Below, in pieces: positions 1-64,000 of a DNA stretch of 64,000 bases. The stretch is from Ruegeria sp. HKCCA6707 (GTDB lineage: Bacteria; Pseudomonadota; Alphaproteobacteria; Rhodobacterales; Rhodobacteraceae). The notes under the pieces were generated by a model, which was not told the DNA's origin, did not search any database, and saw only the letters and a list, made by a program, of their open reading frames with translations. Numbering within the stretch: position 1 is the first letter of the stretch; the number at the start of each line of letters is the position of its first letter. The translations under genes were made by a program, and so were the position numbers. The stretch is taken from positions 620,001 to 684,000 of the forward strand of contig NZ_WQEG01000001.1 of NCBI RefSeq assembly GCF_013033515.1, read 5' to 3'.

Positions 1-1229
1 TTGGCTCGATCACATCCGAACTTGGCCGCCAGCGCGACGAGATCGAGTTGATTGCGTCCGAAAACATCGTCTCTGCCGCCGTGATGGAGGCGCAGGGCTC
101 GGTGATGACCAACAAATATGCCGAAGGCTATCCCGGTCGTCGCTATTATGGCGGGTGCCAGTTTGTGGATGTCGCCGAGAACCTGGCCATTGATCGCGCC
201 AAGCAGTTGTTTGGCTGCGAGTTTGCCAATGTGCAGCCGAATTCGGGCTCACAGGCCAACCAGGGAGTGTTTCAAGCACTGATTCAGCCCGGTGATACCA
301 TTCTGGGCATGAGCCTGGACGCCGGTGGTCACCTGACCCATGGTGCGCGTCCCAACCAGTCGGGCAAATGGTTCAACGCTGTGCAATATGGTGTGCGACA
401 GCAGGACAACATGCTGGACTATGATCAGGTCGAAGAGCTGGCGAAAGAGCATCAGCCCAAGCTGATCATTGCGGGTGGCTCGGCCATTCCGCGTCAGATC
501 GACTTTGCCCGTATGCGCGAGATCGCCGATATGGTCGGTGCCTATCTGCATGTGGACATGGCCCATTTCGCCGGTCTCGTCGCGGCAGGCGAGCATCCCA
601 GCCCCTTCCCGCATGCCCATGTGGCCACCACCACCACCCATAAAACCCTGCGCGGTCCGCGCGGCGGCATGATCCTGACCAATGATGCCGACATCGCCAA
701 GAAAGTGAACTCGGCGATTTTCCCAGGCATTCAGGGCGGGCCGCTGATGCATGTGATTGCGGGCAAGGCTGTTGCCTTTGGGGAGGCGCTGCGGCCCGAG
801 TTCAAGACCTATATCCAGCAGGTTGTCGCCAACGCGCAAGCGCTGTCGGATCAGTTGATCAAAGGCGGCCTGGACACCGTGACCCACGGAACCGATACCC
901 ATGTGGTGCTGGTTGATCTGCGCCCCAAGGGCGTCAAGGGCAACGCGACCGAGAAAGCTCTGGGCCGGGCGCATATCACCTGCAACAAGAACGGTGTGCC
1001 GTTTGACCCGGAAAAGCCAACCGTCACCTCGGGCATTCGTCTGGGCTCGCCCGCTGGCACCACCCGCGGCTTTGGCGAGATCGAGTTCCGCCAGATCGCC
1101 GACTGGATCATCGAAGTGGTCGACGGGCTGGCTGCCAACGGTGAAGATGGTAACGGCGCGGTCGAAGCAGAAGTGAAGGCCAAAGTTGCAGAGCTTTGCG
1201 CCCGCTTCCCGATCTACCCAAACCTGTAA
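1..1229 (+). CDS. glyA: Serine hydroxymethyltransferase, 5' end cut by window
   Basis: A PLP enzyme that interconverts serine and glycine while loading tetrahydrofolate with a one-carbon unit in the cytosol. The frame is open from base 3, giving 408 visible residues, so only about 20 N-terminal residues are missing compared with the usual ~430. The family block [10 protein letters not shown] lies near the visible start. The PLP-binding lysine is in [14 protein letters not shown], at about visible residue 214. The [14 protein letters not shown] block near the C-terminus is also typical. A strong hairpin follows the stop, so transcription probably ends here. Confidence 0.97.
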
Positions 1230-1235
1230 ACGGTA

Positions 1236-1264
1236 AAGAACGGCGCGAATTCGGCGCCGTTCTT
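1236..1264 (+). terminator. Hairpin terminator after glyA
   Basis: AAGAACGGCGC (1236-1246) pairs perfectly with GCGCCGTTCTT (1254-1264) around a 7-base loop, starting 7 bases past the glyA stop. There is no long T-run, so intrinsic termination is likely but not certain. Confidence 0.7.
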
Positions 1265-1324
1265 GTCAACAAGGCTCCCGCCCCTTTTGCGCGCATCACA
1301 GATGCGCTGAAAGCGTTGGGCCAA

Positions 1325-1348
1325 GCGCCACGCCTTGCGGCGTGGCGC
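1325..1348 (-). terminator. GC-rich hairpin downstream of the pspA operon
   Basis: GCGCCACGCC and GGCGTGGCGC form a perfect 10-bp stem with a TTGC loop, 9 bases past the stop of the convergent yiaAB-type gene. It lacks a T-tract on the minus strand. It may act as a weak terminator or as an mRNA 3'-end stabiliser. Confidence 0.5.
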
Positions 1349-1356
1349 GGCTGCGA

Positions 1357-1641
1357 TCAGATCTCGGCGTCTGTTTCCTTCAGAGCATCCTCAAGCAACT
1401 TTTCGTTGCGCGCCTCTTCGATCCGGTTGATGCGATCTTCGGCAGAGCGGCTGTCGAAGCGGTATTTCACCACGTTGATCAGGCTGAGGGTCAGCAGCAC
1501 GACGCCCATGCCCCAATAGCCTTTGGTCGAAAGCGGCACGTCGGTTGACAGGTACAGCGAGATTGCAAGCAACAGATAGGCCAAGGCCACGCCGGCACCG
1601 TTCAGAATCAGGATCAGGTTGTTTTCGTTACGATTGGTCAT
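1357..1641 (-). CDS. YiaA/YiaB-like two-helix inner membrane protein
   Basis: A 94-residue protein with two membrane helices (about residues 9-31 and 41-60) followed by a charged, probably helical cytoplasmic tail. The stretch PLSTKGYWGMGVVLLTLSL resembles the YiaAB two-helix family, in which a KGY/F motif opens the second helix. The start is supported by GGAG about 8 bases upstream. It lies 37 bases downstream of pspA on the same strand, so it is probably the last gene of a tetR-pspA-yiaAB unit with a membrane-stress role. That role is inferred from position only. Confidence 0.7.
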   Translation of the reverse strand: MTNRNENNLILILNGAGVALAYLLLAISLYLSTDVPLSTKGYWGMGVVLLTLSLINVVKYRFDSRSAEDRINRIEEARNEKLLEDALKETDAEI

Positions 1642-1678
1642 TTCAAGTCTCCGAGTTTTCTATGTCTTGGTCAAAAAG

Positions 1679-2362
1679 TCAGCTTTTCGGCGATGCTTTG
1701 AGACGGCTGAGCACATCCGCAGCGGTGCTGCGGGTTTTGGGGCCATAGCCCGCCTCTTCCATCCGTTGCCCGATGTCACGGTGATCCAGCCCCCGGTCGA
1801 TGTCTTGCAGGATTTCGGACTGCTCGAACGGGTCATCCTGGTTCATCACGCGAGTGATCAACGCCTCGGCTTCGTCAATCGGGCTGTCGCCACCCAGATG
1901 CCGGTTCAGGCGCTTTTGCAAACTCTGTTCACGACGCACCGCCCGGGCGGAAATAGCGCCTTGCTTCAGATCCAGAATCCGACGGTTTGCGGCTTGTACA
2001 GATTGGCGCAATTGCAGAATGCGCCCGTCCAGCCGATCAACTGTCTGACGCCGCAGCACCAATTCGTTTTCAAGATCCGCCACCGCTTGCGCCGCCGTCT
2101 CCGCCATGTCCTGACGACCATCGGCCAGGGCAGCCCCTGCCCGTTCCATCAACTCGTCAATCCGGGTTTGCAGCGTTTCGATCTGGCGGGTCTCGCCGCG
2201 CTGACGCTGAATCAGGCTGGCCAAGGTCAATTTGGCTGCTTTCAGATTTTGCTCTGCTTCGCGAATTATCTGGTCAATCAACTCGATCGAGTAGGCATCG
2301 CGCAATTGCTCTTCGGCCCGCGCATTGGCCCCACTGATCAAGGTCTTTAACGTTCCAAACAT
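1679..2362 (-). CDS. pspA: PspA/IM30 (phage shock protein A) family protein
   Basis: A peripheral inner-membrane protein of the PspA/ESCRT-III-like family, which oligomerises on damaged membrane. The start chosen is MFGTLKTLISG, preceded by GGAGG at ideal spacing; the frame stays open 34 codons further upstream but that stretch covers the promoter. At 227 residues it matches the family. It shows the N-terminal amphipathic helix and a long coiled coil (about residues 20-180) rich in E, Q, R and A, plus a C-terminal segment of about 45 residues. A TTGAAC-17-TATATT promoter and three palindromic operators lie immediately upstream, below the tetR gene, so it is very likely under TetR control. No pspB/C/F genes are nearby. 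Confidence 0.85.
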   Translation of the reverse strand: MFGTLKTLISGANARAEEQLRDAYSIELIDQIIREAEQNLKAAKLTLASLIQRQRGETRQIETLQTRIDELMERAGAALADGRQDMAETAAQAVADLENELVLRRQTVDRLDGRILQLRQSVQAANRRILDLKQGAISARAVRREQSLQKRLNRHLGGDSPIDEAEALITRVMNQDDPFEQSEILQDIDRGLDHRDIGQRMEEAGYGPKTRSTAADVLSRLKASPKS

Positions 2363-2376
2363 GTGATCCTCCGAAT

Positions 2377-2446
2377 GAACGTTGTTCACAGAACGAATAT
2401 AACAAGATCGTGAACGTCGTTCAATAATTTTTTGAACGACGTTCAG
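2377..2446 (-). promoter_or_regulatory. Three palindromic operators in front of pspA
   Basis: TGAACGTTGTTCA (2377-2389), TGAACGTCGTTCA (2412-2424) and TGAACGACGTTCA (2434-2446) are 13-bp palindromes with the common form TGAAC-N3-GTTCA. Their centres are 35 and 22 bases apart. The middle one covers the -35 of the pspA promoter and the first lies near the transcription start, a layout that fits repression. They are most simply sites for the TetR protein encoded just upstream, since a fourth copy precedes that gene. Confidence 0.85.
2397..2425 (-). promoter_or_regulatory. Sigma-70-type promoter for pspA-yiaAB
   Basis: On the minus strand, TTGAAC (2425-2420) and TATATT (2402-2397) are separated by exactly 17 bases. 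The -35 hexamer is part of the operator at 2412-2424. It gives pspA its own start point in addition to any readthrough from tetR. Confidence 0.75.
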
Positions 2447-2450
2447 GAAA

Positions 2451-3041
2451 CTATTTGTTTCCAATTCGTGAGAGAACCTGAGCGATCATGCGCTCGATCT
2501 GTTCCGGAGGCACACCGGATATGCGGTTTTCGAGACCCAGCGTGACGATGCCATGGACCGACGAGAACAGCGCGCGGGTCATCAGATCCATCTCGGCCCG
2601 GTCGAGATCGGGAAAAAGTTCACGCGCCGGTTCAGCGATATAGGCAAAGAGGCCTTTGAGTGCTTCGCGATACCAATCGGGAACATTGCTATCATCGGCC
2701 ATTTGCAGGTCAAACAAGGCCCGCCACAGGTTTGTGTGCGCATTGGCGAAATGCAGATAAGCCGTGCTCATGACGATCAACCGCTCAACCGGGGATTCCG
2801 TGCCGTCGAAGGATGCGCCTACCGCCTGTTCCAGACGCAGGAATGTGCGCCCATTGACCGCCATGGCAATCGCCGTCAGGTCTTCATAAGCATTGTATAT
2901 TGCGCCCACAGCGCAGCCTGCATCCTTGGCTAGATCACGCGCGCGCAGTTCCGACAAACCATCCCGGGCGATCCGAATCTCGGCCGCTTCAACCAGCTTT
3001 TCGCGCAATTGTTGGCGCCGGATCTGAGTTTTTGTGGTCAT
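2451..3041 (-). CDS. TetR/AcrR family transcriptional regulator
   Basis: A 196-residue one-component repressor. The N-terminal helix-turn-helix is at about residues 32-53 (RARDLAKDAGCAVGAIYNAY), followed by an all-helical ligand and dimer domain resembling the TetR WHG-type C-terminal group. I place the start at MTTKTQ, with GGGGA five bases upstream. A start ten codons earlier would sit inside the palindrome at 3058-3070. The gene lies directly upstream of pspA, and both are preceded by TGAAC-N3-GTTCA sites, so it probably represses itself and pspA. The inducing ligand is unknown. Confidence 0.88.
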   Translation of the reverse strand: MTTKTQIRRQQLREKLVEAAEIRIARDGLSELRARDLAKDAGCAVGAIYNAYEDLTAIAMAVNGRTFLRLEQAVGASFDGTESPVERLIVMSTAYLHFANAHTNLWRALFDLQMADDSNVPDWYREALKGLFAYIAEPARELFPDLDRAEMDLMTRALFSSVHGIVTLGLENRISGVPPEQIERMIAQVLSRIGNK

Positions 3042-3057
3042 CGTATCCCCAAAAAGG

Positions 3058-3070
3058 TGAACTGTGTTCA
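3058..3070 (-). promoter_or_regulatory. TetR operator in front of its own gene
   Basis: TGAACTGTGTTCA is a fourth TGAAC-N3-GTTCA palindrome, 17 bases above the chosen tetR start. A weak promoter reading TTGATC-17-TTATCC can be drawn on the minus strand just upstream. The position implies autoregulation. Confidence 0.75.
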
Positions 3071-3099
3071 TCCCCTTGCGGATAAGCCAAAAGACCTAT

Positions 3100-3474
3100 T
3101 CAGATCAAGCCGCGCCAGTACAGAACGATCAGGGCCAGAACAGTCAGGGCGATCAGGTTGAAGGACAACGAGCCCAAGAGCCCAAGAAACCACCCCCATC
3201 GGCGATCGGCCAAATCTATGGCGCGCAGATGGGATTGTACCTCATCCGCGGCGCGTGCCAGCCGCTTTGTATCCAGCACCAGTCGCAGCTTGGGGTGATC
3301 CGCCAGAGGTTCAGCCTGGGCCAGTACCATCGCCTCTTTATAGACCCTGCGCGGCAGCCGACGTTTGGCGCGTTTGACCGAAGCGGCAAGGGTTTTGTCG
3401 CGCACGCCCAGCTTGCCGCGCAACAGTTCAATTGTCTCGGCGATCTGGCTCTGAACATCGGTATTCTGCGGCAT
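3100..3474 (-). CDS. Hypothetical membrane-anchored protein
   Basis: A 124-residue protein I do not recognise. The first ~90 residues are soluble, helical and basic (KRAKRRLPRRVYKEAM), followed by one membrane helix at about residues 96-119 and a short RGLI tail. This is the layout of a C-tail anchored protein with its bulk in the cytoplasm. The start has a strong GGAGG ribosome site. It is read toward tetR, 58 bases before the tetR start, and diverges from the esterase gene on the other side. Confidence 0.7.
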   Translation of the reverse strand: MPQNTDVQSQIAETIELLRGKLGVRDKTLAASVKRAKRRLPRRVYKEAMVLAQAEPLADHPKLRLVLDTKRLARAADEVQSHLRAIDLADRRWGWFLGLLGSLSFNLIALTVLALIVLYWRGLI

Positions 3475-3563
3475 GGCCCCTCCTGCGGCGGCACCCTAAC
3501 CGGTGCGTTTGCTGGCGACAATGGGGGTGGCTGTTTCCGGCGGCGAAAGGTATCACCCGGGAT

Positions 3564-4322
3564 ATGCTGAACACCATTGTCCACGGTACCCCCACCGACC
3601 GCCCCACCCTTGTGATTGCCCATGGCCTGTACGGGTCGGCGCGGAACTGGGGCGTCATTGCCCGCCGGTTGTCGGATGAACGCCAAGTTGTGGCTGTTGA
3701 TATGCGCAACCACGCACACAGCAAATGGGATCCCCATCACGGCTATCCAGATCTGGCGCGTGATCTGGCCGAGGTCATCAACGACCTGGGCGCGCCGGTT
3801 GACCTGCTGGGGCATTCGATGGGCGGGAAAGCGGCGATGGCTGTGGCGCTGGAATACTGGAATCTACTGCGCAAATTGGTGGTCGCGGATATCGCCCCGG
3901 TGCGGTACACGCACAGCCAGATCCAGTTTATTGAGGCCATGCGTGCGGTTGACCTGTCCCGGGTCGAGCGGCGCTCGGACGCGGAACAGCAACTGGCCGA
4001 TCTGGGGGTCGAGAAAGCTTTGCAGAGCTTTTTCACGCAATCACTGGATGTGAAAGAGAAACGGTGGCTGCTGAACCTTGACGGGCTCGCCGACGCGATG
4101 CCTGACATCATGGGATTTCCAACCTACACATGCAACTGGCCAGGTCCGGCCCTGTTCTTGTCGGGTGGCGCATCGGACTATGTTCTGCCGCAACATCGCG
4201 ACACGATCCGCACCCTGTTCCCCGGTGCAAAATTTGCCAAGATCCCCGGTGCCGGGCATTGGTTGCACGCCGAAAAACCACGAGAGTTCGAGGCCGCAGT
4301 CCGGGCTTTTCTGAACGCCTGA
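3564..4322 (+). CDS. Alpha/beta-hydrolase, YbfF-type esterase
   Basis: A 252-residue single-domain alpha/beta hydrolase acting on short acyl esters or thioesters. The oxyanion segment is HGLYGSARNW (residues 20-29). The nucleophile elbow GHSMGG gives Ser85, and the acid and base are probably Asp205 (GGASDYV) and His232 (GAGHWLH). DMRNHAHS near residue 46 is typical of the YbfF group. The start at MLNTIV is chosen because the protein fold begins here; the frame runs 44 codons further upstream, antisense to the neighbouring gene. It has no signal peptide. Its substrate cannot be told from context. Confidence 0.85.
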   Translation: MLNTIVHGTPTDRPTLVIAHGLYGSARNWGVIARRLSDERQVVAVDMRNHAHSKWDPHHGYPDLARDLAEVINDLGAPVDLLGHSMGGKAAMAVALEYWNLLRKLVVADIAPVRYTHSQIQFIEAMRAVDLSRVERRSDAEQQLADLGVEKALQSFFTQSLDVKEKRWLLNLDGLADAMPDIMGFPTYTCNWPGPALFLSGGASDYVLPQHRDTIRTLFPGAKFAKIPGAGHWLHAEKPREFEAAVRAFLNA

Positions 4323-4511
4323 TCAGGCTTGCGACGTATAAAGCCGCCTGGCCACGAACCAAGCTGCGGGCAGCGCCAACAGACCCCCGACCAGAGCAGC
4401 TGATATGATAGCGACCGTGGTGACAAAGCCCGCCGACAGCACAGCGATCACAGCGCTTCCGGCGAAAGCGGTTGCGATCAAAGAATAAAGCACAGAGGCG
4501 AGTCGAAACAT
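4323..4511 (-). CDS. Small two-helix membrane protein
   Basis: A 62-residue protein (MFRLASVLYSL...) with two membrane helices at about residues 5-27 and 31-53 and a short basic tail. Similar tiny proteins occur widely in Rhodobacteraceae and are often mislabelled 'CTP synthetase'; nothing here supports that enzyme. GGAAGG precedes the start by about 11 bases. An FNR-type box sits 61 bases above the start codon, so expression is probably raised at low oxygen. The gene abuts the stop of the convergent esterase. Confidence 0.65.
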   Translation of the reverse strand: MFRLASVLYSLIATAFAGSAVIAVLSAGFVTTVAIISAALVGGLLALPAAWFVARRLYTSQA

Positions 4512-4571
4512 GGGCTGAGAACCTTCCACTTGGAGTCCCAATTCCCATATCGCTCCTGTGCAAAGACTTCC

Positions 4572-4585
4572 CTGATCTGCGTCAA
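4572..4585 (-). promoter_or_regulatory. FNR/FnrL-type binding site
   Basis: Read on the minus strand the site is TTGACGCAGATCAG, 13 of 14 positions fitting a TTGAC-N4-ATCAA type FnrL/Dnr box. A perfect 7-bp dyad, CTGATCT/AGATCAG (4572-4591), overlaps it. If it lies at -41.5 as in class II FNR promoters, transcription would start near 4537, leaving a leader of about 26 bases before the small membrane protein gene. Confidence 0.6.
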
Positions 4586-4593
4586 GATCAGAC

Positions 4594-4974
4594 CTATTCC
4601 GGGCCCACCACAGCGCCACCACCATTGATCCAGTCAGACAGGCCGCCCAGATTATAGACCTCGGGATACCCCATATCTTTCAGCAGCTTCCCGGCCAAAG
4701 CTGCACGACCGCCCGAGGCGCAATGTAGCACGATGGCGCGATCTTTGCGCAGCTCCGGGTCATGCGATGGAACCGCGTCATCAGCGCGAAACTCAAGCAT
4801 CCCGCGTGGAATATGATGTGCCCCCTCAGCGCGGCCGGTGCGTTCCAGTTCGGTCCCGTCGCGCACATCCAAAAGCAGAGCCCCTTGCCCCATCAACGCC
4901 TGCGCGCGCGCGGTATCAATACGCTCTACAACCGCGTTTGCGGCTTCCATCATGTCTTTGACTGTCAACGGCAT
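4594..4974 (-). CDS. Single-domain rhodanese
   Basis: A 126-residue cytosolic rhodanese that would transfer sulfane sulfur from a donor through a cysteine persulfide. The domain fills nearly the whole protein: LLLDVRDGTE (about residues 33-42), the CH2A-like GAHHIPRG (51-58), and the active loop HCASGGR with Cys85 as the probable catalytic residue. NLGGLSDWINGGG ends the domain as in the family. An N-terminal stretch of about 25 helical residues precedes it. No partner sulfur-metabolism gene is adjacent. Confidence 0.9.
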   Translation of the reverse strand: MPLTVKDMMEAANAVVERIDTARAQALMGQGALLLDVRDGTELERTGRAEGAHHIPRGMLEFRADDAVPSHDPELRKDRAIVLHCASGGRAALAGKLLKDMGYPEVYNLGGLSDWINGGGAVVGPE

Positions 4975-5093
4975 CTCATCCTCCGGCCTGAGTGTTCCGA
5001 ACCTTATATAGGGAATGCAGAATGTATGATAACCCGCATGGCGCGCGAATTCCTAGCTTTCCTGCCGTTTTCCAATTGGCAGAGGAAAGTTTC

Positions 5094-5179
5094 TGGTGCG
5101 GGCGGTGGGACTCGAACCCACACGGGCATACGCCCTTCAGATTTTAAGTCTGATATGTCTACCATTCCATCACGCCCGC
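5094..5179 (-). tRNA. tRNA-Leu(UAA)
   Basis: On the minus strand the acceptor GCGGGCG (5179-5173) pairs with CGCCCGC (5104-5098), followed by the discriminator A and an encoded CCA (5096-5094). The anticodon loop CTTAAAA sits on a TCAGA/TCTGA stem and gives UAA, decoding leucine. The extra arm and the GTTCGAG T-loop are visible. The length of 83 bases without CCA is normal for a class II tRNA. Confidence 0.97.
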
Positions 5180-5290
5180 ACAGCGCCGAAAAAGGGCCGG
5201 TTCGGACTCCCTAACCCTCTGAGCAGGTGAAGACAATCCATTCCTTGTGTCCACAGTTGGAAAACCCTGGAAACCGAAGCATGTCTGCCC

Positions 5291-6217
5291 CTAAGCTTGC
5301 CCGTTGCGATAAAGCCGCTCCATCACCAAAGGCGTCAGATACATCGGTATCTGGTAGGCGCCGATGAACGCCATGATTGGGGCCGTAACCTCGGGCGGCA
5401 GGGCGACAAAGAAAATCGCGATGTTGCGGTTTCCTGCGATCACCGAAATTGCTGTGGATTTCTCACCGGGCAGAGTCTTGCGGGTCAATTTGAACGCCAA
5501 AAGCTGCGCGCCGAAGTTGATCAGGCAGGCAAAAGCGATCCAGAACACCGCCGCCGCCGGGTTTGTGAGTGCTGTGGCGCTGACCGACGGCATCAGGCCG
5601 ATGACAAAGACGGCCAGGGTAATATTGGCAAGCCCTTCAATTGAAAGAGACATCTCGCTGGACAAGCGCCGCAGCAGGGTCATGCGCAACACAAGCGCCG
5701 CCCCTGCAGCGGCGGCGATGGTCAGGAAGAGTCGGGTCGTGGCGGTCAGAACGGTGGAAAAATCGCCCAGCTCAGGCATCAAAAGAAACACCGGCAGCGC
5801 CGTCAGCGGCAGAAGCGCGGTACCCAGAATCATCAAACGCATCGCGTATTCAGGCGGATAGCCCATCATCAGGCACATGTTGGGACTGCCCGAAATGGAT
5901 GGTGCCGACATCATGATCAATACCGACAACAGCAACGGTGCACCGATCCAGCCCCCGGCGAATCCGACGGCTAGTACGACCATGGGCAGCAGCACCTGGA
6001 ACAGGATGACAACGCCGATCCCCTGCCCCAGATCCCTGAGGCTTCCCACAAGTGTTGCTGGGTCCATCCGCAGCACAGTGATGAAAAGCAACATCACGAC
6101 GAGCGGCGGCAACAAGGGGCGCATCGGTTGTGCCAGCCCGGGCAGCAAAAGACCCGCCACCAGCCCTGCGATCAACACATAGGGACCATGGCGGGCCGCC
6201 AGATGGAGCGGGTTCAA
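5291..6217 (-). CDS. BASS-like (bile acid:Na+ symporter type) transporter
   Basis: A 308-residue, very hydrophobic protein with about ten membrane helices. The SAPSISGSPNM and AGNRNIAIFFVALP segments sit in broken helices at equivalent places in the two halves, as in the bile acid/sodium symporter (BASS) fold, where such crossing helices bind Na+ and substrate. It starts 6 bases after the TRAP large subunit on the same strand, so it belongs to the racemase-TRAP operon and is its last gene. It may import a second substrate or export a product. The family assignment comes from general layout and is less certain than that of its neighbours. Confidence 0.6.
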   Translation of the reverse strand: MNPLHLAARHGPYVLIAGLVAGLLLPGLAQPMRPLLPPLVVMLLFITVLRMDPATLVGSLRDLGQGIGVVILFQVLLPMVVLAVGFAGGWIGAPLLLSVLIMMSAPSISGSPNMCLMMGYPPEYAMRLMILGTALLPLTALPVFLLMPELGDFSTVLTATTRLFLTIAAAAGAALVLRMTLLRRLSSEMSLSIEGLANITLAVFVIGLMPSVSATALTNPAAAVFWIAFACLINFGAQLLAFKLTRKTLPGEKSTAISVIAGNRNIAIFFVALPPEVTAPIMAFIGAYQIPMYLTPLVMERLYRNGQA

Positions 6218-6223
6218 ATCAGG

Positions 6224-7537
6224 TTACCCTCCGGGCGATTGCCGCAGGTTTTCCGGCAACCATGTGGCCAGCTCGGGGAACCAGATCAGGACAAAGACCA
6301 TCAGCACCATGATCAGGAACATCGGGATCGCTGCACGCGCAATATAGCCCATCTCATGATTGGTCATGCCTTGCATCACAAAGAGGTTAAAGCCGATAGG
6401 CGGTGTGATCTGCGCCATCTCGACAACGACCACGATGAAGATACCAAACCAGATCAGGTCAATCCCAGCATCACGGATCATCGGCTCGACCACGGCCATG
6501 GTCAGAACAACCGATGAGATACCGTCAAGGAAACACCCCAGAATGATGTAGAACACCAGCAGAACCATCAGCAGCTCGAACCGGGTCAGCTCCCACCCGG
6601 CGATCAGATCGGCCAGCCCGCGCGGCAGGCCGGTGAAGCCCATCGACAGCGACAGAAAGGCCGCGCCTGCAAGGATCAGCGCGATCATGGCACTGGTGCG
6701 CGTGGCCCCCATCAGGCTTTCGGTAAAGGTTTTCCACGTCAGCGAGCCCTGCCCCGCGGCCAGCAGCAGACCCCCGATCACACCAAAGGCGGCGGCCTCG
6801 GTTGCGGTGGCATAGCCCAGATACATCGAGCCGATCACAACCGTGATCAGAAGGATCACCGGCAGCAGAAACCGTGAGTTTCTAAGCTTTTCGCGGAAGG
6901 TCAACTTGCCCTCGATATTGGGATTCCAGTCTTTGCCGATCTTGGAATAGATCGCGACATAGCCCATGAACATCGCCGCCAGCACCAGGCCGGGCAGGAT
7001 ACCCGCAAAGAACAGCTTGGTGATGGATTCGTTGATCGTCACGCCATAAACAATCAGCGTCAGCGAGGGTGGGATCATCAGACCTAGCGTTGCAGCCCCG
7101 GTCAGTGTGCCGATGATCATGCGCTCGGGATAATTCCGTTTGCGCAGTTCAGGGATCGACATCTTGCCCACCGTGGTCAGGGTGGCCGCAGACGAGCCTG
7201 ACACGGCGGCAAACACGGTGCAGCCAACGATATTGGTATGCACGAGCCCACCTGGCAAAGGCGCCATCCAAGGGGACAGCCCCTTGAACATGTCTTCAGA
7301 TAATCGCGTGCGATAGAGGATCTCGCCCATCCAGATGAACATCGGTAGCGCGGTCAGCGTCCAGGAAGAAGAGGCCGACCAGATGGTTGTGATCATCACA
7401 TCGCCCACGGGCCGCGTGGTGAACAGCTCCATCCCGACCCAGGCGACGCCCATCAGGGCCAGGCCCACCCAGACACCCGTACCCAGCAAGGTGAACAAAA
7501 CAAACAGAAAGAGGATGATGACAGAGAGGTTTTCCAT
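6224..7537 (-). CDS. dctM: TRAP transporter large permease subunit
   Basis: The 437-residue channel subunit of a sodium-driven tripartite ATP-independent periplasmic transporter. It has about 12 membrane helices and the DctM hallmarks GSSAATLTTVGKM (near residue 120), GAATLGLMIPPSL and the EMAQITPPIGFNLFV segment near the C-terminus. The start is MENLSV, with GGGAG about 10 bases upstream. It begins 4 bases after the small subunit's stop and works with the neighbouring DctQ and DctP to import an organic acid or zwitterion across the inner membrane. Confidence 0.93.
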   Translation of the reverse strand: MENLSVIILFLFVLFTLLGTGVWVGLALMGVAWVGMELFTTRPVGDVMITTIWSASSSWTLTALPMFIWMGEILYRTRLSEDMFKGLSPWMAPLPGGLVHTNIVGCTVFAAVSGSSAATLTTVGKMSIPELRKRNYPERMIIGTLTGAATLGLMIPPSLTLIVYGVTINESITKLFFAGILPGLVLAAMFMGYVAIYSKIGKDWNPNIEGKLTFREKLRNSRFLLPVILLITVVIGSMYLGYATATEAAAFGVIGGLLLAAGQGSLTWKTFTESLMGATRTSAMIALILAGAAFLSLSMGFTGLPRGLADLIAGWELTRFELLMVLLVFYIILGCFLDGISSVVLTMAVVEPMIRDAGIDLIWFGIFIVVVVEMAQITPPIGFNLFVMQGMTNHEMGYIARAAIPMFLIMVLMVFVLIWFPELATWLPENLRQSPGG

Positions 7538-7541
7538 GCGC

Positions 7542-8075
7542 TTATTCTCCCTGGCTTTGATCGGCCAGATCACGGGTGATCCGGTGATCGCCCTTGATGA
7601 GCACGTGGATAAGATGGTCGGTCAGCGCAATCGCAAGGATCACCGCGCCGATCAGCATCGCAGATTGCGGGATCCACAAAGCGGTTTTGTCTTGCCCCTG
7701 GCTGATATCGTTGAACTTCCAGCTCCAATAGACAAACCGGTAGGCGTACCAGCAGAAGTACCACATCACCGCAGTGCCGATGGCAAAGCACCAGACCTCA
7801 AGAATACGGCGCACGCTTTCGGGTACGGCGTTCAGCAGGATCGAGACCCGGATGTGGCTGCCTCGGTTCAATGCATTTGCAAAGGCCAGGAACGAGGCGG
7901 CGGCCATGGCGTACCCGGCATAATCGGGCGCGCCCGGAAAGACCTCACCGGTCCAGCGGGCCAGCATTTGCACCACGATCAACAGCAGGATGGCGATCAG
8001 GCTCAGCGCTGCCAGAACCCCTGCTGCCAGATAAATGAAATCCAGTACGGACCGAAGCCCTCGCAAAGCACCCAT
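7542..8075 (-). CDS. dctQ: TRAP transporter small permease subunit
   Basis: A 177-residue DctQ-type subunit with four membrane helices (about residues 13-35, 50-68, 90-112 and 135-158). The family-typical short loop RGSHIRVSILLNAVP follows helix 2. The start chosen is MGALRGL; a longer frame runs into the hairpin region upstream. It lies between dctP and dctM and completes the membrane part of this transporter. Confidence 0.9.
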   Translation of the reverse strand: MGALRGLRSVLDFIYLAAGVLAALSLIAILLLIVVQMLARWTGEVFPGAPDYAGYAMAAASFLAFANALNRGSHIRVSILLNAVPESVRRILEVWCFAIGTAVMWYFCWYAYRFVYWSWKFNDISQGQDKTALWIPQSAMLIGAVILAIALTDHLIHVLIKGDHRITRDLADQSQGE

Positions 8076-8107
8076 GCTGTCCCCGTGTTTGTTTTCTTGG
8101 TTGGTAT

Positions 8108-8135
8108 TCGGGCGGCGAAATGCTCCGCCGCCCGA
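8108..8135 (-). other. Hairpin between dctP and dctQ
   Basis: TCGGGCGGCG and CGCCGCCCGA form a perfect 10-bp stem with an 8-base loop, 10 bases beyond the dctP stop. It probably protects the upstream dctP transcript or terminates part of transcription, giving more binding protein than permease. Comparable hairpins follow the other two binding-protein genes in this window. Confidence 0.7.
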
Positions 8136-8145
8136 CGACAATCAG

Positions 8146-9126
8146 TTATTGAGACGCGTTGAACGCGTCGACAATCGCCTTGCCCTGATCTCCGGCGGCT
8201 TCCAGCCACTCATTGGTCATGGTGACACCGATTTCTTTCAGTTCATTGACCATCTGCTCAGAAGCCGGACCAACGGTCATGCCACCATCGCGCAGGCCTT
8301 GCAGGGTAAAGCCCGTGTACTCCTTGGCTCGCCAGTTGCCCGCATATTCGGCCAGTTCGGCACAGGCCTTGATGACGTTTTTGTTGGTGTCAGAAACACC
8401 CGACCAAACGTCGGAGTTCACCATCACGTAATTGCGCGGCAGCCATGCATCCACTTCGTAGAAATAGTTCAGGCTTTCCCAGACCTTACGGTCATACCCT
8501 GTGGATCCCGATGACACCATCGCATCGGCAACACCTGTGGCAAAAGCCTGACTGATCTCGGCCGCTTCGATGGTTACGGGCAACATTCCTGTCAGCTCGG
8601 CCAGCCGCGATGTCGCGTTGTTGTACGAGCGGAACTTGATGCCCTCCATATCGGCAACCGAGTTCACCTCGTTCTTGAAGTACAGCCCCTGCGGTGGCCA
8701 AGGCACGGCATAAAGCAGCGTCAGGTTCTGCTCGGCCAGCAGTTCTTCGATTGTAGGCTTTGCCGCTTCCCAGAGCTTGGCGCTATCGTCAAAGGACGTG
8801 GCCAGGAAAGGGATCGAGTCGAACCCAAACAGTGCGTTTTCGTTCTGGTGGCCGGACAGAAGACGCTCACCGATTGGGGCCTGCCCGGTCTGGATTGCGC
8901 GTTTGATGTCAGCACCCTTGAACAGCGATCCCGACGGGTGCGTGACAATTTCAATCTCGCCCCCAGTGCCAGTGGTCACGCATTTAGCGAACTCCGCCCC
9001 GGTGGCCGAATGGAAGTTTGACGCCGAATAGGCCATCGGCATGTCCCATTTCTCGGCCAAAGCGGGTGCAGCTGCGGCGGCAGTCAAAGCAGTTGCTGCC
9101 AAAAGATGTGTCAGTTTTTTCATCAT
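8146..9126 (-). CDS. dctP: TRAP transporter solute-binding protein
   Basis: A 326-residue periplasmic binding protein. A Sec signal peptide spans about residues 1-24 (MMKKLTHLL... ending APALA). The mature part shows DctP family features: a long-helix fold, SGSLFKGADIKRAIQTGQ, and the ligand-contact region EGIKFRSYNNATSR where the conserved arginine binds a carboxylate. The start is the first of two ATGs, with GGGAGA six bases upstream. Being encoded with a racemase-like enzyme and an amino-acid dehydrogenase, its ligand may be an amino acid derivative. Confidence 0.92.
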   Translation of the reverse strand: MMKKLTHLLAATALTAAAAAPALAEKWDMPMAYSASNFHSATGAEFAKCVTTGTGGEIEIVTHPSGSLFKGADIKRAIQTGQAPIGERLLSGHQNENALFGFDSIPFLATSFDDSAKLWEAAKPTIEELLAEQNLTLLYAVPWPPQGLYFKNEVNSVADMEGIKFRSYNNATSRLAELTGMLPVTIEAAEISQAFATGVADAMVSSGSTGYDRKVWESLNYFYEVDAWLPRNYVMVNSDVWSGVSDTNKNVIKACAELAEYAGNWRAKEYTGFTLQGLRDGGMTVGPASEQMVNELKEIGVTMTNEWLEAAGDQGKAIVDAFNASQ

Positions 9127-9173
9127 GTTCTCCCGGTTGAAATTCGTTGTGTCAGTGTTGTCCACCGATCTGT

Positions 9174-10424
9174 CTAGGTTGCGAAACGTGCAGGTGCATA
9201 GGCACTTACATCCATGTTCGGGTTTCTGCCCGCGATCATCTGCGCCAAAAGCCGCCCCGTCTTGGGGCCACCCGTCAGGCCGATGTGATGGTGACCAAAG
9301 CCCATGAAAGCTCCGTCAGTCCCCGGCACATCCCCAATGACAGGGATCGAGTCGGCAGGCGCTGGCCTATGTCCCATCCATTCGCTTTCTTCGCGCCATG
9401 TCAAACCCGGAAACGCCGCTTTGGCGTTCTTGCGCAATAGATCGAACGCGGCGGGCGAAGGTTCAGCCTCGAGCCCTCCGAATTCAACAATGCCAGCCAA
9501 ACGGATGCGCCCCTCCATCGGGGTAGCCACAAACTTGCCCGAGGCGATCATGGCCGGACAACGCGGCATGGCCGAGGGTTCGATCAATTCCAGATGATAC
9601 CCGCGCTCGGTTTCCAGCGGCACCGATATGCCCAGGGATTTTGCCAAAGGGCCAGACCAAACGCCAGCTGTCAGCACAGCCGCGTCACACTCAATCTGTT
9701 GCCCACCGGCTTTTACGGCCGTAACGCGACCGCTTTCATGCACGATGGCTTGCACTTCGGCGCGGATGATTTGACCACCTTGCGCTTTAACATGACCGGC
9801 CAAGTCTTTGATATATCTTCCGGGATCCTTGATGTGACCATGTTCGGCCATCTTCGCCGCAAATCCGATCTGCGGGCCATATATCGGGTCGAAGTCATGA
9901 AACTCTTGCCCTTCGAGTTCCTGCCATTTGACCCCGTTCTTGCGCCTGATGCGCCATCCGAAGGCATCGCTTTCAAAGTGCGCGCGGTCGTCATAGACAT
10001 ACATATAGTCCGAAGGAGCGATCCACTTTTCCGCTCCTGTGCCCTGCGCCAGTGCGGTGTGATCGTTCAGACTGTCTCCGACAATGGGTGTAAGGGCTGC
10101 CGCAATCCGATCTGCATCTTCTGCGTTGGCGTGCTTTAGATACCGCGTCAGCCAGGGCAACAGCTTGGGCAGGTAACCCCATTTCAAGAACAATGGCTGC
10201 ATCGGATCAAACAGCATCCCAGGCGCTTTTTTCAGCAGCCCCGGCACGGTCACGGGCACTACCGAGCATGAAGCCAGAACACCACCATTCCCGTAAGACG
10301 TGCCCTCACCCGGTCCAGCCTTGTCGATCAGAATAACCTTGTGACCATCTCTTTGCAGCCAGATCGCGGTCGAGACACCAACGATCCCGGCTCCGATGAT
10401 GGCTATGGTCTTTTGTTCGCTCAT
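9174..10424 (-). CDS. FAD-dependent D-amino-acid dehydrogenase-like oxidoreductase
   Basis: A 416-residue flavoprotein of the DAO/DadA family, which oxidises amines or D-amino acids to imines. The Rossmann motif [12 protein letters not shown] lies at residues 8-19, and ERGYHLEL and the C-terminal [19 protein letters not shown] match the FAD-contacting ends of DadA-type proteins. The start overlaps the end of the racemase-like gene by 4 bases, so the two are translationally coupled. The likely logic is that the upstream enzyme inverts an alpha-carbon and this one oxidises the D-product. The substrate is not known. Confidence 0.82.
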
Positions 10425-11554
10425 GCTGCCTGCGCCCGAGCGGTTGCGTAATGTTCCAACTTGCCAATATCCGGCATGCCACCCAAACCCGGACCATTGG
10501 GAACGACGACCTTGCCGTCGCTGACCGCAAAGCGCTCTTGCAGGATATCGTCAGCCAGAAAGTAGGAGGCCTGATAAAACTCGCATCCAAGTGTGATTTC
10601 GGGCGTGGCGGCGATCATATGTGTACCGGCCAGATGGGCCAATCCGGTCTCGAACATGTCGCCACCATAAGCGCTCAGCCCATGCGCCGCAGCAATGCGC
10701 GCAACGCTTTGGCCACGCGATAGGCCACCAGATTTCATGATCTTGACCGATACGCCGTCGCAAATTCCTTCGCGGGCGGCGCGCTCCATATCTTCGGGCC
10801 CAAACACGCTTTCATCTGCCAATAGCGGTACGTCAACCATCTTCCGCAACTGCGCCATCATACCAAAATGATGCGCCCGCACAGGCTGCTCGATGAAATC
10901 GGGACGAAACTGCGCCACATCGCGCACTTGGCTCGGGGCATCCTCGACCGACAAGCCCTGATTATAGTCCACCCGCACCGAGAATTCGGGGGCATTCTGC
11001 GCCAGGTATTCCAACCTCATGATATCGAACGCATGATCTTTGAACCCGGTCTTTAACTTGACGATCCGCACGCCATCATCCTTCAGTCGGGCCAGCAGAT
11101 CGATATCCTGTGCAAAATCTGGGTTGGCGATGGAACAGCTGAGCGGGATCGTGCTGCGGCATCGTCCACCCAGCAGCGCCCAGACGGGGACACCACTGAT
11201 GCGACCCGTAAGGTCCAGAAGCGCTGTCTCAAGCGCCGCCTTGGCCTCGGTGCAATGGGCCACCGCTTTTTCGGCCTGCGCCATAATCCTGGCCCGATCC
11301 GCAACCGGCTGACCCACGACGAGTGGGCGTAGATACCGGTTCAGCGCCGCAAAGCTGGCCTCGGGCGAGCCGGTAAAGACCGACCAGGGCGACGCCTCGC
11401 CAAAACCCTGCGAGCCATCTTCTGACGTCAGCCGCAGCACCACGATCTCGCAAGTGCCTTCGACCGAGCCAATCCCGTGATCGCGGCGCGATGTAACCGG
11501 CAGTTCAAGGTGCCACAGGTCGTACCCCACGATTTTCTGATCTAAGTCGCCCAT
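10421..11554 (-). CDS. Enolase-superfamily enzyme, MLE subgroup (racemase/epimerase-like)
   Basis: A 377-residue cytosolic enzyme with the N-terminal capping domain and a TIM barrel. The second-strand KxK motif is Lys166-Leu-Lys168. Metal ligands are probably Asp196, Glu222 and Asp247, and the sixth-strand lysine is Lys271 in VKIMKSGG. Lysines on both sides of the active site are the MLE-subgroup pattern used by cycloisomerases, dipeptide epimerases, N-succinylamino-acid racemases and hydroxyproline-betaine epimerases. The neighbouring amino-acid dehydrogenase and TRAP genes favour a racemase or epimerase over a muconate cycloisomerase. It is the first gene of its operon, opposite a LysR gene. 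Confidence 0.8.
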
Positions 11555-11595
11555 GCAGCCCCCGGTTCCACCCTGAAAGCCTGCCTTGACCTACA

Positions 11596-11643
11596 TATCA
11601 TTTCAAATACTAATTCTTGGCAACTCCATCAGAAGAAATGATA
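11596..11643. promoter_or_regulatory. Inverted repeat in LysR/racemase divergent promoter region
   Basis: TATCATTTC (11596-11604) and GAAATGATA (11635-11643) are perfect 9-bp inverted arms separated by 30 bases. They fill most of the 98-base gap between the divergent lysR and racemase-like genes. The right arm ends 9 bases before the lysR start. They are candidate recognition sites for the LysR protein, though the spacing is wider than a classical T-N11-A box. Confidence 0.5.
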
Positions 11644-11652
11644 AGGTAAGCG

Positions 11653-12573
11653 ATGTCCCTGCGCTTTCGCCAACTTCAGGCCTTTCACGCCATCATGGAA
11701 ACCGGAACGGTCACCGGGGCCGCATCCGTCTTGGGGATTTCTCAGCCCGGGATCAGCAATCTACTGTCTCAGCTTGAACGCGAAGCCCGCCTGCCCTTGT
11801 TCGAGCGTACCAAAGGCCGCCTGATGCCCACGCCTGAGGCAGAGCTTTTGTATCGAGAGGTCGACACTGTGGTACGCGGTCTGGATCATGTGGCCCAGGC
11901 GGTAACTGACCTTCAAAACAAGCACCCTGGTCAATTACAGGTCGCCGCCCCACACATGCTGTCCTTCGGCTTCATGCCGCAGGAAATAGCGCGATTCGCC
12001 AAATCCCGCCCCAACCTGTCCGTTAGCTTCCAGTCGCAATATTCCTCGAAAATTCAGGAATGGGTCATCTCTGGCCTGTTCGAGATTGGCGTGGTCGAGT
12101 TGCCGATCTTGCATGACACGCTGGAATACCAAGTGTTCAACTTTGAGACCTTGGCAACGTTTCCCGCCGACAGCGGGCTGGCAGTATATGAGGTTTTAAC
12201 GCCCCAGATACTAGACAATGAACCGTTTATCGTGATGGGCCCCGAGCATCAGACACACCGGCGAACCCGCGATATTTTTCAGGCCGCCGGATGCACGTGG
12301 CGCACGCAGATCCATACCCATTTGTCCGAAAACCTGCTGAGCTTTGTCAAACAAGGCATGGGCGTCGCCATGATCGACCCTTTCACAGTCGCGTTTGACC
12401 GTGAGAGCGGCTATCTCACCCGCCCATTCAAACCGGCAGTGACGCTGGATCTGGCCGTGATCACCGCCAAAACTCGCCCTTTGTCCGCGATTGCACAGGC
12501 GTTTCTGGCGCAGTTGACCGCGTCAATCGCGTCTTATGCCACCCATTCCGAAACCGGTGCGGCGGCCTCGTGA
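11653..12573 (+). CDS. LysR family transcriptional regulator
   Basis: A 306-residue regulator. The N-terminal winged helix-turn-helix starts at MSLRFRQLQAFHAIMETG, with the recognition region AASVLGISQPGISNLLSQLE at about residues 23-42. A periplasmic-binding-protein-like effector domain follows (about residues 90-295). It is divergent from the racemase-TRAP operon and most likely controls that operon in response to its substrate. Its last 40 bases overlap the end of the convergent ThDP enzyme gene. Confidence 0.92.
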   Translation: MSLRFRQLQAFHAIMETGTVTGAASVLGISQPGISNLLSQLEREARLPLFERTKGRLMPTPEAELLYREVDTVVRGLDHVAQAVTDLQNKHPGQLQVAAPHMLSFGFMPQEIARFAKSRPNLSVSFQSQYSSKIQEWVISGLFEIGVVELPILHDTLEYQVFNFETLATFPADSGLAVYEVLTPQILDNEPFIVMGPEHQTHRRTRDIFQAAGCTWRTQIHTHLSENLLSFVKQGMGVAMIDPFTVAFDRESGYLTRPFKPAVTLDLAVITAKTRPLSAIAQAFLAQLTASIASYATHSETGAAAS

Positions 12574-14228
12574 AGCGGTTGGGAGTGTATGTCGACTAAA
12601 CTCGGACCGTCCTGGGCAAGGGCCTGTTTCAAAATGCCGTTCAGTTCGGCCGGATCCTGAACCGTCCAGGATTTGACCCCAAAGGCGTTTGCCACAGCCG
12701 CGTGATCGGTCCGGTTGAAATCGACGTTATAGAACCGCTGACCAAACCCCGCATTCTGCCCTGCCTTGATCCATCCAAACACCGCGTTTGAGAAAACGAT
12801 AGAAGTGATCGGCATCCTGTGCCGGACCATAGTTTCAAACTCGCCACAGGCAAAACCGAACGAACCGTCACCCATCACGGCCAGCGTCTTCACCGAGGGT
12901 CGCCCGACATGTGCCCCCATCGCAGCGCCCAGCGAATAGCCCAAAGCCCCATGCGCCCGGTTGGTGATGAAATGTCGCCCTGCCCTGGGCCAGCGGTAAT
13001 GCGCACTGAAATAGGGGCAAGGCGTGCCGGGGTCGGCCACAACAATCGCGTCATCGTCCAAAAGGTCCATCAGCGCGGCCATCACCGCCTCGGGGCGGAT
13101 CGGCGTGTCCCGGCTTGCCGCAAGCGGATTAAAGCCCGCAAGCTTTGCGGCCCAGGCAGCGCTTGCCTTGGCTGCGCCGCCCATGGACGGTAAGTCTTGT
13201 TGCTGCTCAAGCGCATCGGCCAGCGCTTCGAGCGCCAATTTGGCATCTGCGCAAATGGCGACTTCGGTTTGGTAATTGGCTCCGATCACCAGGGGATCGC
13301 TGTCGATGTGAAGGATCGTTGCACCGCGCGCCGGGCTTCGCCAGCGTTCGGTGGTCACAGATCCGGCGCGACATCCGACAAAGACAACAACATCGGCCTG
13401 ATCGATAACCGCTCGGGTCGCCGCGACCCCGCCGTTCGAGCCGACAACACCCAGCGCCAAAGGATCGGTTTCGGCAATCGCCCCCTGCCCGGACACCGTT
13501 GTTGCGACGGGCGCATCCAACAGTTTGGCCACCCGCGACAGGGCCGCTGTCGCACCCGACAAAACCGGCCCGCCCCCGCAGACGAAAACGGCAGAGTTCG
13601 CCTGCGCCAGAACCTTTGCCGCTGCTTCGATGGCATCCGGGTCGGGACCTACGCGTTCCGCCGGGAAGGACCGATGGCGGTCATCCGCCCAAATCTCGGC
13701 CTCGTCCACCGGCCCTTTCTGCGTGTCAAAGGGCAGCGCCAAATGGGTGGCACCGGGCGTGCCCGTGGTCATGGCTCGGAACGCTGCCCGCACCATAGCC
13801 GGCAGCCGCGACGGGTCATCGAGCGATGCGTTCCACTTGGTCAACGGCTTGAAGAGCGCTGGCTGATCCAACTCGGTCAGCGGGTATTTCCCCCGGCTTG
13901 TCGTGGCCACATCCGACGTGATCGCCAGTATCGGCACCGAGCTTTCATTGGCCTCGACCACGCCGGGGAGAATATAGGTCGCTCCTCCGCCCGAGGGGCC
14001 TTCGCAAACCCCCGGCTTTCCAGTGACCCGCGCATAGCCATCCGCCATATAGGCCGCATGGCGCTCGTCCCTAGTCAGGATGTGCTGAATGCCATGATCC
14101 ATGAGTGCCAAAGCGTCATAGAACGGCAAGGTCGTGTCGCCGCACAGGCCGAACATATGGCGCACATCATGGGCTTGCAGCATCCGCACCATCGCTTCTG
14201 CACCGGTCAAATGGTTGGTTCCAGTCAT
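12534..14228 (-). CDS. Thiamine diphosphate-dependent enzyme, acetolactate-synthase-like
   Basis: A 564-residue ThDP enzyme with all three domains: pyrimidine-binding (residues 5-175, active glutamate Glu55 in TRDERHAAYMADGYAR), a central Rossmann-like domain (about 200-340) and the PP-binding domain with GDG at 453-455 and a following Asn at about 481. Such proteins decarboxylate 2-oxoacids and may ligate or hydrolyse the product. There is no ilvN-type regulatory subunit, so a catabolic role is likelier than branched-chain synthesis. The start is MTGTNHL, with GGAGGG upstream. The longer frame covers the palindromes at 14263-14285. The substrate is unknown. Confidence 0.8.
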   Translation of the reverse strand: MTGTNHLTGAEAMVRMLQAHDVRHMFGLCGDTTLPFYDALALMDHGIQHILTRDERHAAYMADGYARVTGKPGVCEGPSGGGATYILPGVVEANESSVPILAITSDVATTSRGKYPLTELDQPALFKPLTKWNASLDDPSRLPAMVRAAFRAMTTGTPGATHLALPFDTQKGPVDEAEIWADDRHRSFPAERVGPDPDAIEAAAKVLAQANSAVFVCGGGPVLSGATAALSRVAKLLDAPVATTVSGQGAIAETDPLALGVVGSNGGVAATRAVIDQADVVVFVGCRAGSVTTERWRSPARGATILHIDSDPLVIGANYQTEVAICADAKLALEALADALEQQQDLPSMGGAAKASAAWAAKLAGFNPLAASRDTPIRPEAVMAALMDLLDDDAIVVADPGTPCPYFSAHYRWPRAGRHFITNRAHGALGYSLGAAMGAHVGRPSVKTLAVMGDGSFGFACGEFETMVRHRMPITSIVFSNAVFGWIKAGQNAGFGQRFYNVDFNRTDHAAVANAFGVKSWTVQDPAELNGILKQALAQDGPSLVDIHSQPLHEAAAPVSEWVA

Positions 14229-14262
14229 GGCAAGCACTTCCCTCCAGAATCTGCGCACAGAC

Positions 14263-14285
14263 CTGTATACAGTTTTGTATATTGA
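14263..14285. promoter_or_regulatory. Candidate GntR operator
   Basis: CTGTATACAG (14263-14272) is a perfect 10-bp palindrome, followed by the related TTGTATATTG (14276-14285). TNGTATACNA-like palindromes are common targets of FCD-type GntR regulators. The pair sits in the 109-base gap between the divergent ThDP enzyme and gntR genes. Confidence 0.6.
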
Positions 14286-14337
14286 TTTCAACCGCGCTCT
14301 ATGCCACCTGTTGAACAGCAGATTTCAGGCGGGTTTG

Positions 14338-15036
14338 ATGGCAGGTCCACGGGTCGATGACATTTATGAGCAGGTCAAGGCGATGGCCGTTTCCTTTCGC
14401 CTGCGCCCGGGTGACCGGCTGAACGAGGTTGCGCTGTCCAAAGAGCTCGGCGTCAGCCGTACGCCGTTACGAGAGGCGCTGAACCGCCTTGTGGCAGAAC
14501 GCTTGTTCGATTTCCGCCCCGGCCAGGGTTTCTTTTGCCGCCCGCTGGATGCACAAACCGTGTTCGACCTGTTCGAACTGCGTCGTATCATCGAAACCGC
14601 CGCTGTGCGCAGCGCCTGCGAAAGAGCCTTGGATTCAGATCTGGATGCGTTGAAAACCGAGCTTTACGCAACCGGCATCGACATCACCGGCCTGACGATT
14701 GCCGAGGCGGTCGCGCGCGATGAGGCGTTTCACCTTGGCATTGCCCAACTGACCGGCAATGCAGAATTGGTCGAAACGCTTGACCGGATCAACGAGCGCA
14801 TCCGCTATATCCGTTGGGTATCGATGAGTATGGATCGTGTGCAACGCTCAAAAGACGAACATAAACGCGTGATGCAAGCGTTGATCGCACGCGACGCGGA
14901 CAGCGCTGCTCAGGTGATGGGCGCGCATATCGCCAAACGCATGGATCAGGTGCAAGAAGCCGTGCGGCACGGTATTTCCAGCATTTATATGGATGGGCCC
15001 GAGGGGATCTCGTCCCGGATCATCGAGGACGCATAG
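14338..15036 (+). CDS. GntR family regulator, FCD subgroup
   Basis: A 232-residue regulator. The N-terminal winged helix contains LNEVALSKELGVSRTPLREA (about residues 26-45), the GntR signature with the conserved SRTPLREAL turn. The C-terminal all-helical FCD domain has the expected metal-site pattern, with an acidic/His residue pair in RDEAFHLGIAQ and later histidines (SKDEHKRVMQAL, MGAHIAKRM). The start is the ATG with GGCGGG upstream. It is divergent from the ThDP enzyme, reads into the racemase-like gene, and probably senses a small carboxylate. Confidence 0.88.
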   Translation: MAGPRVDDIYEQVKAMAVSFRLRPGDRLNEVALSKELGVSRTPLREALNRLVAERLFDFRPGQGFFCRPLDAQTVFDLFELRRIIETAAVRSACERALDSDLDALKTELYATGIDITGLTIAEAVARDEAFHLGIAQLTGNAELVETLDRINERIRYIRWVSMSMDRVQRSKDEHKRVMQALIARDADSAAQVMGAHIAKRMDQVQEAVRHGISSIYMDGPEGISSRIIEDA

Positions 15037-15039
15037 ACC

Positions 15040-15765
15040 ATGATCGCAAAAGGCGGCAAATCCATCTATGGCGCGTCGGTTGGTATCTTGATGCTGGACG
15101 CGCAATTCCCCCGTATTCCAGGTGATATGGGCAACGCGTTGACCTGGCCGTTTCCGGTGCTCTACCGCGTCGTGCGGGATGCCACCCCTGATCACGTCGT
15201 GCGCAAGAATGCCGATGGCATGCTGGGCGCCTTTATCGATGCGGCACGTGATCTGGTCAAAGACGGTGCGGACGGGATTACCACCAATTGCGGGTTTCTT
15301 TCGCTGTTTCAGGAGGAACTCGCCGCGGCGCTGCCGGTGCCGGTTGTGACCTCATCTTTGATGCAGGTGGATATGGTGAACAGAACCCTGCCCGCAGCTA
15401 AGCGGGCCGGTATCCTGACCATCTCGGCCTCGACGCTGACACCCGCGCATCTGGCAGGCGCACAGGTCCCTGAAGGCACGCCCATTGGGTCAACGGAACA
15501 TGGGATGGAGTTTACGCGGGCCATTCTGGACAACAAACTCACACTGGATGTCGAAAAAGCGCGGGCAGACAATCTCGAGGCGGCGCTGGCGCTGACGGCA
15601 GACCACCCTGAGATTGGCGCGCTGGTACTGGAGTGCACAAATATGTGCCCCTATGCCGCCGATATTCAACGCGCCACCGGGCTGCCGGTCTATTCGATCG
15701 TCACATTGGTCAACTGGTTTCAGGCCGGTCTGACCCCGCCGCGCTTTGATCTAAGCCACGCTTAG
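15040..15765 (+). CDS. Asp/Glu/hydantoin racemase-family protein
   Basis: A 241-residue protein of the aspartate/glutamate racemase superfamily, which includes cofactor-free racemases, maleate isomerase and arylmalonate decarboxylase. Both possible catalytic cysteines are present: Cys84 in TTNCGF and Cys199 in LECTNM, so a two-base racemase is possible. It begins 3 bases after gntR and is probably co-transcribed with it. The last 4 bases overlap the convergent Tm-1-like gene. The substrate is unknown; the neighbourhood suggests an amino or hydroxy acid. Confidence 0.78.
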   Translation: MIAKGGKSIYGASVGILMLDAQFPRIPGDMGNALTWPFPVLYRVVRDATPDHVVRKNADGMLGAFIDAARDLVKDGADGITTNCGFLSLFQEELAAALPVPVVTSSLMQVDMVNRTLPAAKRAGILTISASTLTPAHLAGAQVPEGTPIGSTEHGMEFTRAILDNKLTLDVEKARADNLEAALALTADHPEIGALVLECTNMCPYAADIQRATGLPVYSIVTLVNWFQAGLTPPRFDLSHA

Positions 15766-16997
15766 GGCTGCGCGACCGCTCCCTGCGCAAGCCACGCGTC
15801 GAACTGTTTCAACGCGGCCTCGGAAAATTCCGGGTCATTAATATGTGCATCCAACTCGATCAGGGTCACATTCGGCGGACAGTTTGCGCGAACCTCCTCT
15901 ATGAACGCGGCTAAACCTGCGGGGTCACTCAGGGGTCCGCCGGGCCGGTCCCATTCGTTGCCGCCCTGGTTTGGCAGGATTAGAGTCGTCGGACCCTTGG
16001 CCTGCAACAGTTTCGCGCAGATTTCGCGCGCCATCTCGCGGCGCTGATCTGCTGTCATCATGACCGAAGACAACAGGCGGTTATGGGCATGTGTCTCTTG
16101 CCCGCGCAGCTTCTGGGGCGTGTCCTGCCAGCCCACGAAATCCACCAGATCATAGCAGCCGATGGACACGATCTGAGGCGTGCCACACAGACCCGCCGCC
16201 GTCATCCGATCCGCCCCGGCCGAGATTGAAGACCCCATCAAATGGTTGCCCACCTCTTGCGGTGCGAAATCCATCACGGCGGCAAAGCGCCCCTCGGATG
16301 CCAGGCTTTCAAACGCACGCCCGCCCATGCCGGTTGCATGAAACACCGCAACCTCGAACCCGCGCTGTTCCAGTGCGGGTTTCAGCGCCACCATATATTT
16401 CAGCACTGTTTTCCCAAAAGACGTCATGCCGATCAGCGGTTTGGCCGCGTCGGGCCGTTCGACCGCGCGCGCCGCGCCAAGCACCGCGCCAGCGGCCTGA
16501 CTGAGAGAGGCTTTGCAGACCGAATTCAAGCCATAAAGCCCGCCCGCCCAAAGGATCATCTGTACATCCGCGGGCAAACGCTCGGGCGGGATCAGCGGTG
16601 AGAAGGACACCGTCGACACGATATATTTCGGCACGCCAACCGGCAGGGCCGAACAGATATCCAGCGCCAGATCGGTGCCCATAGTGCCGCCCAGAACAAG
16701 CGCAGCGTCGACCTTTCCATCAGCCTGCAGCCGGGCCGCCAGTATCGCCCCGCCCTTGGCCATGATCTGCATGGCCGTGTTCTCATCCCCGCTGTCGATC
16801 GCCTCTTGGATGCTGTGGCCCCCGGCTTCGGCCACGTCGTGCTTTGAGATATCGGTCGGCTTTGACGGATCCCCCAGAACGCTCACATCCATTGTCATGA
16901 CCTGACCACCCTGCCCCCGAATGGTATCGGCAAGGTAATTCAGTTCATCATCTTTGGTGTCATAGGTTCCAACCAGAAGGATGGTTTTGTCCGTCAT
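15762..16997 (-). CDS. Tm-1-like (UPF0261) protein
   Basis: A 411-residue member of the family related to the tomato Tm-1 protein, whose N-terminal half binds ATP in the plant protein. The start MTDKTILLVGTYDTK and the glycine-rich LVLGGTMGTDLALD are the family's nucleotide-binding-like blocks, and GMTSFGKTV opens the second domain. The cellular role of the bacterial proteins is not settled. Here it lies 12 bases downstream of an aldehyde dehydrogenase, so it belongs to the divergent amine locus operon and may act on a small metabolite. Confidence 0.8.
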   Translation of the reverse strand: MTDKTILLVGTYDTKDDELNYLADTIRGQGGQVMTMDVSVLGDPSKPTDISKHDVAEAGGHSIQEAIDSGDENTAMQIMAKGGAILAARLQADGKVDAALVLGGTMGTDLALDICSALPVGVPKYIVSTVSFSPLIPPERLPADVQMILWAGGLYGLNSVCKASLSQAAGAVLGAARAVERPDAAKPLIGMTSFGKTVLKYMVALKPALEQRGFEVAVFHATGMGGRAFESLASEGRFAAVMDFAPQEVGNHLMGSSISAGADRMTAAGLCGTPQIVSIGCYDLVDFVGWQDTPQKLRGQETHAHNRLLSSVMMTADQRREMAREICAKLLQAKGPTTLILPNQGGNEWDRPGGPLSDPAGLAAFIEEVRANCPPNVTLIELDAHINDPEFSEAALKQFDAWLAQGAVAQP

Positions 16998-17009
16998 CTC
17001 AAGAGACCC

Positions 17010-18494
17010 TCAAAGCTTGATCCATGCGGTTTTCAGGTTCAGGTATTTGTCGAACGCATGCAAAGACTTGTCATGCCCATTGCCCGATTGTTTGACGCCG
17101 CCCAGCGGCACGGTGACATCCGCCCCGCCATAGGTGTTCACATGCACCACCCCGGCCTCAATCGCCGCGATCATCCGATGTGCCCGCGACAGGTTTGAGG
17201 TCCAAACCCCTGCGGCCAGCCCTGTCTCTGTGTCGTTGGCCAGCGCGATGGCTTCTTCCTCGGTGTCAAAGACCTGCACTGTAAGAACAGGGCCAAAGAC
17301 CTCTTCGCGCACGATCCGGTCATCAGGTTGCACATCCGTCACGATGGTCGGTGCCATATAGGTGCCGCCGGTTTCTTGCAGGATACGGTTGCCGCCCGTG
17401 GCGATGGTGCGCCCCGCAGCGCGCGCCTCGTCTATGAAAGCAAGGTTCTGCGCCAATTGACGCTCGGAGTTCACAGCACCTGCATTGGTTATAGTGTCCA
17501 GCGGATCACCGACCTGCATCGCTTTGGCCTGCGCCACAAGCTTATCGACAAAGACATCATGGATCTCACGCTGCACCAGCAGGCGCGACCCGGCGATGCA
17601 GACCTGCCCCGAGTTGCGGAAGATACCTGCCGCCGAGATCTTAGCGGCCTCATCCAGATCGGGCGCATCGGCGAAGACAATGTTCGGCGACTTGCCGCCC
17701 AGTTCAAGATAGACCCGCTTGAGGTTCGAACGCGCCGACGCCTCCAGCAACCGTCGCCCCGTGGCCCCGGATCCGGTAAAGACAAGCACATCAACCTCGT
17801 TGGACTCTGCAATTGCCGCTCCGATCACAGCGCCTTCGCCGGTGACCACATTCAGAACCCCCGGCGGCAGGCCTGCCTCCAACGCAAGTTCGGCTAAACG
17901 CAGCAAGGTGAGCGAAGCCGTCTCGGCGGGTTTCAGAACCACCGTGCATCCGGCGGCCAAGGCCGGGCCCAGCTTCCAACTGCCGATCATCATCGGGAAA
18001 TTCCACGGCACGATTGCCCCTACAACGCCAACCGGGTGCTTGTGCACCAGCCCCAGCGCCCCGGGGGCTGTGGGCGCTATCTCGCCAAAGATCTTGTCCG
18101 TGGCCTCGGCGAAATACCGGATCGTTCCCGCTGCGCTGAGCGGTTCGGCCTTATAGGCCATGCCGATCTCGGTGCCGTTGTCGCGCACCCCCAATACGGC
18201 AAGTTCTTCAGCCTGCGCTTCAATCAGATCGGCCCATTTCAAAAGGATTCTCTTACGAGCAGCGGGGGCAAGTCCGGACCAGCGCCCGTCGTCAAACGCC
18301 AACCGGGCCGCCGCAACCGCGCGGTCTGCATCCTCGCGCGTACCTTTCGGCAAGGTCGTCAATGTACTGCCATCTATCGGAGAAATCACCGGCATCGTAC
18401 GGCCATCTGATGCGTCAACGCGCGCACCGTTGATCACATGTTTCGCGTCAGGAACCGGCTGATGGCGAAGGGTGTCGATTCTGGGTTTGTCCAA
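17010..18494 (-). CDS. NAD(P)-dependent aldehyde dehydrogenase
   Basis: A 494-residue aldehyde dehydrogenase oxidising an aldehyde to the acid. The catalytic residues are clear: Glu264 in LELGGKSPN and Cys299 in GQVCIAGSR. The NAD-binding turn FTGSGATG lies at 239-246, and the oxyanion Asn is in PWNFPMM. Among the family it resembles the PuuC/betaine-aldehyde group. It is divergent from the tctCBA-P450 operon across a symmetric regulatory region, and so would oxidise an aldehyde produced in that pathway. Confidence 0.9.
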   Translation of the reverse strand: MDKPRIDTLRHQPVPDAKHVINGARVDASDGRTMPVISPIDGSTLTTLPKGTREDADRAVAAARLAFDDGRWSGLAPAARKRILLKWADLIEAQAEELAVLGVRDNGTEIGMAYKAEPLSAAGTIRYFAEATDKIFGEIAPTAPGALGLVHKHPVGVVGAIVPWNFPMMIGSWKLGPALAAGCTVVLKPAETASLTLLRLAELALEAGLPPGVLNVVTGEGAVIGAAIAESNEVDVLVFTGSGATGRRLLEASARSNLKRVYLELGGKSPNIVFADAPDLDEAAKISAAGIFRNSGQVCIAGSRLLVQREIHDVFVDKLVAQAKAMQVGDPLDTITNAGAVNSERQLAQNLAFIDEARAAGRTIATGGNRILQETGGTYMAPTIVTDVQPDDRIVREEVFGPVLTVQVFDTEEEAIALANDTETGLAAGVWTSNLSRAHRMIAAIEAGVVHVNTYGGADVTVPLGGVKQSGNGHDKSLHAFDKYLNLKTAWIKL

Positions 18495-18507
18495 GTCAGT
18501 CTCGCTA

Positions 18508-18641
18508 GGTTTAAATAATGAACCTTAGGTGGCAAAAAACTTTCCTAGTTTTGGGCCGCTTTTGTCAACAGGGATTTTTTTGTTGACAGGCAAGGATTCC
18601 AAAAACAAAATTATTGATACCTAAGGTTCATATAATAAACC
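18508..18641. promoter_or_regulatory. Nested dyad in the ALDH/TTT divergent promoter region
   Basis: Two 23-base arms (18508-18530 and 18619-18641) are inverted copies, 19 of 23 identical, both containing TGAACCTTAGGT. Between them TGTCAACA (18563-18570) and TGTTGACA (18581-18588) form a second dyad around nearly the same axis (18574.5 against 18575.5). The TTGACA in each inner arm can be a -35 element. TATAAT (18631-18636) lies in the right outer arm, 34 bases before the tctC start. The layout suggests paired operators controlling both directions together. Confidence 0.7.
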
Positions 18642-18670
18642 AACTAAATCTGATCTCGCAGGGAGATGAC

Positions 18671-19609
18671 ATGACCAAAATGACGAAGGCGGTTCTGGCC
18701 GCACTTGCCCTTGGCCTGGCCGGACCGGCGCTGGCTGAGTATCCCGAAAAACCCGTCAGCTTTATCGTCCCGTGGCCTCCGGGCGATCTGGAAGACGTGC
18801 TGACCCGGATGATCGCCGAAGACTTTCAAGCGGAATATGGCGTGCCCGCTGCCGTGGTGAACAAGCCCGGCGGCGGTGGCGGCCCCTTCCCGGGCGCGGT
18901 CGAAGTGGCCACAGCGCCTGCAGATGGCTACACCATCGGCTCGTTTGTACCCGCCGTGTCGCTGATCGGGCATGAGATCGACATCCCCGAGCTGACACCC
19001 GAAAAGTTTGATCCGGTTGGTATCTTCCTGACCTATCCGTTTGTTGTCGCCACATCCGGCAATGCACCCTATTCCAATATGCAGGAACTGGCAGATTACG
19101 CGAAAGAAAACGATGTATTCCTTGGCCATTTCGGCGATGTTCTGACCCCGACACAGGTAACCAAGGCCCTGTCGGCAACTATGGGGTTCGAGTGGGGTGG
19201 TGACGCTGCCTTTGACGCGCTGGATTGCAACACGCTGGCTTCGGGCGATGCGGATGTGATCAACACAACGCTGCAACTCATCCTGCCTTGTCTGGACAGC
19301 GTGAAGGTTCTGGTGTCGATCACAGGCGAGCGGATCAGCAAGGTGCCCGACACGCCTGCAATCGGCGAGGTTGAACCGTCGCTCGACATCTCGCTGTGGA
19401 ACGGTCTCTTTGTCACCAAAGATACGCCAGCCGATGTACGGGAAAAAATTGCCGCGGTTGCCGAGAAGACCGTCAAAAGCGAACGCGCGCAGCAATTGGC
19501 CGCTGAAACCGGTGCCTTGGTCTATTGGCTGAACGCCGACGAAAGCGCAGCAGTGATCGCCGAGGACAAAGCGACACTGGGTACAATCTCGGAAGCGCTG
19601 GGTCAGTAA
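18671..19609 (+). CDS. tctC: TTT transporter solute-binding protein
   Basis: The 312-residue periplasmic binding protein of a tripartite tricarboxylate transporter. A Sec signal peptide spans about residues 1-22 (ending GPALA). The mature protein starts EYPEKPVSFIVPWPPG, the TctC hallmark (YP-x-KP-x-x-x-IVP-x-x-PGG). VNKPGGGGGPFPGAVEVA forms the beta-turn that holds the ligand carboxylate through backbone contacts. The start has GGGAG at good spacing. These proteins bind many carboxylates, so the ligand cannot be named. The family usually shows PGGxxD after the first strand; here it reads PPGDLED. Confidence 0.88.
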   Translation: MTKMTKAVLAALALGLAGPALAEYPEKPVSFIVPWPPGDLEDVLTRMIAEDFQAEYGVPAAVVNKPGGGGGPFPGAVEVATAPADGYTIGSFVPAVSLIGHEIDIPELTPEKFDPVGIFLTYPFVVATSGNAPYSNMQELADYAKENDVFLGHFGDVLTPTQVTKALSATMGFEWGGDAAFDALDCNTLASGDADVINTTLQLILPCLDSVKVLVSITGERISKVPDTPAIGEVEPSLDISLWNGLFVTKDTPADVREKIAAVAEKTVKSERAQQLAAETGALVYWLNADESAAVIAEDKATLGTISEALGQ

Positions 19610-19621
19610 GACCAACGGCCC

Positions 19622-19645
19622 GAGAGGGCGGCGACCCGCCCTCTC
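19622..19645 (+). other. Hairpin between tctC and tctB
   Basis: GAGAGGGCGG and CCGCCCTCTC form a perfect 10-bp stem with a CGAC tetraloop, 12 bases past the tctC stop and 22 bases before tctB. It probably raises binding-protein transcript over the permease mRNA by blocking 3' decay or by partial termination. Confidence 0.7.
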
Positions 19646-19667
19646 TCACTCGACAAGGACCCCCCTG

Positions 19668-20201
19668 ATGGACGATTCCGAGCTTTTGCAGGTCAAGACC
19701 AAGACGTCCGGGCAGGTTGTCTTTGTTGTCGCCGGTCTGGTTCTGACGCTGATCTTGCTGTCGCAGATCACCACACAGACCGAATGGACGGAAAAAGCAC
19801 GCAATATCGGCAGCCAACCCCGCCTGTGGCCAGCGATTGCCCTGATCACAATGCTGGGTGGCTTTGCGATCCATTTCCGGCTGATGCGACGACGCAAGCC
19901 CAACGCACTGGATTGGGGCGAGGCGCGGCGCTGGGCCGAGCCTTTGGAATACCTCCTGTGGTTTCTCGTCTATGTTGCAGCTGTCCCAAGGCTGGGCTTT
20001 CTGCCCATGAGCATCCTCTTCGCCTGCGCGCTGACCTACCGATTGGGCTATCGCTCACGTATGGGGTTGATGATCGCCGCGCTCTTTGCGGTTGCGATGG
20101 TGGTTTTGTTCAAGGGTCTTCTTGGGGTCAACATACCCGGCGCGCAAATCTATGAATTTCTTCCCGCTTCGGTGCGAACCTTCTTTCTGGTGTATCTCTG
20201 A
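19668..20201 (+). CDS. tctB: TTT transporter small membrane subunit
   Basis: A 177-residue TctB-type protein with about four membrane helices (residues 16-36, 47-66, 95-115 and 125-160, the last broken into two). Conservation in this subunit is low, so the call rests on length, helices and position between tctC and tctA. Its stop codon overlaps the tctA start by one base (TGATG). It forms the integral membrane complex with TctA. Confidence 0.82.
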   Translation: MDDSELLQVKTKTSGQVVFVVAGLVLTLILLSQITTQTEWTEKARNIGSQPRLWPAIALITMLGGFAIHFRLMRRRKPNALDWGEARRWAEPLEYLLWFLVYVAAVPRLGFLPMSILFACALTYRLGYRSRMGLMIAALFAVAMVVLFKGLLGVNIPGAQIYEFLPASVRTFFLVYL

Positions 20202-21805
20202 TGGATCTGATCCTGTCCGCCATTGACGTTCTTGCCCGCTGGGACGTGATGCTTGCGCTGCTGGTCGGGGCGGTGGGCGGTGTGGCCATTGGCGCCATTC
20301 CGGGTGTTGGGCCCGCAGTGGCCATCGCCATCCTTTTGCCCGCAACCTTCTCGATGGACCCGATTGTCGGGTTGACGCTGCTGTTGGGGATCTACGGGTC
20401 ATCGATGTATGGCGGATCGATCCCTGCCATTTTGATCAATACACCGGGCACGGCCGTCAACGCGCTGACTACCTATGACGGGTTCCCGATGACACTGCGA
20501 GGGGAAGGCCGACGCGCCTTGTCGCTGGCCTATTCAGCCAGTTTTCTGGGCGGTGTCTTCTCGGTTGTCTGTCTCATTTTTCTGTCCCCTGTTCTGGCCA
20601 AGATCGCCCCGATGTTCGGCTCGCGCGAGATCTTTCTGGCTGCGCTTCTGGGCCTTGTTCTGGTCGTCGTCGCGCACAAGGGACAAATGGCTATCGCCGC
20701 AGCCCTTGCAGGTTTTGGCATCCTGATTGGCACAGTCGGGCTGGAACCTGCGGCCTATACCCGCCGTTTCACTTTCGGTCAAAGCTGGTTGGCTGGAGGA
20801 TTTGACCTGATCGTGGTTGTGCTGGGTCTTTTTGCGCTGTCTCAGGCGTTTTTGCTGCTGACCATGGATGACGAAAAGATCCGCCTGCCGCGTTCACGCG
20901 GATCGCTGTTTCAGGGCTTTCGCGAATTGGCGCGACATCCTCGCGTTGCGGCCATCTCGGCCAGTTTTGGCGTGGTGATGGGGATGATCCCCGGTGTTGG
21001 AGAATTCACCGCGCAGTTCATGTCCTACACCTCGGCCCGCAAACTGTCGAAGAACCCCAAAGCTTTTGGGCATGGCTCCTCTGAAGGTCTGATTTCATCC
21101 GAGACCGCCAACAACGCCGTGCCCGCAGCCGCGATGATCCCGTTGCTGGCCCTTGGCATCCCGGGCGAGGCGCTGACGGCGATGATGCTGTCGGTGTTCT
21201 ACGTGCATAACGTGGTGCCCGGACCAGGGCTGTTCCAGAACGATATGGACTTTGTCGTCGCGCTTTACATCGCGCTTTTGGTTCTGAATGTCATTGTTGT
21301 GGGTTTCCTGCTGGTCTCAACCGGTTGGCTGGTACACCTCACGCGCATCCCGAACCGGTTTTTGGGCATGTGCATCCTGCTTCTCAGCTTTGTTGGCGTC
21401 TATTCCATTCGCAACTCGACCATGGATTGTGTCATCGCGGCGGTGTTCGGATTGATCGGATTTGTCCTGAAACGCCTGAACATGCCCATCGTGCCGATCA
21501 TCCTGGGCATGGTGCTGGGCGGGATCATGGAGGTCAAACTGCGGGCCTCTTTGGCGCGGGTCAAAACGCCGATGGATTTCATCGACCGCCCCATCGCCTT
21601 CCTGCTGTTTTGCGTGATCTTGATCATCATCGGCTCGACCATCTGGCGCGTTTGGCGCGAATGGAAACCGGTTGACCGTCGCAAGCCGCAGAAAAAGGCT
21701 TCGAACGCCTTTGCGAAACGCATCGCTGGCCGGTCGCACCGCCATTTCGAAAACCGCACAAAACAACAAAGACGGAGACGTTTCTATGACCATGTGGGTT
21801 CCTGA
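20201..21805 (+). CDS. tctA: TTT transporter large membrane subunit
   Basis: A 534-residue integral membrane protein with about 12 helices. Two TctA signature repeats are visible: GAIPGVGPAVAIAILLP near residue 32 and GMIPGVGEFTAQFMSY near residue 265, followed by ETANNAVPAAAMIPLLALG. It also carries the GIYGSSMYGGSIPAILINTPG segment. The C-terminus has about 35 extra basic residues (KRIAGRSHRHFENRTKQQ...), and the last 20 bases overlap the P450 gene. It uses the ion gradient to import the ligand delivered by TctC. Confidence 0.93.
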   Translation: MDLILSAIDVLARWDVMLALLVGAVGGVAIGAIPGVGPAVAIAILLPATFSMDPIVGLTLLLGIYGSSMYGGSIPAILINTPGTAVNALTTYDGFPMTLRGEGRRALSLAYSASFLGGVFSVVCLIFLSPVLAKIAPMFGSREIFLAALLGLVLVVVAHKGQMAIAAALAGFGILIGTVGLEPAAYTRRFTFGQSWLAGGFDLIVVVLGLFALSQAFLLLTMDDEKIRLPRSRGSLFQGFRELARHPRVAAISASFGVVMGMIPGVGEFTAQFMSYTSARKLSKNPKAFGHGSSEGLISSETANNAVPAAAMIPLLALGIPGEALTAMMLSVFYVHNVVPGPGLFQNDMDFVVALYIALLVLNVIVVGFLLVSTGWLVHLTRIPNRFLGMCILLLSFVGVYSIRNSTMDCVIAAVFGLIGFVLKRLNMPIVPIILGMVLGGIMEVKLRASLARVKTPMDFIDRPIAFLLFCVILIIIGSTIWRVWREWKPVDRRKPQKKASNAFAKRIAGRSHRHFENRTKQQRRRRFYDHVGS

Positions 21806-23042
21806 CGATGACGGGTTTGCCGATCTCGGCTCGCATGACAGCTTTGCGGGCGGTGCGCCCTACAATACCTTCGCGCGGTTGCGGCAAGAGGCCCCCTGTC
21901 ACTGGTCCGAGTTTGACGGCGGCAAGGGCTACTGGTCGATCACGCGCCACGCCGATATCGACAAGATGATCCGCGACACCGAGACCTTTTCTTCGGCGCG
22001 CGGCATTCGGATGGAGGATCAGACCCATGAGGAATACATGGCCCGCCGCACCTTTCAGGAGACCGACGGGACCGAGCATCGCAAAGTGCGTATGAAAGTA
22101 GCCAAAGCGTTCTCGCCCAAGGTGGTCGCCGGGTTCGAGGAACAGATCCGCGAACTGTGCGGGCCCATTCTGGACAACGCGCTTGAAAAAGGCAGCTTTG
22201 ACGCCACCCGAGACATCGCACGGGAATTGCCGATGCGGATGCTGGGGCAGATCTTGGGCGTCCCGGATGAAGACCTGCCCTGGCTGGTCGACAAGGGCGA
22301 CGCGTTGATGGCCAATTCCGATCCCGATTTCACCCAGCATGTGGTCGACAAGATGGATACGGATGCGTTCCGGCTGATGCCCTTCAACTCACCAGCTGGG
22401 GCTGAGCTTTACGACTATTCTCGCGCCTTGATGGACAAGAAGAACGCCACAGGGGACACAAGCGGCATCCTGCATCTGATCCTGCAGCCCGATGAAAATG
22501 GTGAGACGATCTCGGACACAGAGTTCCGCAATTTCTTTTGCCTTCTGGTGGCCGCGGGCAATGATACAACACGCTACTCCATCGCGGCAGGCATTCAGGC
22601 GCTGGCGCGGCAGGACGGGTTGCTGGAGGAATTGCACGCTGGCGAGGTTTGGGGCACCGCTGCGGATGAAATCGTCCGCTGGGCTTCACCCGCCACCTAT
22701 TTCCGCCGCACCGCGATGAAGGATGTCGAGGTGCATGGCCAGCAGATCAAGGAAGGTGACAAGGTGCTCTATTGGTTCATTTCCGCCAACCGGGATGAGA
22801 CAATGTTTGAAGACCCCTATCGCCTGACCCTGTCGCGCAAGCCCAACCGACAGCTGGGATGGGGTCAGGGTGGCCCGCATGTCTGCCTGGGCATGCATCT
22901 GGCCCGGCTTGAGGTGCGAGTGCTGTTTCAGGAACTGGTCAAGCGCATCAAAACCATCGAACCGGATGGGCCCGAGGCCTTTGTCCGCTCGAACTTCGTA
23001 AACGGCATCAAGCGGATGCCCGTTCGCGTCACTTTGCAATAG
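21786..23042 (+). CDS. Cytochrome P450
   Basis: A 418-residue soluble bacterial P450. The heme loop is WGQGGPHVCLG with Cys367 as the iron ligand. It is one residue longer than the common FGxGxHxCxG, and the first Phe is Trp. The I-helix oxygen-activation motif AAGNDTT lies at 256-262 and the K-helix ExxR at Glu295-Arg298. The start is MTMWVPDD, with GGAG nine bases upstream, inside the end of tctA. No ferredoxin or reductase gene is nearby, so electrons must come from elsewhere. Its place beside a gamma-glutamyl ligase suggests oxidation (N-dealkylation or hydroxylation) of an amine or its glutamyl amide. Confidence 0.93.
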   Translation: MTMWVPDDDGFADLGSHDSFAGGAPYNTFARLRQEAPCHWSEFDGGKGYWSITRHADIDKMIRDTETFSSARGIRMEDQTHEEYMARRTFQETDGTEHRKVRMKVAKAFSPKVVAGFEEQIRELCGPILDNALEKGSFDATRDIARELPMRMLGQILGVPDEDLPWLVDKGDALMANSDPDFTQHVVDKMDTDAFRLMPFNSPAGAELYDYSRALMDKKNATGDTSGILHLILQPDENGETISDTEFRNFFCLLVAAGNDTTRYSIAAGIQALARQDGLLEELHAGEVWGTAADEIVRWASPATYFRRTAMKDVEVHGQQIKEGDKVLYWFISANRDETMFEDPYRLTLSRKPNRQLGWGQGGPHVCLGMHLARLEVRVLFQELVKRIKTIEPDGPEAFVRSNFVNGIKRMPVRVTLQ

Positions 23043-23049
23043 GAAGCCA

Positions 23050-24342
23050 ATGTCGAACCGTTTACGCGCCCTGTTCATTGACCACCTTTCGATCCCGCGT
23101 GGCAAATACCTGCCCGCCAGCAAGATCGGCGATGGCTCGACCCGGTTTGCCCGCGCAACGTTTGGCGTGCATTACGACCGCGATCTCTTGCTGGACGCAC
23201 CGCACGCCATGGTGCGCGAAGGCGCGCCGGATATGGAACTGCGCTGGCGTGGCGAGGACGTCCGCCAAGGGTGGGAGCCCAATACGTCGATTGTTTTGGG
23301 CGATCTCTATGATGCGGATGGCAGCCCCCTGCCGCTGTGTCCTCGCGGGGCACTGAAACGCGCGATCGCTGATTGGGAAAAGCACGGGCTCAAACCGAAG
23401 CTGGGGATCGAGTTGGAGGCCTATGCCCTGCAAGGGGGCGAAGATGGACGGTTACGGCCCTATGACACACCGGGGGGCGTGGTCTATGGCACCGGCCCCT
23501 TTACCGATCCGATGCGGATCAACGACGTGATCTGGAACAAGGCGCTTGAGATGGGGTTCAAGCTGGACCTGATCACCGCAGAATACGACAGCCCCCAGTT
23601 CGAATACACACTGACCTTTGACGACGCTCTGAAAGCAGTGGATGATATCGTCTTGTTCCGCCAGATGGCGCGCGAAGTGGCTTTGGACCACGGGATCGTT
23701 CTGACCTTCCTGCCCAAACCTCTGTCCGAGATGGGCGGATCGGGCATGCATATCAACTTCTCGTTTAAGGATGCAGACGGGCAGAACGCCTTGGCGTCTG
23801 GCGAGTTCGGCGGCCCCGATCACCTGAACGATCTGTCTCGCGGCTGTCTGGCCGGGCTTGTGCATCACCACGAAGGTCTGGCGGGTCTTCTGGCCCCGAC
23901 GGCTGGATCCTACCGTCGCCTACAGCCATCATCGCTGTCGGGCTATTGGAAGAACTGGGGCGGCGATCATCGGGGCGTGACCACGCGCGTCTCGGGCGAA
24001 GGCGGGGCCAAGGCGCGCCTGGAACACCGCATGGCGGATGCCAGCGCCAACCCCTATACCGCCGCCGCTGCCGTTCTTCAGGCCGCGCGGCTGGGGTTTG
24101 AGGCCAAGATGACCCTGCCCCCGATCGAGACCGGCGACGGGTTCGACACGGTGGATGCCCGCACCGGCACCGCGCCGAACCTGCGCAAGGCCATACAGGA
24201 CCTGACAGCCGACACCGCTCTGGTCGATGCGGTCGGGCGCGCATTGGTTGAAAATCATGCCTTCATGAAAGAGCGCGAATTCCGTAAGACGCGCGAGCTG
24301 GAGCCTGACGCTCTGCTGGATTTCTATGTGTGGTTTGTCTGA
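23050..24342 (+). CDS. Glutamine synthetase-like gamma-glutamyl-amine ligase
   Basis: A 430-residue class I glutamine-synthetase-fold enzyme that probably joins glutamate to an amine using ATP. Metal and nucleotide residues are kept: GIELEAYAL (about residue 118), AEYDSPQFEYT (about 177), GSGMHINFSF, and the C-terminal RLEHRMADASANPYTAAA. It lacks the adenylylation-site region of GlnA and is shorter, like PuuA, IpuC or the aniline-ligase group. It starts 7 bases after the P450 and is followed immediately by a class I amidotransferase, a pairing known from polyamine and aniline catabolism. The amine is unknown. Confidence 0.85.
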   Translation: MSNRLRALFIDHLSIPRGKYLPASKIGDGSTRFARATFGVHYDRDLLLDAPHAMVREGAPDMELRWRGEDVRQGWEPNTSIVLGDLYDADGSPLPLCPRGALKRAIADWEKHGLKPKLGIELEAYALQGGEDGRLRPYDTPGGVVYGTGPFTDPMRINDVIWNKALEMGFKLDLITAEYDSPQFEYTLTFDDALKAVDDIVLFRQMAREVALDHGIVLTFLPKPLSEMGGSGMHINFSFKDADGQNALASGEFGGPDHLNDLSRGCLAGLVHHHEGLAGLLAPTAGSYRRLQPSSLSGYWKNWGGDHRGVTTRVSGEGGAKARLEHRMADASANPYTAAAAVLQAARLGFEAKMTLPPIETGDGFDTVDARTGTAPNLRKAIQDLTADTALVDAVGRALVENHAFMKEREFRKTRELEPDALLDFYVWFV

Positions 24343-24343
24343 G

Positions 24344-25054
24344 ATGCGATTAGCCTGCCTTGTCACCAACACCGATGACAGCGCCTTTGCCAAAGCGCGC
24401 CCCTTGGATGACGCGAAATTCGCGGACCTGATCCACGGGGTTAGGCCCAACTGGCAGGTGACCGCGTTCTGGGTCTGCCGGAATGAGTTTCCGGAAGACA
24501 TAAACCAGTTCGATGGCGTTATGATCACAGGCAGCCCGGCCTCGGTCACCGAAGACTTGCCTTGGATGCAGAAGCTTTCGGAATTAATCACGGACATTAT
24601 CACACGCGGCATACCGCTTTTTGGCGCCTGTTTTGGGCATCAGATTATTGCGAAGGCTCTGGGCGCGCCGATTGTGCGCAATCCCGAGGGCTGGGCGCAT
24701 GGGCGGATCGAGACCCGCCGCGTGGCGCGGGCACCGTGGTCGGGGAATGGCGATGTCTTGCAGCTTTATGGCTCGCATATCGAACAGGTGGGAGCGTTGC
24801 CCGACGGCGCGCAGCGCCTGTTTGAAAGCCCCGGTTGTCCGATCGCAGGGTATGCCATAGGCCATGCTGTGTTCACGGTGCAGCATCACCCGGAAATGAC
24901 ACAAGGCTTCATCTCCGATCTGGTTGACGAATACGCCGACTATGTCGGTGAAACCGTCACACAGACCGCGCGCGCCTCGGTGCAGGCCGGACCCGCCGAC
25001 CGCGCGCTGTTTGCGGAAGAAATCGCCGCTTTCTTCGAGATGGAGGGACGCTGA
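24344..25054 (+). CDS. Class I glutamine amidotransferase-like hydrolase
   Basis: A 236-residue GATase class I domain protein. The nucleophile is Cys96 in FGACFGHQ, and His182 and Glu184 (HHPEM) complete the triad. It stands alone without a synthase domain, so it is probably a gamma-glutamyl amide hydrolase rather than an ammonia donor, as proposed for stand-alone amidotransferase partners of aniline-type ligases. The start at MRLACL lies one base after the ligase stop; an ATG six codons earlier overlaps the ligase and cannot be excluded. Confidence 0.83.
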   Translation: MRLACLVTNTDDSAFAKARPLDDAKFADLIHGVRPNWQVTAFWVCRNEFPEDINQFDGVMITGSPASVTEDLPWMQKLSELITDIITRGIPLFGACFGHQIIAKALGAPIVRNPEGWAHGRIETRRVARAPWSGNGDVLQLYGSHIEQVGALPDGAQRLFESPGCPIAGYAIGHAVFTVQHHPEMTQGFISDLVDEYADYVGETVTQTARASVQAGPADRALFAEEIAAFFEMEGR

Positions 25055-25867
25055 ATGGGCACGATCACCAAAGCGCTGGATTTGCTGGGCTTTTTTGCCC
25101 GCGACCGGGCCGAGATCGGCCTGGGAGAATTTGTGCGCCTGACCGGTCGGGACAAGGCAACGGTGCATCGTCATCTGACCGAACTGGCCGAGAACGGGTT
25201 TCTGGAACAGCATCCCGAAACCCGCGCCTATCGCCTGGGCCCGGCCCTGCTGCGCCTTTCCGCGCTGCGCGAGACGCTGTTTCCGGTGCGAAAGCTGTTG
25301 CAACCGATCGTATTTGATCTGTCGGAAGCGGTGGGAGAGCTGGCCCATGCCAGCCTCTTGCAGGGCGAGGTGCTGTCACCGGTTATTCATGCCGACCCCA
25401 GCCTGCACGGTGTTCTGGTCCATTTCGATATTGCCGAGATGTTGCCCTTGCACGCAACCTCATCGGGCATCGCCGCGCTGGCCTTTTGCGCCGAAGACAC
25501 GCGGGCCAAGGTGCTGACGCGACCTTTGTCGAAATTCACCGACCAGACCATCTCGGATCCTGCTGCACTGAAGGCCAAGATCGAGCAGGTGCAGAGATTT
25601 GGCGTTGTGTCCGTGAGCGGCACGTTTGACGAAGGCGTCACCTCGGTCGGTGCGCCGGTGTTCGGCGAAGGCGAACGGGTTGTGGGCTCTTTGGCAGTCG
25701 CGGTACCCACCGTGCGCGCCAATCCCGAAAAGCTGCGCGACATCGCACAAAGACTTCTGGTCGAGGCCTCGCATGCCTCAACCGCGCTGGGCGGCGTTTT
25801 CCCGCGCAGCTTCGACACTCTGCCGCCCGATTGGGGCGACAAAACTCTGGCACAACAGGTGATCTGA
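25055..25867 (+). CDS. IclR family transcriptional regulator
   Basis: A 270-residue regulator. The N-terminal winged helix is at about residues 1-65 (FVRLTGRDKATVHRHLTELAENGFLEQ), and the C-terminal IclR effector domain runs from about residue 85 (QPIVFDLSEAVGELAHASLL) to 255. Its start codon follows the amidotransferase stop without a gap and its stop overlaps the aminotransferase start (TGATG), so it is embedded in the operon. It is a good candidate to bind the paired dyads at 18508-18641. Confidence 0.9.
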   Translation: MGTITKALDLLGFFARDRAEIGLGEFVRLTGRDKATVHRHLTELAENGFLEQHPETRAYRLGPALLRLSALRETLFPVRKLLQPIVFDLSEAVGELAHASLLQGEVLSPVIHADPSLHGVLVHFDIAEMLPLHATSSGIAALAFCAEDTRAKVLTRPLSKFTDQTISDPAALKAKIEQVQRFGVVSVSGTFDEGVTSVGAPVFGEGERVVGSLAVAVPTVRANPEKLRDIAQRLLVEASHASTALGGVFPRSFDTLPPDWGDKTLAQQVI

Positions 25868-27219
25868 TGAAGGACAGCAACTTTCTGAAAGAAAACAACG
25901 CGCGCCACCTGTGGCACCCGATGGCACATCCGGCTGACAGCCTGAATAATCCGCCTGACATCATCGTCGGGGGCGAAGGGGTGACGATCACGGATGTGGA
26001 CGGGCACAGTGTTGTTGACGGGGTTGGCGGGCTCTGGAACGTGAACCTGGGCTATTCCTGCCAGCCGGTGAAGGATGCCATCACCGCTCAGTTGAACCGC
26101 CTGCCCTATTACTCGATCTTTCGCGGCACCACCAATGATCTGGTCATCGAACTCAGTTGGATGCTGCGCGAGTTTTTCGCACCCGATGGCTTGTCGCGCG
26201 CCTTTTTCACCTCGGGCGGATCCGATGGGGTGGAAATCGCGCTGCGTCTGGCGCGCCAATATCACAAGATCCGAGGGGACGCGGGACGGGTCAAGTTCCT
26301 GAGCCTCAAGAAAGGCTATCACGGGACTCATACGCTGGGGGCATCAGTGAACGGAAACCCCAATTTCCGCACACAATATGAACCGCTCATGCCCGGCTGC
26401 CACCACATTCCGGCACCGTACCCCTATCGCAATCCGTTCAACGAAAGTGATCCCGAAAAGCTGGCACAGCTGTGTCTGGCCGCGCTTGAAGACGAGATCA
26501 AGTTCCAAGACCCCTCGACCATCGCCGCGATGATCATGGAGCCTGTTCTGGGTGCAGGTGGCGTGATCCCGCCGCATGAAAGCTTTATGCCCGGCGTGCG
26601 CGAGATCTGTTCGAAACACGGGATCCTTTTGGTCGCGGATGAGGTGATCACAGCCTATGGCCGCACTGGCGCATGGAGCGGGTCGCGGCGATTTGGTGTA
26701 AAGCCCGATATGGCCGTGACTGCCAAAGCGATCACCAACGGCTATTTTCCGTTTGGCGCTGTGATGATCAGCGATGAGATCTCGGAAACGTTCGAAAAGG
26801 ACACATCCGGCAAAGCAGCGATTGGATCAGGTTATACCTATTCCGGCCATCCTGTGGGGGCTGCGGCGGCGATTGCCTGTTTGCAGGAAACCGAACGGCT
26901 GAACGTCAAGGACAACGCAGCCGCGCGCGGCCAGCAATTGTTCGAAGGGCTGCAAGACCTGGCCAAAACCTACGACACCATAGGCGATGTGCGCGGTGGC
27001 TATGGCTTGATGTGCGCGCTCGAGCTGGTCTCTGACCGCGCAGCCAAAACGCCAATAGACAAGGCCACCATCGGCAAGGTCCAAAAGACGGCATATGCCG
27101 CCGGTGCAATGGTGCGCGTATCAGGCAACAACATCATCCTGTCCCCGCCCCTGATCCTGAGCAGCGGGGATGTGGACACGATTGTCTCGGCCTTGGATGC
27201 GGGGTTCAAATCGATCTGA
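25867..27219 (+). CDS. Class III (omega) aminotransferase
   Basis: A 450-residue PLP aminotransferase of the omega-amino acid:pyruvate/GABA type. Lys287 in TAKAITNGYFP binds PLP, Asp258 (LVADEVI) holds the pyridine nitrogen, and GSDGVEIALRLAR contacts the phosphate. Overall it resembles beta-alanine/taurine:pyruvate aminotransferases. Its start overlaps the iclR stop by one base. It may remove an amino group from the amine substrate or from an omega-amino acid formed after aldehyde oxidation. A bidirectional hairpin follows. Confidence 0.9.
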   Translation: MKDSNFLKENNARHLWHPMAHPADSLNNPPDIIVGGEGVTITDVDGHSVVDGVGGLWNVNLGYSCQPVKDAITAQLNRLPYYSIFRGTTNDLVIELSWMLREFFAPDGLSRAFFTSGGSDGVEIALRLARQYHKIRGDAGRVKFLSLKKGYHGTHTLGASVNGNPNFRTQYEPLMPGCHHIPAPYPYRNPFNESDPEKLAQLCLAALEDEIKFQDPSTIAAMIMEPVLGAGGVIPPHESFMPGVREICSKHGILLVADEVITAYGRTGAWSGSRRFGVKPDMAVTAKAITNGYFPFGAVMISDEISETFEKDTSGKAAIGSGYTYSGHPVGAAAAIACLQETERLNVKDNAAARGQQLFEGLQDLAKTYDTIGDVRGGYGLMCALELVSDRAAKTPIDKATIGKVQKTAYAAGAMVRVSGNNIILSPPLILSSGDVDTIVSALDAGFKSI

Positions 27220-27228
27220 CGCCAAGCT

Positions 27229-27257
27229 GGGGTGGTCGCAGACGTGCCGACTACCCC
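27229..27257. terminator. Bidirectional terminator hairpin
   Basis: GGGGTGGTCG (27229-27238) pairs with CGACTACCCC (27248-27257), with one G-U pair. It lies between the convergent aminotransferase and the 144-residue gene, and overlaps the latter's TAG stop. Confidence 0.6.
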
Positions 27258-27685
27258 AAAAGCCCGATATCCTGGCCATCGATTATGATCGCAAGATCCC
27301 AGAACTTGCGCAGTTCTTCTTCGGCGGCCAATGCGGCCTGAGGATCGTCCGGAAGACGTTCGATGCGAAAGCCAAACTGCTCAAACCCGCAGAAATCCAC
27401 ACGGCTGAGGATCACGGGCTCTACTGACCGCTCCAACGCTGCGGCGGCCAACAGTCTTGCAATATCATGGACGTCTTCGGGCGCTTCAACGATACGGATA
27501 CCGATATGGGTGGACCCGGCTCCATCACGGTCCCACAGATCCACCGCAGGCGCCAGGCCGGTTTCAGGGAACAGTACCTTTCCAAGCGGCGCCATTTTGC
27601 GTCCGTCTGTGATCAGATCATCCAGCTTGACCGGTTTCTTCGGCGAGATACGGCTGAGTATTTCAAACCAGGAAGTCTCAGCCAT
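27251..27685 (-). CDS. Hypothetical protein of the envelope locus
   Basis: A 144-residue soluble protein I do not recognise. It is mostly charged, with no signal peptide or membrane helix. LARLLAAAALERSVEPVILS suggests a helix-strand fold, and a glycine-rich segment sits near WDRDGAGSTHIGIRI. Its start overlaps the end of the large glycosyltransferase gene by 8 bases, so it is translated from the same message and is probably an accessory of that system. The function is unknown. Confidence 0.6.
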   Translation of the reverse strand: MAETSWFEILSRISPKKPVKLDDLITDGRKMAPLGKVLFPETGLAPAVDLWDRDGAGSTHIGIRIVEAPEDVHDIARLLAAAALERSVEPVILSRVDFCGFEQFGFRIERLPDDPQAALAAEEELRKFWDLAIIIDGQDIGLLG

Positions 27686-29744
27686 GGTTGCCTCCTACCT
27701 CTGCAATCAGCCTCGCGGCCTGCTCTGCCCCGGTTTTGGGTAGCTCGATCGTTTGAAGGGCCGCTTGATAGACTTCGGTCTCGCCGTGGTCCAGGCAGTC
27801 GGAAACTGTGCGTTCAAGCTTCATCAACTCGCGCTCGGTCACGATTGCGCATAGGTCACGATCCGCGAGCGCCCGCGCGCGCCGTTCCTGGTCGTCTAGA
27901 TAGGGCGCGGATTGCGGGATGAGGATCGCGGGCAGCTGATGGTAAAGGATTTCAAGCACCGAGTTATACCCGGCCGCCGACACCACCAGATCAGCTGCCA
28001 GGCCAAGTGACGTGGCCTCAAGCGTATGTACCACCCGTGTATTGGTCCAGCCAAAGGCCGATGGGTGCACAACGCTTCCGGGCCATGTGACCACCAGATG
28101 CAGACAATCGGTCCGCTTTTCGAACATGCCCGACAGGGCTTGCAACTGCGCCGACCTGTCCGAGGCAACACCCCCGCCCAACATGCTGACCACCAGATGC
28201 TTGAAGTCGCGGCCAAAACGGTCCGCCAATCTTTCCCTGAGCGCCTCGCGCTCGGATTTGGATTGATCCACCTGGCGCACGATGGGGCCCACATAATGGA
28301 CGTGATCGCCATAGCTATAGGCGTCGTTCAACTCGTCGAAAGCCTCAGAGGGTACGATAACCCGATCAAAGATGCCCTCGCGGCGCAGCATCGCCGGTCT
28401 TGAACGCCCTTTTGGCCAGAGCCCACGCCTGAGCCACACGGCGGAGAGCCTGCATTCCTGAATAACCCGATAAACAGAATCAAAGACATAGCCCCCGTCA
28501 AACACAAATGTATCGGCGGTGTTCAAAGCGGCGCTCAGGCGTCGATAGGTCAGAATATCGTTGGCGTTGATGTGATCCTCAGCGCTGGCCCTGGCCACCA
28601 AAGGGATACAATCGATGCCCTCACGGCGCACCAAGGGCACGCAGCTGGGAAAGGCGGCAAAGATCGGCTTGCTGCGTTGCGGCAAAGCCTTGGCGATAAT
28701 CGTACAGCGCTGCGCGTGTCCCAGCCCAACTCCATTTGTCGGAAGAAAAAGGGTTTGGCGCCCGGATGGCGCGGTCTTGTGGGCGGGTGCGGACAGCCCC
28801 GCCGCAGCCTCCAACCGCGCAATATCGACCGTCTGCAACCAAGGAGATTTCGACGCCTGTTGCGCGATCATCGCCCTGTGGCCCAGAACCTTTCCGGTCA
28901 GATAACCATCAAAGGCAAACAGGGACTTGGGCCCCAGCAAAGCAGGTGCGCCCGCTGACATAAGCGCTTCATCTTCGGTGCAGTCAATTGCGACACCACC
29001 AGCGGCAATCAGCTCAACCGCCAGAGTCGCCATGCGAACGCCGGCCACGCCCGTGCCGAACATGGCCAAAATATCAGTGCTGCCAGCCAAGCTGTGTGGT
29101 GACAGATCAGTGTAAAGAAGCGTTGGCAAGTCACTGAAGGGAGACGCTTTTATCGCTTCGTTCTGCGCGCCGCTCACGATGATCCTGAGTGTATAGGCGC
29201 TCTGATTGCTCATGCGGGCCAGACAGGACAACGTATCGGTCGTGTCCAGCTCGATCGACCCCAGCACAACCGTGACGGCAGTCTTCTGGCGGATGGGGCG
29301 CGGACCCTGGCCAAGTTCGGCCACAAGCGGACTGGCCGCCGTGGGCAGGATCGAGCGAGGCTGCATTTCTGTCAGGTCGATAACATTTGCCTCACGACCA
29401 AGCGCATAGGCCAGGCGCGCTTTTGCCCCGACATAGTTTTGCTGCGATTTGAAACGGCCTGTCGCGATGACCGGAGTTTCCAGAGCAAGCTTCTTTTGTC
29501 TGAGCGAGGAAAGCAAAAGATCGTCGATCTCCTCGGCACCAAGAATGAAAACGGTTGAAGCCTGATACTCTTCTTGATCCACCAAAAACTTTGCGGCCTC
29601 ATAGATACGCCCCCGCCCGGCGTTTTCCGGCAGGTACTCGGATCCTATGCACGCGTTGAAACCGCGCGCATTCAGCTGTTCTGCGAAGATCAACTGCGAG
29701 TCGAAAGACCGCAATGATCGTTGCCCCGCTTCGACAAAGATCAT
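27678..29744 (-). CDS. Two-domain glycosyltransferase, GT28/MurG-like C-terminus
   Basis: A 688-residue cytosolic protein. The C-terminal half (about residues 330-688) is a GT-B fold of the MurG/GT28 kind: the N-lobe loop NGVGLGHAQR is at about 337-346, and the C-lobe sugar-nucleotide region SAAGYNSVLEILYHQLPA near 602-620. The N-terminal 330 residues look like part of a second GT-B protein (GTGVAGVRMATLAVELIAAGG resembles a C-lobe). So this may be a tandem or fused glycosyltransferase. It overlaps the upstream glycosyltransferase gene by 4 bases. Donor and acceptor are unknown. Confidence 0.72.
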   Translation of the reverse strand: MIFVEAGQRSLRSFDSQLIFAEQLNARGFNACIGSEYLPENAGRGRIYEAAKFLVDQEEYQASTVFILGAEEIDDLLLSSLRQKKLALETPVIATGRFKSQQNYVGAKARLAYALGREANVIDLTEMQPRSILPTAASPLVAELGQGPRPIRQKTAVTVVLGSIELDTTDTLSCLARMSNQSAYTLRIIVSGAQNEAIKASPFSDLPTLLYTDLSPHSLAGSTDILAMFGTGVAGVRMATLAVELIAAGGVAIDCTEDEALMSAGAPALLGPKSLFAFDGYLTGKVLGHRAMIAQQASKSPWLQTVDIARLEAAAGLSAPAHKTAPSGRQTLFLPTNGVGLGHAQRCTIIAKALPQRSKPIFAAFPSCVPLVRREGIDCIPLVARASAEDHINANDILTYRRLSAALNTADTFVFDGGYVFDSVYRVIQECRLSAVWLRRGLWPKGRSRPAMLRREGIFDRVIVPSEAFDELNDAYSYGDHVHYVGPIVRQVDQSKSEREALRERLADRFGRDFKHLVVSMLGGGVASDRSAQLQALSGMFEKRTDCLHLVVTWPGSVVHPSAFGWTNTRVVHTLEATSLGLAADLVVSAAGYNSVLEILYHQLPAILIPQSAPYLDDQERRARALADRDLCAIVTERELMKLERTVSDCLDHGETEVYQAALQTIELPKTGAEQAARLIAEVGGNHG

Positions 29745-30823
29745 GGCTGTACCTCGCTGCGACTGGACAGAACGCCTGAAATCATGGCCTCGAACTTCTG
29801 TGAAGAGTATTCCGCCAACATCTGCTGCGCTTTGCGAACCTGGTTTTGGTAGCTGTCAGGCTGAGCAACAAAACGCGCAACGATTTCATCCACTTCACCG
29901 GGTTTGCATTTCACGACCGCGTCACCGAAAGCCTGCCCAGTATTGGCATCGGTCAGAACAACCTTGCCAGCGGCAATTGCCTCGGCAATGACCCGCCCGA
30001 AACTTTCCTGCCATGTTGGCGCGGTAAAATAGACGTAAAAGTCAATCATTTCAAAGAAATCACTCACCGAAATCGCATCAAATGGAAGCAGGGTCCAATG
30101 CGGGCGCTGAAATCCCGCCTCAAGCAAACTATCCGCACCAAGAATGACGTTTTCCTGCGCCTGAGGGGAAAAGCAATGATCCAGATCGATCAAGGTTGGA
30201 AATTTCTCGAACCCGGGACGAGAGTGTCTGCCACGCCGATCGCTGGGTTGGTTGGAAGGCTCGGTAAGTTCAAAATCGCAAATATTAAACCAATCCGCCT
30301 TTAGAACTTGCCAATGCTTTGCGGCACAGCTTCGGTCCAACCAATCCGTAACGGTCTTTCTATTATGGCCCGAGATCGGTGCCAGCGTTTTTTTCAAAGC
30401 CAAACTTGCGGCCTCGATCTGGTTCAGACAATTCGCGACATCGAACCCCTCTTCGCCGCCCGGACGCAAAAAGTTCTCGTGTGTCACAACGATCAGTTCA
30501 CGGGCAAAAATCTTAGTAGGCAACTCATCCTGGAACTTCAGAAACGAGGGATTGTGCAAGATTACAAAGTCGGCACTGATACGGGGCGCATCCCAGATCA
30601 AGGGTATGTGCAATTCGTCCAGAACACGCCGCAACGATGGTGCGACAAGCTGCTTTTTACCAAACGTCTTGGAGGTTACGGCATGGACCGAAAGCTGCCC
30701 GAACTGTGCTGCAACCCGCAATTCCTGCGCTACGGCTGACGATGTCCCACCCGAAAACCGGGGTTCGACCACATAAGCGATTTTCGGCAGGGTCAAATCG
30801 GCAACCGAGAGTGACAATGACAT
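29741..30823 (-). CDS. GT-B glycosyltransferase (GT4-like)
   Basis: A 360-residue protein. The C-lobe has the EX7E motif of retaining GT-B enzymes (ESFGRVIAE, about residues 284-292) followed by AIAAGKVVLTD, where donor contacts occur in GT4. The N-lobe starts PKIAYVVEPRFSGGTSSAVAQE, with the usual glycine-rich acceptor loop. There is no signal peptide. It lies 6 bases after a small secreted protein gene and 4 bases inside the next glycosyltransferase gene, so the two enzymes probably act in sequence on one glycan. Confidence 0.75.
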   Translation of the reverse strand: MSLSLSVADLTLPKIAYVVEPRFSGGTSSAVAQELRVAAQFGQLSVHAVTSKTFGKKQLVAPSLRRVLDELHIPLIWDAPRISADFVILHNPSFLKFQDELPTKIFARELIVVTHENFLRPGGEEGFDVANCLNQIEAASLALKKTLAPISGHNRKTVTDWLDRSCAAKHWQVLKADWFNICDFELTEPSNQPSDRRGRHSRPGFEKFPTLIDLDHCFSPQAQENVILGADSLLEAGFQRPHWTLLPFDAISVSDFFEMIDFYVYFTAPTWQESFGRVIAEAIAAGKVVLTDANTGQAFGDAVVKCKPGEVDEIVARFVAQPDSYQNQVRKAQQMLAEYSSQKFEAMISGVLSSRSEVQP

Positions 30824-30829
30824 CGGATC

Positions 30830-31153
30830 CTAATGCTGCAGAGCGCTAGACTGCGTCGCACTTTCAGTCGATGTTGTATCGGAAGCCGCTGCTTGATCTT
30901 CCGAATAGTCAAAATCGAGGCTGCCCGCCGAGGCTGCCTGATAAAAATTTCGCAACTCTATCGACAATTCGTCGTTGCCAGCCATGATTTGCGGGTTTCG
31001 CTGAAGATAAGCGTAAAGCGACTGGGTATCGTTGCTGGACAGGTACTGATCTATAATCAAAAGCTGGTCAATGGTGATCTCAGCCCGCACGCCACTAGCA
31101 GCGCTGAGCAAAAGCAGCGCTGTCACTATTCCAGAGAGTCTGCGATCTGTCAT
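30830..31153 (-). CDS. Small secreted hypothetical protein
   Basis: A 107-residue protein with a Sec signal peptide (about residues 1-24, cleavage after GVRA). The mature part is acidic and mostly helical (ITIDQLLIIDQYLSSND...) with a Ser/Thr/Ala-rich tail (AAASDTTSTESATQSSAL). It has no cysteines, so it is not a lipoprotein. It sits between the large membrane protein and the glycosyltransferases in one operon. The Ser/Thr-rich tail could be a glycan acceptor; that is only a guess. Confidence 0.6.
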   Translation of the reverse strand: MTDRRLSGIVTALLLLSAASGVRAEITIDQLLIIDQYLSSNDTQSLYAYLQRNPQIMAGNDELSIELRNFYQAASAGSLDFDYSEDQAAASDTTSTESATQSSALQH

Positions 31154-31217
31154 TCTTCGACGCCCGGGTTGTCACAATGTCCAGTATACACGGTTTTTTT
31201 TACATTTAAGCAATTCA

Positions 31218-33227
31218 TTAATTCGTCGCAGACCTAAGCTTGTTCAGAACCTGGTTTCGCAATTGTTGGGTCTGAGCTGCCGGCGATGTATTGCGACTGC
31301 TGCGTGTTGTGCTTGACCGGGCGCGGCCCGAGCTTTCGCCTGCCAACCACAGCTCGACCACACCGTTGGGTGTCTTAGCTCTGGACCCAGTAAAATCCCG
31401 CAACAAAGCGCCAGCATCTTCGGCCAGTGCTTTTGCCTTTTCGGCGTCTTCGGGATGATAGAACCTTACATTCGTCTGTGTAATCCCAAAACCGACCCGC
31501 GCGGTCCCGCTGAGTTGATGTCCCGTGGCTTCCAGCTCTGACACCACCGCCTGCACGGTTCCTTCCGACAAACGATTTGGAGCAAACAGTCTGAAATCAG
31601 CCCGATTCTCGAGAGCGGGTGTTGCGGCTTCATCAGGCACATCGCTGTTTTCAACGGGCTCGGGCCGAACCAAAGGTCTGGGTGTCAATGCGCTTGCGAT
31701 GGCGTCTTCCAACCGTTCTATTACCGCCTCATCCGGTTCGGCCAGACTTGCTGTGCTGGGGCGCTGCACCGGGCTTGTGGAATAACTCAAATCCGGCAGT
31801 TCATAAAAGTCCAGCGCGACCACTGTCGTGTCGGTGTAAAGATCAGAAAACGCAGTGGCCACACCTGTGCCACTTACCTCGACACCATAGGAAAGAGCTT
31901 CTGTCGGCAATGAGGCCCGCTCGGCCCCTGACACGAACGGGTTGTCAGCTGCGAACCCGCCAAGCTGCGTCACTGCCAGGGGTGCCGCAGGTGGAGAAAC
32001 CGCCAAGCCATCCCAATTGCCTTGCATTTCACGCGCAGAGACAAAGGCATGCACCGGCGCATTGCCCCTGACCAGTGGCCCGGTCTCAAACTGTGCGAAG
32101 CGCGCATCAGCGACCTGCCCCGGGCTCAGATCACCTGTGATTGTTGGCTCCGGTGGTGGCTTGAGAGAAGAAACCGACGCTTGAAGCCTGGGCACCCCCG
32201 GCAGGACAAACACCTCAACGACGTTCGATGGCTGCTTTAGCTCAGGCGCTGACGGCTGTAGCGACGCCAAACGATCTGTCTCGGTCACGGTTGCCGACGG
32301 CAGATCAGACTGAACTGAAACTTCAGGCAAACCCGTCGGCTGGCCCGGACTGCGATCCGTCAGGCTGGGTGCCCCCGAAAGCAGCGGCTCGGGCGCTTCG
32401 ATTACCGTGCTTTGTGGTGTTGACGTATTAGTCGGGTCCGGGCTGGAACTTGCGACGCTATCGCGCTCGGACAAGCTGGGCAGTGACGAGTCAGACACCA
32501 CGAAGAAAACAGCCGAACTGGCTGCCACTCCAATGACGCACCCCAAGGCTATGGCACCAAATCGGTATTTCTTGCTGCTCTCTTTTTTGCTCAAACTGCG
32601 CTGAAGCTTTCGGAGAAGCGTCTTGTCGCGACCCGCGCTTGGCAGCATTTCGACCGGCTCGGAATTTGGCTGCAAAAATTGGCCGTCATCGACATCATCA
32701 TCATAAGGTCGCGTGACACCTGGCAATTTTGGCAGGCCTTCGACCTGTTCTGCCTCGATGGACGCAGGCTGATGCGACGGGTCCTCTTCCGAGATTTCAG
32801 CAGCCTTTGGCTCGGTCTGCGCTGCCTCCGAATGTTTGCGGCTTTTGCCAGTCACGCGGTTGCTGAGACCGTCCGACGGGATGGCATCAAGAGGTTTCAG
32901 AAGAGCTTCAGACGACTCACCATCGCGCTGAGCCATAACCGCCTCGCGCTGGAGTCGAGCTTCTTCGATCCGGTCCAGCCAAGTCTTGGGTGTTGGGCGA
33001 TGCTCCGCTGTGGTTGAAACCTCTTGTGCAACAGGGCGGTTCGGTGATGAAGCTGGGACCGCTTCACCCTGCGCCCGCGCAGCCAAGTTTTTTGCCCGCT
33101 CAATCCGAGCGTTTTCAAGCATCTGCTGCCAGTCCGAGGATTTCAGAAAGTTGCGAACTTCCGACACCCCTTGGAGGTCGTCGCCGTCAACTTCAGGTAG
33201 CGCTCTTGTCTCGCTATCCTTCGACAT
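31218..33227 (-). CDS. Large single-pass envelope protein with LytR_C-like C-terminus
   Basis: A 669-residue protein. Residues 1-220 are cytoplasmic, charged and partly coiled coil, with two similar segments (DWQQMLENARIERAKN and TWLDRIEEARLQREAV). One membrane helix lies at about 222-245. About 320 periplasmic residues rich in Pro, Ser, Glu and Ala follow. The C-terminal ~100 residues (about 565-655) resemble a LytR_C domain, with TNVRFYHPEDAEKAKALAED then DFTGS. The start is the second of two ATGs, with GGGGG five bases above. It is first in an operon with two glycosyltransferases and may anchor or scaffold glycan assembly. The function is not established. Confidence 0.65.
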   Translation of the reverse strand: MSKDSETRALPEVDGDDLQGVSEVRNFLKSSDWQQMLENARIERAKNLAARAQGEAVPASSPNRPVAQEVSTTAEHRPTPKTWLDRIEEARLQREAVMAQRDGESSEALLKPLDAIPSDGLSNRVTGKSRKHSEAAQTEPKAAEISEEDPSHQPASIEAEQVEGLPKLPGVTRPYDDDVDDGQFLQPNSEPVEMLPSAGRDKTLLRKLQRSLSKKESSKKYRFGAIALGCVIGVAASSAVFFVVSDSSLPSLSERDSVASSSPDPTNTSTPQSTVIEAPEPLLSGAPSLTDRSPGQPTGLPEVSVQSDLPSATVTETDRLASLQPSAPELKQPSNVVEVFVLPGVPRLQASVSSLKPPPEPTITGDLSPGQVADARFAQFETGPLVRGNAPVHAFVSAREMQGNWDGLAVSPPAAPLAVTQLGGFAADNPFVSGAERASLPTEALSYGVEVSGTGVATAFSDLYTDTTVVALDFYELPDLSYSTSPVQRPSTASLAEPDEAVIERLEDAIASALTPRPLVRPEPVENSDVPDEAATPALENRADFRLFAPNRLSEGTVQAVVSELEATGHQLSGTARVGFGITQTNVRFYHPEDAEKAKALAEDAGALLRDFTGSRAKTPNGVVELWLAGESSGRARSSTTRSSRNTSPAAQTQQLRNQVLNKLRSATN

Positions 33228-33334
33228 CATATCCCCCAACTGGCACCCTAAGCACACATAACGTTTCTTTTTATCTCAGCAGGTGAAACCGTTACACATT
33301 TGATCGCTGAAATTTAGAAACAAACCCGCCTGAA

Positions 33335-33363
33335 ACTATAGAAAATTGACGAATTGAAGACAA
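33335..33363 (-). promoter_or_regulatory. Promoter of the envelope operon
   Basis: On the minus strand TTGTCT (33363-33358) and TATAGT (33340-33335) are 17 bases apart, in a stretch clearly richer in A+T than the genes. The start point would leave a leader of about 100 bases before the 669-residue protein gene. No operator was recognised. Confidence 0.65.
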
Positions 33364-33482
33364 GCTAACCCGTTTTCTTAGGCGGAATCCGGCAATATCT
33401 AAGTTCTTGGGGCGACAGTGCTATCGACTGGTGCGAATTGTTTTGAGCAACATGACAGCGCAACGCGCGCCATTTTTACCGG

Positions 33483-34502
33483 TTACTCTGATTTTGGCAG
33501 CTCGTGCCAACGGGCGCGCGAGATCAGAATATCGGCGACGCACGAGCAAGTTTCCCGGTCACAAATGATGGGGTCATCTGGTAGGGCAAGCTTATGGCCC
33601 AGCTCGCCCAACTGCCCGCCGACACCACATACTGCTCGAAACACCTTGCCCTCGCCCGAAATTCGAAGAGACTCGAGCCCAGCGTTGCAATTCCAACCTC
33701 GCCAGCGGTTTTCGTTCCTTAAGATAAACGCGTTGGGACGAAGATTCTCATATCCACCAGCTTTATCGAACCGAGTCATCGTACCCCGTGGATGCCGCAA
33801 CCGCCCGTTGGGTGCGCTGGGGGTCGACATACGCTCCTGCATCTTCTTGATCTGTTCATCACTATACGGATAAAGCGCATCGCCAAACTCAAGACGCAAA
33901 GGCTTCATTACAATCGCGATGTTGGGAAAATCGGCCCCCAGCCTGCGGGCCATCTCATAGCTTTCGTCAAACCGCTCTGGCAGCATGGTCAGATTGACCT
34001 GCACATGGATAACCTCGGACAGGATCGCGATAACGCGATGAACGTGGTCAAACTCGGCTTCTTCCAGATGAAGCGTTAGGATCAGCGAATCCAGCTTGTC
34101 GCGGATGGCCAGCCAGAACCGTTCCGTTCGCGACCCGTTCGAGATCATGCTGACCTTCATGTCGTGGGCGCGCGCGGCGCTCAGGATCTCTTTGATTTTG
34201 GGATGCAGCGTGGGTTCGCCCCCCGTCAACTGCAGCCAAACCCTACGTCCCAACCGGTTGTGGTAATGCTCTTGAAGGGCCTCGATCATTCCAAGGACAT
34301 CGTCATAGCTTTGCCAACCCTTGGAGCCATCATGCAACGCCGGTGGGCAATAGCTGCAGGAATAGTTGCAGCGATTGCCAAGCATCCAGTCCACCAGCAC
34401 GACCTTTTTGTGTATGTCGTCTGTGTGTTCGATCCACTCCAAAGGCCGCGGTTCAGCGTCCAATGACTGATCATCCGTTTCTACGGTCTTGGTAGATTGC
34501 AT
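33483..34502 (-). CDS. Radical SAM protein with extra C-terminal cysteines
   Basis: A 339-residue radical SAM enzyme. The cluster motif is Cys45, Cys49 and Cys52 (CNYSCSYC), and the SAM-binding GGEP motif lies at 94-97 (QLTGGEPTLHP). Four or five further cysteines after about residue 265 (WNCNAG, AVCGVGG, CDRETCSC) look like ligands of a second cluster, as in SPASM/twitch proteins that modify peptides or sugars. The start at MQSTKTVE is preceded by GGAGG 13 bases away; a start 17 codons earlier is possible. It is read in the same direction as the envelope operon but has a promoter between. I found no precursor peptide beside it. Confidence 0.82.
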   Translation of the reverse strand: MQSTKTVETDDQSLDAEPRPLEWIEHTDDIHKKVVLVDWMLGNRCNYSCSYCPPALHDGSKGWQSYDDVLGMIEALQEHYHNRLGRRVWLQLTGGEPTLHPKIKEILSAARAHDMKVSMISNGSRTERFWLAIRDKLDSLILTLHLEEAEFDHVHRVIAILSEVIHVQVNLTMLPERFDESYEMARRLGADFPNIAIVMKPLRLEFGDALYPYSDEQIKKMQERMSTPSAPNGRLRHPRGTMTRFDKAGGYENLRPNAFILRNENRWRGWNCNAGLESLRISGEGKVFRAVCGVGGQLGELGHKLALPDDPIICDRETCSCVADILISRARWHELPKSE

Positions 34503-34702
34503 TGCCGCGCACCAGCCTCCAAGGTCAGGCAAAATACGCAAGGCCCATCTCAAGCATCACGCAAGTTTGCCTGTCTCCATTCCTCCCGAACCCCGGACGG
34601 CCAAACATAAGGCGCGACGGGTACCCGTGCTGGCAGGTTAGTCCAGTTATCCTGACCGAGCAATGATGGGGTGAGTTGGGCCCATTTCGCTGCCCCCAAG
34701 GC

Positions 34703-35857
34703 TCATCTGATCTGATAGAAGAACGACAACTTGCGGCTGCGCCCACTGGGCGGTGGCGGGAAGGGCGCGGCGATGCGTACTTGTTCTTTGGCGGCCCGGA
34801 TCACATCCGGCGCGCCCGAACTGTCGATCACATCAACCCACGCCAGACTGCCGTCAGGATTTATCTCGAAAAACACCTGCGCGAATCCTCTGGTCGACAC
34901 TGCAACCAAGGGTGATCGGTTGAGATGCACCAAAACCTGACCGGCATAGTTTGTGGTGTCCGAGTTGCCTGGCCCACGCCCGCCTGAACGATTGCCTTGC
35001 TGGCCTTGGCGGAACACATCCCGCCCCTCGCGCCGGTACGAGGTCAGAGGTGAGTCGATGGTTTGTTGCGGGAACCGCAAGCTGTCAAAGTTCTGCGCCC
35101 CCTGCAGGGTTCCGCGCGCTGCGGGCCGGGCGTTGCGATCCGGCAGGCGTGGCCGCAACGACGTTGTCAGACCCTGATCCGGGACGCTGTCTTCCGCCTC
35201 TGTCTCTTGCGGCTCAATCTGTTCTGATGGCGTCTCAGAGGGTGAGACAGAAATGTCCGGGTCAATTGCTTCACCTTCCAGCGGGGCAGCAGGAGCGGTT
35301 TCGATCAGCTCGGGCGGCAAAGCGGCAATTTCTTGAGGAGCATCGGCCTCCAACGCATCTGCTTCGGGCGTTTCGGCCTGAATTTCAACCCCTTCAGGAA
35401 CACCAACCGGAGATTCGAAAACCGGCTCAACATCGGTCACCGCCGTTTCTTCGCTATCATCGCCGCCCACCTCTTCCACCGGGTCTTCGACCACCTCTTC
35501 GGGTGCTTCGGGCTGCACAAGATCTTCACTGCCGGTATCCGGTGCAAAGGAATCCGCTTGCGGATCCTGCGAGGCTACAAGGGCCTCGGAGATCGGGACT
35601 TCGGGCTCGAGCGGTGGCTCGACAGGTGGTTCGGGCTCGTCTTCGGGCTGTTCTGGCTGCTCGGGCTCGGGCTCCTCCGGCTCGGACAGAGGTTCGGCAA
35701 GATCTTCGAAGGCATTGCTGAGTTCAACCGCTTCTGTCCGGCTCTGCCCTGACGGTGCGTTTGGCTCGGTCGACACCGTCATGCTGAGGCCAATCAGATG
35801 GGCCAGCAAAGACAGGGCAACTGCAAGCGCCGCAACAAAGAGCGAGCGACGGATCAT
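34703..35857 (-). CDS. tonB: TonB-type energy transducer
   Basis: A 384-residue protein. One N-terminal membrane anchor (about residues 5-27) is followed by a very long acidic Pro/Glu-rich spacer (residues 50-215; EPEEPEPEQPEQPEDEPEPP) and a C-terminal TonB-like domain (about 300-384: AQVFFEINPDGSLAWVDVIDSS, then APFPPPPSG). It couples the proton gradient through ExbB/ExbD to outer-membrane receptors. Usual TonB spacers are Pro/Lys then Pro/Glu; this one is almost only acidic. It is last in exbB-exbD-exbD-tonB, overlapping the exbD stop by 4 bases. No receptor gene is adjacent. Confidence 0.85.
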   Translation of the reverse strand: MIRRSLFVAALAVALSLLAHLIGLSMTVSTEPNAPSGQSRTEAVELSNAFEDLAEPLSEPEEPEPEQPEQPEDEPEPPVEPPLEPEVPISEALVASQDPQADSFAPDTGSEDLVQPEAPEEVVEDPVEEVGGDDSEETAVTDVEPVFESPVGVPEGVEIQAETPEADALEADAPQEIAALPPELIETAPAAPLEGEAIDPDISVSPSETPSEQIEPQETEAEDSVPDQGLTTSLRPRLPDRNARPAARGTLQGAQNFDSLRFPQQTIDSPLTSYRREGRDVFRQGQQGNRSGGRGPGNSDTTNYAGQVLVHLNRSPLVAVSTRGFAQVFFEINPDGSLAWVDVIDSSGAPDVIRAAKEQVRIAAPFPPPPSGRSRKLSFFYQIR

Positions 35858-36231
35858 TCCAGCGCCTTTTCAGTGACCACAAAGACCGAGGTCGCCCCAA
35901 GGCGACGCAATTCCCCGGTGACTTCGATCAGCCGCGGGCCCGGTGCGTTCCGATCCGGCACAATCCGCACAGCGCCGGGCTCCTGCCCTGCCATGAACTG
36001 TTCCAGAGCAAGCCCCTGCCCGCGATAACTGAGCGTGCCATCGGCATGCAAAACCAGCGCATCAGGCGGCTCGCGCCCTTGCAGATCAGCCGTGTCCACC
36101 AAATCCAGATCAGGGTCCAGCGGCACCGAGATCGTGCCTGCGATCAGGAAAAAGATAAGCATGAGGAAAACGACGTTAATCAGCGGAATGGTTGAATCGC
36201 GTCGTCGTGTCTGGCGAGGGGGGCGGATCAT
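35854..36231 (-). CDS. exbD: ExbD/TolR-type biopolymer transport protein (second copy)
   Basis: A 125-residue inner membrane protein with one N-terminal helix, in which STIPLINVVFLMLIFFLIAG has Asn where ExbD's proton-carrying Asp normally stands (usually PLIDV). The periplasmic part (about residues 40-125) has the ExbD fold. Loss of the Asp suggests a structural partner of the other ExbD rather than a second proton path. It overlaps tonB by 4 bases and begins 4 bases after the first exbD. Confidence 0.87.
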   Translation of the reverse strand: MIRPPRQTRRRDSTIPLINVVFLMLIFFLIAGTISVPLDPDLDLVDTADLQGREPPDALVLHADGTLSYRGQGLALEQFMAGQEPGAVRIVPDRNAPGPRLIEVTGELRRLGATSVFVVTEKALE

Positions 36232-36235
36232 CGCG

Positions 36236-36601
36236 CTACTCCAACACCGTGACGGTCAGACCTTCGCGCCCACGCAGGCGCACCAGCAGGTCAACCAGCC
36301 GCTGGGCCGTGACATCGTCATCCAGACTGACAAGAACCTGACCCGGTTCAAGCTGCTCGGCCAGCACGTCAAGCAGCACGGGCTGACCGTTCAGATCCAA
36401 CCGCTCCGCGCCAAGCTGAAGAAACACGCGTTCAACCTGTTCGCCCGAAGCCCCTGCCCCTGTTGTCGCATTGCTCAGCTCGATCTCACCGAATTTGGAA
36501 AAGGTCGAGGTAAGCATGAAGAACAGCAACAATAAAAAGATCACGTCGATGAGCGGTGTCATCGACATAGGCCGCCTTACAAAGGGAGCCGGGTTACGCA
36601 T
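36236..36601 (-). CDS. exbD: ExbD/TolR-type biopolymer transport protein (first copy)
   Basis: A 121-residue protein. A basic N-terminus (MRNPAPFVRRP) precedes a single helix MTPLIDVIFLLLLFFMLTST with the conserved Asp (about residue 18) that carries protons through the ExbB pentamer. A periplasmic domain of about 80 residues follows. The start overlaps the end of exbB by 8 bases. A longer frame upstream runs antisense to nothing recognisable within exbB and is rejected. Confidence 0.9.
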   Translation of the reverse strand: MRNPAPFVRRPMSMTPLIDVIFLLLLFFMLTSTFSKFGEIELSNATTGAGASGEQVERVFLQLGAERLDLNGQPVLLDVLAEQLEPGQVLVSLDDDVTAQRLVDLLVRLRGREGLTVTVLE

Positions 36602-37259
36602 TTTCAGGCGTCGCCCCGATGGCACCGGCTTCTGTTGCGGGCTGAACCGAAGTGCCAGGCACCAGAACCGTGCGCAAGGCTTTGTCGGCAAACACACGCT
36701 CGCGCGCGGTGCGGCTTTCAAGCCAGGACAGGATCATCGAGGTCGGCATCGCCACCGCCAGCCCTGCCGCTGTGGTGATCAGCGCCACCCAGATCCCGCC
36801 CGCCAGCAAGGAGGGGTCGACCGAAGCGCCAGCAGTTTGCAAGTTCTGAAACGCGCTGATCATGCCAAGAACGGTGCCAAACAGACCCAACAACGGCGCA
36901 ATCTGCGCAACCGTATCCAGCAATCGGAAACCGCGTTCTAACCCGGCCAGCGCCAAACCGGCCTCGGCGTCGAGACGCGCATCCAGACCGGGGGTTTCCG
37001 GCGCCTCCATCGCTGCGCTGACAATCGGGGCAAGGTAGCTGCTGCTGGCTTCTAACCGGCTGCGTGCCGCCCGCGTGTCTCCGGCATCCCAGGCGGCCAG
37101 CGCCTGCGACAATACCTTGTGCCGGCCAACCCCGCACGCCGCGAATTGCCAAAGCTTATAGAGCGTTACCGCCAAGGTCAGGACGGACATGACGATCAGG
37201 ATCGCCACCACTGGCCCGCCCAGCGCAAGGATTTCGCGAAGTGCCATGAAAGGGTTCAT
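36594..37259 (-). CDS. exbB: ExbB/MotA/TolQ-type proton channel protein
   Basis: A 221-residue inner membrane protein with three helices (about residues 14-36, 110-135 and 150-175). The family block between helices 2 and 3, APLLGLFGTVLGMISAFQNL, and the conserved Thr/Ala-rich third helix (GIWVALITTAAGLAVAMP) are present. It assembles with ExbD to power TonB. The start overlaps the upstream secreted-protein gene by 4 bases. Confidence 0.93.
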   Translation of the reverse strand: MNPFMALREILALGGPVVAILIVMSVLTLAVTLYKLWQFAACGVGRHKVLSQALAAWDAGDTRAARSRLEASSSYLAPIVSAAMEAPETPGLDARLDAEAGLALAGLERGFRLLDTVAQIAPLLGLFGTVLGMISAFQNLQTAGASVDPSLLAGGIWVALITTAAGLAVAMPTSMILSWLESRTARERVFADKALRTVLVPGTSVQPATEAGAIGATPENA

Positions 37260-37690
37260 CCCAAAAGCTCCATATCTATACGGCTGCTCAGTGTCAGCGC
37301 ATCGCTGCAGAGCTGGCTTTCAGTTCCATCGATGACGCAAGAACTGACTCCGTTGATCAAGACCTGGCCAACCAACGCGCAAGTGCGGTCCGGTACGACA
37401 AATTGCCGAACACGCGGGCGGCCCGAGGGCAAATCACCGAAATTCAAAAGCGACAGCCGAACAAAGCCACCTTCAGGGTCAAAGATCACAGTCTCCAAAA
37501 CCGCGCTTTGGACTTCAGAACCGGTTTCATTTGTGACCAGAAAGATCAGCCTACAGCTGCCAGAAACGTCCTGTATCGCATTCAATTCAATCGACAAATC
37601 CTTGCCCGGCTCGGATGCGGATTGCGCCATCGCAAAGGACGGCATAGCGCCAGCAAAAAGTGCGGCACAAATGAGATGGCGAAAGGACAT
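37256..37690 (-). CDS. Secreted hypothetical protein upstream of exbB
   Basis: A 144-residue protein with a signal peptide (MSFRHLICAALFAGAMPSFA, cleavage near AMAQ). The mature part looks like an all-beta domain with four cysteines (SCRLIF, RTCALVG, SSCVIDG, QLCSDA), able to form two disulfides. It is the first gene of the TonB operon and translationally coupled to exbB, so it probably serves that system in the periplasm. Its molecular role is unknown. Confidence 0.7.
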   Translation of the reverse strand: MSFRHLICAALFAGAMPSFAMAQSASEPGKDLSIELNAIQDVSGSCRLIFLVTNETGSEVQSAVLETVIFDPEGGFVRLSLLNFGDLPSGRPRVRQFVVPDRTCALVGQVLINGVSSCVIDGTESQLCSDALTLSSRIDMELLG

Positions 37691-38013
37691 GGACGAACTC
37701 CGAACTGCTGCGTCAGGTATTTGGATGTATGGCTTGGGCCACAATGATGATAGTCTTTTTGCCTTCTATCACGCAAAAGCGCCGGTTCGCATCACATTGC
37801 AGTTCGTCGCCTGTTTTGATCCCAACTGCAGCATCACGCATTTGGAATTATGTTGCAGGGGCCGGTTTTCAATAGTCTGCCCTCGGCTCTGCCGGAAGAC
37901 CCCCGAAACCTTTGATGATATCAAAACCGGTCTGTATCAATCACACGCTTTGTGTTGAGCTAGATTTGCATACCGCCAAGGCAAAGCTTTACGGACAGAT
38001 CGATTAGGTCTGA
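37691..38013. other. 323-base intergenic region upstream of the TonB operon
   Basis: I see no convincing gene here. It holds a perfect 15-bp palindrome, TTTGATGATATCAAA (37911-37925), about 220 bases above the secreted-protein start. This is the likely promoter and control region of the TonB operon. No Fur, Irr or RirA box could be recognised with confidence. Confidence 0.5.
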
Positions 38014-38697
38014 TCAAATGACCTGTACGGCCATACTACCGATACCTTCGACCAACGCATCCATCTTGTCGCCCTTTGCGACTGGCCCCACTCCGGCAGG
38101 CGTGCCAGACAGGATGACGTCACCAGCGCCAAGCTCAAAATAGTCCGACAGGTACGAAATCATCTCGGGCACTTTCCAGATCATTTGGTTCAGATCGCCC
38201 TCTTGTCGCAGCTCGCCGTTGACAGACAAGGCGATGCGCCCTTGCTCGGGATGCCCGATTTCCGCAACGGGTCGCAATACTCCAACCGGGGCCGAGCGTT
38301 CAAAGGCTTTGCCGATCTCCCACGGGCGTCCGGCTTTCTTTGCTTCTCCCTGCAAGTCGCGGCGCGTCATATCCAGCGCTACGCCATACCCCCACACGTG
38401 GTCCAAGGCCTGATCCAGCGGGACGTTGGTGCCCCCCGATTTAAGAGCCACCAACAGTTCGACCTCGTGATGTACATCGGCGGAACGGGCCGGATAGGGA
38501 AACTGCCCCGAAGGGTCCAGATTGTCGGGGTTCTTCTGAAAGAAAAAAGGTGGCTCACGGTTTGGGTCATGGCCCATTTCGATAGCGTGCGCAGCGTAGT
38601 TTCGGCCGATGCAATAAACACGGCGCACCGGATACACGTTGCCATCCGCAGTTGGAATTACCGGCGGTTTCGGGAAGGGAATGACAGGATCCGGCAT
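38014..38697 (-). CDS. Fumarylacetoacetate hydrolase family protein
   Basis: A 227-residue FAH-fold enzyme that would cleave or hydrate a 2,4-diketo or 2-oxo acid with a divalent metal. YCIGRNYAAHAIEMG (about residues 28-42) holds the general-base region, and metal ligands are in VHHEVELLVALK (Glu residues near 77-79) and the following Asp (GVALDMTRRDLQ). The ending LSGTPAGVGPV is typical. It is the short bacterial FAHD1/oxaloacetate-decarboxylase-like type. Flanking genes give no pathway clue. Confidence 0.88.
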   Translation of the reverse strand: MPDPVIPFPKPPVIPTADGNVYPVRRVYCIGRNYAAHAIEMGHDPNREPPFFFQKNPDNLDPSGQFPYPARSADVHHEVELLVALKSGGTNVPLDQALDHVWGYGVALDMTRRDLQGEAKKAGRPWEIGKAFERSAPVGVLRPVAEIGHPEQGRIALSVNGELRQEGDLNQMIWKVPEMISYLSDYFELGAGDVILSGTPAGVGPVAKGDKMDALVEGIGSMAVQVI

Positions 38698-38817
38698 AGT
38701 TCTTCCTTGGGCTATCAGAATTATGTGCTGACTTTAAAATTGCAGCACAGGTATCTGACAATCCGCAACAAAAATTAAGTTGATTTGCAAGTCCGGATCG
38801 GCACGTCAGGGCTCAAA

Positions 38818-39075
38818 TCACACCGTCGCACCTTTCAGGCGGATCGCTGTACCCAGTGATCCGGCACAAACTCCAACGATGATGGCGATTACAAGTTCCG
38901 TCGCCTCAACATTGCTGAAACGCCAGCCCGCGAAAATCAATGTCTCGATTACGCCTATGACACCGCCCATCAACGCTCCCAACCACAGCCTGCGCGTCAT
39001 CATGCCCAACGCCAACCCCAGAATGCCCGGCAGGCTGAGGACGTTTCCGCCAATTGTTCCTAGAATATCCAGCAT
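38818..39075 (-). CDS. Small membrane protein after napC
   Basis: An 85-residue very hydrophobic protein with three predicted helices (about residues 8-25, 30-50 and 58-80), rich in glycine (LGALMGGVIGVIETLIFAGW). I do not recognise a family. It begins 12 bases after napC on the same strand and is probably the last gene of the nap operon, though it could be transcribed with it by chance. Confidence 0.55.
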   Translation of the reverse strand: MLDILGTIGGNVLSLPGILGLALGMMTRRLWLGALMGGVIGVIETLIFAGWRFSNVEATELVIAIIVGVCAGSLGTAIRLKGATV

Positions 39076-39087
39076 ACTCGCCCCGCT

Positions 39088-39786
39088 TCAGTCGCTTGCG
39101 TTGTCCAGAAAGGCCCGAATATCATCGCCTGCCGCTGCATGTTTCTCTGGTGGCATCACAGATTGCGCGCTCAGGGTTTCGGTTACTTTCTGATATTCCT
39201 CCAGGTAGCCCGGCGGGAGGTTGTGTGCGATACCCTGATGGCAGTCGATACAGGTCATGCCGTTGTCAATCGCGCGCTGATGTTCCGAGGCGGCGCGAGC
39301 TTCCTGAATGGTGAAATCCATATAGTCGAAGTTGTGACAGTTCCGGCATTCACGGCTGTCCGATGCTTTCATCTTTTTCCAGACCGCTGCGGCCATGCTG
39401 AGGCGGTGCGCTTCGTATTTCTCGGTTGTCGAAATGGTTCCAACAAGTTCGTGATAGACGTCCTTGACCGCCATAACCTTGGCCTTGATCTTGTGGTTCC
39501 ATTCATGTGGAACATGACAGTCCGAGCAAATGGCCCGCACGCCTGAGTGGTTGTTGTAGTGAATGGTTTCCCGATACTCGCCCAGATTGGTCTCCATCGA
39601 ATGGCAGGACGTGCAGAATTCTTCCGTATTGGTCAGTTCAAGCGTCCAGTGAAACCCACCCCAGAACAGGATGCCTGCCAGAAACCCGGCAATCAGGGTA
39701 AAGCCGACGCTTAGCACCGGGATCGGGCTCCAGAACCAGTCCCACAGGCGGCGTATGCGACCTCGTGTGTCTTGGGAGTCTGCCAT
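39088..39786 (-). CDS. napC: Tetraheme c-type quinol dehydrogenase NapC
   Basis: A 232-residue membrane-anchored cytochrome. One N-terminal helix (about residues 23-45) is followed by four CxxCH heme sites: CTSCH (58-62), CSDCH (87-91), CRNCH and CIDCH. NapC takes electrons from the quinol pool and passes them to NapB in the periplasm. It follows napB with a 30-base gap. Length and heme order match the NapC/NirT family. Confidence 0.96.
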   Translation of the reverse strand: MADSQDTRGRIRRLWDWFWSPIPVLSVGFTLIAGFLAGILFWGGFHWTLELTNTEEFCTSCHSMETNLGEYRETIHYNNHSGVRAICSDCHVPHEWNHKIKAKVMAVKDVYHELVGTISTTEKYEAHRLSMAAAVWKKMKASDSRECRNCHNFDYMDFTIQEARAASEHQRAIDNGMTCIDCHQGIAHNLPPGYLEEYQKVTETLSAQSVMPPEKHAAAGDDIRAFLDNASD

Positions 39787-39816
39787 GTTGCGTGCTCCTT
39801 GTTTGATCCGCGTCGG

Positions 39817-40245
39817 TTACTCGCCGTGGGACGGCACAAAAGTGTTTTCGACCAATACGTCTGTATCGGCCTGGGGCACGTGGCATTGGTTGCAGAAATA
39901 CCGTGTGCCTGCGATGTGATCCAACTCGGTCCCGTCGCGATCCAGGTAATGGGTCATCGAAAGCGTTGGTGCGTTGCGTTCACCCGCCTTGGTCCAGTCA
40001 TGGCAGGACAGGCACTGGTTCGTGCGAAGATCGATCTGATACTGGGTGATCGAATGCGGAATGAGCGGAGGCTGCTGGCGATAGTTCCTGACCATCCGCC
40101 CTTCGCGCCCTTCCCATTGCAGGCTCATGTTGACAACGCTCGGTGCGTCCGGGGGCGTCCCGCGCAAGTCCTTGATTTCTTGGCCCAGAGCGATGCTGCC
40201 GAACGCGATCAGAAGGGCGGAGGCAAAAACGGCAATCTTGTTCAT
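39817..40245 (-). CDS. napB: Diheme cytochrome c subunit NapB
   Basis: The 142-residue electron-transfer subunit of periplasmic nitrate reductase. A signal peptide spans about residues 1-21 (MNKIAVFASALLIAFGSIALG). Two heme sites are CLSCH and CNQCH. The block PPLIPHSI before the first heme supplies a distal ligand histidine in the family. The start at MNKIAV is preferred because the signal peptide begins there. It follows napA by 46 bases. Confidence 0.95.
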   Translation of the reverse strand: MNKIAVFASALLIAFGSIALGQEIKDLRGTPPDAPSVVNMSLQWEGREGRMVRNYRQQPPLIPHSITQYQIDLRTNQCLSCHDWTKAGERNAPTLSMTHYLDRDGTELDHIAGTRYFCNQCHVPQADTDVLVENTFVPSHGE

Positions 40246-40291
40246 CTTGCATGATCCTTTTGTGTGCGGAACGGCTGAACCGTCACCTCGT

Positions 40292-42784
40292 TTAGGCACG
40301 CTCGACTTTGCAGGCGCATTTCTTGAAATCGGTCTGTTTGGACAGCGGGCAGGTCGCATCCAGCGTCAGCTTGTTGGTTAGTTGCCCTTCGTCAAACCAC
40401 GGCATGAATACCAGGCCTTTCGGCATCTTGTTTCGACCTTTGGTCGAAATCCGGCTGGTGATCTCTCCGCGCCGGGTCGCGACCTTGACCTCTTGCCCGT
40501 GGCGCAAATCCCGGTCTGCAGCATCGTCCGGGTGCATATAGACCACGGCCAGCGGAAAAGACCGATGCAGTTCGGGTACACGGCGGGTCATCGAACCCGA
40601 GTGCCAGTGTTCCAATACACGACCGGTGCAGAACCACAGATTGTACTCATCATCGGGCATTTCGGGCGGAGCTTCATACGGGGCGAAGATGATTTTGGCC
40701 TTTTTGTCCGGGAACCCATAAAATTGCAGTTCCGAGCCCTCTTCCACGTAAGGATCATGCCCTTCGCGATAGCGCCATAATGTTTCCTTGCCATCGACCA
40801 CCGGCCATCGCAGACCACGCTCTTCGTGATAGCGTTCAAACGGCGCAAGATCGTGGCCGTGCCCGCGCCCGAAAGCGGCGTATTCTTCGAACAGGCCTTT
40901 TTGAACGTAGAAGCCGAAATGGTTGGCATCATCATTCGGGTGGCCATGCTGAATTTCGCTAAGGGGGAACTTGTCGACATTGCCGTTTTCGAAAAGAACC
41001 TGGTACAAGGTCTTGCCCGCCATCTCGGGCGCCGTGGCGACAAACTCATCTCCCCAGGCTTCTTCCACGGTGAAGCGTTTGGAAAACTCCATCAACTGCC
41101 AAAGGTCTGATTTGGCGTCGCCGGGCGCGTGCACTTGCTGGCGCCACATCTGGGTGCGGCGCTCGGCATTGCCATAGCACCCCTCTTTCTCAACCCACAT
41201 GGCCGTGGGCAGGATCAGATCAGCCGACATGGCTGTGACAGTGGGGTACGGATCGGAAACGGTGACGAAATTGTCCGGGTTTCGATAGCCTGGCCAGCCT
41301 TCTTCGTTCATGTTCGGGGCGGCTTGCATATTGTTGTTGCACTGCACCCAATAGGCGTTCAAGACGCCATCTTTCAGCATTCGGTTCTGCAGCACGGCAT
41401 GAAAACCAACCTTGTCCGGAATAGTCCCTTCAGGCAGCTTCCAGATCTTTTCCGCTTTGGCGCGATGCTCGGGGTTGGTGACGACATAATCTGCTGGCAG
41501 ACGATGGGCGAAAGTGCCGACCTCGCGCGCTGTCCCGCAGGCCGAGGGCTGCCCGGTCAGGGAAAATGGCGAGTTGCCCGGCTCGGAGATCTTGCCGGTC
41601 AGAAGGTGCACATTATACATGAGCGAGTTCACCCATGAACCACGCGTGTGCTGGTTAAAGCCCATGGTCCACAGGCTCATGACCTTGCGATCCGGATCAG
41701 CGTATTGCTGGGCCAATCGCTCAAGCTTGTCCGCAGGCACACCTGATATTTCTGCTGTGTATTCAAGCGTGTATGGCTTTACGGATTCGGCGTACTCGGT
41801 GAAGCTGATGGGCGTCAGCTCGCCCGAATTCGGGTTTGCAGCCGCCAATTGCAAGGGGTCCTCATCCCGCAACCCATAACCGATATCCGTGGCGGTTTTG
41901 GTTATGTTGACATGTTTTGAGAGGAACTCCTCGTTCACAGACCCGGTCTGGATAATGTGATTTGCGATGTAGTTGAGGATGGCCAAGTCAGTCTGCGGGG
42001 TGAAGACCATGCCATTGTCTGCCAATTCGAACGAACGGTGCTCGAATGTGGACAGAACATGAACTTCGCAACCTTCCTTGGTCAGTCGCGTGTCCGTCAG
42101 GCGAGACCAGAGGATGGGGTGCATTTCGGCCATGTTCGAGCCCCACAGTACAAAGGTATCTGCAGCCTCAAGATCATCATAGCAGCCCATCGGCTCGTCC
42201 ACACCAAAGGAGCGCATGAACCCCATTACGGCCGAAGCCATGCAGTGTCGCGCGTTTGGATCAATATTGTTCGACCTGAACCCCGCTTTCATCAGCTTGG
42301 ACGCTGCATAGCCTTCCCATACGGTCCATTGCCCGGACCCGAACATGCCAACACCTTCGGGACCTTTGGTTCGGAGGGTTTCTTTCCATTTTTCGGCCAT
42401 GATGTCGAAAGCCTGATCCCATGAGATCGGTTGGAAATCACCGTCTTTGGCGTATTCGCCGTCTCTCATGCGCAGCAAAGGCTGAGTCAGGCGGTCTTTG
42501 CCATACATGATCTTCGACAGGAAATAGCCCTTAACGCAGTTAAGCCCGCGATTGACCTCGGCCTGCGGGTCGCCTTGCGTGGCCACCACTCGCCCTTCTT
42601 TGGTGCCAACCAAAACCGTACAGCCGGTGCCGCAAAACCGACAGGGCGCCTTATCCCATTTGATATCAGGAACGCCGAACTGAGCGTCAGCAGGCCCGGC
42701 ACCAAGCGATAGGCCTGCGGTTGACGCCGTTGCCGCCGCTGCAGTGGCTTTCAGAAAGGTCCGGCGCGAGTCAGAGAGGGTCAT
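40292..42784 (-). CDS. napA: Periplasmic nitrate reductase catalytic subunit
   Basis: An 830-residue molybdoenzyme that reduces nitrate to nitrite in the periplasm. A Tat signal is at the start (SRRTFLK at residues 6-12, cleavage near ADA). The [4Fe-4S] ligands are Cys48, Cys51, Cys55 and Cys83, and Cys181 in [10 protein letters not shown] coordinates molybdenum. Length matches NapA. It is flanked by napD (Tat chaperone) and napB (electron donor). It usually serves redox balancing or aerobic denitrification; no nir/nor/nos genes are in view. Confidence 0.98.
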
Positions 42785-42812
42785 GGCATGGGTCTCCGGC
42801 GATTGGGTTGGG

Positions 42813-43073
42813 CTATTCGGTTGAATTCAGAGGCGATGCTTCGGGGTCTTCGAAATGGTGATATGTGAGGGCCAGCGCGACGACGCCCGGGATATGGTGC
42901 AAATCCATGATGGTTTCCGAGGCCAGCCGATCCTCGGTGTCTTCGACGACAACGACAAAACGACCATCCTCAGCCTCGGCATGCACTTCCACACCCGGTG
43001 TGGTGTCCATGGCCTGGCGCGCAACGCCGCTGCGTTCAGGTGCGACATGGACCAGGCAGCCACAGATATTCAT
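42813..43073 (-). CDS. napD: NapA Tat-signal chaperone NapD
   Basis: An 86-residue cytosolic protein with a ferredoxin-like fold, which binds the NapA twin-arginine signal and delays export until the cofactor is in place. [13 protein letters not shown] at the N-terminus is a clear NapD start. The start overlaps the napF stop by 4 bases; a longer frame upstream lies inside napF and is rejected. The gap to napA is 28 bases. Confidence 0.93.
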
Positions 43074-43582
43074 GACAGAACCTCTGGCGCGACAGCAGAT
43101 TGTTGTTCGAAAGATACAGCACCTACTGGGCATACGGACGCACACGCGCCGCAACCGGTGCAGCGGTCCAAATCAATCTCTGGCTGCGCGCGACCCCCCA
43201 GTTGCAGTTTGAAACGAATGGCGCTTTGGTCACAGCTGTCCTGACACGACCTGCAGCTGATGCCCGTCATTGAGAGGCAATGGTCATGGATGAGTGCACG
43301 CCAGGGCCATAGCGAAACATGCTCGGCTGAAAGGGCACCGGTTTGGCAGCTTTCGGCACAGCGGCCACAAAAGGTGCAAGCCGCAAGGTCAAAGTCGACT
43401 TTCGGAAAACCATCAGCGCCAGCTTTCAAAATACCTTCCGGGCAGACTGAAACACAATCTCCGCATTGGCTGCACAGATCATCAAATCGGGCCTCAACCC
43501 AACCCGGTGGACGAATCGCATCTTCGTCCCTTCTCAGCACTCTTGCGCTTAGCAATGCGCGTCTTGTGGTCTGTTGGCTCAT
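43070..43582 (-). CDS. napF: Ferredoxin-type protein NapF
   Basis: A 170-residue cytoplasmic iron-sulfur protein with three CxxCxxCxxxC-type sites: CSQCGDCVSVCP, CTFCGRCAESC and CTGCGACASVCP. A further CRSCQDSC stretch lies between the second and third. NapF is thought to help load Fe-S or reducing equivalents into NapA before export. It opens the nap operon here. The start is ATG at 43582; a GTG seven codons earlier is possible. Confidence 0.92.
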   Translation of the reverse strand: MSQQTTRRALLSARVLRRDEDAIRPPGWVEARFDDLCSQCGDCVSVCPEGILKAGADGFPKVDFDLAACTFCGRCAESCQTGALSAEHVSLWPWRALIHDHCLSMTGISCRSCQDSCDQSAIRFKLQLGGRAQPEIDLDRCTGCGACASVCPVGAVSFEQQSAVAPEVLS

Positions 43583-43737
43583 TCGCTGCGACCTCAGATT
43601 CACAAATTCACTATAACGAATTTTACGATTTAAAACATCTTTTTATCTCGAATTGAGACTATTTTCAGAGCAAGCGATTGTACCGCGTTGAGATCTAAGA
43701 TGCGAAGAGCCTTGAGGCCGAACGCAAGCGCGCTTGT

Positions 43738-44838
43738 CTACTTGGTCCCAGCCTTATCGGGGAATAGACCCGCGAGACCATCGGCGCTGGCATCGCAGAC
43801 ACCGCGCTCGGTGATCAGACCGGTCACAAGCCGGTTGGGTGTTACGTCAAAGGCTGGGTTGCCGCCCAGTGTTCCTTTGGGCGTTACCCGCACATCGCCA
43901 ATCTCGTCCCCTTCGGTCATGCCCAGAACGTGGCTTACTTCCAACTCGGCGCGTTCTTCAATGGGGATATCCGCAACCCCGTCGCTGAGCGTCCAGTCGA
44001 TGGTGGGTGACGGCAGCGCCACATAGAAGGGCACTCCGTTGTCATGCGCGGCGAGCGCCTTGAGATAGGTGCCGATCTTGTTGCAGACGTCACCACGCGC
44101 GGTGGTGCGGTCGGTGCCGGTAATGACCAAATCAACCATCCCGCGCTGCATCAGATGCCCACCCGCATTGTCGACGATATAGGTATGGCTGATCCCCTGC
44201 TCGCCCAATTCCCATGAGGTCAGCGCCCCCTGATTGCGGGGGCGGGTTTCATCGACCCAAACATGAATCGGAATGCCAGCGGCCTGCGCGTGATACATCG
44301 GGCTGGTTGCTGTGCCCCAATCCACTGTTGCCAACCAACCCGCGTTGCAATGGGTCAGAAGGCGAACCGGTTCGCCGTCTTTCTTTCGCGCCGCAATGTC
44401 CTTGATCAGCGTCAAACCGTTTTCACCGATGCGGCGGTTGATCTCGATATCTTCTTCAAAGACCTCAAGCGCCAGAGCCCAGGCCGCATCCGCACGCTGC
44501 TCTGTCGGTAATGGCAGCAATACCTCTCGACACCGATCCAGCGCCCAGCGCAGGTTCACTGCGGTTGGGCGTGTGGCATACAGCACAGCGCTTGAGTGTT
44601 CGAAGTTCTGATCCGAGGGGTCGCGCTGCATGGCTTCGGCGATCCCATAGGCGGCTGTCGCGCCAATCAAAGGCGCACCGCGCACCCACATGTCGCGGAT
44701 CGCGACTTCGAAATCTTCCAGCGAGGACAAGGTGACGATCTTGAACGCATGGGGCAACCATCGCTGATCGATGATCCGCACCTCTCCGCTGTCCGCATCG
44801 CGCCAGATCGACCGGTAGTGAACTCCATCAACCTTCAT
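43738..44838 (-). CDS. mtnA: S-methyl-5-thioribose-1-phosphate isomerase
   Basis: A 366-residue enzyme of the eIF2B-alpha/MtnA fold. It isomerises methylthioribose-1-phosphate to methylthioribulose-1-phosphate in methionine salvage. Catalytic residues are kept: the Cys in [12 protein letters not shown] (about 165) and the Asp in [19 protein letters not shown] (about 245). [13 protein letters not shown] near residue 54 binds phosphate. The ATG start has GGAGG 7 bases upstream. It stands apart from other salvage genes and is followed by the nap promoter region. Confidence 0.95.
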
Positions 44839-44942
44839 CAAACGTCCTCCGTGAAAAATCGAACCTTATGGTGCAAATCGCCTGCGCTCAGTTTGAAGCT
44901 CTATGCCGTTCCGTCAAGGAGATCATATGAAGACCTAGCCAA

Positions 44943-45533
44943 TCAAAGCACCGAGACCAGCGCCACCAGTGCAACCACGCCCAAGCAAAACGCCATCGCA
45001 AAGTTGATCGCGCGATGGGTTTTGTCACTCAGATCAAGACTGCCCAGCTTTGCGCCCATACCCAGCCAGATCAAATGCACCGGCACCCAGATCATGTTGA
45101 ACAGAATGAGTTTCAGGATGACCTCCCACAGCGGTGCTTCGGGCAGGAAGGCAAAGCCGGAAAATAGCGCAGTGCTGACCACATAGGCCTTAGGATTGAT
45201 GAATTGCAGCATCAGGCCATTCCTGAACCCAAGCGGGGCCGCAGCGGGCGAAAAGCCAACCTTTGATCCCGCGCTGGCGATGCGCCAGGCCAGAAACAGC
45301 AGATATCCAACCGAGGCAAACAGCAGCACCGTTCTCAGCAAAGGCACGGCCAGAGCAGCAGCGGCGACGCCTGAAATCACCAGCATCATGTTGATGAATC
45401 CGCCCACCATCAGACCGGCCATAAAGGCCAGGCCTGCCCGGAAGCCAAAGGCCGAACCGATACCGGCAGTGGTCAGAACCCCCGGCCCCGGCGTGATCAG
45501 CAGGAAGAAAACCGCAACAACAAACTCAAGCAC
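44943..45533 (-). CDS. LysE/RhtB family amino acid exporter
   Basis: A 196-residue inner membrane protein with about six helices. The N-terminal LLITPGPGVLTTAGIGSAFG is the family signature (TPGPxxL), and LQFINPKAYVV in the fourth helix carries the conserved NPK. These proteins export amino acids or similar solutes using the proton gradient. It lies 105 bases before mtnA and 16 bases past the sugar-acid dehydrogenase, so its operon membership is unclear. Confidence 0.88.
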   Translation of the reverse strand: MLEFVVAVFFLLITPGPGVLTTAGIGSAFGFRAGLAFMAGLMVGGFINMMLVISGVAAAALAVPLLRTVLLFASVGYLLFLAWRIASAGSKVGFSPAAAPLGFRNGLMLQFINPKAYVVSTALFSGFAFLPEAPLWEVILKLILFNMIWVPVHLIWLGMGAKLGSLDLSDKTHRAINFAMAFCLGVVALVALVSVL

Positions 45534-45549
45534 CTGTCAGACCGACCCT

Positions 45550-46473
45550 TTACAGATCTTGGCATTCCGGCACGGCAGTCAGGACCGAACCATCTTTGAG
45601 ATGCTGCAATAGATTATCGACAGTCAGATCACCCATAGCGGCCCGTGTTTCAACCGTGGCGCTACCGGCGTGGGGCAGAAGAACGACGTTGGGGAGGTCC
45701 CGCAGGGCCTGGGGCACGCGCGGTTCCTCTGCAAACACATCCAGACCGGCCCAGCCCAGCTCTCCGTTTTGAAGCGCGTTGATCAAGGCGGCCTCGTCCA
45801 CGACCGAGCCCCGGCTGACATTGATCAGCGTTCCGTCAGGCCCCAGTGCGCGCAGGACCTCGGCATTGACCAGCTTGTTTGTCGAAGGCCCGCCAGGTGT
45901 GATGCAGATCAGCACGTCCACATGATCGGCCATGTCGCGCAAAGAGTCGAAATACCGGTAGGGCACATCCTTTTTGCTGCGCGTGTGGTAAGAGATTTCC
46001 GGTGCCCAGGGCTCCAGCTTGTCAACGATGGCCTGTCCGATGCGGCCAAGACCCAGAATGCCGATCTTTCGTCCATCAGCCGACCGGGTCAAAGGCGCGT
46101 TGCCCTCGGTTTCCCAGCGACCAGACCGTACATAGGCATCGTCGCGCAACAGCTCTCGGTAACAGGACAAGAGCAACAGAACCGCCGTTGTTGCCACCTC
46201 TTGGTTCAAGACATTGGGCGTGTGCGTGACCATGATCCCACGCCGAGCAGCGGTCTGCGCGTCAACCGCATCATAGCCAACCCCATAGACGCTAATCATC
46301 TTGAGATTACTCAGTGAATCCATCAGATCCTGCGGCACCCCGTCATGGCCGTTTGTGATGACATGCGTGATATCTTCGGCGTTGAAATCGGTTGTCTGGT
46401 GGATATCAAACTCCGCCATCAAACGCTCACGCATGCGTTCGGTGATGCCGCCGATCTGCAACAGATCAGTCAT
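45550..46473 (-). CDS. D-2-hydroxyacid dehydrogenase (glyoxylate/hydroxypyruvate reductase-like)
   Basis: A 307-residue NAD(P)-dependent dehydrogenase. The nucleotide-binding turn is GILGLGRIGQAI (about residues 138-149). The catalytic Arg is in NVSRGSVVDE, the Glu in DVFAEEP and the His in LLPHAGSAT. TRSKKDV after the second strand suggests NADP use. It overlaps the FAH-family gene by 8 bases in the SDR-dehydratase-hydrolase operon, and would handle the glycolate, glyoxylate or lactate-type product. Confidence 0.9.
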   Translation of the reverse strand: MTDLLQIGGITERMRERLMAEFDIHQTTDFNAEDITHVITNGHDGVPQDLMDSLSNLKMISVYGVGYDAVDAQTAARRGIMVTHTPNVLNQEVATTAVLLLLSCYRELLRDDAYVRSGRWETEGNAPLTRSADGRKIGILGLGRIGQAIVDKLEPWAPEISYHTRSKKDVPYRYFDSLRDMADHVDVLICITPGGPSTNKLVNAEVLRALGPDGTLINVSRGSVVDEAALINALQNGELGWAGLDVFAEEPRVPQALRDLPNVVLLPHAGSATVETRAAMGDLTVDNLLQHLKDGSVLTAVPECQDL

Positions 46474-47314
46474 CTTGGCCTACCTTCTGCTTTTGCGTGC
46501 CCAGCCCGTCGATCCTCAGCTCCATCACATCGCCTTTTTTTAGAAAGACCGGTTCGGGCTTGATCCCCATGCCAACACCGGGTGGTGTGCCTGTCGAGAT
46601 CACATCACCGGGGTGCAGGGTGAAAAGCTGGCTCAGATGTTCGATGATTTCCGCCACCGTAAAGATCATCGTGGCGGTGTTTCCGGTCTGCATGCGCCGA
46701 CCGTTCACATCCAGTGACATGCCCAGGTTCTGAGGGTCCGGCACCTCATCGCGGGTCACCAGCCAAGGTCCGGTGGGACCAAAGGTGTCGCAGGATTTAC
46801 CCTTGGTCCACTGACCGGTCAGTTGGGTCTGAAAGTGCCGCTCGGACACATCGTTCACGATGCAATACCCTGCGACATAGTCCAACGCGTCCGCTTTCGC
46901 GACATATTTGGCGGTCTTTCCGATCACCACGCCCAGTTCCACTTCCCAATCCGTATGGGTCGACCCGCGCGGCATCACCACATCATCATTGGGTCCCACG
47001 ATGGCCGAGTTTGCCTTGAAGAACAGGATGGGGTGTTCGGGAATGTCAGCTCCGGTCTCGGCCGCATGATCCGAATAGTTCAGACCAATGCACAGGAATT
47101 TCCCGATATTGCCAACACATGCCCCGATCCTGGGGTCACCTTCGACAACAGGCAGGCTTTCGGGATCCAGCGCGCGCAGTTGCTTCAGTGTCTGATCGTC
47201 CAGCATGGCCCCGGTGATATCGGACACATGGGCCGACAAATCACGCAGCTGTCCAGCCGCATCCACCAAAGCGGGCTTTTCTGATCCCTCATCCCCGTAA
47301 CGTACAAGTTTCAT
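46466..47314 (-). CDS. FAH-family hydrolase (2,4-diketo-3-deoxy sugar acid hydrolase-like)
   Basis: A 282-residue FAH-fold enzyme. FLCIGLNYSDHAAETGADIP (about residues 73-92) is the catalytic loop, and Glu residues in DWEVELGVVIGK with the Asp of IVNDVSERHFQ bind the metal. The ending ISTGTPPGVGMGIKP closely matches the 2,4-diketo-3-deoxy-L-fuconate/rhamnonate hydrolase group. With the adjacent SDR and IlvD/Edd dehydratase it would split a diketo acid into pyruvate and a hydroxyacid. It follows the dehydratase by 13 bases. Confidence 0.85.
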   Translation of the reverse strand: MKLVRYGDEGSEKPALVDAAGQLRDLSAHVSDITGAMLDDQTLKQLRALDPESLPVVEGDPRIGACVGNIGKFLCIGLNYSDHAAETGADIPEHPILFFKANSAIVGPNDDVVMPRGSTHTDWEVELGVVIGKTAKYVAKADALDYVAGYCIVNDVSERHFQTQLTGQWTKGKSCDTFGPTGPWLVTRDEVPDPQNLGMSLDVNGRRMQTGNTATMIFTVAEIIEHLSQLFTLHPGDVISTGTPPGVGMGIKPEPVFLKKGDVMELRIDGLGTQKQKVGQDD

Positions 47315-47327
47315 GTCTGTCCCCCCT

Positions 47328-49124
47328 TCAGTGATTGTCGCGCGGCATGAATTTGCGCGCGATATCGCTGTATTTATCCGCCCCTTTCAGGGTCATGCCG
47401 CGATCCAACCGATCGACTTTTTCGCGGAAAATCTCCTGCCAGGGCGATTGGTTGGGTGGCATGGCGTATCCGCCAGCAGCCTCTAGCGCGCGGGCCCGTT
47501 CGTGCAGCTCCTCCAACGGAACCAGCATATCAGCAGTGCCCTTGCCCAGATCGATCCGCAACTGGTCACCGTTTTGCACCAGGGCCAGACCACCGCCTAC
47601 TGCGGCCTCGGGTGAGGCATTCAGGATCGATGGGCTTCCCGAAGTGCCCGATTGCCGCCCATCGCCAATGCAAGGCAATGCCTCGATCCCCTGTTTCAGC
47701 AGATACGAAGGCGGGCGCATGTTCACCACTTCGGCAGCACCGGGATAGCCTTTGGGCCCAGCCCCGCGCATGATCAGAATGCAGTTCGCGTCGATATTCT
47801 CAGACGGGTCATCGATGCGGTGATGAAAATCCTCGGGCCCGTCGAACACAACCGCCCTGCCCTCGAACGCATCCGGGTCATCCGGGTTCGACAGATACGC
47901 CTTGCGAAACGCGGGCGAAATCACCGAAGTTTTCATGATCGCGCTTTCGAACAGGTTTCCTGACAGGTTGATAAAGCCCGCCTGCTCCTTGACCGGGTCG
48001 CTGACCGGCTTAATGACATCCGCATTCAGTGACCGGCGCTTGGTGCAGTTTTGCCCCATCGATTGCCCGTTTGCCGTGATCGCATCCGGGTTTGGCAGCA
48101 GCCCGCCTTCGATCAGCTCTCCGATAACAGCCGGAACACCGCCCGCCTGCTGATAATCTTCGCCCAGGTATTTCCCGGCGGGCTGCATGTTGACCAAAAG
48201 CGGCACGTCATGGCCGAATTTTTGCCAGTCATCATTGTCCAGCGGCACACCCAGATGCCGGGCAATCGCGTTCAGGTGGATCGGCGCATTCGTCGACCCG
48301 CCGATGGCCGAATTGATGACGATTGCATTCTCAAACGCCGCACGGGTCATGATGTCGCTGGGGCGCAGATCGTCCCAGACCATCTCGACAATGCGTTTTC
48401 CGGTCTCATAGCTGATCTGCCCACGTTCGCGGTAAGGCGCTGGAATCGCTGCAGAACCCGGCAACTGCATGCCCAGAGCCTCAGCCAGCGAATTCATCGT
48501 GGTGGCCGTACCCATCGTGTTGCAATAGCCCACCGAAGGCGCCGAGGCGGCGGCGATTTCCATGAACTCATTGGTGTCGATCTCTCCGGCGGCCAGATCT
48601 TCGCGCGCTTTCCAGATGACGGTGCCCGATCCGGCCCGCTCGCCTTTCCACCAGCCATTCAGCATCGGCCCCACAGACAAGGCAATCGCCGGGATGTTCA
48701 CCGTCGCGGCAGCCATCAGCAGCGCGGGCGTAGTCTTGTCACATCCGATATTCAGCACGACCCCGTCCAGCGGATAGCCGAACAAGCTTTCGACCAAAGA
48801 CAGATAGGCCAGATTGCGGTCAAGCGAGGCGGTAGGCCGTTTGCCGGTTTCCTGGATCGGATGCACCGGGATTTCGATACATGTCCCTCCGGCAGCAATG
48901 ATCCCGTCGCGCACCCGTTTAGACAGCTCGATATGATGCCGATTACAGGGGCTCAGATCACTGCCGGTCTGAGCGATGCCGATGATCGGCTTGCCAGACT
49001 GCAGCTCTTCCCGCGTCAGCCCGTAGTTGAGGTATCTTTCAAGATACAAAGCGGTCATTTCCAGGTTGTCGGAATTCATGAACCACTTGCGCGACCGCAG
49101 ATCGTCTTTGGATATTTTTGTCAT
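47328..49124 (-). CDS. IlvD/Edd-family sugar acid dehydratase
   Basis: A 598-residue dehydratase close in sequence pattern to D-xylonate and L-arabinonate dehydratases ([40 protein letters not shown]). Cluster ligands are probably Cys60, Cys128 and Cys201, with Lys129 next to Cys128 as the metal-bound lysine. The three-cysteine pattern fits the [2Fe-2S] sugar-acid branch rather than Edd. It would turn an aldonate into its 2-keto-3-deoxy acid. Its start overlaps the SDR stop by 4 bases. The exact sugar acid is unknown. Confidence 0.9.
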
Positions 49125-49879
49125 TGGCCTGACCAGCCCCCGTCAATGATATGTGTGTGTCCTGTGGTGAATGCGCTCTCGTCGCTTGCCAGATAAACGA
49201 CCAGAGCTGCGATCTCTTCTGCCTTGGCAACACGCCCCATCGGTTGGCGCGCCACAAACTGTGCCAGGGCCTCTTCCCGGCTGCCCAGTTGTTTGCCAAG
49301 GGCGTCGACCCGATCGCGCCAGCTTGGGCTGTCGACCGTGCCCGGGCAAATGCAGTTGCACCGAATGCCCTGTGTTATGAAATCAACGGCCACCGACTTT
49401 GTGAGCCCGACAACAGCGGCCTTGGTTGTACCGTAAACAAAACGGTTCGGCGCGCCGATGATAGACCCCAAAGCCGAGGACATATTGATGATCGACCCGC
49501 TTCCTCTTTCGAGCATCCCAGGCAGCGCAGCCTTGATCGTGCGCACCATCGAGCGCAGGTTTAGATCCATCGCAAAGTCCCATTCGTCATCCGTCGCATC
49601 CAGAATGGTGCCGTGATGAACAAAGCCCGCGCAGTTGAACAGGACATCCGGCTTGGCCCGCGCAACTGCCTCTTGGACGCTGTCGTCATCCCTGACATTC
49701 ATCTCGAAAATTTCGATATTTTCGAGATTCTCGTCGCGAATCGAAGATAGGCTTTGCGTGTCTATATCCGTCGCAAAGACCATCGCGCCTTCGCGCGCCA
49801 TGGCTATTACACTGGCCCGACCGATCCCCTGAGCGGCAGCTGAAACCAGCACTCGCTTTCCCTTAAGTCGTTCTGACAT
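49121..49879 (-). CDS. SDR dehydrogenase (2-keto-3-deoxy sugar acid dehydrogenase-like)
   Basis: A 252-residue classical short-chain dehydrogenase. The cofactor loop is [11 protein letters not shown] (about 14-24), Asp37 (ATDID) selects NAD, and the catalytic Ser, Tyr and Lys are in NMSSALGS and YGTTKAAV. The AAAQGIG form of the loop is shared with 2-keto-3-deoxy-L-fuconate dehydrogenases. It is the first gene of the operon with the dehydratase and FAH-type hydrolase, so it would oxidise the C4 hydroxyl of the 2-keto-3-deoxy acid. An unusual internal inverted repeat lies at 49702-49729. Confidence 0.87.
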
Positions 49880-49951
49880 AAAAACTTTTCGACCTCATAT
49901 CTAGCAACCGAATCGGTGATGCTTGTTCCCCAGGCCACCTGAAATACAAAG

Positions 49952-49967
49952 AAACCTATGCAGGTTT
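49952..49967. promoter_or_regulatory. Candidate operator between divergent sugar-acid operons
   Basis: AAACCT-ATGC-AGGTTT is a perfect 6-bp dyad with a 4-base spacer, 72 bases above the SDR start and 101 bases above the divergent dehydrogenase. It is a plausible regulator site; no factor is identified. Confidence 0.45.
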
Positions 49968-50068
49968 AAAACGATTTCTGGCATGTAGGCCTCAGGCCGT
50001 TAGCGTAAGTCAGAGATGCGGGTTTGACCATAACCCTGCGCGGTGCAGTTTGAGGAGAACAGAAAAAC

Positions 50069-50953
50069 ATGAGCGAAAAACCGAACGTGGCGTTTTTGGG
50101 AACCGGTCTTATGGGTGGCCCGATGGCACGAAATCTCTTGGCGGCAGGCTTCCCGTTGACGGTCTGGAACCGCAGCCTTGAAAAAGCCCAACCTTTGGCC
50201 TCGGACGGAGCGAAGGTGGCAGACAGCGCGGCGCTTGCGGTAAAGGATGCCGATATCATCATCACCATGCTGTCCGATGGCTACGCCACCGGTGCGCTAC
50301 TGGACGATTCGTCTTTCTGTGAACAGCTGAAACCTGGAACAATCTGGATCGACATGTCCAGCGCCAAGCCAGAACATGCCCGCGCCCAATCGGCCCAGTT
50401 GGCAGCGCTTGGAGTGTCGCATTTGGATGCACCGGTCTCCGGCGGCACCAAAGGGGCTGAAGCAGCGACACTTGCAATCATGGTCGGTGGAGCAGCCGAG
50501 GTGATGGATCAGGTCAAACCGGTCCTGTCCGCGATGGGTCGCCCGGTTCACGTAGGCCCCAGCGCTGCCGGACAATTGTGCAAACTGGCCAATCAAACCA
50601 TCGTCGCCGTGACCATTTCCGCCGTAGCCGAAGCAACGCTGCTGGCCCAGCAAGGCGGCGCGGACCCGGCAGCCCTGCGCAAAGCTCTGACTGGCGGATT
50701 TGCCGATAGCGTCATTTTGCAACAGCATGGCGAACGCATGTCCGAAGGCAATTTCGAACCGGGTGGCTTGTCTAAATTTCAGGTTAAGGACCTGGACAAC
50801 ACGTTGGAAGAAGCTCGCAGTTTGGGGTTGGAACTGCCCAGCACGCAAAGCGTACGCGACCGGTTCGCCTATCTGATCGAAGACATGGGCGGCGCCGATT
50901 GGGATCATTCGGCCTTGTATCTGGAACTTAAAAAACGGAACGGCATGTCATGA
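50069..50953 (+). CDS. 3-hydroxyisobutyrate dehydrogenase-family protein (LtnD/GarR-like)
   Basis: A 294-residue beta-hydroxyacid dehydrogenase. N-terminal FLGTGLMGGPMARNLLAAGF binds the cofactor (NRS after strand 2 suggests NADP). DAPVSGGTKGAE is the substrate loop and Lys in CKLANQ is catalytic. Known relatives include tartronate semialdehyde reductase and L-threonate dehydrogenase. It has a clear GAGGAG ribosome site and overlaps the DenD-like gene by 4 bases, which favours a tetronate (threonate/erythronate) role. Confidence 0.87.
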   Translation: MSEKPNVAFLGTGLMGGPMARNLLAAGFPLTVWNRSLEKAQPLASDGAKVADSAALAVKDADIIITMLSDGYATGALLDDSSFCEQLKPGTIWIDMSSAKPEHARAQSAQLAALGVSHLDAPVSGGTKGAEAATLAIMVGGAAEVMDQVKPVLSAMGRPVHVGPSAAGQLCKLANQTIVAVTISAVAEATLLAQQGGADPAALRKALTGGFADSVILQQHGERMSEGNFEPGGLSKFQVKDLDNTLEEARSLGLELPSTQSVRDRFAYLIEDMGGADWDHSALYLELKKRNGMS

Positions 50954-51918
50954 CACAGATCCTTGTCATCGGCGGCGGTGGAATGCTCGGCCAGAAATTG
51001 GCGCAGCGTCTTTCAACCGAAAACCCCTTTGGGCCCGACGCGCGGGTTACGCTTTTTGATCTTGGTTTCCCGTCGCCCAGCGCAGCTGGTGAACAGATCG
51101 TCGGCGATATTGCTGCTCCGACTGCGGCCAAGGCCCTGGCTGCTCGGCGGCCCGATCTGATTTTCCACTTGGCCGCGATCGTTTCAGGTCAGGCCGAGGC
51201 CGACTTTGCCTTGGGCTGGGATGTGAATCTGATGGCAAGTTGGGCGCTGCTGAATGCGCTGAAAGATGAACATGACGCCTCAGAGGGGCAATACCGCCCC
51301 CGGTTTGTATTCGCATCCTCGATTGCCGTATTCGGAGCCCCCTTTCCCGAGAAGATCGACGACGAATTTCTGTCGGCCCCTTTGACCAGCTACGGAGCGC
51401 AGAAGGCCGCGTCGGAACTGATGGTTTCGGACTTTAGCCGCAAGGGGTACATCGATGGTCTGTCGCTGCGCTTGCCAACGATATGTGTCCGCCCGGGCAA
51501 GGCCAATGCTGCAGCGTCCTCGTTTTTCTCAGGGATCATCCGAGAACCTTTGAATGGGGTCGAGGCTGTCCTACCCGTGGCCGACACCGTACGACATTGG
51601 CACGCAAGCCCCCGCGCTGCAGCCGGGTTTCTGACACATGCTGCACAGTTGGACACAGCGCGTTTGAAAGGTCGGCGGGCATTAAACATGCCCGGCGTCA
51701 GCTGCACAGTTGCAGAACAAATCGAAGCGCTGCGAAAAGCGGCCGGTGCAAACACGGCCAATCTGATCAAGTACAGACCGGATCCCACAATCGACAGCAT
51801 TGTCCAAGGCTGGCCACGAAACTTCGACACAAAACGCGCACTGTCGCTGGGTTTCACAGCGGAAACCAGTTTCGACGACATCATCCAAGCCTATCTCGAG
51901 GATGACTTTGGCCGTTAG
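50950..51918 (+). CDS. denD: NAD-dependent epimerase/dehydratase family, D-erythronate dehydrogenase-like
   Basis: A 322-residue extended SDR. It has GGGGMLGQKL (residues 8-17) for NAD, SSIAVFG with the catalytic Ser, and YGAQKAASE with Tyr and Lys. The long matching blocks SFFSGIIREPLNG and LRLPTICVRPGKANAAAS are characteristic of DenD, which oxidises D-erythronate at C2. The partner genes otnI, otnK and otnC are not in the window, so the symbol is provisional. It is convergent with gntR, overlapping by 4 bases. Confidence 0.78.
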   Translation: MTQILVIGGGGMLGQKLAQRLSTENPFGPDARVTLFDLGFPSPSAAGEQIVGDIAAPTAAKALAARRPDLIFHLAAIVSGQAEADFALGWDVNLMASWALLNALKDEHDASEGQYRPRFVFASSIAVFGAPFPEKIDDEFLSAPLTSYGAQKAASELMVSDFSRKGYIDGLSLRLPTICVRPGKANAAASSFFSGIIREPLNGVEAVLPVADTVRHWHASPRAAAGFLTHAAQLDTARLKGRRALNMPGVSCTVAEQIEALRKAAGANTANLIKYRPDPTIDSIVQGWPRNFDTKRALSLGFTAETSFDDIIQAYLEDDFGR

Positions 51919-52565
51919 TCTCCCATCGTCTTTCCCGTGAGATGGCGCTTCAGGTGGTCGTGGATCTTGTCCCGCGTCAACTGCTCATCCCCTGACAAAG
52001 CAGCCTTCAGAATATCGGCATGATGCCTGATGTTCTGAGAGATATGTCCGAAATTTCGATCAGCCACCATCAGTTGCTGCCTGAATTGCGCGTAGATCCG
52101 GCCATGCATCTGCTTGAGAGTGTCCGATCCACAGGCGGATATGAGCGTCTCGTGAAATTCCTTTTCCGACGTAAACCAAATCTCGACCAGATCACTTGGA
52201 TCTTCGGCAGCATGAATGCGCTTTTCGATATGGCTAAGCTTATGATGGGCAGCCGTTAGCCTTGCCTCCCAATCCACTCCGCCTTTGCGAATTGACATCG
52301 CTGTGCCCTCGGCTTCCAGCAAAATCCGAATATGGGTCAGCTCGATAAGCTTCTTGGGCGAGCGTTTGGGAACACGGAAACCCCGTTGCTCTTGAAAGTC
52401 GACAAGGCCAACCGTTGACAATCGAAACAGAACTTCGCGAACGGTACTGGCCGAGCAATTGTATTCCTTTCGCAATTCCTCAGCTCGAACCTTGGCTCCA
52501 TGCTCGAATCCCCGAGAGATCAGACGCCTTCTAAGGCTTTGATAGATATCAACTTCTTCACTCAT
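51915..52565 (-). CDS. GntR family regulator, FCD subgroup
   Basis: A 216-residue regulator. The winged helix-turn-helix spans about residues 8-70 (VRAEELRKEYNCSASTVREVLFRLS), a divergent form of the GntR motif with STVREVL in place of RTPVREAL. The helical FCD effector domain follows, with candidate metal ligands (EKEFHETLIS, RHHADILKA, HDHLKRHL). The start is MSEEVDIYQ; the longer frame upstream covers the promoter. It is divergent from the TRAP-cycloisomerase operon and probably controls it in response to a sugar acid. Confidence 0.87.
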   Translation of the reverse strand: MSEEVDIYQSLRRRLISRGFEHGAKVRAEELRKEYNCSASTVREVLFRLSTVGLVDFQEQRGFRVPKRSPKKLIELTHIRILLEAEGTAMSIRKGGVDWEARLTAAHHKLSHIEKRIHAAEDPSDLVEIWFTSEKEFHETLISACGSDTLKQMHGRIYAQFRQQLMVADRNFGHISQNIRHHADILKAALSGDEQLTRDKIHDHLKRHLTGKTMGD

Positions 52566-52626
52566 TTGGGAACGCACCTCTGCGTTTGGGCTTGAACCCG
52601 TCCTAAACGTATTTTTGATTTTTGGC

Positions 52627-52658
52627 AATAATCTCGAAATTATTAAAAATCTCAAATT
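52627..52658. promoter_or_regulatory. A+T-rich dyad and direct repeat between gntR and dctP
   Basis: AATAAT-N6-ATTATT (52627-52644) overlaps AATCTCGAAATT (52630-52641), which is nearly repeated as AATCTCAAATT (52648-52658). The block lies 62 bases above the gntR start and about 106 bases before dctP. It is a candidate GntR operator. Confidence 0.45.
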
Positions 52659-52763
52659 CTTCTTGTTGCATCCGCTACTTCGGCTTAACGTCAAACTGCG
52701 TAACGGCAAGGGAGGCAGAAAGATCTCCTTTCCCAAGGAACGCTCAACGTCTGGGAGGACAAT

Positions 52764-53777
52764 ATGAAAATAGTCAAAACAGCTGCCGTGGCGGCCCTAG
52801 CTACAACAATGGCAGCCGGTTTCGCGGTGGCGGAGACCACCAAGCTTAGAATTCAAACGCATTTCTCGCCTGAAACGCTGTCCGGACAGATGGCTGCCAA
52901 ATACGTGGAAGACATCCAAGAGATGTCGAATGGCGAAATCGAAGTTGAAATGTTCTATTCGTCATCAGTGGTCAAATCGGTGGAAACCTTTGACGCTGCA
53001 GCAACCGGGATTCTGGACTGCGACATGACCGGTGGTGGCTATCAAACCGGTAAAAACCCTGCATTCCAGTTCGCGGGCGACCTGCTCGGCGGCTACCAGA
53101 ACCCCTATCAGCAAATGGCCTGGCTGCTGCATGGTGGTGGCAGAGACGCGGTAAACGACCTTTACAATGGCTATGACATGGAGTTCATCGGGTGGTGGAT
53201 TCCGGGGCCGGAATCGCTGTCTTCCACCAAACCGATTGCCAAGGTCGAAGACTTCAAGGATTGGAAATTCCGCTCACCTCCGGGTCTGGCCACCAAGGTG
53301 TTTGCCGAGCTTGGCGCGTCACCCATCGTGATGGACTTTAACGAGATCTTCACCGCGCTGGAAACTGGCATTATCGACGGTGCGGATGCTGCAAACCTGA
53401 CCAACAACGTGGGCTTGGGTCTTTATGAGATCGCTGGACACACCAACTATCCTGGCTTCCACTCGATGCCGGCAGACCATCTGGCGTGCCGCAAAGACGT
53501 GTGGGACGCGATGCCTGCGCACCACAAGAAGATCATGGAAGTCGCCATGGACAGCCTGGCACTGCACAACGCCACAATCAACGAAGTGCAGAACGCGCAA
53601 ACAGCAAAAGACCTGAAGGCGAAGGGCGTACAGCTGTACGAATGGACACCGGAAGATCTGGCCGCTTACCGCGCAGCTGTTCAAGTTGGTTGGACCGAGT
53701 TTGCCACGACCCCCGAAGCCCAGGCGCTTTTGGAGAGCCATATCAACTTCCTGCGCGATATGGGCGCGATGCAATAA
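52764..53777 (+). CDS. dctP: TRAP transporter solute-binding protein
   Basis: A 337-residue periplasmic binding protein with a Sec signal peptide (about residues 1-23, ending GFAVA). The mature protein begins TTKLRIQTHFSPETL. WKFRSPPGLATKVFAELGAS holds the conserved carboxylate-binding arginine, and ALETGIIDGAD follows. The start has GGGAGGA seven bases above. It is encoded just before a galactarolactone cycloisomerase-like enzyme, so its ligand may be a uronate or aldarate. Two unusually long membrane subunits follow downstream. Confidence 0.92.
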   Translation: MKIVKTAAVAALATTMAAGFAVAETTKLRIQTHFSPETLSGQMAAKYVEDIQEMSNGEIEVEMFYSSSVVKSVETFDAAATGILDCDMTGGGYQTGKNPAFQFAGDLLGGYQNPYQQMAWLLHGGGRDAVNDLYNGYDMEFIGWWIPGPESLSSTKPIAKVEDFKDWKFRSPPGLATKVFAELGASPIVMDFNEIFTALETGIIDGADAANLTNNVGLGLYEIAGHTNYPGFHSMPADHLACRKDVWDAMPAHHKKIMEVAMDSLALHNATINEVQNAQTAKDLKAKGVQLYEWTPEDLAAYRAAVQVGWTEFATTPEAQALLESHINFLRDMGAMQ

Positions 53778-53807
53778 TCAAGCTTCAGCTGAATGTTGGC
53801 TGACAAC

Positions 53808-53833
53808 GGATAGGCCGCGCGAACGGCCTGTCC
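53808..53833 (+). other. Hairpin after dctP
   Basis: GGATAGGCCG and CGGCCTGTCC pair over 10 bp (one G-U) around CGCGAA, 30 bases past the dctP stop and 25 bases before the next start. It is the third such hairpin behind a binding-protein gene in this window. Confidence 0.6.
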
Positions 53834-53858
53834 GAACTTGCGCCGGGACCCCGATTTC

Positions 53859-55028
53859 ATGAAAATCACCAGAATAACAAGCCACGTCCTGCAATACGAT
53901 ATGCCGGAAGTTCTTGGCTATTCGCAGCAGTATTACGACAGGCGCACAACCCATCTGGTCGAGGTTCAGACCGACGAGGGGGTGACCGGCTGGGGTGAGT
54001 GTTTTGGCCCCGGCAATGTGGCCGTTGCCAACAAATCCATCGTCGAGAAAGTTATTCAACCAATGGTCCTTGGCATGGACCCGTTGGACAAGGACGTGAT
54101 CTGGCACAAGGTGTATAACCTTCTGCGAGACCATGGCCAAAGCGGTATGCCGATCCAGGCCTTGTCTGGCGTGGACATCGCGCTTTGGGACATTGCGGGT
54201 AAGGTTTCTGGCTTGCCGCTGCACAAATTGTTGGGCGGTGCGCATCGAAACTCCGTGCCCTGCTATGGCTATGGCATGATGCTGCGGGATGAACCGGTCG
54301 ATGATCTTGCACGGCGTTTCGAGGACGAAGCCGCGCAAATCAAAGCGATGGGTTTTACCGCCACTAAGATGAAAACCGGGTTCGGTCCAAAACCGGATGT
54401 CAAACTCTGCGAAGCCGTTCGGAGAGGCGTGGGTGACGGTTTTCGGTTCATGGTCGACGCGAACCACGCTTACACAACCTCGGACGCATTCTACGTTGGC
54501 CGCGCGCTTGAAGAACTGGACGCCTATTGGTTCGAAGAACCCGTCGCGCCCGAAGACATTGACGGCTATCGCGAACTTCGCGCCGGGTTGAAGATCAACA
54601 TTTCGGGTGGTGAGGCGGTGTTCAACCGCTGGGCCTGGCGACATCTTCTTGAAAACCGGGGCCTAGACATCGCGCAGCCCGAGGTTTGCGCTTTGGGCGG
54701 TATCTCGGAATACCTTCGGGTGCTGGCGCTTTGCCACGCGCATTTCACACCTGTGGTCAATCATGTCTGGGGCAGCGCCATCGCCGTTGCGACCAATCTG
54801 CATCTTCTGGCGTCCATGCCCGCGCTGCCGGGTGGGTTGCACCCGTGGGAACCGATGCTGGAGTTCGACACGACAGACAACAAGTTCCGGGATGATCTAC
54901 TGACAGTTCCGCTGGAAATTCAAAAACAGGTCAAGGCCAATAACGGCCGCGTCACGATCCCGACCGGCCCCGGACTGGGGGTCGAGCCAAATCGGGACTT
55001 CATCACGCATTACACGATCGACGGATAG
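53859..55028 (+). CDS. Enolase-superfamily enzyme, D-galactarolactone cycloisomerase-like
   Basis: A 389-residue mandelate racemase/muconate lactonising family enzyme. TKMKTGFG gives the KxK bases, VDANHAY and YWFEEPVAPED supply metal ligands with a later Glu in SGGEAVF, and the base His lies in VVNHVWGSAIAVA. The blocks LLRDHGQSGMPIQALSGVDI, WEPMLEFDTTDNKFRDD and TIPTGPGLGVEPNRD closely follow Agrobacterium Gci, which opens galactaro-1,4-lactone to a 2-keto-3-deoxy-hexarate. It starts 81 bases after dctP within a TRAP operon. Related acid sugar dehydratases are an alternative. Confidence 0.82.
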   Translation: MKITRITSHVLQYDMPEVLGYSQQYYDRRTTHLVEVQTDEGVTGWGECFGPGNVAVANKSIVEKVIQPMVLGMDPLDKDVIWHKVYNLLRDHGQSGMPIQALSGVDIALWDIAGKVSGLPLHKLLGGAHRNSVPCYGYGMMLRDEPVDDLARRFEDEAAQIKAMGFTATKMKTGFGPKPDVKLCEAVRRGVGDGFRFMVDANHAYTTSDAFYVGRALEELDAYWFEEPVAPEDIDGYRELRAGLKINISGGEAVFNRWAWRHLLENRGLDIAQPEVCALGGISEYLRVLALCHAHFTPVVNHVWGSAIAVATNLHLLASMPALPGGLHPWEPMLEFDTTDNKFRDDLLTVPLEIQKQVKANNGRVTIPTGPGLGVEPNRDFITHYTIDG

Positions 55029-55044
55029 GGACGAGGGTTAAACG

Positions 55045-55887
55045 ATGCATAAAAACTCAGGCGGGCTCATAGAGTGGCTCATCCCCCTGGCCTTCGTCGC
55101 CACGGCCAGTTGGCTGGTTTGGCACCTGCCAGCCTTTTTGCTGGACTGGCTGCCTTACGAGTCTGAATCACTCAAAAGCCAGGTCACTGAAATCTATCTG
55201 CGCAGTGACGTGACACCCGAAATGGCGGGCGTTTTCGGCGGGTTCATCGACATCATCGACCTTGCTGCGCTGATCCTTTTACCCATCCTTGCTGTGATCG
55301 GAACCAAGACCGTTCGACCGGCTGCGATGGAGTTTGACGGCCCCACGGCAATGGATCATTTCGCGCTGTTCATCGGGCGTGTCACCATGATGATGATCGC
55401 GATCATGACCGTTGTGATGCTGTACGAAGTGTTCATGCGGTACATTCTGGAAAAGCCGACCGAATGGGCCAACGAGATGACCCTTTGGTTTGCCAGTTTC
55501 GTATTCCTGATGTCCGGCTATTATGCCATGCAGCAGCGCAGCCATATTCGGATTTTCCTGCTTTATGATGCCGTGCCTCGTTGGCTTCAACGCGTATTCG
55601 ATACGATCTCGACGGTGCTTATCGTGCTGTTTGCGTTCTTTCTGGTCTACGGCAGCTTCAAGCAGGTTTTCGTCAATAAGCTTTATAAATGGGAGCTTTA
55701 CGGCTCGGCCTTCAACCCACCGATACCAGCGACCCTGCAGCCCATGGTGCTGATCGTGATCACACTTGTGGCGATGCAGGCGATTTTGAACCTGATCGCA
55801 GATTGGAACAAAGAGCCAGAAATCCACACCGATGAACCAGACGAAGACGAAATAGAAATGATCAAGAAAGCGGTGGGGCAAGACTGA
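55045..55887 (+). CDS. dctQ: TRAP small permease subunit, extended
   Basis: A 280-residue DctQ subunit, about 100 residues longer than usual. The extra N-terminal part has two added membrane helices (about residues 9-30 and 66-88). The standard four-helix DctQ domain starts near residue 105, with EKPTEWANEMTLWFASFVF and QQRSHIRIFLLYDAVPRW as the family blocks. The C-terminal tail is acidic (EPEIHTDEPDEDEIEM). It lies 16 bases past the cycloisomerase and overlaps dctM by one base. Confidence 0.88.
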   Translation: MHKNSGGLIEWLIPLAFVATASWLVWHLPAFLLDWLPYESESLKSQVTEIYLRSDVTPEMAGVFGGFIDIIDLAALILLPILAVIGTKTVRPAAMEFDGPTAMDHFALFIGRVTMMMIAIMTVVMLYEVFMRYILEKPTEWANEMTLWFASFVFLMSGYYAMQQRSHIRIFLLYDAVPRWLQRVFDTISTVLIVLFAFFLVYGSFKQVFVNKLYKWELYGSAFNPPIPATLQPMVLIVITLVAMQAILNLIADWNKEPEIHTDEPDEDEIEMIKKAVGQD

Positions 55888-57509
55888 TGGACATTGGAAC
55901 AATCTCTCTCATCCTGATGGTCGCGCTGATCGCGCTTTTGGCCATCGGTATGCCTCTGGGTCTGGCATCGGCTTCGCTGGCCGTTCTGGTTCTGGTGTTG
56001 AAGTTCGAGCCTACCCTGCTTTTGAACCCGTTCTCTTTCGGAGACGGCATTCTCACCGGGCGCCCGGGCACCGGGCCCTTATATATCCTGGCCCAGAAAA
56101 TATACGGGCTCTTAACGGACTACGTGCTCATATCCGTGCCCTTGTTCATCTTCATGGCCTCGCTGCTGGAACGGTCCGGGATCGCCAAGGACATGTATTC
56201 CTCGCTGAATGTCTGGTTGTCGCGGACGCGCGGTGGGATTGCCATCGTGACCTCGATCATGGCCGTTATCATGGCCGCCATGTCCGGCATTATTGGGGGT
56301 GAAGTAGTCCTGCTGGGCCTGATCGCCCTGCCGCAGATGCTGCGGCTGGGATATAACCAGAACCTCGCGATTGGGGTGATCTGTGCGTCCGGGTCGCTGG
56401 GCACCATGATCCCGCCCTCGATTGTACTGATCATCTACGGGCTGATCACGGAAACCTCGATCAAGTCGCTGTTCACCGCGTCGTTCATCCCCGGTTTCAT
56501 GCTGGCCTCGATGATCATTCTCTACATCATCATTCGCACCCAGCTGAACCCGGACCATGCACCTTTGCCGGAACCGGATCCCAACGACCCTGAACCTGGC
56601 GAAAAGCGCAAACTCTTTGCCGCGTTCATGAGCATTGTCGTCGCTGGTTTTTCGACCGTCCTGTTCATCCGTGCGGCCTTTTTCGAGCTTTCAGGCTCGA
56701 ACGCCGCCAGCCAGGGCGAACCTGCGCGGCTGGGAACGGTTGAATACCTGCCGTGGTTTGCAGGCATCACCATCGTTTCGCTGTTGCTGATCTTTTTCGT
56801 CTTCGGGCGCGAACGCGCAAAAATCGGATGGGAGATGGGCAAAGGTCTTGTCGCCCCGATTGTGGTCATCGGCGTTGTACTGGGCTCGATCTATGGCGGC
56901 ATCACCGGCATCACCGAAGCGGCGGGCATGGGCGCTTTTGCCGTTCTGATCATTGCCGTTCTCAGGGGCGAAGGATCCTTTGAACTGGTTTGGGACAGCC
57001 TTATGCGCACGCTCAAATCCACCGGTACGATCATCTGGGTCACCATTGGTGCTGCGGCGCTGGCGGGTGCCTATACCATCGCGGGTGGGCCGCAATATGT
57101 GGCCGATCTGATTGTTGGACAGGACCTGCCCACGATGTTGGTCATTCTGGTGATGATGCTGATCCTTCTTTTCATGGGGGCCTTCATGGATTGGGTCGGC
57201 ATTGTGCTGCTGATCATTCCGGTGTTCCTGCCCATCGTGCTGCGCCTACCCATCGAAGAGATCGGGCTTATTGGTCAACTTGACCCAAGCCATGTGGCAA
57301 TCTGGTTTGGCGTTGTGTTCTGTATGAACATGCAGGTCAGCTTCCTGTCTCCACCCTTTGGCCCTGCGGCGTTCTATCTGAAGTCGGTGGCCCCGCCCCA
57401 TATCAGCCTCACAGATATCTTCCGCGGCTTCCTGCCCTTTATCGGAATTCAGCTGCTGGCGCTTTCGGTGCTGCTGATTTGGCCCGGTATCATCGCGCTG
57501 CTGCTATGA
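55887..57509 (+). CDS. dctM: TRAP large permease subunit, extended
   Basis: A 540-residue DctM subunit, about 100 longer than usual. The typical first half ends near residue 210 (GVICASGSLGTMIPPSI, then a helix to IIRTQLNP). A proline-rich linker (PLPEPDPNDPEPGEK) and two added helices (about residues 240-260 and 290-308) come before the second half resumes (APIVVIGVVLGSIYGGITG). NMQVSFLSPPFGPAAFYL is the C-terminal signature. The added helices in both subunits probably pack together. Confidence 0.9.
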   Translation: MDIGTISLILMVALIALLAIGMPLGLASASLAVLVLVLKFEPTLLLNPFSFGDGILTGRPGTGPLYILAQKIYGLLTDYVLISVPLFIFMASLLERSGIAKDMYSSLNVWLSRTRGGIAIVTSIMAVIMAAMSGIIGGEVVLLGLIALPQMLRLGYNQNLAIGVICASGSLGTMIPPSIVLIIYGLITETSIKSLFTASFIPGFMLASMIILYIIIRTQLNPDHAPLPEPDPNDPEPGEKRKLFAAFMSIVVAGFSTVLFIRAAFFELSGSNAASQGEPARLGTVEYLPWFAGITIVSLLLIFFVFGRERAKIGWEMGKGLVAPIVVIGVVLGSIYGGITGITEAAGMGAFAVLIIAVLRGEGSFELVWDSLMRTLKSTGTIIWVTIGAAALAGAYTIAGGPQYVADLIVGQDLPTMLVILVMMLILLFMGAFMDWVGIVLLIIPVFLPIVLRLPIEEIGLIGQLDPSHVAIWFGVVFCMNMQVSFLSPPFGPAAFYLKSVAPPHISLTDIFRGFLPFIGIQLLALSVLLIWPGIIALLL

Positions 57510-57539
57510 GGCCCCGCCACAGCAGATCGGAGCGGTAAC

Positions 57540-58541
57540 GTGAAGCGGATCCTAGTGGTCGGAGGCGGGTTGATCGGTATGCGCCACGCGCAGGCTGTGA
57601 TGCACCATCCCGATTGCGCGCTGGTGGGGCTGGCCGATCCCGACCCCACCATCCAGATCGAAGCCCCGCGGTTTTACTGCATGGGTTCCGTCGAAGCAGA
57701 GGTCGATGGCGCCATCATTGCCACGCCCACCCATCTGCACGCAGATCACGGGATCGAGGCGGCCCAGCGCGGATGGCATGTGCTGATCGAAAAACCGGTG
57801 GCCGGTTCGGTCGGGGACGCTCAGCGACTGCAAGCGGCACTGCAAGGCGCGGGCGTTCAAAGCCTGGTGGGTCATCACCGGCGCTATCACCGCAGCTTGC
57901 AACAACTGAGGGGTAAGATCGCCGAAGGGGCAATTGGCCGGGTCATCAATATCTCATTGCTGTGGGCCATGCGCAAACCCGATAGCTATTTCCAGCAGAA
58001 CTGGCGCACATCGGATGGCAGCCCCGTGATGATCAACCTTGTGCATGACATAGATGTACTGCGCTTTGTCATCGGCGAGATTACCCAAATCGCGGCCCTG
58101 CGCGGCGCATCTTTGCGCGGGTCTGAACGCATTGAAAGCGGCGCCGTCGCGTTGGCCTTTGACACCGGTGCCACCGGAACCATCAGCTTCACAGACGCCG
58201 CCCCAAGCCCATGGGGGTTTGAGGCCGGAACTGGTGAGAACCCAAATATCGGCACTACCGGGCAAGACATGATGTGGATCACAGGCACCCAAGGTGCCAT
58301 CAGTTACCCCTCGATGACGCTCTGGCAGGGGCAGGATTGGGGCACGGCTGCGACGCGACAACCGCTGGAAACTCCGATCCAGGATCAGCCCCCTTTGGCG
58401 GCGCAACTGGATCACTTTTTGGAAGTAATCGATGGGGCGGCACCGTTGATCGACGTCGCCGATGCCGCGCGCACACTCGAAATTGCCACGATGATAGAAG
58501 AAACGCTCCGCGCGCAACCCGCCGGGGCAGGATATAGCTGA
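57540..58541 (+). CDS. Gfo/Idh/MocA family oxidoreductase
   Basis: A 333-residue NAD(P)-dependent sugar oxidoreductase. The cofactor motif is VVGGGLIGMRHA (about residues 5-16), the catalytic Lys is in LIEKPVAGS (about residue 86), and the substrate side has MINLVHDIDVLRF with the conserved Asp and His order. The start is GTG, with GGAG seven bases above. It is 30 bases past dctM in the TRAP operon. It could oxidise a uronate or a lactone precursor; the substrate is unknown. Confidence 0.87.
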   Translation: MKRILVVGGGLIGMRHAQAVMHHPDCALVGLADPDPTIQIEAPRFYCMGSVEAEVDGAIIATPTHLHADHGIEAAQRGWHVLIEKPVAGSVGDAQRLQAALQGAGVQSLVGHHRRYHRSLQQLRGKIAEGAIGRVINISLLWAMRKPDSYFQQNWRTSDGSPVMINLVHDIDVLRFVIGEITQIAALRGASLRGSERIESGAVALAFDTGATGTISFTDAAPSPWGFEAGTGENPNIGTTGQDMMWITGTQGAISYPSMTLWQGQDWGTAATRQPLETPIQDQPPLAAQLDHFLEVIDGAAPLIDVADAARTLEIATMIEETLRAQPAGAGYS

Positions 58542-58571
58542 CCGCAAGGTCTTGGATGGAAAGGACACCCA

Positions 58572-59459
58572 ATGAGCAAACCATCAATTGGATTTATTGG
58601 TCTGGGCCTGATGGGCGGCGCCATGGTCAGCCGCCTTTTGGACAAAGGCTATGCCGTCACCGTTCTGGGAAACCGTGACCGCACCCATCTGGATGCTGCG
58701 ATTGCCAGGGGCGCGACTGAGGCCGCGAATGCCTGCGAACTGGCCAAGGCCAGCGATATCGTCATGCTGTGCATGGGCACCTCGGATCAGGTTGAAGGCC
58801 GTATGCGCGGTGCCGATGGGGTAATCGCCGGATTGAAAGACGGTGCAATTGTCATCGATTTCGGCACCTCGCTTCCCGGCAGCACGCGCACCCTTGCGGC
58901 TGAGGTTGCAGCGGCCGGAGGCAGCTATCTTGACGCTCCGCTTGGCCGCACCCCGGCGCATGCGCTGGAAGGCAAACTGAACATCATGACCTCGGGCAAC
59001 AAAGCGGCCTATGACAATGCCGAACCGGTATTGAAAGATCTGGGCGAAAACGTCTTTTACCTCGGGGAGGTCGGCTCGGGGCATACAATCAAACTGATCA
59101 ACAACTTCTTTGGCATGACAGTGGCCAACGCTATGGCCGAAGCTTTGGCGATGGCGGATGTGGCGGGTGTTGACCGCAAACAGCTTCATGAGGTGATGGC
59201 TGCAGGCCCGCTGCATTCCGGTATGATGGATTTTGTCGCAGCCTACGGGGTCGAGGGCGACCCGAACCAACTGGCCTTTGCAATCAAGAACGCCGCGAAA
59301 GATCTCGGCTATTACGACCGCATGGCCAAAGAGGCCGGTGTCACAAGCGTGATGTCACAGGGCACATTGTCTGCGCTCAATGATGCGCGTGACAGCGGAC
59401 AAGCAGACGATATGGTCAGTCAGATGGTGGACTATTATGTCAATCGCTTCAAAAGCTGA
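58572..59459 (+). CDS. 3-hydroxyisobutyrate dehydrogenase-family protein
   Basis: A 295-residue beta-hydroxyacid dehydrogenase. It has FIGLGLMGGAMVSRLLDKGY at the N-terminus, then DAPLGRTPAHALEGKL, where the usual DAPVSGG substrate loop is changed to DAPLGRT, and the catalytic Lys in IKLINNFFGM. The changed loop sets it apart from the copy at 50069 and suggests another substrate. It lies in the same run as the Gfo/Idh gene and DMT exporter. A tartronate semialdehyde reductase-like or sulfolactaldehyde-reductase-like activity is possible. Confidence 0.84.
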   Translation: MSKPSIGFIGLGLMGGAMVSRLLDKGYAVTVLGNRDRTHLDAAIARGATEAANACELAKASDIVMLCMGTSDQVEGRMRGADGVIAGLKDGAIVIDFGTSLPGSTRTLAAEVAAAGGSYLDAPLGRTPAHALEGKLNIMTSGNKAAYDNAEPVLKDLGENVFYLGEVGSGHTIKLINNFFGMTVANAMAEALAMADVAGVDRKQLHEVMAAGPLHSGMMDFVAAYGVEGDPNQLAFAIKNAAKDLGYYDRMAKEAGVTSVMSQGTLSALNDARDSGQADDMVSQMVDYYVNRFKS

Positions 59460-60344
59460 GTGATGCCTGTCACGGCCAGTTCAACAGCGGATCTTCCGCG
59501 CCTCGGCATTCTGATGATGCTGTTGGCGTGGTTGGCCTTTTCGATTGTCGATCTGGGCGCCAAGTGGCTGGCCGTGGCCGGAATTCCTGCGTTTCAACTG
59601 GCCTTCATGCGCTATGCGGGCCACTTCGTGATCTCTCTGGGCGTTGTTGCAAAAGGTGGATTGGGGCTGCGCCGCTTTCAGACCGATCACCCGTGGCAGG
59701 TGATCAGCCGCGCGTTACTGTTGGTCTCAGCCACCGTCTTCAATTTTTACGTGCTTCAGTTTCTGTCGCTGGCAGTCGTTTCGGCGATCATGTTCTCAAG
59801 CCCGGTGATCGTGTGTTTTCTGACCGTTTTTGTGCTGAAAGAGAAAGTTGGGCCTTGGCGCATCGGCGCAATCATTCTGGGGTTTCTGGGTGTTCTGATC
59901 ATCCTGCGCCCCTTTGGCACTGTCTTTCATCCAGCGATGCTGTTGATCGTCTATAATGCCACAGCGCTGGCACTGTATTCCATCATGACGCGCAAGTTGT
60001 CAGGTGTCGTCGCCGTTGACACGATGCAGTTTTATCTGGGTTTGACTGGCACGGTTGTTCTGCTGCCCTTCGCCCTTTGGTTCTGGGTTCAACCTGATAA
60101 TATTGGCGGAGTGCTTATTCTGATCGCTTTGGGCGTCTTCGGGTGGGTTGGCCACCAATTGCTGACCAATGCGCATCGGTTCGGCACAGCCAACCAGTTG
60201 ATGCCGTTCACCTACTCCTACCTGATCTATATGGCGATTTGGGGGTATCTGGTCTTTGGCACTGTTCCGGACGCCCGCACCCTGACCGGTGCCGCCCTGA
60301 TCATGAGCGCAGGGCTGATCATCTGGAAACGAGAAAAAGCCTAG
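59460..60344 (+). CDS. DMT superfamily (EamA) transporter
   Basis: A 294-residue membrane protein with ten helices in two EamA repeats. FYVLQFLSLAVVSAIMFSSP ends the first repeat, and the second opens at LYSIMTRKLSG. Members export or import small metabolites. It begins directly after the dehydrogenase stop with GTGATG, where either codon could be the start; the ATG at 59463 is the more usual choice. The position suggests export of a pathway product or overflow metabolite. Confidence 0.87.
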   Translation: MMPVTASSTADLPRLGILMMLLAWLAFSIVDLGAKWLAVAGIPAFQLAFMRYAGHFVISLGVVAKGGLGLRRFQTDHPWQVISRALLLVSATVFNFYVLQFLSLAVVSAIMFSSPVIVCFLTVFVLKEKVGPWRIGAIILGFLGVLIILRPFGTVFHPAMLLIVYNATALALYSIMTRKLSGVVAVDTMQFYLGLTGTVVLLPFALWFWVQPDNIGGVLILIALGVFGWVGHQLLTNAHRFGTANQLMPFTYSYLIYMAIWGYLVFGTVPDARTLTGAALIMSAGLIIWKREKA

Positions 60345-60347
60345 CAG

Positions 60348-60368
60348 TTGGCCACACCAAGGGGCCAA
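60348..60368. terminator. Weak hairpin between convergent genes
   Basis: TTGGCC (60348-60353) and GGCCAA (60363-60368) form a 6-bp stem between the convergent DMT and uxuB-like genes. It may stop transcription from either side, though without a clear T-run. Confidence 0.35.
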
Positions 60369-60370
60369 AC

Positions 60371-61570
60371 TCACTTCTGCCGAAGGGCAGGCACAAGATC
60401 CTCGGCACCGATCAATTTCAACAATGCAGGCACCGGATCCGTCTGTCTTGCGGCCGTCGCGATCTCATCTGCCAGTGGGTCGTTCAATGCCCTGCCCTGC
60501 GCCGTTTCCGAAAGACAAAACGCGATCCAAAACCGCAGCCCGTCCCGAACGGCTTCTGACCCCGTCTCACGCAGGGTCGGCAAGAACCGGTAGGGTAGTT
60601 TCTGACTGCCATCCATCGCGATCTGATCGAGGCGGTGTGCCAGCTCTGGATTTTCGAACCGGTGGATCAACGCTTGCGCATAGGCCGGAACCTGATCCTG
60701 CAACGCCGCGGGCAGAGTGCTGCCTGCATCCGCCATCAACCGGGTCACCAGAGGGCGCAAGACCGGATCGGCCACCGCTTCATGCACATAGGTCAGGCCC
60801 CGCCCGAGCCCACCATAGGCCAAAAGCGAATGCGCGCCGTTCAACATGCGCAGTTTGCGCTTTTCATGCGGTGCAACATCATCGGTCAGTTGCACACCCG
60901 GCCAATCCGGGCGCGCACCTGCAAAGCGGTCTTCGATGACCCATTCAGAGAACGCCTCGGTCGGAACGGCCATCGGGTCACCACTGATCGCGCGCACCGC
61001 GTCTGTCGTGGCCGGGGTGATACGGTCGACCATCGAATTGGGGAAACTCAGGATATCCCAATTCAAATCCAACCCGGCAGCCTGTGCAAAATCGTACACC
61101 GCTGATTTCAGGACCGCCCCGTTCTCGAACCGGTTGTCGCAGCTCAGCACAGTTACCGGCGATTGTCTTTGCGCCAAACCATGACCGAGGAACCCGATCA
61201 GAGTCGAAACCGCTTGCCCTGACAGATCCGACTGGATCGCCGGGTCTTGCAGGTTCAGCTTGCTACTTGCATCCAGATGATACCCCTTTTCGGTCACGGT
61301 CGCCGAAATGATATCTGCGGTCTGGATCACCTCAAAAACCGCCGCGCGATCTTCGGGCACAACCAAAACATCGCTTATCACCTCGATGCGCTTTACGCCC
61401 TGCCCTTGCACACACAAGTCATAGGCAAAGCCCTGCTTGACCAGCCCGTCGCGGACGCCGGACGAGCGCAAACTAACGCCGATCACGTCCCATCCACTGG
61501 CCTGCGCCGTATAGTCCAGCAGATGTGCGCGGGCGAAATTTCCAAGCCCGAAGTGAAGAATTGTGGCCAT
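60371..61570 (-). CDS. Mannitol dehydrogenase-family oxidoreductase (fructuronate reductase-like)
   Basis: A 399-residue NAD-dependent polyol/hexuronate reductase. It starts MATILHFGLGNFARAHLLDY and shows the family signature SFPNSMVDRITPATTD and SCDNRFENG. The catalytic Lys is in KRKLRMLNGAHSLLAY. UxuB and UxaB of enterics are about 485 residues, so this is a short form. Its start overlaps the uxaC stop by one base, which argues for fructuronate or tagaturonate as substrate. Without uxuA, uxaA or kdgK nearby the product's fate is unclear. Confidence 0.85.
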   Translation of the reverse strand: MATILHFGLGNFARAHLLDYTAQASGWDVIGVSLRSSGVRDGLVKQGFAYDLCVQGQGVKRIEVISDVLVVPEDRAAVFEVIQTADIISATVTEKGYHLDASSKLNLQDPAIQSDLSGQAVSTLIGFLGHGLAQRQSPVTVLSCDNRFENGAVLKSAVYDFAQAAGLDLNWDILSFPNSMVDRITPATTDAVRAISGDPMAVPTEAFSEWVIEDRFAGARPDWPGVQLTDDVAPHEKRKLRMLNGAHSLLAYGGLGRGLTYVHEAVADPVLRPLVTRLMADAGSTLPAALQDQVPAYAQALIHRFENPELAHRLDQIAMDGSQKLPYRFLPTLRETGSEAVRDGLRFWIAFCLSETAQGRALNDPLADEIATAARQTDPVPALLKLIGAEDLVPALRQK

Positions 61571-62934
61571 CAGTTTTGCAACCCATATACCTGCTGCGCC
61601 AGATCCGTGGTCAACAGTCTGGCCAGTCTTTCGGCGTCGCTTTGCCCGAAATAGCCACGCGCAACCTGCTGTGCCAGGTGATCCGCAACACCCCGACGCC
61701 ACAGATCATGCCGCGCGGGGATCGACAGAAAGGCGCGCGTGTCATCGTTGAACCCGGCCAGATTATAGTATCCCGCCGTCTCGACCACCTGATCGAAGTA
61801 ACGCGCGATGCCTGCAGGGCTGTCGTGAAACCACCACGGAGGACCGATCCGCAGGCAAGGCCAGTGCCCGGCCATGGGGGCCAGTTCACGGGCATAGGTG
61901 GCCTCATCCAAGGTGAACAGGATGATGCGCAAGTCGGGGATGTTCCCGACCCGGTTCAACAGCGCCTCCAACCCGTTCACCCAATCCATTGCGATCGGAA
62001 TATCCGCGCCCATGTCGCGCCCGAAGTCGCGCATCAGATCATGATTGGTGTTGCGCTTGCTGCCCGCGTGGATTTGCATGGTCAGCCCATCCTCGACCGA
62101 CATTTGCGCCATTTCAATCAGCATATGCCCGTAAAACCGGCGCGCGTCCTGGGTCGAGGCTTTTTGCGTCTTGAGCCGCTGATAGAGTTCATCGGGTTCA
62201 TCCAGCCACTCAGTATGCACGCGCTCGATACCATGATCCGTTGCGGTGCACCCCATTTCGATGAAAAACGCACGCCGCTTGCGAAGGGCTTGCAGATATC
62301 CGTCGTAGCTTCCCAGATCACAATCTGTGAGCGTTTCAAGCGCCGCAAGGTTCTGCACAAAACCGGGGTCGGCGCCGTCCAGAACTCCATCTGGTCGAAA
62401 GGTTGGGATCACCCGCCCGCCCCATTCACTGCGGCGGATTTCGGCGTGGTGAGACAGGTCATCCAACGCGGAATCCGTGGTCGCCAGAACCTCAAGCCCG
62501 AACTGGTCAAACAATGCCCTTGGACGAAACGCAGGGCGGGCCAGTTGGTCGGAAATCTGGTCATAGATTGCGTCAGCAGACGCCTCGGACAACGCCTCGG
62601 AGATCCCCAACGTTTCACGCAGGACATAGCTGATCCAGACCCGCGACGGTGTTCCCAGAAACAGATTCCAATGCCGGGCAAAGGTACGAAACACATCGCG
62701 CGGATCGGTGTTACGCCCCTCTGGTCCCACCCCAAGCTCGTGCAGCGGGACACCTTGCGAATACAGCATTCGGAACACGTAGTGATCGGGCACAACCAGC
62801 AGCTCGGCCGGGTTTGGAAACGGTGCGTCAGAGGCAAACCACGCCGGGTCGCAATGGCCATGAGGCGAAACAATCGGCATATCCTTGATGCCGAGGTACA
62901 GGTTTTCCGCTACCTCCCCCAAATTACCTGTCAA
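61570..62934 (-). CDS. uxaC: Glucuronate (uronate) isomerase
   Basis: A 454-residue TIM-barrel enzyme of the amidohydrolase superfamily that converts D-glucuronate to fructuronate or galacturonate to tagaturonate. The metal-binding HxH is at His25 and His27 (IVSPHGHCDP). GYYNLAGFNDDTRAFLSIPA near the C-terminus is the conserved NxxxFN/R-DDTRAF block. The start is TTG at 62934, supported by GGAGG five bases above and by alignment of the N-terminus; the first in-frame ATG would cut into the fold. It leads the uxaC-uxuB-like pair. Confidence 0.93.
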   Translation of the reverse strand: MTGNLGEVAENLYLGIKDMPIVSPHGHCDPAWFASDAPFPNPAELLVVPDHYVFRMLYSQGVPLHELGVGPEGRNTDPRDVFRTFARHWNLFLGTPSRVWISYVLRETLGISEALSEASADAIYDQISDQLARPAFRPRALFDQFGLEVLATTDSALDDLSHHAEIRRSEWGGRVIPTFRPDGVLDGADPGFVQNLAALETLTDCDLGSYDGYLQALRKRRAFFIEMGCTATDHGIERVHTEWLDEPDELYQRLKTQKASTQDARRFYGHMLIEMAQMSVEDGLTMQIHAGSKRNTNHDLMRDFGRDMGADIPIAMDWVNGLEALLNRVGNIPDLRIILFTLDEATYARELAPMAGHWPCLRIGPPWWFHDSPAGIARYFDQVVETAGYYNLAGFNDDTRAFLSIPARHDLWRRGVADHLAQQVARGYFGQSDAERLARLLTTDLAQQVYGLQN

Positions 62935-63037
62935 TTCAGCCTCCTAAACAGAAATTCTCACCTGCCAGCATAGTTTTTTTGGTTGCATCTTTCATCAACA
63001 AAACCCCACATTGAAACCAAGTTTTTGGGGGGCTCTA

Positions 63038-64000
63038 TGAACATCGCATTGATCGGCTTGGGAATGGTCGCCGGCACGCATGTCGCTGCGATAAAAGCGT
63101 CCGATCAAGACCTTGCTCTTGCGGGCGTTTTGGGGCGCAATCCCGAACGCACCGCAGAGTTCGCCCGCCGGAATGGCACGCGGGCATTCGGCTCAGTTGA
63201 GGATATCGCAAACGACCCTGACATCGATTTCGCCATCGTCGCAACGCCCCCCGATCAGCGCAAAGAATTGGTCGGGATACTGTCCGCTGCCGGAAAACCA
63301 ATTCTTATGGAAAAACCCGTTGAACGGACACTGAAGACTGCGACAGAAATCGTTGAAACCTGCGAAGTATCAGGCGTTCCGCTGGGCATCGTGTTTCAAC
63401 ATCGCGCCCGCGCTGCCTCGCAAGCGTTGAAGCAGGTGTTGGAGACAGGCGCTTTGGGCACGATTGCCACGGTCGATATCCGTGTCCCGTGGTGGCGGGA
63501 TCAAAGCTATTATGACGAACCGGGGCGCGGCACCTATGCCCGCGATGGTGGTGGGGTCATGATCTCGCAAGCCATACATACGCTGGATCTTGCGATGTGG
63601 CTGCTGGGGCCCATAACAAACCTCCAGGCAATGATGCGAACAACGCCCTTGCATGATCTTGAGGCCGAAGACTGGGCCGGTACCCTGTTTGAGATGGAAA
63701 ACGGAGCGGTCGGGACGTTGATGGCCACAACTGCTGACTTTCCCGGTGCCGCCGAAACCATCACCATTCAGGGCACACGCGCCAAGGCCCATCTGGGATC
63801 GGGCGTTCTCACGGTGACCTCTCTGGATGGCACCGAAACCAAAACCGGCGAAACCGCCTCAACCGGCGGGGGCGCCGACCCTATGGCGTTTACACATGCG
63901 TGGCATCAGTCGGTCATCGAGGATTTTGCCGCAGCCATACGCTCTGGCACACCGCCCATGGCCACCGGTCGCAGTGCCCTGCGCACCCATGCGGTGATCG
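63038..64000 (+). CDS. Gfo/Idh/MocA family oxidoreductase, 3' end cut by window
   Basis: At least 321 residues, running off the end of the window. The cofactor motif is LIGLGMVAGTHVAAI (residues 5-19), the catalytic Lys is in LMEKPVERT (about residue 94), and GGGVMISQAIHTLDLAMWLL contains the conserved His. GGGGGG precedes the ATG by 5 bases. It diverges from uxaC across 103 bases, so the two probably share control. It is distinct from the relative at 57540. It probably oxidises a sugar or sugar acid. Confidence 0.88.

Follow-up and report, generated by a model that had tools for sequence, protein, structure and literature searches.

A cytochrome P450-containing gamma-glutamyl amine operon of Ruegeria sp. 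HKCCA6707 that probably feeds the homoprotocatechuate pathway

An operon of Ruegeria sp. HKCCA6707, located in the 64,000-nucleotide stretch of DNA that was analysed (the window), probably encodes a gamma-glutamyl arylethylamine route that feeds the homoprotocatechuate (Hpa) pathway. The most probable substrate is tyramine or an amine closely related to it, with an end product that would enter homoprotocatechuate meta-cleavage. This reading draws on gene context, namely the genes themselves, their co-conservation, their association with hpa and aromatic-amino-acid decarboxylase genes, both statistical and physical, and an hpa operon in the same genome, all of which were computed.

Positions 17010 to 27219 consist of a minus-strand aldehyde dehydrogenase (ALDH) gene and a tightly packed TctC-TctB-TctA-P450-ligase-amidotransferase-IclR-aminotransferase operon. 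All of the genes named in a preliminary description of this region were found as open frames at the coordinates listed below, and the Pfam matches of the genes from ALDH to aminotransferase all exceeded the gathering score. The locus also contains an IclR gene, a UPF0261 gene and two 17-bp palindromes that were absent from that description.

15762..16997, minus strand: UPF0261 (Tm-1-like) protein with no assigned role (Pfam UPF0261 and UPF0261_C; 12 nt behind ALDH)
17010..18494, minus strand: aldehyde dehydrogenase, proposed to convert arylacetaldehyde to arylacetate (Pfam Aldedh, 548 bits)
18508..18524, no strand: palindrome GGTTTAAATAATGAACC, proposed IclR operator 1 (17 bp, divergent promoter)
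18583..18611, plus strand: sigma-70-like promoter TTGACA-17-CAAAAT (consensus match only)
18625..18641, no strand: palindrome GGTTCATATAATAAACC, proposed IclR operator 2 (17 bp, divergent promoter)
18671..19609, plus strand: TctC, periplasmic binding protein of the TTT importer (Pfam TctC, 70 bits)
19668..20201, plus strand: TctB, small membrane subunit (Pfam TctB, 58 bits)
20201..21805, plus strand: TctA, large membrane subunit (Pfam TctA, 432 bits)
21786..23042, plus strand: cytochrome P450, proposed gamma-glutamyl amide oxygenase (Pfam p450, 71 bits; co-conserved with the ligase)
23050..24342, plus strand: glutamine-synthetase-like gamma-glutamylamide ligase (Pfam Gln-synt_C, 218 bits)
24326..25054, plus strand: class I amidotransferase, proposed gamma-glutamyl hydrolase (Pfam GATase, 69 bits)
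25055..25867, plus strand: IclR-family regulator (Pfam IclR_C, 79 bits, and HTH_IclR)
25867..27219, plus strand: class III aminotransferase (PRK07481 subfamily), proposed to convert the released amine to an aldehyde (Pfam Aminotran_3, 289 bits; NCBIfam NF005683)

The P450 gene had been described as translationally packed between the importer and the ligase, and its ATG at 21786 does lie within the TctA gene (end 21805), an overlap of 20 nt, with a spacing of 7 nt between the P450 and ligase genes. The ligase and the stand-alone class I amidotransferase are side by side, as first described, and overlap by 17 nt (or are separated by 1 nt if the second start is used). There is a gap of 0 nt between the amidotransferase and IclR genes, and the IclR and aminotransferase genes share 1 nt.

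The palindrome of this promoter occurs ahead of TctC in 24 of 44 loci, compared to 1 of 1720 shuffled regions, or in 23 of 41 loci after the removal of three duplicate contigs. The region contains 4 matches to the sigma-70-like promoter consensus, against 3.4 expected. The TctC frame is open from 18614, and the ATG at 18671 was picked by a codon model. The nearest named NCBIfam model for the IclR regulator was PcaR/PcaU, with a score under the cut-off. The 13-bp arms shared by the promoter palindromes had no match in the hpa region of the same genome (L108), and therefore no operator common to the operon and hpa was demonstrated. The hpaR-hpaF gap there differs in sequence.

Co-conservation was evaluated in a sample of 295 genomes of the same family, with the core defined as the presence of both ligase and P450. 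The ligase was found in 58 genomes, the P450 in 57, and both in 56, leaving two genomes with the ligase only and one with the P450 only, and the two genes were adjacent on the same strand in 54 of the 56 core genomes. The conservation of the amidotransferase together with this pair, which the preliminary description had offered as a check, was also borne out: the P450 is present in 56 of the 58 ligase genomes, and the amidotransferase in 51 of the 53 retrieved stretches that contain P450 and ligase. The ligase and P450 distances were correlated over 70 pairs (Mantel r = 0.83, reached by 0 of 999 permutations), a value much of which shared ancestry alone would yield. The pairing of ligase and P450 exceeds chance.

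The link to homoprotocatechuate cleavage, like that to the decarboxylase, was missed in the preliminary description. It was found that HpaE, a marker of Hpa meta-cleavage, is present in 54 of 56 core genomes and in 50 of the 239 genomes without the core (Fisher p = 2.5e-27); because the surveyed genomes share kinship, the Fisher values overstate independence. HpaB had no association with the core among the surveyed genomes (p = 0.46). The P450 gene and HpaE are less than 20 kb apart in 12 of the 54 core genomes that have both, and the P450 gene and an aromatic-amino-acid decarboxylase gene in 11 of 52; one or the other is this close to the P450 gene in 18 of 56 core genomes, but neither is in most of them (38 of 56). 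Of the 50 core genomes that encode HpaE and the decarboxylase, 22 have the two within 8 kb of each other; at least 16 such neighbours were counted in non-core genomes, in which places were typed in part, whereas core places were typed completely. The hpa genes directly follow the cluster in Ruegeria loci L011-L015 and L027, and the genome of the window strain itself has an HpaR-F-E-D-decarboxylase-G-H-I operon on contig C29, the proteins of which are 62-89% identical to those of Ruegeria. Among these Ruegeria proteins, HpaD, HpaE and HpaH scored over the NCBIfam cut-offs and HpaF passed Pfam CHMI, with HpaI (340 of 369) and HpaG (158 of 276) under the cut-offs.

The group II decarboxylase of this genome (C29:10471-11862) has a DOPA decarboxylase as its best PDB relative and contains the catalytic-loop Tyr, which we take to indicate a decarboxylase and not an aldehyde synthase. 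The same Tyr is present in the group II decarboxylase of genome G330, which, together with G457 (one genus, in another family), contains a decarboxylase-P450-ligase-ferredoxin array beside HpaE-, HpaD- and HpaG-like genes. The G330 decarboxylase next to the P450 resembles a DOPA decarboxylase (PDB 7xin) much more closely, and so its product would be dopamine, which is already a catechol. Closer relatives of the window P450 and ligase were found in Novosphingobium (56 and 49% identity, respectively) and Streptomyces canus (40 and 34%), and in both, hpa-like genes flank the P450-ligase pair. In G330, G457, Novosphingobium and Streptomyces, the hpa-like genes scored under the NCBIfam cut-offs, and therefore the ring substrate in these organisms may differ.

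We infer each reaction of the proposed route, along with the substrate, the order of the steps and the cargo of the TTT importer. The amine would be supplied by uptake or by the aromatic-amino-acid decarboxylase, and the ligase would use ATP to couple it to the gamma-carboxyl of glutamate. The P450 would oxygenate this conjugate, ring position 3 being the simplest site, and thereby convert gamma-glutamyl-tyramine to gamma-glutamyl-dopamine, after which the amidotransferase would take off the glutamate, the aminotransferase would generate the arylacetaldehyde, the ALDH would produce 3,4-dihydroxyphenylacetate, and the Hpa enzymes, whose genes are on a different contig, would cleave the ring. 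This is the reverse of the order given at first for the last enzymes of the operon, aldehyde oxidation and then transamination, because transamination yields the aldehyde that is oxidized afterwards.

The assignment of the P450 as a tyramine-to-dopamine hydroxylase acting on the gamma-glutamyl conjugate is tentative. It is possible, if somewhat doubtful, that the operon performs a masked-amine synthesis of catechol, in which the P450 would accept gamma-glutamyl-tyramine only as the conjugate and replace HpaBC in most core genomes, with the freed dopamine transaminated into the Hpa pathway. The glutamylated amine would be blocked, and hence would not cyclize to aminochromes during hydroxylation by the P450. 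HpaB was not found in the genome of the window strain (G000; no PF03241 match at E 0.001) and is missing from 47 of the 54 core genomes with HpaE, but likewise from 42 of the 50 HpaE genomes without the core, and so little can be concluded from this absence on the role of the P450. Furthermore, HpaB is present in 7 of the 56 core genomes (none was detected in 49), and in G410 it is encoded with a flavin reductase in the cluster that also holds the P450, so that the 3-hydroxylase may be an enzyme other than the P450. The rarity of HpaB with or without the core and the presence of both enzymes in G410 weaken the notion of the P450 as a simple substitute for HpaBC.

These genomes also bear on an alternative that we consider unlikely, in which the P450 makes tyramine by para-hydroxylating phenethylamine, or dopamine by demethylating an O-methylated amine, for example 3-methoxytyramine, again as the gamma-glutamyl conjugate. 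P450s both hydroxylate and demethylate aromatics, and the HpaBC encoded beside the G410 P450 could hydroxylate ring position 3 there without the P450; HpaB is also present in 7 of the 56 core genomes. However, 4-hydroxyphenylacetate would lack a known 3-hydroxylase in the 49 core genomes without detected HpaB, and O-methylated amines would presumably be an unusual substrate for marine bacteria.

The top NCBIfam model for the ALDH was PuuC (540 bits, cut-off 850), and relatives of at least 60% identity were present in 20 of 53 core stretches; the UPF0261 gene was present in 12 of the 53 stretches holding P450 and ligase. The aminotransferase exceeded the cut-off of NCBIfam NF005683 (707 bits, cut-off 575) and is kept in 27 of 53 core stretches. 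Its relatives adjoin HpaE in 9 genomes without the P450/ligase core, and at 70% identity or more it was found in 31 of 50 HpaE-positive non-core genomes versus 11 of 189 HpaE-negative ones. A 2Fe-2S ferredoxin gene directly follows the core in only 24 of 53 core stretches; no ferredoxin or reductase gene was found beside the window operon, and the closest ferredoxin relative in that genome (42%) is at C1:459982.

Other roles for the P450 would use these genes differently. In the manner of isopropylamine (Ipu) degradation, it might hydroxylate the alkyl group of a gamma-glutamyl-alkylamide, with the amidotransferase freeing an amino alcohol. The trio of activities equals that of the Ipu clusters, and a class III aminotransferase and an ALDH could handle an aldehyde derived from an aminoalcohol, but this is improbable given protein identities of only 24-29%, an operon without an alcohol dehydrogenase, and the finding of HpaE in 54 of 56 core genomes, an association that such a pathway does not predict. 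It is similarly improbable that the P450 is itself the deaminating step, hydroxylating the carbon beside the amide nitrogen so that the conjugate splits to arylacetaldehyde and glutamine. The G330/G457 array would fit, as its genes encode a decarboxylase, the P450, the ligase and a ferredoxin, with neither an amidotransferase nor an aminotransferase like those of the window seen over about 8-10 kb; however, this chemistry would leave no need for the amidotransferase, conserved in 51 of the 53 core stretches of the family, or for the aminotransferase, conserved in 27 of them.

The proteins were also compared with characterized families. The P450 translation contains GGPHVCLG, which we take to be the haem cysteine motif, and AGNDTT, and its best PDB relatives were a CYP125 ancestor, CYP124 and CYP125. 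The amidotransferase contains GACFGHQ and HHPE and is closest in the PDB to gamma-glutamyl peptidase 1 (9k7i). The ALDH contains GQVCIAG and the aminotransferase TAKAITNG; apart from the haem motif, all of these presumably have the roles expected of their enzyme-family motifs. The ligase scored 140.7 bits against NCBIfam GlnA TIGR00653 (cut-off 429), 180 bits against GlnT TIGR03105 (cut-off 470) and 168.9 bits against PuuA NF045547 (cut-off 650). In an ungapped alignment to GlnA of the same genome, it has Leu in the column of the flap glutamate, presumably Glu327, which deprotonates ammonium in glutamine synthetase. Two alignments put Asp50, which we take to be the ammonium-site aspartate of glutamine synthetase, at different places in the ligase. 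The scores far under the cut-offs and the flap Leu set the ligase apart from ordinary glutamine synthetases. An invariant Trp303 near the flap was dropped as a mark of an aromatic pocket because 5 of 6 other glutamine-synthetase-like proteins aligned have Trp there. It is very improbable that the ligase makes glutamine while the P450 serves some other, unrelated process, with the genes placed together by chance or for nitrogen scavenging: the generic Gln-synt_C is the sole Pfam match of the ligase, as this would allow, but 54 of 56 ligase-P450 pairs are adjacent, the flap glutamate is replaced, and a standard GlnA-like gene is present elsewhere in the genome.

If the arylethylamine route is correct, it joins gamma-glutamyl protection and P450 oxygenation, the theme of the Ipu pathway, with homoprotocatechuate cleavage for aromatic biogenic amines. 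With 56 of 295 genomes, roughly one fifth of the family as sampled would have this route, as would other alphaproteobacteria and streptomycetes. A function could then be assigned to a ligase family that has no name and to the P450 family, for which the closest relatives of solved structure are annotated as lipid and sterol hydroxylases. The route also predicts that marine bacteria form gamma-glutamyl-tyramine and gamma-glutamyl-dopamine as intermediates inside the cell.

Among known systems, Pseudomonas putida U reportedly has a 3,4-dihydroxyphenylacetate catabolon that takes tyramine and dopamine through 3,4-dihydroxyphenylacetate to Hpa meta-cleavage, in which amine oxidase and dehydrogenase are said to act first and HpaBC then hydroxylates the acid, without a ligase, a P450 or a gamma-glutamyl step. 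In the aniline pathway, a glutamine-synthetase-like ligase and an amidotransferase act on an aromatic amine, as proposed here, with a Rieske dioxygenase where the window operon has a P450. We know of no P450 and no hpa genes in the Puu, Pau and GlnA3 gamma-glutamyl-polyamine pathways. These resemble the window operon in their glutamine-synthetase-like ligase, class I amidotransferase-type hydrolase and PuuC-like ALDH (PMC8394153). The comparison with the polyamine pathways was tested with the PuuA model, against which the ligase scored far under the NCBIfam cut-off. No described gamma-glutamyl-tyramine or -dopamine pathway, or P450-ligase-hpa pathway, was found in the portions of the open-licence PMC literature that were covered.

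The closest likeness is to the Ipu pathway of Paenarthrobacter (Arthrobacter) aurescens TC1 and Pseudomonas sp. KIE171, which combines an ATP-dependent gamma-glutamylamide synthetase, a P450 system acting on the gamma-glutamyl amide, and hydrolysis by a glutamine amidotransferase (PMC6776027). The gamma-glutamyl amine route with P450 oxidation put forward in the preliminary description is supported by the co-conservation and by a ligase that differs from ordinary glutamine synthetases, but its claim that no described pathway has this exact combination fails in logic, because Ipu has the same three activities. As in the pTC1 cluster, a glutamine-synthetase-like ligase, a P450 and a class I amidotransferase are encoded together in the window operon. 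Identities were 29% to IpuC, 26% to the P450 and 24% over 164 residues to the amidotransferase AAur_pTC10062, with none found between the window amidotransferase and AAur_pTC10065, and orthology to the Ipu proteins was ruled out at these values. The Ipu clusters have a ferredoxin and a reductase encoded alongside, as well as an amino-acid permease and a set of genes for alaninol, whereas the window operon has a TTT importer, an aminotransferase, IclR and the link to hpa. The predicted logic of the pathway thus resembles that of Ipu, whereas its enzymes and its destination appear to differ.

The genes of the operon were re-read in the Ruegeria sp. HKCCA6707 genome (4.54 Mb in 30 contigs; window at C1:620001-684000), and the limits of the locus in the preliminary description, 17010-27219, were found to be exact. 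The features are as follows:

15762-16997, UPF0261 gene, 12 nt behind the aldehyde dehydrogenase gene
17010-18494, minus strand, aldehyde dehydrogenase (ALDH)
18508-18524 and 18625-18641, in the promoter gap (18495-18670), two palindromes, each of 17 bp and with the form GGTTYAWWWWWTRAACC
after ALDH and ending at 27219, plus strand, in this order: TctC, TctB, TctA, cytochrome P450, glutamine synthetase-like ligase, class I amidotransferase, IclR regulator, class III aminotransferase

Of 44 loci, 24 have the palindrome ahead of TctC (23 of 41 without three contigs that had been fetched twice), compared to 1 of 1720 shuffled stretches; it is probably an operator of the IclR protein. The nearest relatives of the locus are in Ruegeria and other Rhodobacterales, with ligase identities of 92-94% within Ruegeria. 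A separate-looking upstream set at 12534-15765, consisting of a thiamine-diphosphate enzyme (minus strand) and a GntR/FCD regulator and an Asp/Glu-racemase-family protein (plus strand), adjoins the UPF0261 gene and was not seen beside the ligase-P450 pair in the mapped relatives. Elsewhere in the window, ExbB/ExbD/TonB-like genes lie beside a radical-SAM gene (33483-37259), adjoined by a gene for a 679-aa protein with no Pfam match (31218-33257, minus strand).

The co-conservation of the ligase and the P450 was evaluated in 295 genomes of the family, representing 294 genera, at thresholds of E 1e-70 for the ligase and E 1e-100 for the P450. The ligase was found in 58 genomes, the P450 in 57, and both in 56 (hereafter core genomes), in 54 of which the P450 gene is directly upstream of the ligase gene on the same strand, with a median gap of 23.5 nt. 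Two genomes (G069 and G087) have the ligase and no P450 at this threshold, and one (G166) has no ligase and only part of a P450 gene, at the end of a contig. In the remaining two core genomes, G113 and G145, the genes are not adjacent in the usual order. The loci fetched from these two (L084 from G113, L082 and L083 from G145) combine, in an unusual order, a window-type P450 (65-68% identity) with a distant-type ligase (50-52%), possibly by partner exchange.

In 19 of 22 loci from named genomes, a near-full-length P450 gene is beside the ligase gene; of the others, L028 is cut by a contig end, L024 has no P450, and in L011, from Ruegeria profundi, the P450 gene is reduced to two short pieces (9766-9990) lying between the TctA and ligase genes. 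In R. profundi, the P450 step has been lost naturally, with the ligase intact and the amidotransferase match covering 69%. Among 53 fetched stretches holding both P450 and ligase (52 relatives and the window), the counts were 51 for the amidotransferase, 30 for TctC, 27 each for the aminotransferase and IclR, 24 for a 2Fe-2S ferredoxin, 20 for ALDH, and 12 for UPF0261. The core is therefore made up of ligase, P450, and amidotransferase, to which roughly half of the stretches add a second module consisting of the transporter, aminotransferase, ALDH, and UPF0261. There are two layouts, the co-directional one of the window and another in which the amidotransferase gene is divergent from P450-ligase-ferredoxin.

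In Pfam, the ligase matches Gln-synt_C only, and its NCBIfam scores are below the cut-offs for GlnA (141 vs 429 bits), GlnT (180 vs 470), and PuuA (169 vs 650). When aligned to GlnA of the same genome, the residues that bind metal and glutamate correspond, and Leu takes the place of the flap glutamate; this position is changed likewise in IpuC, the ligase of the isopropylamine (Ipu) pathway, and in two paralogues in the same genome. These features are as expected for a gamma-glutamyl-amine ligase and not for a glutamine synthetase. The best solved relatives of the amidotransferase are gamma-glutamyl peptidase 1 chains, and those of the P450 are of the CYP125/CYP124 kind. Ahead of the C-helix, however, the P450 has a strongly charged and conserved loop, where R75, E77, D78, Q79, E82, E83, and R87 are among the residues shared by at least 97% of 71 orthologues; such a loop would be better matched to a zwitterionic conjugate than to a lipid.

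Directly after the cluster in loci of Ruegeria and relatives are genes of the homoprotocatechuate meta-cleavage (Hpa) pathway: HpaE, HpaD (two unrelated types), and HpaH above the NCBIfam cut-offs, HpaI and HpaG below them, and a Pfam CHMI isomerase (HpaF), together with a group II decarboxylase of the aromatic-amino-acid type. HpaE was found in 54 of the 56 core genomes (all except G155 and G181), compared to 50 of 239 other family genomes (p=2.5e-27), and the decarboxylase (E 1e-100) in 52 of 56 compared to 86 of 239 (p=1e-15). In contrast, the 4-hydroxyphenylacetate 3-hydroxylase HpaB, used as a contrast marker, was not associated with the core (7 of 56 and 22 of 239; p=0.46). Of the 54 core genomes with HpaE, 12 have it no more than 20 kb from the P450 gene; this was so for the decarboxylase in 11 of 52 and for at least one of the two in 18 of 56, compared to about 1% expected for chance placement in a 4-Mb genome; in 38 of the 56, neither was within this distance.

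Other aromatic genes were observed near the core. Five loci (L053, L057, L058, L064, and L068) have it beside the decarboxylase, HpaI, and an FAD hydroxylase of the PRK08132 kind, and all but L068 also have a fumarylacetoacetase-like gene, the families being named from the L064 members only. On the megaplasmid of Ruegeria sp. TM1040 (L033, 6181-8895), the other flank of the core holds the paaABCD phenylacetyl-CoA epoxidase genes of another aromatic pathway; the P450, ligase, and amidotransferase genes there are TM1040_RS04075, RS04070, and RS04080, respectively. The window itself has two more fumarylacetoacetate-hydrolase-family genes (38014-38697 and 46466-47314; 28% and 36% identical to HpaG), neighboured by a molybdopterin oxidoreductase gene (40292-42613) and an IF-2B-family gene (43738-44841).

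In the HKCCA6707 genome, contig C29 carries HpaR, F, E, D, decarboxylase, G, H, and I (69, 73, 89, 88, 83, 84, 75, and 62% identical, respectively, to the Ruegeria queries), and HpaB was not detected in this genome. The best solved relative of the decarboxylase is 7xin, deposited as a DOPA decarboxylase (363 bits), and the catalytic-loop Tyr, which distinguishes amine-forming decarboxylases from aldehyde synthases, is kept. High specificity for L-DOPA is reported for one such enzyme, from Pseudomonas putida.

In 210 genomes of the class, including HKCCA6707 and two other family members, the P450 (E 1e-80) was found in five. Two of these, G330 and G457, are of one genus in another family, and have on one strand HpaE-like, LigB dioxygenase, HpaG-like, decarboxylase, P450, ligase, and ferredoxin genes; in G330, the annotated one, an acetoacetate-decarboxylase-family gene lies between the HpaG-like and decarboxylase genes, and its decarboxylase is much closer to 7xin, at 730 bits, than that of HKCCA6707. 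G410 has the complete window-type set with hpaD, hpaG, and hpaH, plus HpaB and a flavin reductase. In G367, the P450 is at a contig end, which hides its neighbour; the fifth genome is HKCCA6707. On plasmids of Novosphingobium EMRT-2 and Streptomyces canus, the P450-ligase pair is neighboured by HpaD-, HpaE-, and HpaG-like genes scoring below the cut-offs, and S. lunaelactis has a related ligase and similar ring-cleavage genes, with no P450 within the stretch shown.

Relatives of the aminotransferase (at least 70% identity) were present in 43 of the 56 core genomes. Among family genomes lacking the core, 31 of the 50 that have HpaE also have such a relative, compared to 11 of the 189 that do not have HpaE (p=5e-17), and in nine core-less genomes it lies within 15 kb of HpaE. 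Because the aminotransferase tracks HpaE without the core, it is predicted to have a role in an amine-to-Hpa route even where ligase and P450 are absent, most simply by converting dopamine or tyramine to the aldehyde. The core would then add a single upstream conversion, of one amine to another on the glutamyl conjugate, followed by deglutamylation.

Our best reading of the gene content is that the locus rather likely encodes arylethylamine catabolism via gamma-glutamyl intermediates into homoprotocatechuate. The simplest predicted P450 step where HpaB is absent would be tyramine to dopamine, and the masked amine would block cyclisation of the catechol amine. Against this step, 42 of the 50 core-less genomes with HpaE likewise lack HpaB, both oxygenases occur together in G410, and the DOPA-type decarboxylase beside the G330 P450 would supply dopamine directly. 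Tyramine is reported to be respired by Phaeobacter inhibens DSM 17395 and not by P. gallaeciensis CIP 105210T (PMC4148982). We found no published description of such a route in the open-licence PMC literature, which most subscription papers are outside of.

The preliminary description knew of no pathway with this combination of enzymes, which is incorrect in that the Ipu pathway, as outlined in PMC6776027, comprises ligation, P450 oxygenation, and hydrolysis by an amidotransferase. The three genes are side by side on plasmid pTC1 of Paenarthrobacter aurescens TC1. Identities to the window proteins are 29% for IpuC, 26% for the Ipu P450, and 24% over 164 residues for an Ipu amidotransferase; the P450 and ligase of Novosphingobium (56 and 49%) and of S. 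canus (40 and 34%) are both closer. The putative route of the window is thus Ipu-like in its working and is no member of the Ipu group by descent; the scheme is known, and the likely substrate class is new.
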